From a virus: a DNA stretch of 20,861 nucleotides. The first letter of the stretch is position 1. The number at the start of each line of letters is the position of its first letter. The notes below the pieces were generated by a model. It ran no database searches and had not been told where the DNA came from. It saw only the letters and a program-made list of their open reading frames with translations. Where the stretch lies: IMG/VR virus record IMGVR_UViG_3300025009_000977, positions 1 through 20,861 of that record; one strand, 5' to 3'. Positions 1 to 20,861 of the stretch are shown here, piece by piece. A program made the position numbers and the translations under genes.

Positions 1-3000
1 CAGGAGAGAGTAGGACTCACGCCCGCGCACATAGACTCTCTCCTGGCTAAGCATGATAGTGGGACCGTTGAGACTGCACAATTCCAGTCCCTCTTAGACT
101 CCGCACCCAACGATACTATACGCGCAGGTCTACTTGCTACTGCAGCAGGTGCTAAACACCTCTCAATCGAGAACGCCGAGACTATACGTAAGACCGCAGA
201 AGCTAAAGCAAAAGAGCTTTCACACGCTAATGCTTTAACTTTAGCTGAGTCTCGGCGTACCGAACTCGCTGCTAAAATCGATCTTACACCTGACGAGGCC
301 GTTCAGCTTACTCTCCTTAATAAAGCTGGCGTAGACCCAATAAAACTCGGCCGCGCACTCAACAAGACTATAACAGAGGTCCCAGATTCTGCTAAGCCTG
401 TTCCTCCGCCGAGTACTGACCTTTTACACTCAGACGCCAAGACTCTTATTGATGCTCGTGCTAATGAGCTTGCTAACAAGAAGTTCAGAACAACTAGCGA
501 GAAGCATGAGCTTCTTAAGCTCGGCAAGATTCAGTCCGGTGGGTATAGGATTGGCGATGTAGCAAAGACTCTTGGTCGTACGGTCCTTAAAGATCCTAAG
601 GTCGCGACTCCTGTTACTGAGACTCCTGTTGTACCTAAGAATTACTTAACCGCACAGCCGGGTGACATAATTACGCTATACCGCGGTGAGAACTCAGAGA
701 ATACTAAAGACGGTGAATGGTGGACTACTGATAAAGCTAAAGCAGAACGGTACGGTGTAGTAACGGAAGTATCGCTTCCTGCTGAAGTAGCCGCAGCTCA
801 TGCGGCGATGGGACATCATGGTCCAGACGAGTATGTCTTCTCAGGTAAACGCCCTGCTGAACTCGTCAATACACAGACTACTGCTACTCCTGAAGACATT
901 GAAGCGCAGATCGCGGAGCAAGAAGCACCCGCTCCCGAGTTTGATCTTCTTGCTAATGAAGCTGGATCTGAGGTCAATGACATTATGTATGACCTCGCTG
1001 ATCAAGCCGTCGATACGCAGGATCAAGCGGATACCCGTGCTCGAGCTCAGAGATTCAAGACTCTCCAAGCTGCTGTACCTAACAACACCCCCTCCGCCTC
1101 TGCTGAAGTAGTACGCGCACCGCAGGGGGTTACTTCTACTGAGACCCCGACTCTTAAAGCTGCTAAGGCTAAAGTAGCAAAGAATAAAAAAGCCACAGCA
1201 CCTAAAGTCGCTAAGCCCAAGGTTGTCAAGCCTAGGGTTGCCAAAGTTGAGAAGCCCGCTAAAGCCGAGACGCCTAAGGTCGTCAAAGCGGAGAAACCCG
1301 TTAAAACTGAGAAGCCCAAAATTGAGAAGCCTAAGGTCGCAGCTAAAGCAAAAGCTGTTGAGGAAAAGAAGACTGCTAAAGAGACTACTAAAGTCTTGAA
1401 GCAGAGTAATGACGAGCGCGCAGCCACTGCAGCTGCGAAGGCTACTGCTGATGCGTTAGCTAAAAATGAGTCCCAAGCTAAGAAGGACGCCGAGAAAGCA
1501 AAGGCCCGTGAAGAGCTCAAGGCGCGTATAACCCCTGAAAAATATAATGAGTATCTCTCTCTGGTTGACGAGATTACGAGCTATACTACTAAGATTAACA
1601 GGGCTGCTCAGAAAGGTGACTTCCAAACGGCCAAAGCCTTAGATCAGTCTAGAAAGATAGCTCAGGCTCGTGTAGCAGCTATAAAAAGTGTACAAACGAC
1701 CGTCACTGATCAGAAAAAAGATACTAATACGATTGATCAGGCCTCTTCGAAAGTTGAGCAAGACTCAAATGTACAGATTCAGAAAGGGCAAGAAAAAGCG
1801 AGTGTAAATCAAGGCTCGCAAGGTAGTTCAGCAAAAGATGTAGAGTCTGAGTTGCAGACCAAACTCGGTGACACTTGGACCTCCCTCAAAACGCTCGGAG
1901 CAGCTAAGAAACCCGGTGGTGTAACTATAGTTAATACTGTTCCAGAGGCTCTTGAAGCAATAGGCTCTACTGTTTCAAGACGGAGTGCTAAAGATACTAC
2001 GACTCAAGCGCTGTATAATCCTAACACCGGGTTATCTGCGATAATAGCTAACAATATTGAGGTAGCTGACGCAGAAGGAATACTGCTTCACGAAGCTAGT
2101 GTTCATGCAATAGAGAATTCTACCCTGGATATGGAAGCTCTGGCACTGTTTAATAATAATAGGCCAACTCCATTTATGCAGTACGTGGAAGATTCACTCC
2201 GCGCAGGTGGGCTCCTTGATGAAGATGGTAATGCTACTGACGCTAATGAGGTGCGCGCCTACATAGTTGAGCATGCTATTAACCTCAGTCCTCAAAAGAC
2301 TGTTAACCAGAAGTTTTGGCAATGGCTCAGCTATAATCATCCTAGGATCGCCGCGTACTTGAAGAAAGTAGCTGCGGCTCTTGGGTCACACTTTAAGAGT
2401 CTAGGTGTCAAGATAGACGAGGGACAGTTAAACGAGGGACAGTTAAACGCGGCAGTAGCTAGTCTTGCAAAAGAAGCTAGGGATGCCCTGGGTAACGCTG
2501 TAAAGACTAAAGACGCGCGGGCTGAAGTCCCTGTCGTAGCATCTGTTAAGGGCTATAAGGAGAACGAAGACGGTGTCTTAGTCAAAGGCGAAGCTCCAGT
2601 AAAACCTGAGAACGTAATACCTCTGAGCTCTGTTAAAGCAGAGAAACTCTCTAAGCAAGACGCCGAGGCTCTTAAAGTCCTTAAAAACTTATTTCAGAGT
2701 AGACATAAGACTCTCGAGGAAGCCGCAGCTGAGGTTATAGATGACTTTGTTATCTCTACGTCAAATCCAGCCATGCGTAAATACTATGAGCTTACGCAGC
2801 GGATTAGTAGTTATAAGAGAGACAAGAATAACCAGACGTCAACAGTTTTTGATCGGATAGTTAGCTCACCTGAGTTTTACTTCCCTAAGACTTCAGCGGG
2901 TAAAAAGATTCTGCAAGCCGCTGTTGATGACTCCGATATACGGTACCGTGCGCAGAAACAAGTGCTTGGTGATTTTCTGGATAAGGCGAACTTGATTCTT

Positions 3001-5577
3001 AAAAAGAAGCCTAAGGTTTACGCCGCAGTTAATAAGTATTTACTTGACACTGATAAAACCGGAGTAGGCTTCAAGCTTCGTAAAAATGGTGAGACCTGGG
3101 AGGTTAGAGACCGTAAAGATAAAGTCGTCGCTACACATATGGACGAGGGCGCTGCAAATGCAGATCTTGTTAATGCTGAGCAGGAATGGCTTAAGACGCA
3201 GCTTATATCAAAGGATGCGCGGGATCTGATTCTCGAAGCCCGGCTTCTTACCAACAGAGCTTTCGATATTCTTATTGCGGATATGCGTAAGCAGATTACT
3301 CGAGCTACTGAGAATGGACTTGACGAGCCCACCGCTATGTTCGTAGACGCGGATGGCAAGACTAATGAAGTATCGCTTACCGAGCTCATCGCTAATATGG
3401 GTGATCTTCGAGGTACCTATTTTCCTCGTGAACGCGTAGCACGAAACTTTCATCTCGTAGCTGAACAAGAGGGTAAGCCTAGTATCCTCGAAACATTTGA
3501 TTGGCACTTCGTTGAGAATGAACTTGGCAATAACCGTGTTCAGATGATGAAGCGTGCTTTTAATAACGCAGCTCCTGCTGGCCGACGATACCAAGAGTTA
3601 CTGAAAGCAGGTTACAAGGCTGAGAATATTAATATCAAGCCCGTGACTTCACCGACAGAGCTCTTATTTGACCTTCCAGGTGTTCTTGCTTCTCTCGACG
3701 CGATTTTTAGTTCTGCTACTGAGAAGATGAATATCGACAGTCTCGAAGAGTCTGATAAACTCTGGATGGGTACTGTTGATAAAGCCCTAGCTCTACGCGT
3801 TGCTGATATCTATAAGGCTAAGGGTAACTTTAGCTCTAGGATGTCTCGAGCTGATAAGCTATGGGAAGGGTATGAGCCTGACATGATTCGTGCTCTTACA
3901 AGCTACGCTTCACGAGTATCTACGGGCGTAGCCAAGAGAACTACAGCTCGTAAAATGCTTGAGGCCCTAACTGGTCGAGGTGTATCCTGGAAGCAATACC
4001 AAGCACAAGCAGAGAAAGCTAAACAGAAGGTGACTTACCAGGATTACTTAGCATATGTTAAGTCTCAACGGGTAAGCCCGACACAGCAGAAGATGATGTA
4101 TGAAGACCTGCGTCAGTACATCAAGTACTTCTTATCACCAGATGACGCGCTTGGTAGAGCTATAGGTTACTTTAAAGCTGCTACGGTTCTTAAGTACCTC
4201 GGCTTCCGTGTAGGCTCGGCCGCAGTTAATATGACAACCATGGCTATGTCCGTACCCGCTACGATCGCCGGACATACCGGGGCTAATCTGTCAACAGTCT
4301 TTAAGAATATCGCTAGCGCTAGTAAGTCATACCTGGCGTACAAGCATAACCAGTTAATACAAAGGGGATATAAGTTTCTTGGTAAGCCTATGTTGGTGAA
4401 TGAAGCTGACAACGCCATCCTGAATACGATTTATGATAATGGGTGGGCCGAGGCACAGTTCAATCATGACGCAGCTCAGGCTATGACAGGTAAAGTCGGC
4501 GAGTCTATGAATAACCTCATGGCCGCTGCAATGTATATGTTCGGTGCAGTTGAAGAAGCAAACAGAGCTATAACGATTCTTGCAACTTACAAGTCTCAGC
4601 CTGCTACCCTGGGTATGGGCGATAAGCTGGAGCTCTCCAAGCATACCTCGGATAGAGCTCACGGCATTTACGGTAAAGCTGCGAAGCCTTGGCTGGTGCA
4701 GCGGTATAGATTCTTGGATGCTACGTATACGTTCCAGAAATTTCAGCATACGTACCATCTGAATATGCTCGAGCTCTTCGGAAAGTATAAGTCCCCTAAG
4801 GCTGTAGCGTTTATGGGATTGATGCCACAGCTGGTAGCAGGAACCTCAGTGACCGCAACTCTCGGCTTTGCTATAGCTTCTCTGTTTGGCGCCGATGATC
4901 CAGAAGAAGAATACACAACTCTTCTGGCTAAGCTCCTTGGTGATAGTGACTTTGCTGAGTCATTTGCCAAGTTCGGTGTAGTAGGCGCTGCTTTGGGTGT
5001 TAACCTTAAAGGCTCACTTGAAGTTAAGTCGCCGTTCCCGTCTACCCTAAGCGAGCTCTTCGGTGCGCCACAGGCTCTCGTGACGGACACTATAGAGGGT
5101 ATAGGCGCTATATCCAGGGGTGAGGGTAGAAGAGGCGCTGAACAGCTTTTGCCTACCGCTTTAGCAGGACCGCTGAAAGGTCATCGAGAAATGACTGAGG
5201 GCGTCACCAAGAGTAATTACGCGCCGGTCTTTGATCAGGGTAATGTAGTTAAAGCGTCTCCAGTAGACTTCGCTAAACGGTTTCTTAGTTTTAATCCTAC
5301 TGAGGTTTCTGATATACGAAACACCGCATGGAGGGCAGACGAGATTCGGCGTAAGTATACTACAGCGCGGAGTAAAGTCTCAGCTCGGTATAACAGACTT
5401 ATTATCCAGAGAGTACCTGGAGATGATGCTCAGTGGGCTGAATTCTGGAAGTCGGTAGCTCAGTATAACAAGAAAGCGGCTCATGCTAATCCTAGATACA
5501 TGATTCCATTCATTGACACGGATTGGCTCTCAGGTCAAGACAAGCGTAACTTCAAGCCTAACAAGTACACGAAGTAG
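1..5577 (+). CDS. Giant polyvalent virion (probably ejected) polyprotein, 5'-partial
   Basis: The frame is open from base 1 with no stop, so the gene starts outside the window; the ATG at 808 is internal. The visible part is 1858 residues. Seen in order: an ADP-ribosyltransferase-like segment with Arg at residue 228 (LYRGE), WWTTD at 240-244 and Glu at 277; a Lys/Ala/Pro-rich histone-H1-like linker at about 381-460; a charged, probably coiled-coil stretch to about 570; a zincin motif HEASVH at 697-702; and a YFPRERV motif near 1139. Hydrophobic stretches at about 1391-1430 and 1601-1632 lie in a C-terminal third that resembles the large polyvalent-protein-associated domains of phage polyproteins. 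Such proteins are usually virion components thought to enter the host with the DNA. The family call is confident; the separate enzymatic activities are inferred from motifs only. Confidence 0.8.
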   Translation, partial: QERVGLTPAHIDSLLAKHDSGTVETAQFQSLLDSAPNDTIRAGLLATAAGAKHLSIENAETIRKTAEAKAKELSHANALTLAESRRTELAAKIDLTPDEAVQLTLLNKAGVDPIKLGRALNKTITEVPDSAKPVPPPSTDLLHSDAKTLIDARANELANKKFRTTSEKHELLKLGKIQSGGYRIGDVAKTLGRTVLKDPKVATPVTETPVVPKNYLTAQPGDIITLYRGENSENTKDGEWWTTDKAKAERYGVVTEVSLPAEVAAAHAAMGHHGPDEYVFSGKRPAELVNTQTTATPEDIEAQIAEQEAPAPEFDLLANEAGSEVNDIMYDLADQAVDTQDQADTRARAQRFKTLQAAVPNNTPSASAEVVRAPQGVTSTETPTLKAAKAKVAKNKKATAPKVAKPKVVKPRVAKVEKPAKAETPKVVKAEKPVKTEKPKIEKPKVAAKAKAVEEKKTAKETTKVLKQSNDERAATAAAKATADALAKNESQAKKDAEKAKAREELKARITPEKYNEYLSLVDEITSYTTKINRAAQKGDFQTAKALDQSRKIAQARVAAIKSVQTTVTDQKKDTNTIDQASSKVEQDSNVQIQKGQEKASVNQGSQGSSAKDVESELQTKLGDTWTSLKTLGAAKKPGGVTIVNTVPEALEAIGSTVSRRSAKDTTTQALYNPNTGLSAIIANNIEVADAEGILLHEASVHAIENSTLDMEALALFNNNRPTPFMQYVEDSLRAGGLLDEDGNATDANEVRAYIVEHAINLSPQKTVNQKFWQWLSYNHPRIAAYLKKVAAALGSHFKSLGVKIDEGQLNEGQLNAAVASLAKEARDALGNAVKTKDARAEVPVVASVKGYKENEDGVLVKGEAPVKPENVIPLSSVKAEKLSKQDAEALKVLKNLFQSRHKTLEEAAAEVIDDFVISTSNPAMRKYYELTQRISSYKRDKNNQTSTVFDRIVSSPEFYFPKTSAGKKILQAAVDDSDIRYRAQKQVLGDFLDKANLILKKKPKVYAAVNKYLLDTDKTGVGFKLRKNGETWEVRDRKDKVVATHMDEGAANADLVNAEQEWLKTQLISKDARDLILEARLLTNRAFDILIADMRKQITRATENGLDEPTAMFVDADGKTNEVSLTELIANMGDLRGTYFPRERVARNFHLVAEQEGKPSILETFDWHFVENELGNNRVQMMKRAFNNAAPAGRRYQELLKAGYKAENINIKPVTSPTELLFDLPGVLASLDAIFSSATEKMNIDSLEESDKLWMGTVDKALALRVADIYKAKGNFSSRMSRADKLWEGYEPDMIRALTSYASRVSTGVAKRTTARKMLEALTGRGVSWKQYQAQAEKAKQKVTYQDYLAYVKSQRVSPTQQKMMYEDLRQYIKYFLSPDDALGRAIGYFKAATVLKYLGFRVGSAAVNMTTMAMSVPATIAGHTGANLSTVFKNIASASKSYLAYKHNQLIQRGYKFLGKPMLVNEADNAILNTIYDNGWAEAQFNHDAAQAMTGKVGESMNNLMAAAMYMFGAVEEANRAITILATYKSQPATLGMGDKLELSKHTSDRAHGIYGKAAKPWLVQRYRFLDATYTFQKFQHTYHLNMLELFGKYKSPKAVAFMGLMPQLVAGTSVTATLGFAIASLFGADDPEEEYTTLLAKLLGDSDFAESFAKFGVVGAALGVNLKGSLEVKSPFPSTLSELFGAPQALVTDTIEGIGAISRGEGRRGAEQLLPTALAGPLKGHREMTEGVTKSNYAPVFDQGNVVKASPVDFAKRFLSFNPTEVSDIRNTAWRADEIRRKYTTARSKVSARYNRLIIQRVPGDDAQWAEFWKSVAQYNKKAAHANPRYMIPFIDTDWLSGQDKRNFKPNKYTK
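2419..2448 (+). repeat. 15-bp in-frame tandem duplication in the polyprotein gene
   Basis: The unit gagggacagttaaac occurs twice head to tail (2419-2433 and 2434-2448). It duplicates five residues (EGQLN). The copies are identical, which suggests recent slippage in a linker-like part of the polyprotein just after the metallopeptidase region. Confidence 0.9.
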
Positions 5578-5602
5578 TACAAGATAGGTATAATATTTTA
5601 CT

Positions 5603-5638
5603 AGAAGTATTTACTTCTGGTCAAAAACTTGGTATAAT
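5603..5638 (+). promoter_or_regulatory. Extended -10 promoter overlapped by a palindrome
   Basis: TATAAT at 5633-5638 is preceded by TGG, giving an extended -10 (TGnTATAAT). A -35-like TTTACT lies at 5610-5615 with a 17-bp spacer. The -35 sits inside a 7-bp inverted repeat with a 2-nt centre (5603-5618, AGAAGTA/TACTTCT), which could be an operator. The site fills the 118-bp gap after the polyprotein and points at the tail genes from 5696. A small leader hairpin (AGTCC/GGACT, 5647-5661) and an AGGAGG ribosome site (5682-5687) follow. No clear terminator was seen in this gap. This is a motif match only. Confidence 0.55.
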
Positions 5639-5695
5639 CAAAATAAAGTCCTTACAGGACTACGCGGAGTTTAATAAACTTAGGAGGCTTATCTG

Positions 5696-6052
5696 ATGGA
5701 TGCTTTTAGAATTACTCCGGACCTTGCTGGCGGAACCGCTTTATCCGGTACTGAGGCTATAGACCTTACTGTACAAGTTCCTTTTACATATAGACTCGCA
5801 GAGGCTCGGCTTACTCTTGGTGCGGTGTCTGCAGACCTCGGTGACCTGTCAATTACACTCGACTCTGAACTTGGTGCTGGGTTTGATAATGTTATATCAA
5901 CTCCTGATCCAGATGAGGACCTAGCCGCAACTACGAGCTTCCGGTACGCCGATATAGTTCCGCCTATTATCTTTCCAGGTGATGCTATTAAAATAGCTTG
6001 GCCAAATGTAGGTGGTAAAGCCTGGGCTCTTGACATCATCGGCGTAAGATAA
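5696..6052 (+). CDS. Small conserved-looking structural protein, unknown
   Basis: The product has 118 residues. The start has an AGGAGG site 8 bases upstream and follows a strong candidate promoter. It is acidic and rich in alternating hydrophobic and Thr/Ser residues (for example LGDLSITLDSELG), which suggests a mostly beta fold. It has no Cys, no signal peptide and no membrane helix. It lies between the giant virion polyprotein and the tail fibre, 13 bases before the next gene, so a small virion role (tail/fibre adaptor or head decoration) is plausible. That role is inferred from position; I do not recognise the family. Confidence 0.7.
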   Translation: MDAFRITPDLAGGTALSGTEAIDLTVQVPFTYRLAEARLTLGAVSADLGDLSITLDSELGAGFDNVISTPDPDEDLAATTSFRYADIVPPIIFPGDAIKIAWPNVGGKAWALDIIGVR

Positions 6053-6065
6053 GCTAAGGAGCTCT

Positions 6066-7823
6066 ATGAATATAATAGCTCCAGAAAGACCTCGTAGATT
6101 AATGACCAATGGTCGTGGATCCGGGGTCTATAATGGTTTACGTAAAGTTGGCGGTTATCCATCCGACCTGCTCTACTACTACTCCCTCTCGCCGACAGTC
6201 ACAGACGCCAACGCCCTCCGCCCACGCAAGGGTGACCCACTCACTTACAGTGAGACCGCAGACACCCCAGACCGTGACGGCGTAGACTCCCCCGGACCGC
6301 ATGTCTATTTCAGCCCTGAAGGTTATCTCTGGGGCATCGGAGGGCAGGTTGTGGCAGGGCAGGAAATCAGCAAGGTAATGACGGATGCGGAGTTGGCTGC
6401 GCTTGGCTCCGGTATTTATACACAGTTTATTCCACACTCTGAGCCAAGTTTGTTGGTGCAGTTTTCGTCTCAGATCGGCATTTCTATTGCGGCGTCTGCT
6501 GGAGAGATGGCAGCGCTTGCGGAAAACGTGATTGTTTTTGGGGACAATTCCACTCAAAGGCTGGCGTATCAGGACATAGACAACGTGTCAACATCCCAGA
6601 TTATCTCTGCATACGTGTCAATGGATGACGGGAACGCGCCAGTTATCGGGAGTTCTATATCGACAGGGGATTTTTCCCTTGTAGCAAACTCAACAATACT
6701 TGCTATCGGCGTAACTATAACGCACGTCTCAGGGAGTATTTACCGTGTGTCAGCAACCCGGGCAGCTACTGGAGTCGGGGCTAAATTCGGCATTGCTAAA
6801 TATGTAGGGCAATCTGCGCGGTCGTTTAAAATCACCAGGATCAACGTCACACGTACCGGAAGTTTGGAAGAGTATGTTAAAACGATTGGTGTGGCAGCGA
6901 CCGGCGGCAAAGCAGTGATGACGGTATCCTGCCTGATCGTTCCAGGGTTCAACGGCGCAGATCTTCCTGACAATACGTTCAATATCCCTGTGATGGCAGC
7001 AAACGGAGTTGCAGGGTATGTGCCTATAGGTATGGCCAAATCAGGGTCAAGCATGACCGTGGTATCCAGCGATGGCGTGTCCTTCGCAAGCATGGCAGCA
7101 TCTGTCAATGACGGCGAACCTCTCCTTGTCTGCATGAGGACGAGTGCTGACGGGACACAGTTTCAGGTCGGCTCAAGGCTCTACAATCCTGATATGTCAC
7201 CTGACGATGCGTCCATAGTTTGGGGAAGTCTGACAACCTCTGACGGCCAGTTTGACCCGATTGAGAGTTTTCAGATATTCCTCGACACGCTACATGAAAC
7301 CTACGTGCGGATGATTCAGATCTGGAACAAATCATGCACGGATGCTGAGATACTGAAATATGTGCCTGGGGTGCAGGAGGTTGAATTTCCAACTGAGGAC
7401 CTTGTGGCTGCATTTTGGGTCGCAAACAATTTGGTTGATAGTATCGGCTTATTGAGCATTACCATGACAACCGGAACGATTGCAGATTTGCCGAATGCAA
7501 CGTGGGGCTTCCCTTCCGATGCGGCCACACTACAAGCTGACTCAGACCTCGGAGGTGATGCCTTCTTCGACTCAGCTAATGCGATGGCTCCGATAGTCAG
7601 GTCAGGCGCTGAGTGGTACGCGCTGCTCAACGAGACACACGTCTGGATTGGGTTTCATCTGACGAGAGGCGGGATTGTTATCTATACGAACAGCATGGCA
7701 GCTAAAGAGACTCAGATACTGAATTACCTTGGACGGTATTCTCCCGTTGTGAGCTTCAACGAGCTGACAGAAGAACAATTCAATGCGCTGACAGAAGAAC
7801 AATTCAATAATCTGAGTATTTGA
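6066..7823 (+). CDS. Tail fibre / receptor-binding appendage protein
   Basis: The product has 585 residues, with an AAGGAG site about 6 bases before the ATG. The first 25-30 residues (RPRRLMTNGRGSG region) are basic and match the base use of the upstream phage genes. The rest is Gly/Ser/Thr-rich, predicted beta, with jelly-roll or carbohydrate-binding character: a module at about 185-265 (AYVSMDDG ... GSIYRVSATRA) and a LamG-like stretch at about 290-420. The C-terminus ends in two tandem 8-residue repeats beginning LTEEQFN. A conserved N-terminal anchor joined to a variable binding part is typical of phage fibres. Position after the virion polyprotein and before a lectin and a beta-helix protein supports host-surface binding. 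The exact fold is not shown by sequence alone. Confidence 0.7.
   Translation: MNIIAPERPRRLMTNGRGSGVYNGLRKVGGYPSDLLYYYSLSPTVTDANALRPRKGDPLTYSETADTPDRDGVDSPGPHVYFSPEGYLWGIGGQVVAGQEISKVMTDAELAALGSGIYTQFIPHSEPSLLVQFSSQIGISIAASAGEMAALAENVIVFGDNSTQRLAYQDIDNVSTSQIISAYVSMDDGNAPVIGSSISTGDFSLVANSTILAIGVTITHVSGSIYRVSATRAATGVGAKFGIAKYVGQSARSFKITRINVTRTGSLEEYVKTIGVAATGGKAVMTVSCLIVPGFNGADLPDNTFNIPVMAANGVAGYVPIGMAKSGSSMTVVSSDGVSFASMAASVNDGEPLLVCMRTSADGTQFQVGSRLYNPDMSPDDASIVWGSLTTSDGQFDPIESFQIFLDTLHETYVRMIQIWNKSCTDAEILKYVPGVQEVEFPTEDLVAAFWVANNLVDSIGLLSITMTTGTIADLPNATWGFPSDAATLQADSDLGGDAFFDSANAMAPIVRSGAEWYALLNETHVWIGFHLTRGGIVIYTNSMAAKETQILNYLGRYSPVVSFNELTEEQFNALTEEQFNNLSI
7763..7808 (+). repeat. 24-bp tandem repeat at the fibre C-terminus
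   Basis: A 24-bp unit starting gctgacagaagaacaattca is present at 7763-7786 and again, for 22 bases, at 7787-7808. It encodes LTEEQFNA then LTEEQFNN. The identical copies lie directly before the stop codon. Confidence 0.9.
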
Positions 7824-7830
7824 GGGCATT

Positions 7831-8784
7831 ATGAAAAAAAGAATATTATGTGGACTCACCCTACTTCTTCTGGCCAGTCCGGTACATGCAGACCAGATTA
7901 CTTTGCACGAAACTATTGCTGATCTTGGTGGACCCTTTGGGAATGATTTCAACCTAACAATGTTTGAAAACTGGATCAACCAGGGCTTGATGAACACCGA
8001 AATTTATGGCCTGGCTGCTGATATCCAAACATCTCTTGGGATTGCAGCAGGAGTAGAACATTTTGGGACGTTCACCGGGGCAGTAATTACCGACAACCAA
8101 ACGCTTAAAACAGTGCTTCAGGAACTCGAAACAGCCGTTGAGGGTATAGAGGTCGGTGGGCTTGCTGATCTTGATGACCTCCCCGGCGATACGGTTGATG
8201 ATAACCTGATAGATTTTGCATTGCTTGAAGGTGTCCAAGAAAGTCTCCCCACATGCACTATAGATACGGAGATGCTCGAATGGGATACCACAACCTCGGC
8301 TTGGGTATGTGTTGCTCTGCCATCTATTGAGGTCCAAAAAACGGCACCACTTACCGTCGGGGATAACAATGTAGTCGGGTCAACTTTAGCCTTGATTGGA
8401 GATACAGACGGAGACGGCAAGGCCAATGTTCTCGACATGGGCGCAGGGATGGTCAAGACTGATGCGGATGGGGTCGTCTCGGCAATCACTCCAGGCACAG
8501 GAGTGGAAACATTTATTGTCACTCCCTCAACAACGAACTTCTTCTCAATGTTGACCGGAGAAGGGGCGTTTGCTGCGACCTTGTTTGGCTATGCAGATGC
8601 CGGGGAAGTAAGAACCGGATTAAGTCTTGTCCCCGGAACAAATGTCCAGGTGTATGATGTGGACCTTGATGACCTCGCAGACGGTTCACTCACAGCCAGT
8701 AAGGTTGGCGATGGCCTCTATGTAGCCGATGACTGCACCTCTGTATCAACTCCTGCAACGGGGGCAATATGTTTCGAATATTAA
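7831..8784 (+). CDS. Signal-peptide-bearing fibre-like protein with dockerin-like Ca loop
   Basis: The product has 317 residues. The N-terminus is a textbook Sec signal: MKKR, a Leu-rich core, and SPVHA before a likely cleavage after residue 20. The mature part is acidic, with collar-fibre-like phrases such as LADLDDLPGD (111-120) and VQVYDVDLDDLADG near the end, as seen in phage tail fibres. Residues 191-202 (DTDGDGKANVLD) fit a dockerin/EF-hand calcium loop with Asp at 1, 3, 5 and 12; only one copy is present. It starts 7 bases after the fibre gene and overlaps the next gene by 16 bases. Export to the periplasm or cell surface is unusual for a tail gene. Alternatively the segment stays uncut and acts as a hydrophobic virion anchor. 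The specific function is unknown. Confidence 0.65.
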   Translation: MKKRILCGLTLLLLASPVHADQITLHETIADLGGPFGNDFNLTMFENWINQGLMNTEIYGLAADIQTSLGIAAGVEHFGTFTGAVITDNQTLKTVLQELETAVEGIEVGGLADLDDLPGDTVDDNLIDFALLEGVQESLPTCTIDTEMLEWDTTTSAWVCVALPSIEVQKTAPLTVGDNNVVGSTLALIGDTDGDGKANVLDMGAGMVKTDADGVVSAITPGTGVETFIVTPSTTNFFSMLTGEGAFAATLFGYADAGEVRTGLSLVPGTNVQVYDVDLDDLADGSLTASKVGDGLYVADDCTSVSTPATGAICFEY

Positions 8785-9590
8785 TCACCATACTGCTTTG
8801 CCTCGGGCTGACATCTCCCGCACTGGCATCAAAGCGCTGGAACGGTTCGGCGTGGGTTGATACGACTGCCAGGCGCTGGGATGGTGATTCGTGGGAGGCT
8901 GTCGTTGAGAAGCGCTGGGATGGTGATTCGTGGGAGGTTATATCTGGCGGCGAGGCCGATTACTGCGCCGACAAACTCGGCTCCTACTCACTTTATTACG
9001 ATGCTGACCACCCAGACGGGACAACCACGGCGTGTATCTCAGGCGGAACTACCGCCGTAACTATTTCCGGGGTTACTGTCGATGCGTCTGCAAATATGAC
9101 GAGCGGAGGAACATACGGGATAATATGGGACGGGGCATTAGATCATTTCCTGAGCATCCCGGCAGTTGGGATAACTCCATCAAACGGAAGGATTGAACTA
9201 AATTTTAAATTCAACTCCGCCGAAGCCTCGGCAAATGTAGGAATAATCGAGTGGAGATATTCGTCAGGAGAGCGTATAAAAGTTAATCTTGTGCGCTCGG
9301 CTGGCCCGGTTTGGAAATTAGAACTTTTTCACGCAGATGGGTCAAATGTATCAGTTTACACAGCAGACACCGACCTGACCTCAGGGACAGCAGTGCTTAT
9401 AATACTCGATTGGTCCAGTAGTACCGGCAATCTGTTTGCGTCGCTAAATGGAGTGAGTGCAACTATTGCCGGGGGCGGGGCATTTACAACTCCGGCTACT
9501 GGCGTGATACTCGGCGAGGATTTGAGCGGGAGTACATCCTCCACTGCTGTGAGTTTTGACGATATAAAACTTTCTGGGTCACAGCAATGA
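8769..9590 (+). CDS. Secreted LamG/ConA-like lectin-fold protein with Trp repeats
   Basis: The product has 273 residues. An N-terminal hydrophobic segment ending SPALA gives a likely signal peptide (cleavage near residue 20). Next come three 13-residue Trp-rich repeats (KRWNGSAW, RRWDGDSW, KRWDGDSW at 22, 35 and 48). A predicted beta-sandwich follows, with Gly-rich turns and the late motif LFASLNG ... SFDDIKLSG typical of concanavalin A/laminin-G-like domains. The family commonly binds glycans. The start codon lies inside the end of the previous gene, and its stop overlaps the next start as ATGA, so the three genes are translationally coupled. The lectin assignment is moderate; the sugar target is not inferable. 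Confidence 0.65.
   Translation: MFRILITILLCLGLTSPALASKRWNGSAWVDTTARRWDGDSWEAVVEKRWDGDSWEVISGGEADYCADKLGSYSLYYDADHPDGTTTACISGGTTAVTISGVTVDASANMTSGGTYGIIWDGALDHFLSIPAVGITPSNGRIELNFKFNSAEASANVGIIEWRYSSGERIKVNLVRSAGPVWKLELFHADGSNVSVYTADTDLTSGTAVLIILDWSSSTGNLFASLNGVSATIAGGGAFTTPATGVILGEDLSGSTSSTAVSFDDIKLSGSQQ
8832..8937 (+). repeat. 39-bp tandem repeats encoding (K/R)RWDGDSW
   Basis: Three units start at 8832, 8871 and 8910. The second and third share about 27 near-identical bases (gcgctgggatggtgattcgt core); the first is diverged (RWNGSAW). They lie just after the signal peptide of the lectin-like gene. Confidence 0.88.
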
Positions 9591-11239
9591 GACACATCAA
9601 AATAATCATTGCTATTTTTTTGTGTTCTCCGTGTTATGCGGCATACACGCCAATAGTAGGGATACCAACACCAACATGGCCAAGCGGCGGTCTTGATATT
9701 GCTCGCCCCTCTTTGCCTGATCCATGGACCACAGACACGGCTGGGTTTTACTTTATCGAACGAGACGCCATTCCGGCATGTTCTGACACTCCAACAAACG
9801 GCGATCCGACGCACCCCCGTTGCGACTTTCCTTCCTCCATTCCAGCGGGGTCTGTTATCGTCATCAATGGAACATACGATCATTATAAGGTTCTGACGCT
9901 GACCGGAACCCTGAATAATGAAATATGGATTATGGGGTATGATCCTGAGAACCGACCGGTAATTCCAAACCATTTACAGTCTACCTTCGACTATGTGATA
10001 ATGGACGGTATTGACTACACATGGAACTCCGACGATACCCCGTTTGAAGTTGCATCAGGGGCTCATGGCCATTTACTTGTACGTAACTGTAACTTTACAA
10101 ATCCATTCTACCAGAATGGCAATAACGGATCTGCACTCGGGCCAAAAGGTTCAAATATTATCATTTATAACAATACTTTTAATACAATAGGAGATTGGGA
10201 CAACACAGATTCAGGTGACACTGACAGACATGCGATCAAGCTAGACTCAAGCAATGTGAATATTAGTGATATTTGGATTTTGAACAACACCTTTCAATAT
10301 ATCCAGGGTGATGCAATCCAGGTTGGGGATACTGAGGCAGCAAGCACAGTTGCCAACATATATGTTGGTGGAAATACAGCTAGTTATTGCACACAGAACG
10401 GTTTTTGGGCGAAACAAGCAACTGATGTGATTTTCTCGTCCAATATTGCGTCCCACATGCCAAGGCCAAACCCCGATGGTGGTGGCGGTGGAGGCATGGG
10501 GGCGCAATATGACCCCGTAAGTGTCTGGTTCATAAACAACATTATTCACGACACAAAAGACGGAATAATGATTGCTGGTGCCAACAATGGTGGCGGGGGA
10601 CCATTTTACGCAGTCGGTAATTTAATTTACAACGTGCAAAATGACGAGAGCGTAAATGGGAGTTGCAATGCCTATAATTACGGGGCGTTGATGTACCGTA
10701 ACGAGGGCGGTTTTTATGCAGTCAATAATACGATTGCTGACGTGGACTCATTTCTCGTTACCATTCGCACTTCCGGGGTTGTCGCTATGGGTAATATTTT
10801 TTCATCAGCAAAAACTACCGTTTGTCCCGCAATAAATGTGGCTGAATATCCAGGAGCGATGGATTACAATCTATTCAATACAGATGCTGTTAAATTCGGG
10901 CATGATGGTGGTGCTGGTATAGATGATGCCACCATCGAATATACCTCAGTGACGGCTTTCAGGGCGGGAGAGTCGAAAGATGCTAATGCCCCTGTATCTG
11001 CCGATCCACTCTTTGTGGCATCCGATAATTACTGCATCCAAACAACCTCACCAGCAAAAGACACTGGCATCCTCTCAGATGTTTATGTCACATTTCAATC
11101 CCTCTACGGCCTCGACATCCGCCGAGATATAACCGGAGGTGTCCGGCCATACAATACACTGTGGGATATCGGAGCCTATGAGTTCGGCGCTACCCCACCA
11201 GGCCAGAGATACCGAGTCAGGGCGGCGGTGAATGATTGA
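9587..11239 (+). CDS. Exported right-handed parallel beta-helix protein (tailspike/depolymerase-like)
   Basis: The product has 550 residues and its start overlaps the previous stop (ATGA). The N-terminus (MRHIKIII, hydrophobic core, CYA before AYTP) looks like a Sec signal cleaved near residue 18. From about residue 75 to 410 there are repeated N/D-rich coils such as IIIYNNTFN, IWILNNTFQYI, VWFINNIIHD and YAVGNLIYN. This is the pattern of parallel beta-helix repeats in pectate-lyase-like proteins and phage tailspikes. A C-terminal DIGAYEFG motif is also common in secreted beta-helix proteins. Position after the fibre and lectin suggests polysaccharide binding or cleavage. I cannot assign catalytic residues, and the signal peptide makes a secreted rather than virion role possible. 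Confidence 0.75.
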   Translation: MRHIKIIIAIFLCSPCYAAYTPIVGIPTPTWPSGGLDIARPSLPDPWTTDTAGFYFIERDAIPACSDTPTNGDPTHPRCDFPSSIPAGSVIVINGTYDHYKVLTLTGTLNNEIWIMGYDPENRPVIPNHLQSTFDYVIMDGIDYTWNSDDTPFEVASGAHGHLLVRNCNFTNPFYQNGNNGSALGPKGSNIIIYNNTFNTIGDWDNTDSGDTDRHAIKLDSSNVNISDIWILNNTFQYIQGDAIQVGDTEAASTVANIYVGGNTASYCTQNGFWAKQATDVIFSSNIASHMPRPNPDGGGGGGMGAQYDPVSVWFINNIIHDTKDGIMIAGANNGGGGPFYAVGNLIYNVQNDESVNGSCNAYNYGALMYRNEGGFYAVNNTIADVDSFLVTIRTSGVVAMGNIFSSAKTTVCPAINVAEYPGAMDYNLFNTDAVKFGHDGGAGIDDATIEYTSVTAFRAGESKDANAPVSADPLFVASDNYCIQTTSPAKDTGILSDVYVTFQSLYGLDIRRDITGGVRPYNTLWDIGAYEFGATPPGQRYRVRAAVND

Positions 11240-11272
11240 TAAGAAATTACTACCAATCAAAAGGAGATTTTC

Positions 11273-12115
11273 ATGTTAGTTGAAAAAGCCATAGAATTAT
11301 ACATGGAGTATCTCAGAAGTAATACTCGACCAAATACTGTCAGGGCGTTTTATTATACTCTTAGTAGATTTAAAGCGGTCTTCTCAGGCCAAGATTTAAA
11401 TAATGTTAAGGATATTCAGATTATAGAATTTATTCATGATATATCCCCTGATTGTTCTTCTACAACTAAGAATACTAGGGTTAGCGCTCTTCGTGCATTC
11501 TATAACTTTATTAATGAAGTCGCGGATGACGGATTAGTTAATCCATGTATGCGCCCAATTGTACGTAAAATGTTTAAAGTCTCTCGTGGGTCTTCACCTA
11601 AGCTTTTAGATAAGGACTTAATTGATGAAATTATTTTTAGAACTATTAATGAACGTGACCGTTTGATTTTAGAACTTATGGGCCGAGCTGGAATGCGTGT
11701 AGGTGAAGTTCTTAATGTTCGTCCAAGTGATATAGATTCAGACGCCTCAACAATAGCAATCGCTGAGCCTAAGAGTGGCAGAGTTGGTGAAAAAGTTTTT
11801 ATTACTAAGAAACTTTGTGGTAAACTTCAATCTTATATAACTAAACGGCCGTCAATCAAAAATAAAATTATTTTTGATATAAGTTATTCTACTGCGCATC
11901 GTATGGTAAAGCGTTCTGGATTATTGGTTAATTCTAAATTAAGACCTCATGATCTACGAAGACATGCTGCTACACAGGCAAGTAGAAATAGTATCCCTTT
12001 AGAAATAGTTTCAAAGGTTATTTTGAGACACGCAGATATATCAACAACCCAGCGATACTTAGGTACTGTTGACCCAAGTGAAGCGAGCCGTTGGATTGAA
12101 CATTTAAATAGGTGA
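11273..12115 (+). CDS. int: Tyrosine recombinase / phage integrase
   Basis: The product has 280 residues, with AAGGAG 8 bases upstream of the ATG. A SAM-like core-binding region (about 1-95) is followed by a catalytic domain with the full set: Arg142 (GMRVGE), Lys167 (EPKSG), His226 and Arg229 (RPHDLRRH), His253 (LRHAD) and the nucleophile Tyr262 (TTQRYLG). It is compact, more like XerC/D-type or simple phage integrases than lambda Int with its arm-binding domain. The gene is AT-rich compared with the fibre genes before it. It indicates a temperate lifestyle or a resident prophage. No excisionase or obvious attachment core was found next to it. Confidence 0.9.
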   Translation: MLVEKAIELYMEYLRSNTRPNTVRAFYYTLSRFKAVFSGQDLNNVKDIQIIEFIHDISPDCSSTTKNTRVSALRAFYNFINEVADDGLVNPCMRPIVRKMFKVSRGSSPKLLDKDLIDEIIFRTINERDRLILELMGRAGMRVGEVLNVRPSDIDSDASTIAIAEPKSGRVGEKVFITKKLCGKLQSYITKRPSIKNKIIFDISYSTAHRMVKRSGLLVNSKLRPHDLRRHAATQASRNSIPLEIVSKVILRHADISTTQRYLGTVDPSEASRWIEHLNR

Positions 12116-12119
12116 AAGA

Positions 12120-12221
12120 ATGCGGTTTGAGAAACATCACGAAGAACTGTCACACTGGACAATAATGCTTGTGATCCTTGTATCGACAGTATACAATTTC
12201 ATAGCTGGAACAATCTACTAA
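12120..12221 (+). CDS. 33-residue single-pass membrane peptide
   Basis: ATG at 12120 lies 4 bases after the integrase stop. An AGGTGA sequence spanning that stop serves as a close ribosome site. Polar and His-rich N-terminus (MRFEKHHEEL) is followed by a hydrophobic segment at about 13-31 (WTIMLVILVSTVYNFIAG). The TAA abuts the AAGGAG of the next gene. Compact packing and a clean membrane helix argue that it is translated. The function is unknown; a holin-like or small regulatory membrane role is speculation. Confidence 0.55.
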   Translation: MRFEKHHEELSHWTIMLVILVSTVYNFIAGTIY

Positions 12222-12234
12222 AAGGAGAAATGTG

Positions 12235-12621
12235 ATGATGAGGACGGCGGGCTGTACAGGTGCTTGTGGAATAAAATTAATATTACTTATAGCCTGTCTA
12301 TTTATCTCTTCTTGTGCTCCGATGCCGCAGCCGGATAAGATGTTTAAGGGTGTTCAACGCCTTACGCCGTTGGAAGATGTTGAGTTGATAATCCATGAAG
12401 TAAGTCTTGGGGAATGTCTCTGGAAGTGCAACAAGATAGCCTGGGAAGTCAACCCGATTCTCCCAATTCTTGCCCTTGGTGCCGCTCCTGCATGTGGCAG
12501 AGCCTGGCATGACGGCAAAGGTGGTATCAGTAAGTGTGAAATCTGGGTGCCGAAAGGTGACAAGGGCGCGATGAAGCATGAGTTGAGGCACTGCCAGGGC
12601 ATGGCGGATAGGTGGTATTAA
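12235..12621 (+). CDS. Small lipoprotein with HExxH metallopeptidase-like motif
   Basis: The product has 128 residues from the ATG at 12235, chosen because it lies 7 bases after AAGGAG; a GTG at 12232 is too close. A hydrophobic segment ends in ISSC, a good lipobox with the lipidated Cys at residue 27. The mature part has four more Cys and ends KHELRHCQGMADRWY, containing HELRH (HExxH, the zincin metal-binding and catalytic motif). It starts the packed cassette that also contains the holin. An outer-membrane or periplasmic metalloprotein acting on the envelope during lysis or infection is inferred. No third zinc ligand is certain, and the chain is short for a peptidase. Confidence 0.65.
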   Translation: MMRTAGCTGACGIKLILLIACLFISSCAPMPQPDKMFKGVQRLTPLEDVELIIHEVSLGECLWKCNKIAWEVNPILPILALGAAPACGRAWHDGKGGISKCEIWVPKGDKGAMKHELRHCQGMADRWY

Positions 12622-12622
12622 T

Positions 12623-12895
12623 ATGAAATACGGCGACCAAGTATACGTTTGGAACGGAGAAAAGACAGCTACGCACTTGCAAGATTATAATACTTGCCGA
12701 CCAGACAAAGTTCATCGGCCTGGAGATATTTGGATGTTCATTCAGTATATTGATGATACCCTGGCTAAGCACTTAGCGGATAATAGGGCCCGATATATTT
12801 GTATACGAACAAAATCAAGAAGCGGTGGAAATGTTGTAGGAGTTCCAGTACTCTGGGAACATGCCGAAAAAATAACAAAAGGAGAAATAGGATGA
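12623..12895 (+). CDS. Hypothetical 90-residue protein
   Basis: The start is one base after the previous stop (TAATATG) and the end overlaps the next start (ATGATG). An AGGTGG about 8 bases upstream is a plausible ribosome site. It is soluble and mixed alpha/beta in look (YGDQVYVWNG, a hydrophobic DIWMFIQYID stretch), with two Cys and no signal peptide. I do not recognise it. Overlap on both sides makes it very likely to be expressed with the lysis cassette. Confidence 0.65.
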   Translation: MKYGDQVYVWNGEKTATHLQDYNTCRPDKVHRPGDIWMFIQYIDDTLAKHLADNRARYICIRTKSRSGGNVVGVPVLWEHAEKITKGEIG

Positions 12896-13368
12896 TGCGG
12901 AGAGCAGAGAACGAGGCAATGAAGACCGTAGGACTAGCATGGTTGGTTGCTATTATAGCTGGATGTTTTGTTCTTGGTGGGTGTACTATTAAGACTGCTG
13001 AGTATAATTTTAATCAGGGTGTGCCAGATAAAGCTACGCAGCAAGTAGCGCAGGCAAAAGGTTTGACTGGCCCATCAGATATTGGTGGTGGATGTGGAAA
13101 CACCATCGTTATTGTCGAGGAAACCAAGCAGGATTCTGAAGCTGCTGCTAGTACTCAAGGTGCAAGTGCTGCAACAGGGGCTATGAAGGATGTAATCAGT
13201 AAGCTGACAAACGATCTGCGACAGACTGATAGCAATAACCCGACAACTACAACCACGACTACAACAAATCCGATTACACCAGTCACTCCGATTACACCAG
13301 TCACTCCGACTACACCTGAGCCTACTGCGCCACTACCTGGTCAAGGCGAATTTGAGGAGATTGAATAA
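12892..13368 (+). CDS. Thr/Pro-rich lipoprotein (possible outer-membrane spanin)
   Basis: The product has 158 residues. The start at 12892 is preferred because AAGGAG lies 7 bases upstream and it overlaps the previous stop; an upstream in-frame extension to 12799 is a shadow inside the previous gene. An N-terminal helix ends LGGC, a strong lipobox (Cys31). The mature chain is Ala/Gln/Ser-rich and ends in a Thr run and a TPITPV repeat, so the C-terminus is extended and unstructured. Proline-rich lipoproteins near holins are often Rz1-like o-spanins, although those are usually shorter. The spanin role is inferred from context; a surface lipoprotein for lysogenic conversion is an alternative. 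Confidence 0.65.
   Translation: MMRRAENEAMKTVGLAWLVAIIAGCFVLGGCTIKTAEYNFNQGVPDKATQQVAQAKGLTGPSDIGGGCGNTIVIVEETKQDSEAAASTQGASAATGAMKDVISKLTNDLRQTDSNNPTTTTTTTTNPITPVTPITPVTPTTPEPTAPLPGQGEFEEIE
13270..13317 (+). repeat. 18-bp tandem repeats encoding PITPVT
   Basis: Unit ccgattacaccagtcact is found at 13270-13287 and 13288-13305, with a partial third copy (one change) at 13306-13317. It builds the Thr/Pro tail of the lipoprotein. Confidence 0.9.
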
Positions 13369-14057
13369 TGCCTACTTGTCCAAAATGCGGAAACGTTTTC
13401 ACTGAGCAGCCGATACTTTCTGGAAAGCCATTCCCTCATAAAGTAACCTGGGAACTTGATAGTGATCAGGGTAACGGTTCTGCGTGTATCTTGTTTAGAA
13501 CTTTACAGGATGCTGACATTATTGCTGTTACAGTAAATGGTGAAAAAGCCAGAAAAGGTATTCCTTATAAAGGTTGTCCGGTTTTCTTGATGAGTAAGCC
13601 TGGAGGTAGTTATAAAAATCCTCTGATTATGGCTATTACAATGTCTGATAATGTAACTTATGCTTATGTTGCCAATGCTTCCGGTGGAGGAACAGGTGGT
13701 GGAGGCGGTGGTACAGGTAATTATCTTCACAAGGCTACGTACGATTCATATGGAGTTCGGAATGGTAGACAGGCATGGAGGATTGATAAGCGGGGCGATA
13801 GTTTAGGTCCAGGCCCTGTGAAGTTTACTTTCTCTTCTGGAAAAACCTTTACAGTGAAATCAACTGCGAAAAATTGTCGCGATCAAGAATCAACTTGTAG
13901 CAGAAACAGCAAGTCACCTATGTACGGATTTGTTTTTAAGCCCGGAAACGGGCGACCGAACGGCGAAGGAGATAGCGATATTGGTACGAGCCATGGTGGA
14001 ATATATCTACATGCCCCACATGGAGACAGTAGTAAGCAAGTAATTATGGAATGGTAA
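13368..14057 (+). CDS. Zn-ribbon plus Gly-linker two-part protein, unknown
   Basis: The product has 229 residues. The start overlaps the previous stop by one base (TAATG), with GAGGAG 8 bases upstream. Residues 1-10 contain CPKC, half of a zinc ribbon. A beta-rich part runs to about 105, a poly-Gly linker (GGGTGGGGGG) spans about 106-117, and a second domain rich in Lys, Ser and Gly ends with GIYLHAPHGD. Flexible Gly linkers between domains are frequent in phage lytic or virion proteins. It is the largest product of the cassette and so the only size-compatible candidate for a lytic enzyme here, but no known endolysin motif is visible. Confidence 0.6.
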   Translation: MPTCPKCGNVFTEQPILSGKPFPHKVTWELDSDQGNGSACILFRTLQDADIIAVTVNGEKARKGIPYKGCPVFLMSKPGGSYKNPLIMAITMSDNVTYAYVANASGGGTGGGGGGTGNYLHKATYDSYGVRNGRQAWRIDKRGDSLGPGPVKFTFSSGKTFTVKSTAKNCRDQESTCSRNSKSPMYGFVFKPGNGRPNGEGDSDIGTSHGGIYLHAPHGDSSKQVIMEW

Positions 14058-14058
14058 A

Positions 14059-14340
14059 GTGATTATCTGTGAGTACTGTTTAGCTGAATTTCATGGTAGA
14101 ACATTTTGTCCAGGGTGTGGAGTGAGTATCTTGGAGACACGAACTATAGCAGATGAAAGTTTACTGATGATAACAATGCGTGGTGTTAAAGACAGATACG
14201 CGCAGTGTGAAGAGTTGTTTTGTTTTGCTTATGATATTATGGGAAAGCTACCAGATATATGGTGTCCGCACTTTCAGCAGATTAATGGAAAGAAGACTTG
14301 TGATAATTGTGGTACTACTAACAAAGAGGTGAGTAGATGA
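14059..14340 (+). CDS. Small multi-Cys zinc-ribbon protein
   Basis: The product has 93 residues from a GTG one base after the previous stop; the ribosome site is weak, so coupled translation is likely. CEYC (4-7) and CPGC (17-20) form a probable four-Cys zinc ribbon; a second CPHF/CDNC set (69-84) may bind another zinc. No enzyme motif is seen. Its end overlaps the holin start as ATGA. Confidence 0.6.
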   Translation: MIICEYCLAEFHGRTFCPGCGVSILETRTIADESLLMITMRGVKDRYAQCEELFCFAYDIMGKLPDIWCPHFQQINGKKTCDNCGTTNKEVSR

Positions 14341-14690
14341 ATCTGAAGTTCATGACAGATGTATTTAGGGTAGGTCAGCAAGTTAGAAACCCCGAGACGT
14401 GGAAAAATGCCGGCACAATGTTTGCTACGGTAACAGGGCTTCTAGGTATTGCATTTGCAGCTTTACGACACTTCGGGTATATTACGGTTGAACTTACTGC
14501 TGCAGATGCGGAAGTAATAGCTGGAATCTTAATATCTCTCGGAAGTCTTTTCCATATTATCTGGACAAAAATAACGAGCAAAAAAGTTGGAGTTCCTGGA
14601 TTAGATAAGGCCGAGCCCACAAGACCTGTTAAAGCTGAAGAACTTGAAAGACCATCCACACCTGGTCAAAGTGAGGTGCTGCGTGGTTGA
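14337..14690 (+). CDS. Two-helix holin-like membrane protein
   Basis: The product has 117 residues. Two hydrophobic helices are visible: about 25-48 (AGTMFATVTGLLGIAFAALRHFG) flanked by WKN, and about 58-77 (AEVIAGILISLGSLFHIIW), followed by a Lys-rich, polar C-terminus. Size, two helices and a charged tail fit class II phage holins (for example the r1t-type family), which permeabilise the inner membrane at lysis. The upstream gene ends inside its start codon and the downstream gene overlaps it by 8 bases. The holin role is inferred from topology and neighbours. Confidence 0.65.
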   Translation: MNLKFMTDVFRVGQQVRNPETWKNAGTMFATVTGLLGIAFAALRHFGYITVELTAADAEVIAGILISLGSLFHIIWTKITSKKVGVPGLDKAEPTRPVKAEELERPSTPGQSEVLRG

Positions 14691-15093
14691 AGATGAACCT
14701 GAAAAAGAGGGAAATTTAAAAGGTTGCAGTTTCTCTGAAGACGGAGTATGTAAGCTACACGGCGTAGAAGTTGAGCGTAGAGTTAAGTCAGTTGCGATTC
14801 AGAATTGGCTTCTTGGGTGGTCAGTTCTCGTTATGGTGTTTGTCGGTGGGGCTTATATCTATACCCGGGAAGTGAAGAATGATATAAATATTCGTCATGC
14901 ATATGATACTAATTCAGCCAATACAAGTATCAAAGAACTAGCAAAACAAGTTGAGGCTCTTATGAATGGCCAGACTAGAACAGAAGAAAGATATGAGTCC
15001 TTGCTACGTGCCATAACAGACATGAATGCTAATATATCAGCACTCATGTATTTGCAGTTTGAAAAAGCTGATGCTAAGTCGAAAGGCAAATAA
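14683..15093 (+). CDS. Single-pass membrane coiled-coil protein (i-spanin-like or XhlA-like)
   Basis: The product has 136 residues. I chose the GTG at 14683 because GAGGT lies 5 bases upstream; an earlier in-frame TTG at 14644 would overlap the holin by 47 bases without a ribosome site. A short Cys motif (GCSFSEDGVCKLHG) lies at about 13-26. Next is one membrane helix at about 44-60 (LLGWSVLVMVFVGGAYIY), then a polar, heptad-like region to the C-terminus. An N-in topology with an external coiled coil next to a holin resembles inner-membrane spanins or haemolysin XhlA-like proteins. The exact role is inferred. Confidence 0.6.
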   Translation: MVEDEPEKEGNLKGCSFSEDGVCKLHGVEVERRVKSVAIQNWLLGWSVLVMVFVGGAYIYTREVKNDINIRHAYDTNSANTSIKELAKQVEALMNGQTRTEERYESLLRAITDMNANISALMYLQFEKADAKSKGK

Positions 15094-15136
15094 GGTCATC
15101 CGGTGATAGTACCACAAATTTAATCATGGAGCCATC

Positions 15137-15367
15137 GTGGCTGAGAAACCTAGAGACTACAAAAGAGAGTACGCATTGTACCACGGCAAGCCTGAGCAGA
15201 TCAAACGACGAGCTCAGCGAAACAAGTCACGGCGGGCCTTAGCTAAACAGGGTTTAGTTCACAAAGGCGATGGCAAAGATTGTCATCATCGCGACAATAA
15301 TCCCTTTAACCAAGGCCGGTCTAATCTGGCTATAATATCTAAGTCTAAGAATAGGAGTATGAAATGA
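15137..15367 (+). CDS. Small basic HNH-like protein
   Basis: The product has 76 residues from a GTG with GGAG 5 bases upstream. The N-terminal half is Arg/Lys-rich. The C-terminal part DCHHRDNNPFNQGRSNL ... KNRS has the His-His ... Asn ... Asn spacing of a minimal HNH fold, as found in many phage HNH proteins near genome packaging or late genes. The lack of a Cys-pair zinc site suits the small phage type. It follows the membrane protein by 43 bases and overlaps the next gene. Confidence 0.6.
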   Translation: MAEKPRDYKREYALYHGKPEQIKRRAQRNKSRRALAKQGLVHKGDGKDCHHRDNNPFNQGRSNLAIISKSKNRSMK

Positions 15368-15525
15368 CGGTAAGAGACTGGTTTAAGAAGAAAGGAAGCA
15401 CTGCAGAAAAGAAACCCGTAACTAAACCTGTACAGGTGAAAGACAAGACGTCTACTACGATTAAAGGTGCCGTGAAGAATATCACGGATCGGAAACGTAT
15501 GCTTGACGAAGCAGCTGGAATGTAA
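15364..15525 (+). CDS. 53-residue Lys-rich peptide, unknown
   Basis: The ATG overlaps the previous stop (ATGA) and has AGGAG 6 bases upstream, a good start. The product begins MTVRDWFKKKG and is basic and Thr-rich with no Cys. It is the last gene of the + strand cassette, directly before the convergent terminator. No family is recognised. Confidence 0.6.
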   Translation: MTVRDWFKKKGSTAEKKPVTKPVQVKDKTSTTIKGAVKNITDRKRMLDEAAGM

Positions 15526-15558
15526 CTCCTGGTCACCTCCTACGGACCTTTATAATAC

Positions 15559-15661
15559 CCTTTCTTAAAGTGTACATTTGACTATAGCCGATCGAAATAA
15601 AAAAGTGTATAAACGTATTCGAGACTTTCGAAGAGTCAACCTCGATATGTTTATACACTTT
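15559..15661. repeat. 103-bp duplicated regulatory element, copy A
   Basis: Three blocks are shared exactly with copy B at 19931-20033: cctttcttaaagtgta (15559-15574), ataaacgtattcga (15609-15622) and tatgtttatacacttt (15646-15661). Their offsets (0, 50, 87) are the same in both copies although the sequence between them has diverged. Copy A lies between the two converging gene blocks. Confidence 0.85.
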
Positions 15662-15666
15662 TTATT
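15596..15666. terminator. Long bidirectional terminator hairpin between converging operons
   Basis: The left arm (15596-15623) and right arm (15641-15666) are near-perfect complements over about 26 bp, with core GTGTATAAAC/GTTTATACAC and CGAG/CTCG; the inner loop can form GACT/AGTC. Each side ends in an A/T run, giving a T tract for transcripts in either direction. It sits 70 bases after the last + gene and 25 bases beyond the last - gene, as expected of a shared terminator. Confidence 0.8.
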
Positions 15667-15690
15667 TAGCTTCTAGAGGCCTAATCTGAG

Positions 15691-15972
15691 TTATATTTCA
15701 ACTCGGTTAATGAGATACTTAATCTGCTCCAGGGTAACATGCATTTCATTTAAGGGCTCCGCGGTGCTTCTAAAGTACTCAGAACTTGGCGCAAAAAATG
15801 GTGGCGACGCTTCAGAGCATACTCGAGGATCTTCAACGATCAAGCAGCTTACGCGGGCCTGCACGAGGTCACGAATTTCAAAAATAAATCCACGCATCTC
15901 ATTTAACTTACGTACAAACTGCGCGCCTTCAGTATCTTTAGGATTTAACATTGGTCTACCTGCTTCTAACAT
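15691..15972 (-). CDS. Hypothetical 93-residue protein, last gene of the minus operon
   Basis: An AGGAG site lies just before the ATG, and the start overlaps the dCMP deaminase end by 17 bases. The sequence looks mostly helical (VRKLNEMRGFIFEIRDLVQ and a C-terminal LEQIKYLINR), with two Cys and no membrane helix. It may form a small helical bundle. Unrecognised; perhaps an accessory factor for the nucleotide-metabolism genes it follows. It ends 25 bases from the terminator hairpin. Confidence 0.6.
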   Translation of the reverse strand: MLEAGRPMLNPKDTEGAQFVRKLNEMRGFIFEIRDLVQARVSCLIVEDPRVCSEASPPFFAPSSEYFRSTAEPLNEMHVTLEQIKYLINRVEI

Positions 15973-16414
15973 ACCATTCTCCTAGTAGCTCAGGTTCAAT
16001 AAATACTACGGTTAGTTTTGCGTCCTCAATTAACTCAACAACAAACTCTTGATTCCATGATGACTCAGGGTCTATTGGTAGAGTCACTATAGTCTTGATC
16101 CTCCCATTTTGAATTATGTTTCCGAGACACTGCGTACACGGTAAGCAGGGATAGATATAAATAGTATCCCCTATACCGTCAGCAGAAATAAGACAGTTCA
16201 CTTCAGCATGAACCATCAACAAGTTCTTCAGCTCTTTATCAGCCAATCTATATGGCGTGTCCTCTATACCTGTAGGAAACCCATTATAGCCAACGCCTCG
16301 TATTCTATGACCCTCGGTGATGACTGCTCCGACTTTCTTATTGGGGTCCTTTGACCAGAGAGATACATGCCGAGCGAGCTGAAGATATCGGACCCTCCAT
16401 TTATCAATTTGCAT
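15956..16414 (-). CDS. dCMP deaminase (deoxycytidylate deaminase)
   Basis: The product has 152 residues. It has the cytidine/deoxycytidylate deaminase zinc centre: His69 and the proton-shuttling Glu71 in HAEVNCL, and Cys90/Cys93 in PCLPCTQC. A further phage-type feature is NGFPTG near 44-49. The enzyme converts dCMP to dUMP, feeding thymidylate synthesis for phage DNA replication in the cytoplasm. It starts one base after the nucleotidyltransferase stop (TGATATG), so translation is coupled. Length and motifs are normal for the family. Confidence 0.92.
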   Translation of the reverse strand: MQIDKWRVRYLQLARHVSLWSKDPNKKVGAVITEGHRIRGVGYNGFPTGIEDTPYRLADKELKNLLMVHAEVNCLISADGIGDTIYIYPCLPCTQCLGNIIQNGRIKTIVTLPIDPESSWNQEFVVELIEDAKLTVVFIEPELLGEWYVRSR

Positions 16415-16415
16415 A

Positions 16416-17177
16416 TCAGTCTACTCGCATCATCGCTTCAAGCTCATCAATATCCTTCTGGGTAAGTCCTTCACCAGTCTCCGCAGCTTTCAGAAACGTA
16501 AATAACTTGGTCTTCCAGTCAAGATCTCGGTTATCCCAGTCAAGGAATAATCTAACTGCTTGCATAGGTGGAAGCCAGTATCCCTTCCTGGAGTACTTCA
16601 TACATCGCAGAGTAGAGGATACCGGACAATGTATATTCTTTAACCGCAGGATTCTACGCGGCTCATCGTGCTCGAAGTCCGCGTCAACTAACGCAGACTC
16701 TGCGGTCACTAACCCGCAGCGTACCACAGTAAAGTCAAAGTTTTCCAAGATATCCATCAAACTGCCAGTAGCGACGATTTTGCCCTCTTTTACTGGTTTA
16801 ATAATCTGGATAACTGGCGTCTGAAACAGAGGACTCTCTGGGTCATCCACTTTTTTAAACGTTACAGCCATTGTGTTTTCGTGGACTACGGAGACATTGT
16901 ACTTCTTTTCCATCAACTCACGGAACTTGGTGAAGCTATCCTCATCTGGAAAATAAACATCGACATCGCCCGCGCGTTCTACGGACTTACTAGTTGAGCA
17001 CATATACCGCACGTACCCTCCGCAGATAAGCCCGCCATACTCGCGTACAAGTGTAAACAACGTAGATATCTCAGTAAAGCCGCGGTAGACTTTGCTCGGT
17101 ACAAAACCATCTTTTGATATATACGAGGGTTTCTTCTTTTCTTCCAAGTCGGTAGCATCGTCGATAAGATCTTCCAT
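16416..17177 (-). CDS. Pol-beta-fold nucleotidyltransferase
   Basis: The product has 253 residues. LICGGYVR (50-57) followed by GDVDVYF (70-76) is the GG ... DxD signature of the nucleotidyltransferase superfamily, with Asp71/Asp73 as metal ligands. A third acidic residue is likely in NFDFT (Asp148). Similar phage and tRNA-processing enzymes add nucleotides to RNA, protein or small molecules, so the substrate is unknown. It sits between a helicase and a deaminase, with 2 bases to the helicase stop. The family call is firm; a tRNA-repair or host-modifying role is inference. Confidence 0.75.
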   Translation of the reverse strand: MEDLIDDATDLEEKKKPSYISKDGFVPSKVYRGFTEISTLFTLVREYGGLICGGYVRYMCSTSKSVERAGDVDVYFPDEDSFTKFRELMEKKYNVSVVHENTMAVTFKKVDDPESPLFQTPVIQIIKPVKEGKIVATGSLMDILENFDFTVVRCGLVTAESALVDADFEHDEPRRILRLKNIHCPVSSTLRCMKYSRKGYWLPPMQAVRLFLDWDNRDLDWKTKLFTFLKAAETGEGLTQKDIDELEAMMRVD

Positions 17178-17179
17178 AG

Positions 17180-18544
17180 TTAATCTCCTATTCCAGTTGT
17201 TTGTTTTAAATAATCCAGTAGAGCGTTCTGCCCTTTCAATTTCATCTGCAGTGCTTTCATAATCTTCTCATCCACGGTACCCTTAGCAACAAGATGATGA
17301 AATATACAGACGTGCTTCTGGCCTTGTCTCTCTATCCTGGCATTTAATTGCAGGTAATGTTCTAAACTCCACGGCAACGCGTACCATACCAAGAGGTGTG
17401 ACCCCATTTGAAGGTTGACACTGTGCGATAGTGAGGCCGGATGACATATTAAGAGGGGCACCTCACCTCTGTTCCACGCATCAACAATGGCCTTGAACTC
17501 TTCAATTTTAGATCCACCCACAATAGCCGGTGTTCCAGGGAATGCTTTAAGAAGCATGTCCAGCTCAAACCTAAACTGGATAGCACAAAGTATTCCCTGG
17601 CCATTAGCCTCTTCAACCAGGGATTTTAGTATCTCGAGCTTCTCTGTGTGGATAACTTCATAGTTCCGTTTCTCATCAATGTATAGTCCTCCCTGGATAA
17701 CTTGCCTGAGCTTCATAGACAAGGACGCTGCGAAGTTAGCGGTAACCGTCGTCTCTTCACTCAGCTTAAGCATTAACTCTTTCTCAAAGGTCTTGATCTT
17801 CTGCATCACCGGAGCGGAGAGCTTGACACTTATGATATTGTCAACCCGTCCAGGCATGGTCAGATAATCTGCCGCTTCGAGTCTGAATGTTATATCGGAC
17901 ACGCGCTTATGAATCTCTACTTCGTGTGCGGGTGACTGCAGCTCCCAGCAAAAGATGCTATACGGTTTTTGCCGAAAGAATGTTTTACGGTACGTAGTGA
18001 TGTCTTTACCAAGCCTCTTGCCTCCGTCAAGAAGATAATATTGGGACCATAGATCGAGTAACGAGTTAGGCGCAGGTGTGCCACTCAAAATCAAGATAAA
18101 CTCTCTACATAAGTCCTTGATGTGCTTCAAGGACTTAAACCGCTTTGTAGCATGACTCTTGACCATGGAACCCTCGTCAAGAATCATCGCCTTAAACGGC
18201 AAAGGCCTCTTAGCTTTAAACATCCGCTTTAGTTCTTCAAAGAGCCACTGTATGCCATCAAAGTTAATGATATACAGATCAGAGATTCCTGTAAACTTCT
18301 TACTAGGACCATGTAGTACTTGATACGTCAACTCGGGCGTCCACTTCTCGATCTCATCTGGCCAAGTAGTCTTTACAGCTCGTAGCGGCGCAATAACCAG
18401 GGTGGGTACCCGTACTTCCCGCACCACTTCTAAAGATATCCGCGTCTTACCTAACCCCATATCGATCATTTGATACACAAATCTACGAGCTAAACAGAAC
18501 GCTATTGCCCGATCTTGATATGCGTGTAATGGTGGGGTCGTCAT
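17180..18544 (-). CDS. SNF2-type (SF2) DNA helicase/translocase
   Basis: The product has 454 residues. Helicase motifs in order: I DMGLGKT (28-34); Ia around IAPLRAV (51-57); II DEGS (123-126, a variant of DEAH); III LSGTPAPN (153-160); VI NARIERQGQ (401-409). Two RecA-like lobes are present without extra SNF2 insertions or accessory domains, typical of compact phage versions. It likely remodels DNA-protein complexes or branched DNA in replication or recombination. The start overlaps the HNH gene stop as ATGA. Membership is certain; the exact step is not. Confidence 0.92.
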   Translation of the reverse strand: MTTPPLHAYQDRAIAFCLARRFVYQMIDMGLGKTRISLEVVREVRVPTLVIAPLRAVKTTWPDEIEKWTPELTYQVLHGPSKKFTGISDLYIINFDGIQWLFEELKRMFKAKRPLPFKAMILDEGSMVKSHATKRFKSLKHIKDLCREFILILSGTPAPNSLLDLWSQYYLLDGGKRLGKDITTYRKTFFRQKPYSIFCWELQSPAHEVEIHKRVSDITFRLEAADYLTMPGRVDNIISVKLSAPVMQKIKTFEKELMLKLSEETTVTANFAASLSMKLRQVIQGGLYIDEKRNYEVIHTEKLEILKSLVEEANGQGILCAIQFRFELDMLLKAFPGTPAIVGGSKIEEFKAIVDAWNRGEVPLLICHPASLSHSVNLQMGSHLLVWYALPWSLEHYLQLNARIERQGQKHVCIFHHLVAKGTVDEKIMKALQMKLKGQNALLDYLKQTTGIGD

Positions 18545-19038
18545 ACGTTTCCCTTTTTATCCCAAGGGCCTCTATTACTGCACTGCTCTGAAGCCGTACT
18601 AAACTTACAGTTCGTCGGGGAATAGTCTGCGTCATTATCTATTCGGTCTATAGATAAACCTTCAACGTAGTTATCGTCATACCACTTATAAAAGCTATAT
18701 GAGTCTTTTAGCCATTCCACACAGATGCCTATACCTCGGTCACCGTAGTATTTAAAATCTCGGTTAGCATAATTATGACACCGCGTTTTCATATTCTTTA
18801 ATGCGGTTACGCCTTCACGGTGCTTAATTACATATCTATTAGGTGATAAGCCCCTTTTACAGCCGCAGCTTACAGATTTTCCGCTTGATAAACTAGCGCG
18901 GGCTATATATTTTGTAACTCCACACGAGCACTGACAATTCCAGTACGTAACACCGCGTCTAGCTTCATAAGGCCCTATTACTGTTAGGTCCCCGAATACC
19001 GACCCGGTTAGATCAATAAAATTATGTGCTACTCGCAT
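18541..19038 (-). CDS. HNH homing-type endonuclease
   Basis: The product has 165 residues, with AAAGGAGGT just before the ATG. The N-terminal part has WNCQCSCG and VSCGC (a zinc-binding Cys set), preceded by LTGSVFGDLTV. The C-terminal part GLSIDRIDNDADYSPTNC and EQCSNR is the phage HNH motif (Asp/Asn residues of the nuclease finger). Such genes are mobile free-standing endonucleases. It sits between a small exported protein gene and the helicase, overlapping the latter by ATGA, so it has become part of the operon. Confidence 0.85.
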   Translation of the reverse strand: MRVAHNFIDLTGSVFGDLTVIGPYEARRGVTYWNCQCSCGVTKYIARASLSSGKSVSCGCKRGLSPNRYVIKHREGVTALKNMKTRCHNYANRDFKYYGDRGIGICVEWLKDSYSFYKWYDDNYVEGLSIDRIDNDADYSPTNCKFSTASEQCSNRGPWDKKGNV

Positions 19039-19054
19039 AAACCTCCTTTAGTAT

Positions 19055-19273
19055 TTAAATACCGGCTTTTGTACCCGTAAGGTACTCAAGTATCATTTGG
19101 TCCTCCTGCTCTTGAAACCACTTAGCAAGCTGGTCTTTCGCGAGCTCACGATAATTAACGTATACCTGAGCGGGTATAAACTCTTCGATAAACGCAGCTG
19201 ACGGTAGCAGCGTACTAGCTACCGCAGTCGCGAATAAAGACTTCATGAAGTTCCGTCTACTAAGAGTGCTCAC
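19055..19273 (-). CDS. 72-residue protein with twin-arginine (Tat) signal peptide
   Basis: The product starts at a GTG overlapping the upstream stop (GTGA), with GGGAGG 4 bases upstream. The N-terminus STLSRRNFMK matches the Tat consensus (SRRxFLK) almost fully and is followed by a moderately hydrophobic stretch ending LLPSAAF. The mature part is short and helical (YRELAKDQLAKWFQEQ ... LEYLTG). Tat exports folded proteins to the periplasm. An exported product encoded among early replication genes is unusual. Function unknown; a shorter start at Met10 would remove the RR motif. Confidence 0.6.
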   Translation of the reverse strand: MSTLSRRNFMKSLFATAVASTLLPSAAFIEEFIPAQVYVNYRELAKDQLAKWFQEQEDQMILEYLTGTKAGI

Positions 19274-19434
19274 TCATCCTCCCTTGATATGCCCGGAAAC
19301 CACGCGTCATCATAATCAAGATCCTCTTCGTCGAGGTCTTCATCGTCGTCGTCATCGTCTTCATCATCGTACGGCGTCATAGTGTCAAGTCTATGCTGAC
19401 CCTCTGCCGCCGCATCTTTATATTTCGGTCTCAT
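19270..19434 (-). CDS. Poly-Asp acidic 54-residue protein
   Basis: The ATG at 19434 has AAGGAGG 9 bases upstream, so the longer reading to 19533 is rejected. Residues 23-42 are almost all Asp/Glu (DDEDDDDDDEDLDEEDLD) and 24 of 54 residues are acidic, with a short basic start (MRPKYK). Its end overlaps the next GTG. Such acidic small phage proteins include DNA mimics (Ocr-like), but no homology is visible. Mimicry is speculation. Confidence 0.6.
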   Translation of the reverse strand: MRPKYKDAAAEGQHRLDTMTPYDDEDDDDDDEDLDEEDLDYDDAWFPGISREDE

Positions 19435-19477
19435 GATTAGAGTCCTCCTTAACAGACATAGTACGTGGCTTACGTGG

Positions 19478-19585
19478 TCACGTAGGTAGTACCAGAATTT
19501 TATCTGGCTTAGTAGTACCGGCCCAGCGATCACAAGTTATATGACAATCATGCTGAGCTTCATTACATCCACAGTATAATATCAT
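19478..19585 (-). CDS. 35-residue Cys/His-rich peptide
   Basis: It starts inside the stop of the upstream gene (TAATG), with GGAGGTG 6 bases before the ATG. Cys5, Cys7, Cys14, Cys18 and His12, His15 (YCGCNEAQHDCHITC) look like a mini metal-binding peptide. Tight coupling and a good ribosome site support expression. No family known. Confidence 0.5.
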   Translation of the reverse strand: MILYCGCNEAQHDCHITCDRWAGTTKPDKILVLPT

Positions 19586-19719
19586 TAGCGCCACCTCCAA
19601 GTAGTTCGTTTATTACAGTGTTGTACCGCAGGACAGTATCTACAAAACCGATACTCTCCTGAGTAGCACCAGCTATGTATACCAAAGAAACATTTTACTT
19701 TTTGTATGAGGCCAGGCAT
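19585..19719 (-). CDS. 44-residue zinc-ribbon protein (DUF1660-like)
   Basis: The start at 19719 is preferred because GAGGGAG precedes it and it is one base from the previous stop (TGATATG); longer in-frame readings have no support. CFFGIHSW and CRYC (Cys10, His15, Cys26, Cys29) resemble short phage proteins of the DUF1660 type, which have a C..FGH.W then CxxC layout. The role of the family is unknown. Confidence 0.55.
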   Translation of the reverse strand: MPGLIQKVKCFFGIHSWCYSGEYRFCRYCPAVQHCNKRTTWRWR

Positions 19720-19720
19720 A

Positions 19721-19921
19721 TCAATCTCCCTCAGGTACAGAGTCTTTAGCCTCAAACCATACACCACGAGACCCACAGTAGGCCTCGCTAAATCGCATAT
19801 CCTTGGCGTCCTTATTATTAGTGAACACATGGCCGGAGATTAGGTCACTATGTCCTCTTGATTGCTGACAGGACCCAAACTCCACTCGATAATGTTTACA
19901 TCTTCTGCAGGCGGGTATCAT
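19721..19921 (-). CDS. 66-residue Cys-rich phage protein
   Basis: The ATG has AAGGAG 7 bases upstream, lying within the end of repeat copy B. CRRCKHY (Cys5, Cys8), Cys18 and Cys49 in AYCGSRGVWFE fit a small zinc-binding family common in phages (CxxCKHY ... CG..G.WFE). Function unknown. It is the first gene after the B element, so its leader probably carries the regulation. Confidence 0.6.
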   Translation of the reverse strand: MIPACRRCKHYRVEFGSCQQSRGHSDLISGHVFTNNKDAKDMRFSEAYCGSRGVWFEAKDSVPEGD

Positions 19922-19930
19922 TTACACTCT

Positions 19931-20033
19931 CCTTTCTTAAAGTGTATAATTGCTCTATACGAGACAATTATTTTGTCTAGATAAACGTATTCGAAGCGTA
20001 TGAAAATCAGGCCGGCCTATGTTTATACACTTT
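19931..20033. repeat. 103-bp duplicated regulatory element, copy B
   Basis: Same three blocks and spacing as copy A: 19931-19946, 19981-19994 and 20018-20033. It carries an extra hairpin AGACAA/TTGTCT (19962-19978) and an inverted pair TCTAGA (19976-19981 and 20033-20038). Its left block overlaps the ribosome site of the minus gene starting at 19921; its right block contains the stop codon of the gene ending at 20023. This places it as the leader/terminator region inside the minus operon. Confidence 0.85.
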
Positions 20034-20220
20034 CTAGAACATGAATAGGAGCCTTGTTTCGACAGTTTGAACAAACCTGTACGTCGTCTATCCGCTCAAC
20101 TCTTATATGTAATCCCAGATTCTCAAAGAGTGCTCGAATCTTTACAGCGTGTGCGTCACAGCAAAATATAGCTCGAGTTGGTGTATGCGCAATAAAGTAC
20201 GCAGGATATTTGTTGCTCAT
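20023..20220 (-). CDS. 65-residue Cys/His protein, unknown
   Basis: The start overlaps the ligase stop (ATGA). Cys20, Cys21, His24 and CSNC (Cys50, Cys53) suggest one zinc site. The last six residues (VLESV region) are encoded by the arm of repeat copy B, whose TAA supplies the stop. No family recognised. Confidence 0.6.
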   Translation of the reverse strand: MSNKYPAYFIAHTPTRAIFCCDAHAVKIRALFENLGLHIRVERIDDVQVCSNCRNKAPIHVLESV

Positions 20221-20861
20221 TTATCTACCCGGATGGTCTTGAGTCTTGGATGACGAAGAGAACCATCCGGAGTCTCTTCGTGGTAAAGGGTCTCCGCAGT
20301 CTTACCGAGATACTCACTTTGGTTAGCCCAAATAGCATCTCGGAGGACATCGCTAAACCCGCCACCTACTTTAACAGCGGTACCATTATGGTCAACGATG
20401 ATACCGCCTAACGAGCCGACGTACTTGCCTTGGCCTTCGAAAAAACCAATGATGGGTAAATCTTTGGATAGCACATTCTTCAACTTTAACCAGTCTGAGG
20501 AACGCTTGGTTTGGTATATATGATTTGGTGTCTTTAATACAAGGCCTTCATAACCATTGTCTAAGGCTTTCTGAAACGTAGCAGCGACCTTGTCTTTGTC
20601 CTTAACCAGGATATGTTTAACGAACCCGATATGAGGCTCAGGAAGATGGGACTTGATATTCTCGAGCTGTGACAAACGTATATGAAAGGGGTCTTGTGTA
20701 AATGGAACGTCGAAGATATTATAGACCGCGGTAGGACTGTCCGCGAAAGACCGGAGCGCACCGCTCGATGTTTGGAAATGCTCGCCAGGTACCATCAGCT
20801 CACCATCAAAAGGCCAATTGATTCGAGATAGTGCGTCAGTGATATGGCCTACACCCTGGAT
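20217..20861 (-). CDS. ATP-dependent DNA ligase, 5'-partial
   Basis: The frame is open to the right edge, so the N-terminus with the nucleotide-accepting lysine lies outside; 214 residues remain. Motif III DGEL (visible residues 19-22), motif IV EGLVLK and motif V WLKLK are intact. They are followed by an OB-fold part ending HPRLKTIRVDK. The enzyme seals nicks with ATP during phage DNA replication. It is the most upstream gene seen in the minus operon and overlaps the next gene by ATGA. Confidence 0.92.
   Translation of the reverse strand: MQGVGHITDALSRINWPFDGELMVPGEHFQTSSGALRSFADSPTAVYNIFDVPFTQDPFHIRLSQLENIKSHLPEPHIGFVKHILVKDKDKVAATFQKALDNGYEGLVLKTPNHIYQTKRSSDWLKLKNVLSKDLPIIGFFEGQGKYVGSLGGIIVDHNGTAVKVGGGFSDVLRDAIWANQSEYLGKTAETLYHEETPDGSLRHPRLKTIRVDK

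What the first reader, a model, noticed from the sequence alone, without database searches (positions are those of the whole stretch)
676..2106. ADP-ribosyltransferase-like and zincin motifs in one ejected-type polyprotein
LYRGE, WWTTD and DEYVF are spaced like the R / S-T / E motifs of ADP-ribosyltransferases. HEASVH is an HExxH zinc site about 450 residues later. A Lys/Ala/Pro linker separates them. If the protein enters the cell, it could modify host targets or process itself.
Basis: partly seen in the sequence, partly recalled or inferred. Interest (0 to 1): 0.55.

Follow-up and report, generated by a model that had tools for sequence, protein, structure and literature searches.

The report
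Mobile ART-like module in phage polyprotein
A giant phage protein, probably sent into the bacterium with the viral DNA, carries a small enzyme-like module that seems to move between unrelated giant phage proteins, plus a protease-like domain of an already described type; neither activity has been tested.

Summary
The motifs are real: LYRGE (R228), WWTTD (T242) and DEYVF (E277) lie at window 676-840 in the 1858-aa 3' part of a phage ORF of about 2190 aa. HEASVH (697-702) is HExxxH, not HExxH.

The first triad marks a roughly 70-aa module that recurs at 33-63% identity in giant proteins of other phages with little else in common: N4-type virion RNA polymerases, the SLT-lysozyme internal virion protein of phiKT, LPD1/LPD38 polyvalent proteins. 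R, W, S/T and E are kept in 16, 16, 16 and 15 of 16 aligned sequences. AlphaFold gives a small fold whose weak best matches are nearly all ADP-ribosyltransferases; a profile comparison with KptA finds nothing. ART-like is likely, not proven.

The second site belongs to a phage zincin family with HExxxH and Glu750 as probable third ligand, a form already described by Iyer et al. 2017; the model resembles zincins, at moderate confidence.

Best reading: a polyvalent virion protein delivered at infection, with a miniature R-[S/T]-E ART-like cassette and a processing zincin. The zincin is a known kind; I found no description of the mobile cassette in the papers searched.

The parts
1..5577 (+). 3' 1858 codons of a giant ORF (about 2190 aa in full), polyvalent/ejection-type virion protein
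   Evidence: frame opens at ATG L003:4405 in an identical contig; window nt 1 corresponds to gene nt 997
640..870 (+). mobile mini-ART-like module, residues about 214-290
   Evidence: AlphaFold model m110475dd35cf
676..690 (+). LYRGE, R228 (putative ART motif 1, strand 1)
   Evidence: R 16 of 16; strand 1 of the model
718..732 (+). WWTTD, T242 (putative ART motif 2, strand 2)
   Evidence: W241 16 of 16, S/T242 16 of 16
826..840 (+). DEYVF, E277 (putative catalytic Glu, last strand)
   Evidence: E 15 of 16, His in L014
1153..1400 (+). Lys/Ala/Pro-rich linker
   Evidence: sequence
1900..2490 (+). HExxxH zincin-like domain, residues 634-830
   Evidence: model m14a08e13b734, structural matches
2089..2106 (+). 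HEASVH: His697, Glu698, His702, HExxxH zinc motif
2248..2250 (+). Glu750, predicted third zinc ligand (in NEVRAY)
   Evidence: invariant in 11 of 11 and 38 of 38 aligned sequences, window included
4075..5313 (+). C-terminal region (residues 1359-1771) related to phage proteins named PLxRFG or 'DarB-like antirestriction'
   Evidence: tblastn, 16 phage records, E down to 3e-12

Best explanation
This is a polyvalent virion protein of a tailed phage with a P22-type portal. It is packaged and sent into the cell with the DNA. Near its N terminus it carries a mobile miniature ADP-ribosyltransferase-like module of R-[S/T]-E type (R228, T242, E277) that would use NAD+ to modify a host or phage target. 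Further on it has an HExxxH zincin (His697, His702 and Glu750 binding zinc, Glu698 the base) that most likely cuts the long chain, in the head or after entry, to free working parts. Shown here: the motifs, their conservation, the recurrence of the module in otherwise unlike proteins, purifying selection on it, the family of the zincin and the gene context. Predicted: both folds. Inferred: ejection of this particular protein, both enzyme activities, and what they act on. It is said to work like an ART; membership of a known ART family is not claimed.
For: Module: in 15 of 15 proteins compared, the only match to the window protein at E <= 1e-3 is one stretch of the module (five of the 15 are cut by the end of the DNA held). 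Comparison of 13 host sequences separates several families that share just the module. Key residues kept in 16, 16, 16 and 15 of 16. dN/dS 0.12 (L012-L013), 0.14 (window-L010, L027-L012, dS near saturation) and 0.27 (L009-L010). A standalone family (107 phage records, 102 of Mycobacterium) shows YRG/SWT/ExE in the three mycobacteriophage members read and a profile link to the first half of the module (31 columns, prob 95%, E 3.5e-8; 0 of 40 shuffles). Fold: pLDDT 80.8, pTM 0.68; VIA rows 1-12 KptA/Tpt1, then PARPs, ExoS, diphtheria toxin. Delivery: terminase, P22-type portal, capsid and head-closure genes upstream on the same strand; the module occurs in proteins matching the virion RNA polymerase family (L021, L031: phrog_2206, E 0) and in phiKT gp22, annotated internal virion protein, with an SLT domain. 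Zincin: H, E, H, E invariant; lethal-factor and PPEP zincins lead the structural matches, Z 6.4 over 137 residues; HEXXXH polyvalent peptidases are in print (PMC5512222, passages).
Against: ART matches are weak: best VIA Z 3.7 over 61 residues, below what unrelated models often reach; no Foldseek PDB match below E 1. hhalign against KptA gives prob 1%, and 1 of 40 shuffles reaches its score. The profile link to the standalone family does not cover the Glu. No Pfam or NCBIfam ART model matches. The module has about four strands, fewer than a full ART core, and the residue two before the Glu is Pro, not Glu or Gln. One relative (L014) has lost the Glu. The window zincin lacks the Gly and the following GL of the family consensus, so it could be inactive; its Z of 6.4 is also within the range of chance. 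L006 and phiKT carry the module without an HExxH/HExxxH site. No direct evidence that this protein is in the virion.
Confidence: 0.6

Rival explanations
1. The 70-aa module is a conserved non-enzymatic or NAD/nucleotide-binding domain with an ART-like core (a pseudo-enzyme or docking/packaging element), which travels among virion proteins because it helps packaging or assembly.
For: Very small; only about four strands; no profile link to KptA; Glu lost in L014; apart from the standalone family its hosts are very large proteins.
Against: R, W, S/T and E are among the best kept positions, as for an active site; three mycobacteriophage standalone relatives read keep YRG/SWT/ExE and are small proteins.
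Confidence: 0.25
2. The module is an unrelated small fold and the ART resemblance is coincidence of short motifs and of a common alpha/beta arrangement.
For: VIA Z only 3.7, Foldseek E above 1; NhoI, antibody chains and ribosomal proteins mix into the Foldseek list.
Confidence: 0.15
3. The zincin of the window is a degenerate, inactive remnant kept only as a structural or packaging domain.
For: HEASVH lacks the usual Gly before the second His and the GL after it; 12-21% identity to the other rows of A5.
Against: All four metal-site residues are kept (His697, Glu698, His702, Glu750), with Asn685 and Ala753; DPP III shows that HExxxH plus a later Glu can be a working zinc site (PMC5667867, passages).
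Confidence: 0.3
4. The zincin is itself an effector that cuts host proteins, rather than a processor of its own chain.
For: Iyer et al. name this as a possibility; the closest solved structures include peptidases that cut other proteins.
Against: Eleven of 15 hosts of the module also carry an HExxH/HExxxH site inside a long chain, which fits processing; nothing here separates the two.
Confidence: 0.25

Closest known systems
Polyvalent proteins of phages (Iyer, Burroughs, Anand, de Souza, Aravind 2017, PMC5512222)
   Same: Giant multidomain phage proteins combining ART and zincin-like peptidase domains and LPD domains, presumed delivered at infection; a set of their peptidases has HEXXXH; self-processing already proposed (passages).
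   Different: [quoted passage not shown] the module here has R, S/T, E and is not matched by Pfam ART-PolyVal (1 of 12 records matches, at another place of L027).
Phage T4 Alt (R-S-E ART injected with the DNA)
   Same: Same residue types in the triad, proposed delivery with the DNA (Alt as described in PMC5512222, passages).
   Different: Alt is a separate protein; no Pfam ART family matched the window protein; Alt was not compared by profile.
KptA/Tpt1 RNA 2'-phosphotransferase (ART superfamily)
   Same: Best structural matches of the model: Z 3.7, rmsd 3.2, 61 aligned; similar order of small strands and helices by eye.
   Different: No profile-profile similarity (prob 1%); a different set of active-site residues (recalled).
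Dipeptidyl peptidase III (peptidase family M49)
   Same: HEXXGH hexapeptide plus a later EEXR(K)AE(D) motif binding zinc (PMC5667867, passages); the phage family has HExxxH and, in many members, a later EExxA.
   Different: Only the motifs were compared, by eye; membership not claimed.
N4-type virion RNA polymerase
   Same: Three hosts of the module are of this family: L021 and L031 by phrog_2206, L014 by full-length similarity to them.
   Different: The window protein is not of this family; the fetched parts of two cultured members (phCDa, LUZ7) have no [YHFW]RG motif.

Membership tests
ADP-ribosyltransferase superfamily (R-S-E type) | Arg on strand 1, Ser/Thr on strand 2, Glu on a later strand, conserved | tested here: met
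   R 16/16, S/T242 16/16, E277 15/16; the three lie on predicted strands
ADP-ribosyltransferase superfamily (R-S-E type) | ART split beta-sheet fold | tested here: inconclusive
   Model pLDDT 80.8; VIA rows nearly all ART superfamily but Z at most 3.7; Foldseek E above 1
ADP-ribosyltransferase superfamily (R-S-E type) | Sequence or profile match to a known ART family | tested here: not met
   No Pfam or NCBIfam ART hit; hhalign to KptA prob 1%. Other ART families were not compared by profile. Hence 'ART-like', not filed as a member.
ADP-ribosyltransferase superfamily (R-S-E type) | NAD+-dependent transfer or NADase activity | not testable with these tools
   needs purified protein
ART-PolyVal (Pfam PF18760) | match to the model | tested here: not met
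   none in the window protein; of 12 records 1 matches, at another site of L027
Zincin-like peptidase of polyvalent proteins, HEXXXH set (Iyer 2017) | HEXXXH helix followed by a second helix with a Glu ligand | tested here: met
   H697, E698, H702, E750 invariant in alignments; helices 55-70 and 115-127 of the model hold them
Zincin-like peptidase of polyvalent proteins, HEXXXH set (Iyer 2017) | zincin core: three-stranded sheet, an N-terminal helix, two C-terminal helices | tested here: met
   Model m14a08e13b734, pLDDT 72.5, strands 8-11, 37-40, 45-49; lethal factor, PPEP, Zmp1, IrrE, ArdC among matches, Z 6.4 to 4.3; a predicted model of moderate confidence, and no Z of 8 or more
Zincin-like peptidase of polyvalent proteins, HEXXXH set (Iyer 2017) | peptidase activity | not testable with these tools
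   needs purified protein
Polyvalent proteins | several unrelated domains in one very long chain of a phage or mobile element | tested here: met
   about 2190 aa, two predicted enzyme-like domains, C-terminal part related to proteins named PLxRFG/DarB-like; structural gene context
Polyvalent proteins | presence in the virion and delivery to the host | not testable with these tools
   inferred from relatives of the module and gene order
Dipeptidyl peptidase III (M49) | five conserved regions including HEXXGH and EEXR(K)AE(D) | tested here: inconclusive
   window has HEASVH and NEVRAY at the two places; the other regions were not compared (definition)

The most novel reading that the evidence does not exclude
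A roughly 70-residue R-[S/T]-E ADP-ribosyltransferase, among the smallest of its superfamily, is a plug-in effector that unrelated phages have repeatedly inserted into whatever protein they eject first: N4-type virion RNA polymerase, a T7-like lysozyme ejection protein, DarB-like and LPD38 polyvalent proteins. It would act on the cell within the first moments of infection and, in many hosts, be freed by a zincin in the same chain.
Probability: 0.4. Interest if true: 0.72.

Novelty: new variant of a known kind. Interest (0 to 1): 0.5.

Why it matters
Polyvalent proteins with ARTs and zincins are in print, and so is the HExxxH form. What I did not find (searches; mostly listings, with passages of three papers) is this compact conserved module and its spread over different classes of ejected proteins. 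If active, it is a small, easily made enzyme for testing what phages do to a cell at the moment of entry, and a sequence tag for finding further ejected proteins in unannotated phage genomes.

Tried and rejected
HExxH reading of HEASVH: rejected; no HExxH in the protein. Pfam, PHROGs and NCBIfam for the two domains: nothing at curated level; phrog_4776 and phrog_30882, both of unknown function, match the module weakly (E 3.5e-4 and 2.4e-3). Search of cultured phages with the whole 1858 aa found only C-terminal matches (16 records). The zincin region alone found only its own contig in viral contigs and 8 phage records, of which USP_25 and USP_18 at E 2e-3 and the other six at E 4 or worse. The L025 zincin found 10 phage records at E <= 0.1; 8 were fetched, leaving out a duplicate record of Vibrio phage douglas and Bacteroides phage BKO1-TP3. 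Solved-structure sequence search: no relevant hit. hhalign of the module and of the standalone family to KptA: nothing; 1 of 40 column shuffles reached the real KptA score. An earlier hhalign run gave a better score to the standalone family but its alignment held a member of that family, so I use; the KptA extraction failed and its KptA lines are stale. KptA in the class of L019's genome: 9 of 289 genomes; the standalone protein of L019 in that class: 1 of 385, the source itself. The DNA pattern for HEVVGHxG[LF] matched 86 stretches, 80 listed; of these 80, 74 had 95 or more residues downstream and 56 of the 74 show a loose E-x-x-x-A motif there, so 18 of 74 do not, and some of the 56 lie at odd distances. 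For A5, 40 loci were picked after dropping short ORFs, near-duplicates and L101, L114, L056, L079; 36 were used, L051, L073, L078 and L083 being left out because of long inserts. L035 (weak, 40 residues) was not analysed. In dN/dS, L028-L030 had no synonymous change and window-L025 and L025-L010 were saturated. VIA rows for the zincin also include proteins that are no peptidases, such as p120RasGAP at Z 4.6. Families that VIA does not list are not excluded. PMC11654794 (passages) reports an H-Y-D type ART in phage vB_PunP_Y3; it does not concern this module.

Full report
What is there. The window begins inside a giant ORF, nt 1-5577, 1858 codons. A 62,969-base contig (IMGVR_UViG_3300025000_000012) is identical to the window over the two stretches compared, 7463 and 1210 bases, the window's first four bases apart, and opens the frame at ATG L003:4405, so the full protein has about 2190 residues. 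That contig's two ends overlap by 127 bases (window 1088-1214), as in a complete circular assembly. Upstream on the same strand lie a terminase large subunit, a P22-type portal (Pfam E 5e-104), a Phage_capsid_3 head protein, a head-closure protein and virion proteins; downstream in the window lies an integrase. That region is where podoviruses keep their ejection proteins (general knowledge).

The motifs. HEASVH has three, not two, residues between Glu and His.

The first module. Viral contigs gave relatives of residues about 214-290 in 5, 9 and 18 loci in three scans, overlapping each other and including the window's own contig type. I aligned 16 sequences, window included (A6): R228, G229, W241, D244, A248, G252 and G271 are invariant; S/T at 242 in 16 of 16; E277 in 15 of 16, the exception being L014. 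L033 and L034 are near-identical and L009/L010 are close, so the sample is smaller than it looks. In 15 of 15 proteins compared, one stretch of the module is the only match to the window protein at E <= 1e-3. The match stays within residues 214-299 in 13, and reaches upstream to 179 in L021 and 120 in L013; for the standalone L015 it covers only 214-251. Five hosts (L009, L010, L021, L028, L031) are cut by the end of the DNA held. In a narrower comparison the L025 zincin also resembles the window's (25% over 101 residues, E 7e-4), so the two proteins may share that domain too. Comparing 13 host sequences with each other (matches of 50 or more residues, E <= 1e-6; only a 107-aa piece of L033) gives several families that share the module alone: L021, L031 and L014 (virion RNA polymerase type); L009 and L010 (LPD1 plus helicase found in L010); L025, L012, L013 and L024 (LPD38 found in L025 and L012); L027 (with a separate ART-PolyVal domain); L030; L006 (LPD38); phiKT L033. 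dN/dS of the module is 0.12 (L012-L013), 0.14 (window-L010, L027-L012, both with dS near 1.8) and 0.27 (L009-L010). So it is a real, selected domain that turns up in otherwise unlike proteins.

Is it an ART? For: the residue pattern; the AlphaFold model (pLDDT 80.8, pTM 0.68, core blocks near 90) with R on strand 1, WWT on strand 2 and E on the last strand; the VIA-align rows, where KptA/Tpt1 fill ranks 1-12 and the 41 rows shown (of 56 chains with Z >= 2, 999 aligned) are, by title or from memory, ART-superfamily or ART-like proteins apart from a fungal NADase in two rows; in Foldseek's list 14 of the 50 rows shown are C3 or PARP13 structures. In the viral library the first hit is a Gordonia phage protein (E 5e-3, prob 1.00) and a protein named ADP-ribosyltransferase in Mycobacterium phage Silverleaf is sixth (E 0.14, prob 0.60). 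A standalone family, 107 phage records of which 102 are Mycobacterium, has YRG, SWT and ExE in LeBron gp117, Dylan gp81 and a Silverleaf protein, all annotated hypothetical, and WRG, SWT, ExE in L019. It is linked to the module by profile over the first 31 columns (prob 95%, E 3.5e-8; 0 of 40 column shuffles reach it); the Glu part is not in that alignment. Against: Z of 3.7 at best, which unrelated models often exceed; Foldseek E above 1 in the PDB; no profile link to KptA; no Pfam or NCBIfam hit. I put an ART-like fold at about 0.7 and catalytic activity lower.

The zincin. Relatives of residues 634-830 fall in a family where eight of the ten relatives in A3 have HExxxH: HEAVGH (L025), HEVVGH, HEVVAH, HELITH, HETIAH, HEILRH, HEAVAH, HEVVGH; two have HExxH, HEMGH and HEMTH, which the aligner fits with a gap. 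In A3 (11 sequences with the window) the invariant positions are window N685, H697, E698, H702, E750 and A753. In A5 (38 with the window) H697, E698, H702 and E750 are invariant; 36 of those were found by an HEVVGH pattern, so only E750 is an independent result there. No Pfam model matched the domain at its cut-off. The model (pLDDT 72.5) matches anthrax lethal factor's peptidase domain (Z 6.4, rmsd 4.1, 137 residues), PPEP, Zmp1, IrrE and ArdC; no Z reaches 8. Foldseek's first thirteen rows are lethal factor, best E 0.09, prob 0.85. Iyer et al. 2017 (PMC5512222; start of abstract and passages seen) describe such peptidases as the commonest domain of polyvalent proteins, a set with HEXXXH, a profile match of the N4 polymerase's domain to lethal factor, and self-processing before packaging, in the head or after entry. 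DPP III uses HEXXGH with a later Glu to bind zinc (PMC5667867, passages). Thus the zincin is a new member of a known kind.

How it works. The module occurs in proteins of the N4-type virion RNA polymerase family (L021 and L031, phrog_2206 E 0; L014 by similarity). Iyer et al. state that N4's polymerase is packaged as an unprocessed protein. In L021 the module lies between stretches shared with cultured polymerases; the phCDa alignment nominally runs through its place but without its motifs, and the fetched pieces of phCDa and LUZ7 have no [YHFW]RG. It also occurs in phiKT gp22, annotated internal virion protein with endolysin domain (SLT). Eleven of 15 hosts, window included, hold an HExxH/HExxxH site after a hydrophobic residue, against 0.37 expected from shuffles summed over the 15; the hosts are partly related to each other, and in some (L028, L030) the site may belong to another family. 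L009 and L010 have GHEWHH (seen in the same contigs); L006 and phiKT have none. The simplest account is an early effector delivered with the DNA and, in many hosts, freed by a zincin in the same chain. Delivery of the window protein, NAD+ chemistry, target and cleavage are inferred.

Novelty. Iyer et al. [quoted passage not shown] A 2022 survey of viral ARTs (PMC9503650; start of abstract, passages and section 3.3.1) does not describe this module in what I saw; its supplements were not open to me. Searches for ART with internal virion protein, virion RNA polymerase, ejection or LeBron gave no paper that, from listing or passages, describes it. The mobile mini-ART-like cassette is therefore the new part, and the whole is rated a new variant of a known kind.

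Noticed in passing
L021:4355-14227, L031:4373-14227, L014:5463-16052: N4-type virion RNA polymerases (phrog_2206 for L021 and L031; L014 by full-length similarity) carry the module ahead of the part shared with cultured relatives; L014 has lost the Glu (GPRHRVF).
   Followed up: partly
L131:1420-2157 (LeBron gp117), L132:1489-2214 (Dylan gp81), L019:4837-5643, L015:139-795: Standalone proteins with YRG/WRG, SWT and ExE motifs, annotated hypothetical in the mycobacteriophages read; 107 phage records match L015. Candidate unannotated R-S-E ARTs.
   Followed up: partly
L027:4943-12325: One 2461-aa ORF holds both the mini module (about residue 463) and a Pfam ART-PolyVal domain (800-940): two different ART-like domains in one chain.
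   Followed up: no
L038, L043: Giant phage proteins with the zincin are named 'oligopeptide ABC transporter' (Pseudomonas phage Rollin) and 'putative portal' (Achromobacter phage CF418P1) in their records, probable misannotations.
   Followed up: no
window 1088-1214: The 62,969-base contig begins and ends with this same 127-base stretch, so it looks like a complete circular assembly opened inside this gene.
   Followed up: partly
window 11273-20861: Tyrosine integrase (11273-12115 +), cytidine/deoxycytidylate-type deaminase (15956-16414 -), SNF2-type helicase (17180-18544 -) and ATP-dependent DNA ligase (20217-20861 -), by Pfam.
   Followed up: no
window 7764-7820: The 585-aa protein ends in a short repeat (LTEEQFNALTEEQFNNL).
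   Followed up: no

Follow-up and report, generated by a model that had tools for sequence, protein, structure and literature searches.

The tail fibres and spikes of phages are conventionally seen as virion components that stay in the cytoplasm until lysis or, put simply, as cytoplasmic proteins. A 20,861-nucleotide stretch of viral DNA (IMG/VR record IMGVR_UViG_3300025009_000977, positions 1 to 20,861; hereafter the window) raises the question of whether three consecutive genes beside a phage fibre gene are exported by the host, and what such export would serve. The genes lie on the + strand and encode P1 (7831..8784, 317 aa), a fibre-type protein by its sequence, P2 (8769..9590, 273 aa), and P3 (9587..11239, 550 aa), a modelled right-handed parallel β-helix, all three predicted to be exported. 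P1 and P2 overlap by 16 nt (8769..8784, +), where P1 ends in ICFEY and a stop and P2 begins with MFRIL, and P2 and P3 overlap by 4 nt, confirming the exact coordinates of the overlap-coupled genes described in the first-pass annotation. The 16-nt overlap was near-identical in a Mu-like phage, L170.

We scored the N-termini with a homemade n/h/c-region model, on which all export calls here are based as predictions. P1 scored 21.7 (MKKR-ILCGLTLLLLA-SPVHA/DQ; 7831..7890, +, predicted cut after VHA at aa 20), P2 scored 18.2 (MFR-ILITILLCLGL-TSPALA/SK; 8769..8828, +, after ALA at aa 20), and P3 scored 16.0 (MRHIK-IIIAIFLC-SPCYA/AY; 9587..9640, +, after CYA at aa 18). On the same model, 31 known E. 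coli signal peptides scored 11.8-27.2, while 0.14% of composition-shuffled N-termini of the window phage and 0 of 1913 internal windows reached 14 or more. When all 92 genes predicted in the complete phage were ranked, P1, P2, P3, and a Tat-like 72-aa ORF (17.3) came out on top. Each of the three proteins had the features of Sec/signal peptidase I substrates, namely a basic n-region, a hydrophobic core of 7-15 residues, and small residues at -3/-1, and no further hydrophobic segment as strong as a transmembrane helix was seen in any of them. An initial cleavage-site matrix of 15 columns, superseded by the n/h/c model, had called P1 and P2 and missed P3, because few Ile-rich cores were present in its training set. 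The P3 signal is independently supported, since homologues 27-33% identical to it (L032, L033, L035, L036, and L039) keep an n-h-c signal in the same position, ending directly ahead of a conserved [YW]TPPxGIPxP start. By this homemade scoring, the N-termini of P1-P3 are predicted Sec signal peptides as strong as known E. coli ones, and the earlier claim of Sec signals on all three genes held in this predictor check.

The N-terminal segments were alternatively proposed to be hydrophobic virion anchors, and could also be membrane-targeting tails of ejected proteins; their 8-12 hydrophobic residues and their location in the tail region would suit either role. We consider this very improbable, as all three proteins show the n-, h-, and c-region layout and a cleavage site resembling A-x-A/V-x-A, the mature start of P3 is conserved immediately after the predicted cut, and most bacterial relatives of P3 are predicted to be exported by an equivalent signal in that position. 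A cysteine pattern that fits oxidising compartments and lipoboxes in some relatives, both described below, weaken the anchor claim further.

To describe P3, we built an AlphaFold2 model (pLDDT 79.1, pTM 0.86), whose top PDB matches were parallel β-helices (Z 22-28); the nearest folds were PL6 alginate lyase (Z 28), Vibrio RbmB (Z 26), and the AlgE4/6 epimerases (Z 26). The model thus bears out the earlier β-helix label, and we confidently predict a right-handed parallel β-helix. AlgE4 was also matched by sequence profile (E 9e-4), while the PL6 fold match stood at 13% identity with a weak PL6-chain profile match (E 0.16); P3 could be a binder only, rather than an enzyme. Its C-terminal segment (11036..11185, +, containing an invariant WDIGAYE) matched the choice-of-anchor Q model NF041518 at 19.4 bits (E 9.2e-4), below the curated cut-off of 25 bits, and we regard it as a related segment and not as a full choice-of-anchor Q domain.

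The nearest relatives of P3 were bacterial (39-43% identical), one of them in an exopolysaccharide locus, and the phage copies of the family branched at several separate points of the tree. Four of the relatives are encoded within exopolysaccharide gene clusters, and the neighbours of others include genes for glycosyltransferases, a Wzx-type flippase, an O-antigen ligase, and a UDP-sugar dehydrogenase, as well as heparinase-like genes. A genome scan with P3 returned bacterial homologues and no prophages of the window phage.

Several known systems resemble P3 in part. As predicted for P3, WceF of Pantoea stewartii (PMC7949094) and RbmB of Vibrio cholerae are exported β-helices with a tailspike- or lyase-like fold, and they act as bacterial exopolysaccharide-matrix enzymes; the WceF gene belongs to an exopolysaccharide cluster. 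P3 differs from both in being phage-encoded beside two other predicted exported proteins and in its activity, which is putative, and from WceF, which uses a Tat signal, in its predicted Sec signal. Tailspike depolymerases (Det7-like Dettilon gp208, LKA1 gp49, Sf6, and K5A lyase; Z ~23 for several) are also parallel β-helices and act on surface polysaccharide, but P3 has a predicted signal and bacterial nearest relatives, whereas those depolymerases are virion proteins not known to carry Sec signals. Bacillus phages SP10, phiNIT1, and SPG24 carry bacterial-derived GH32 levan enzymes that act on extracellular polysaccharide, and these three enzymes, unlike other GH32 enzymes, lack a signal peptide (PMC4595243). 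The phage copies of the P3 type, in contrast, carry the signal.

P1 gave a different picture from P3. Its residues 49-106 matched phrog_24595, a virion structural protein (E 1.9e-8), so that a virion-structural sequence module is present, and it was 54% identical over 48 aa to cyanophage tail-fibre/decoration proteins. The motif GTFTGxxIxDNxTxxxxLQxLETAxE (7999..8166, +) is common to many phage fibres. The earlier tail-type label for all three genes holds in part: P1 is of virion-fibre type, and the nearest relatives of P3 are bacterial. Mature P1 contains four cysteines in two close pairs. It had also been labelled a dockerin-loop protein; reading of the sequence gave a single DxDGDG Ca-type loop instead of two duplicated Ca-binding F-loop segments, and Pfam returned no dockerin match, only DUF6898 at E 0.17, so we rejected this assignment. 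P2 comprises three RW(D/N)GxxW units and a predicted β-rich C-terminal part, and may be a binding module. Its earlier LamG-like label remains unproven, as Pfam contained no LamG match and the AlphaFold2 model, built without an alignment, was of low confidence (pLDDT 47.6). Kinship of P2 with the 250-aa exported proteins of L032, L033, and L039 was not supported (hhalign probability <1%).

We then assessed the recurrence of the triplet in 13 viral contigs with a P3-type protein scored as exported. Eleven of these proteins reached the cut-off of 12, two (L033, 11.2; L009, 11.4) were accepted by eye, and the β-helix of L005, without a clear signal, was left out of the tally. The gene directly upstream was also exported in 11 of 13 cases, compared with 4 of 79 more distant same-strand genes (Fisher 2e-9), and both upstream genes were exported in 10 of the 13 contigs. 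The order in these 10 was mostly a fibre-like protein, then a protein of 190-305 aa, and then the β-helix. P3-type proteins without a signal (L004, L044, L050, and L123) had no exported upstream neighbour (0/4). The portal of the window phage was undetected in 9 of 11 of these records and gave weak partial matches in the other two. These results demonstrate that the ordered triplet of predicted exported proteins recurs in unrelated uncultured phages. A scan from the P1 motif yielded 68 carriers, 13 of them signal-positive (three weak or doubtful), and at least two exported neighbours were found for 7 of these 13 compared with 1 of the 55 others (p 1e-5). In G008, a close relative of the window phage with a portal 73% identical and a giant protein 52-67% identical, different genes fill the triplet slot and the triplet is missing, indicating that the triplet is an exchangeable cassette. 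Searches of isolate phages in the phage collection gave no match to the 585-aa fibre, P2, P3, or the L008 β-helix; searches of open-licence papers likewise turned up no account of such an exported module, and a phiCbK paper checked for signal peptides in tail proteins yielded none.

With signals on three genes and recurrence of the ordered set, these phages probably make the host export proteins that alter its sugar coat. On balance, sequence evidence leads us to favour the reading that the triplet is an exchangeable late-region cassette encoding an exported glycan-active module, which would target the surface polysaccharide of the host at a late stage of infection. The infected host would export tail-fibre-type P1, the small second protein P2, and the polysaccharide-binding or -modifying β-helix P3 through Sec, and signal peptidase I would remove their signals. 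The mature chains would enter the periplasm, perhaps continuing to the outer surface, with disulfides able to form there, and would bind, mask, trim, or modify surface or extracellular polysaccharide. Likely gains would be that sibling and rival phages cease to adsorb to such a cell and that its coat does not trap progeny. Since lysis frees proteins that have no signal peptide at all, the benefit must precede lysis or depend on periplasmic folding. For P1-P3 we infer that export and cleavage take place, and we infer their timing, the substrate, any enzymatic activity, and the benefit, and likewise a final role in superinfection block, in release, or as virion fibres matured outside the cytoplasm. 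A secreted glycan-binding system had been the other earlier proposal and is the better supported of the two, given the mostly exported P3 family, the exopolysaccharide clusters, the recurrent gene order, and the cysteine-rich exported fibres; its suggested roles (lysogenic conversion, capsule remodelling, and superinfection block) could not be separated. Recurrence in phages with unrelated portals would mean that many uncultured phages route adsorption-type proteins through host secretion, that the cassette provides a starting point, open to testing, for finding new polysaccharide-modifying enzymes and superinfection-control genes, and that exported proteins can lie concealed behind the label "tail fibre" in metagenomic phages.

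An exported fibre might also end up in the virion. P1, perhaps with P2 and P3, would then be a true virion component for adsorption, with folding and disulfide formation in the periplasm and joining to virions only when the membrane breaks at lysis. The virion-structural motif in P1 speaks for this, as does the cysteine content: exported fibres had about four times as much cysteine as non-exported ones (p 1e-5), with the enrichment also seen among carriers of the P1 motif (p 7e-4). Over all exported proteins, a bias toward even numbers of cysteines was weak (25/45 compared with 28/69), which counts against the favoured reading of export. One T7-type phage (L046/G019) carries a Sec signal, scoring 20.5, right at the front of a virion-attachment domain of the T7 type (PF03906, E 1.9e-6, exceeding the cut-off; phrog_1640, E 5e-30). 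The protein takes the place of the fibre gene, following genes that we assigned by eye to the tail tubular group, and no other T7-type fibre was detected in the 38,992-base record, which favours a virion role in this phage. Against this, a 585-aa fibre gene (6066..7823, +) ends 7 nt before P1; its product matched, at E 9.4e-6 and under the curated cut-off, the phage head spike fibre domain of NCBIfam NF048003 and had no signal on the n/h/c model, which gives the window phage one or more ordinary fibres. The close relative G008 does without the triplet, and lipoboxes on some exported fibres (L039 and L202) would fix them to the membrane. We know of no tailed phage that builds fibres by export and joining at lysis, and we judge this role for the triplet unlikely. 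The broader idea that some tailed phages, including G019, finish adsorption fibres outside the cytoplasm, with periplasmic disulfides, and either join them to virions only at lysis or show them on the dying cell as receptor-masking copies, appears similarly doubtful. If true, such maturation or masking would add a new stage to the assembly of phages, or a new class to the known means of superinfection control, travelling on an exchangeable three-gene module.

Export could also serve the lysogen, the triplet being expressed from a prophage and altering the cell surface or matrix and thereby adhesion, biofilm, or phage resistance. Lambda lom and bor are examples of lysogenic conversion genes, and T5 Llp, Lom, and Bor are Sec-exported, envelope-acting phage proteins, some encoded in the tail region; they differ from the triplet in being single genes and in not being tail-fibre-, lectin-, or β-helix-like. 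A tyrosine recombinase gene (11273-12115; Pfam Phage_integrase, E 1.4e-20) directly follows P3, but it is also present in G008, which has no triplet. The phage L170 has MuA/MuB-like genes (read by eye) and five exported genes in a related arrangement with the same P1 C-terminus, which fits conversion, whereas the 7-nt gap to the upstream fibre gene and the overlapping starts suggest late co-expression, and an untargeted reading of the window phage turned up no repressor. We consider lysogenic conversion quite improbable. Beyond the recombinase, two predicted lipoproteins are encoded in the same direction as the triplet, one with lipobox ISSC (12235..12621, +) and one with lipobox LGGC (12892..13368, +), and the latter ends in GQGEFEEIE, a C-terminus in common with the lipoprotein behind the L036 triplet.

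The first-pass annotation had proposed that three adjoining plus-strand genes of the window each begin with a Sec signal peptide. We scored their N-termini with a homemade model of n-, h- and c-regions; two nulls and a set of 31 signal peptides well known from E. coli served as controls. P1 (fibre-type, 317 aa; 7831-8784), P2 (273 aa; 8769-9590, overlapping P1 by 16 nt) and P3 (550 aa; 9587-11239, overlapping P2 by 4 nt) scored 21.7, 18.2 and 16.0, inside the range of the known signals (11.8-27.2), and by this predictor the proposal held for all three; a score of 14 was reached by 0.14% of shuffles and by no internal window. No transmembrane-strength segment was found in the mature parts of P1-P3. 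Together with a 72-aa minus-strand ORF (19055-19273), they had the top signal scores among 92 predicted phage genes, called by hand. This ORF carries a Tat-like signal (SRRNFMK), with NCBIfam TAT_signal_seq just below cut-off. Two predicted lipoproteins lie downstream of the triplet; lipoproteins that each follow the triplet of a different phage (window 12892-13368; L036, another viral contig, 6573-6911) have a common C-terminus, GQGEFEEIE.

The label first given to P1 did not stand, and that of P2 found no support. P1, read as a dockerin-loop protein, is not a dockerin; it contains a 40-residue virion structural protein motif (phrog_24595, E 1.9e-8) that also matches cyanophage fibres and decoration proteins. 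P2 consists of three RW(D/N)GxxW units followed by a predicted beta-rich part, and no profile or fold supported a LamG-like lectin. The 585-aa fibre gene without a signal directly upstream of P1 (6066..7823, plus strand) has a C-terminal repeat, LTEEQFNALTEEQFNNL, near 7823.

The parallel beta-helix reading of P3 was borne out by a predicted right-handed beta-helix (pLDDT 79, pTM 0.86). In structural comparison it matched PL6 alginate lyases best (Z 28), then V. cholerae RbmB and AlgE epimerases (both Z 26), followed by tailspikes (Z 23-24), and AlgE4 also matched by sequence profile (E 9e-4). Among bacterial and archaeal genomes, scanning revealed 69 loci with P3 relatives. The closest (39-43% identity) come from bacterium UBA2219 and from one genome each of the Bdellovibrionales and Wolfebacteria. 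The majority of the relatives, not all, scored as exported, and at four of the loci examined (UBA2219, a Desulfobacterales, Moritella and Psychromonas) the adjoining genes include those for glycosyltransferases, a Wzx-type transporter, O-antigen ligase, UDP-sugar dehydrogenase, polysaccharide deacetylase and heparinase-like proteins. These findings indicate that P3 is a member of a bacterial beta-helix family that is mostly exported and found partly in exopolysaccharide clusters. In a quick tree without bootstrap, the window's P3 clustered with these closest relatives with full support, and other phage copies were scattered over several other positions; phages have probably acquired a P3-type gene more than once, a direction of transfer that we infer.

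We then searched IMG/VR with P3 and a P3 alignment. P3-type proteins occurred in about twenty contigs; in 13 of these the protein bore a signal at a cut-off of 12, counting two just below it that were accepted by eye (L033 and L009). The gene immediately upstream was also exported in 11/13, compared with 4/79 farther genes on the same strand (Fisher, 2e-9), and both upstream genes were exported in ten (window, L006, L009, L032, L033, L035, L036, L039, L046 and L049), where a fibre-like or other larger protein comes first and a second one, usually of 190-305 aa, lies between it and the beta-helix. None of the signal-less P3-type proteins (L004, L044, L050, L123) had an exported upstream neighbour. 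The window phage's portal protein had no match in 9 of 11 records searched and a weak match in the other two, indicating that the triplet's carriers are not one lineage. Contig L009 encodes two exported beta-helix proteins (3044-4390 and 5077-6504) that end in the same 15 residues, ATLTRSASSGIGLLQ, which may be a tag for sorting or attachment.

A second, independent search that started from P1's motif found 68 distinct carriers, 13 of them signal-positive (three weak or doubtful). At least two exported neighbours were present in 7/13 signal-positive carriers versus 1/55 others (p 1e-5). One of these, L170 (862-8365; record G021, IMG 2883713342, apparently from an isolate genome judging by its IMG number), shares with P1 a C-terminus (SPATG-ICFEY) and nearly identical nucleotides across the overlap with the next gene. 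Its record has MuA/MuB-like genes, and at least five exported genes in its tail region include those for an IPT/TIG-like protein and a beta-helix protein.

Exported fibres had a median of 0.85 cysteines per 100 aa versus 0.23 in non-exported P1-motif fibres (p 1e-5), also for the 7 exported P1-motif carriers alone (p 7e-4). Many of these cysteines lie close together in pairs (in mature P1, at 121/139 and 281/293), as expected from folding in an oxidising compartment. Compared across different hosts, this enrichment supports, rather than proves, export of the fibres. Lipoboxes on some members (L039, L202) point to a membrane location of these. Phage record G019 is similar in gene order to T7-type phages, as judged by eye. 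Where the fibre gene would stand, it has a gene (L046, 505-3177) encoding a Sec signal (score 20.5) that leads directly into PF03906, the attachment domain of T7 fibres, which scored above cut-off. No second such domain was found in the 38,992-base record; either virion fibres are exported in this phage, or it uses another fibre that these profiles miss.

We propose that P1-P3 would be produced late in infection from the tail-region transcript, as their spacing suggests, and carried out by Sec to act on the infected cell's own polysaccharide, a target suggested by the polymer-building enzymes beside P3's bacterial relatives and by fold neighbours that cut or epimerise such polymers. The infected cell might no longer adsorb phages, or progeny might get free of the coat. 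Bacillus phage GH32 enzymes are reported to lack the signal peptide of other GH32 enzymes (PMC4595243), whereas P3-type phage copies retain a predicted one, which makes sense only if they act before lysis or depend on the periplasm for folding.

The window matched IMGVR_UViG_3300025000_000012 at 100%, a complete-looking phage assembly whose 62,969 b include a terminal direct repeat of 127 bp (unit 62,842 b); window 1088-20861 is its first 19,774 bases and 5-1214 its last 1,210. By reading and PHROGs, one strand is structural, with a giant protein upstream of the triplet, and the other encodes DNA metabolism. About 26% of the giant protein's length is similar, at 24% identity, to proteins of the DarB/PLxRFG type from ~60-kb phages such as Klebsiella LASTA and Serratia Parlo, so any isolate is only distantly related. 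The triplet is absent from G008, a close relative (73% in the portal, 52-67% in the giant protein), where a fibre-like gene of 727 aa, one resembling methyltransferases and others occupy the slot, indicating that the triplet is dispensable for the virion of this lineage. A tyrosine recombinase immediately follows the triplet (11273-12115); the G008 copy is shorter (130 aa) and 67% identical. An overlapping tandem duplication of ~290 bp, 89% identical, lies in the phage early region (G001, 34647-34982).
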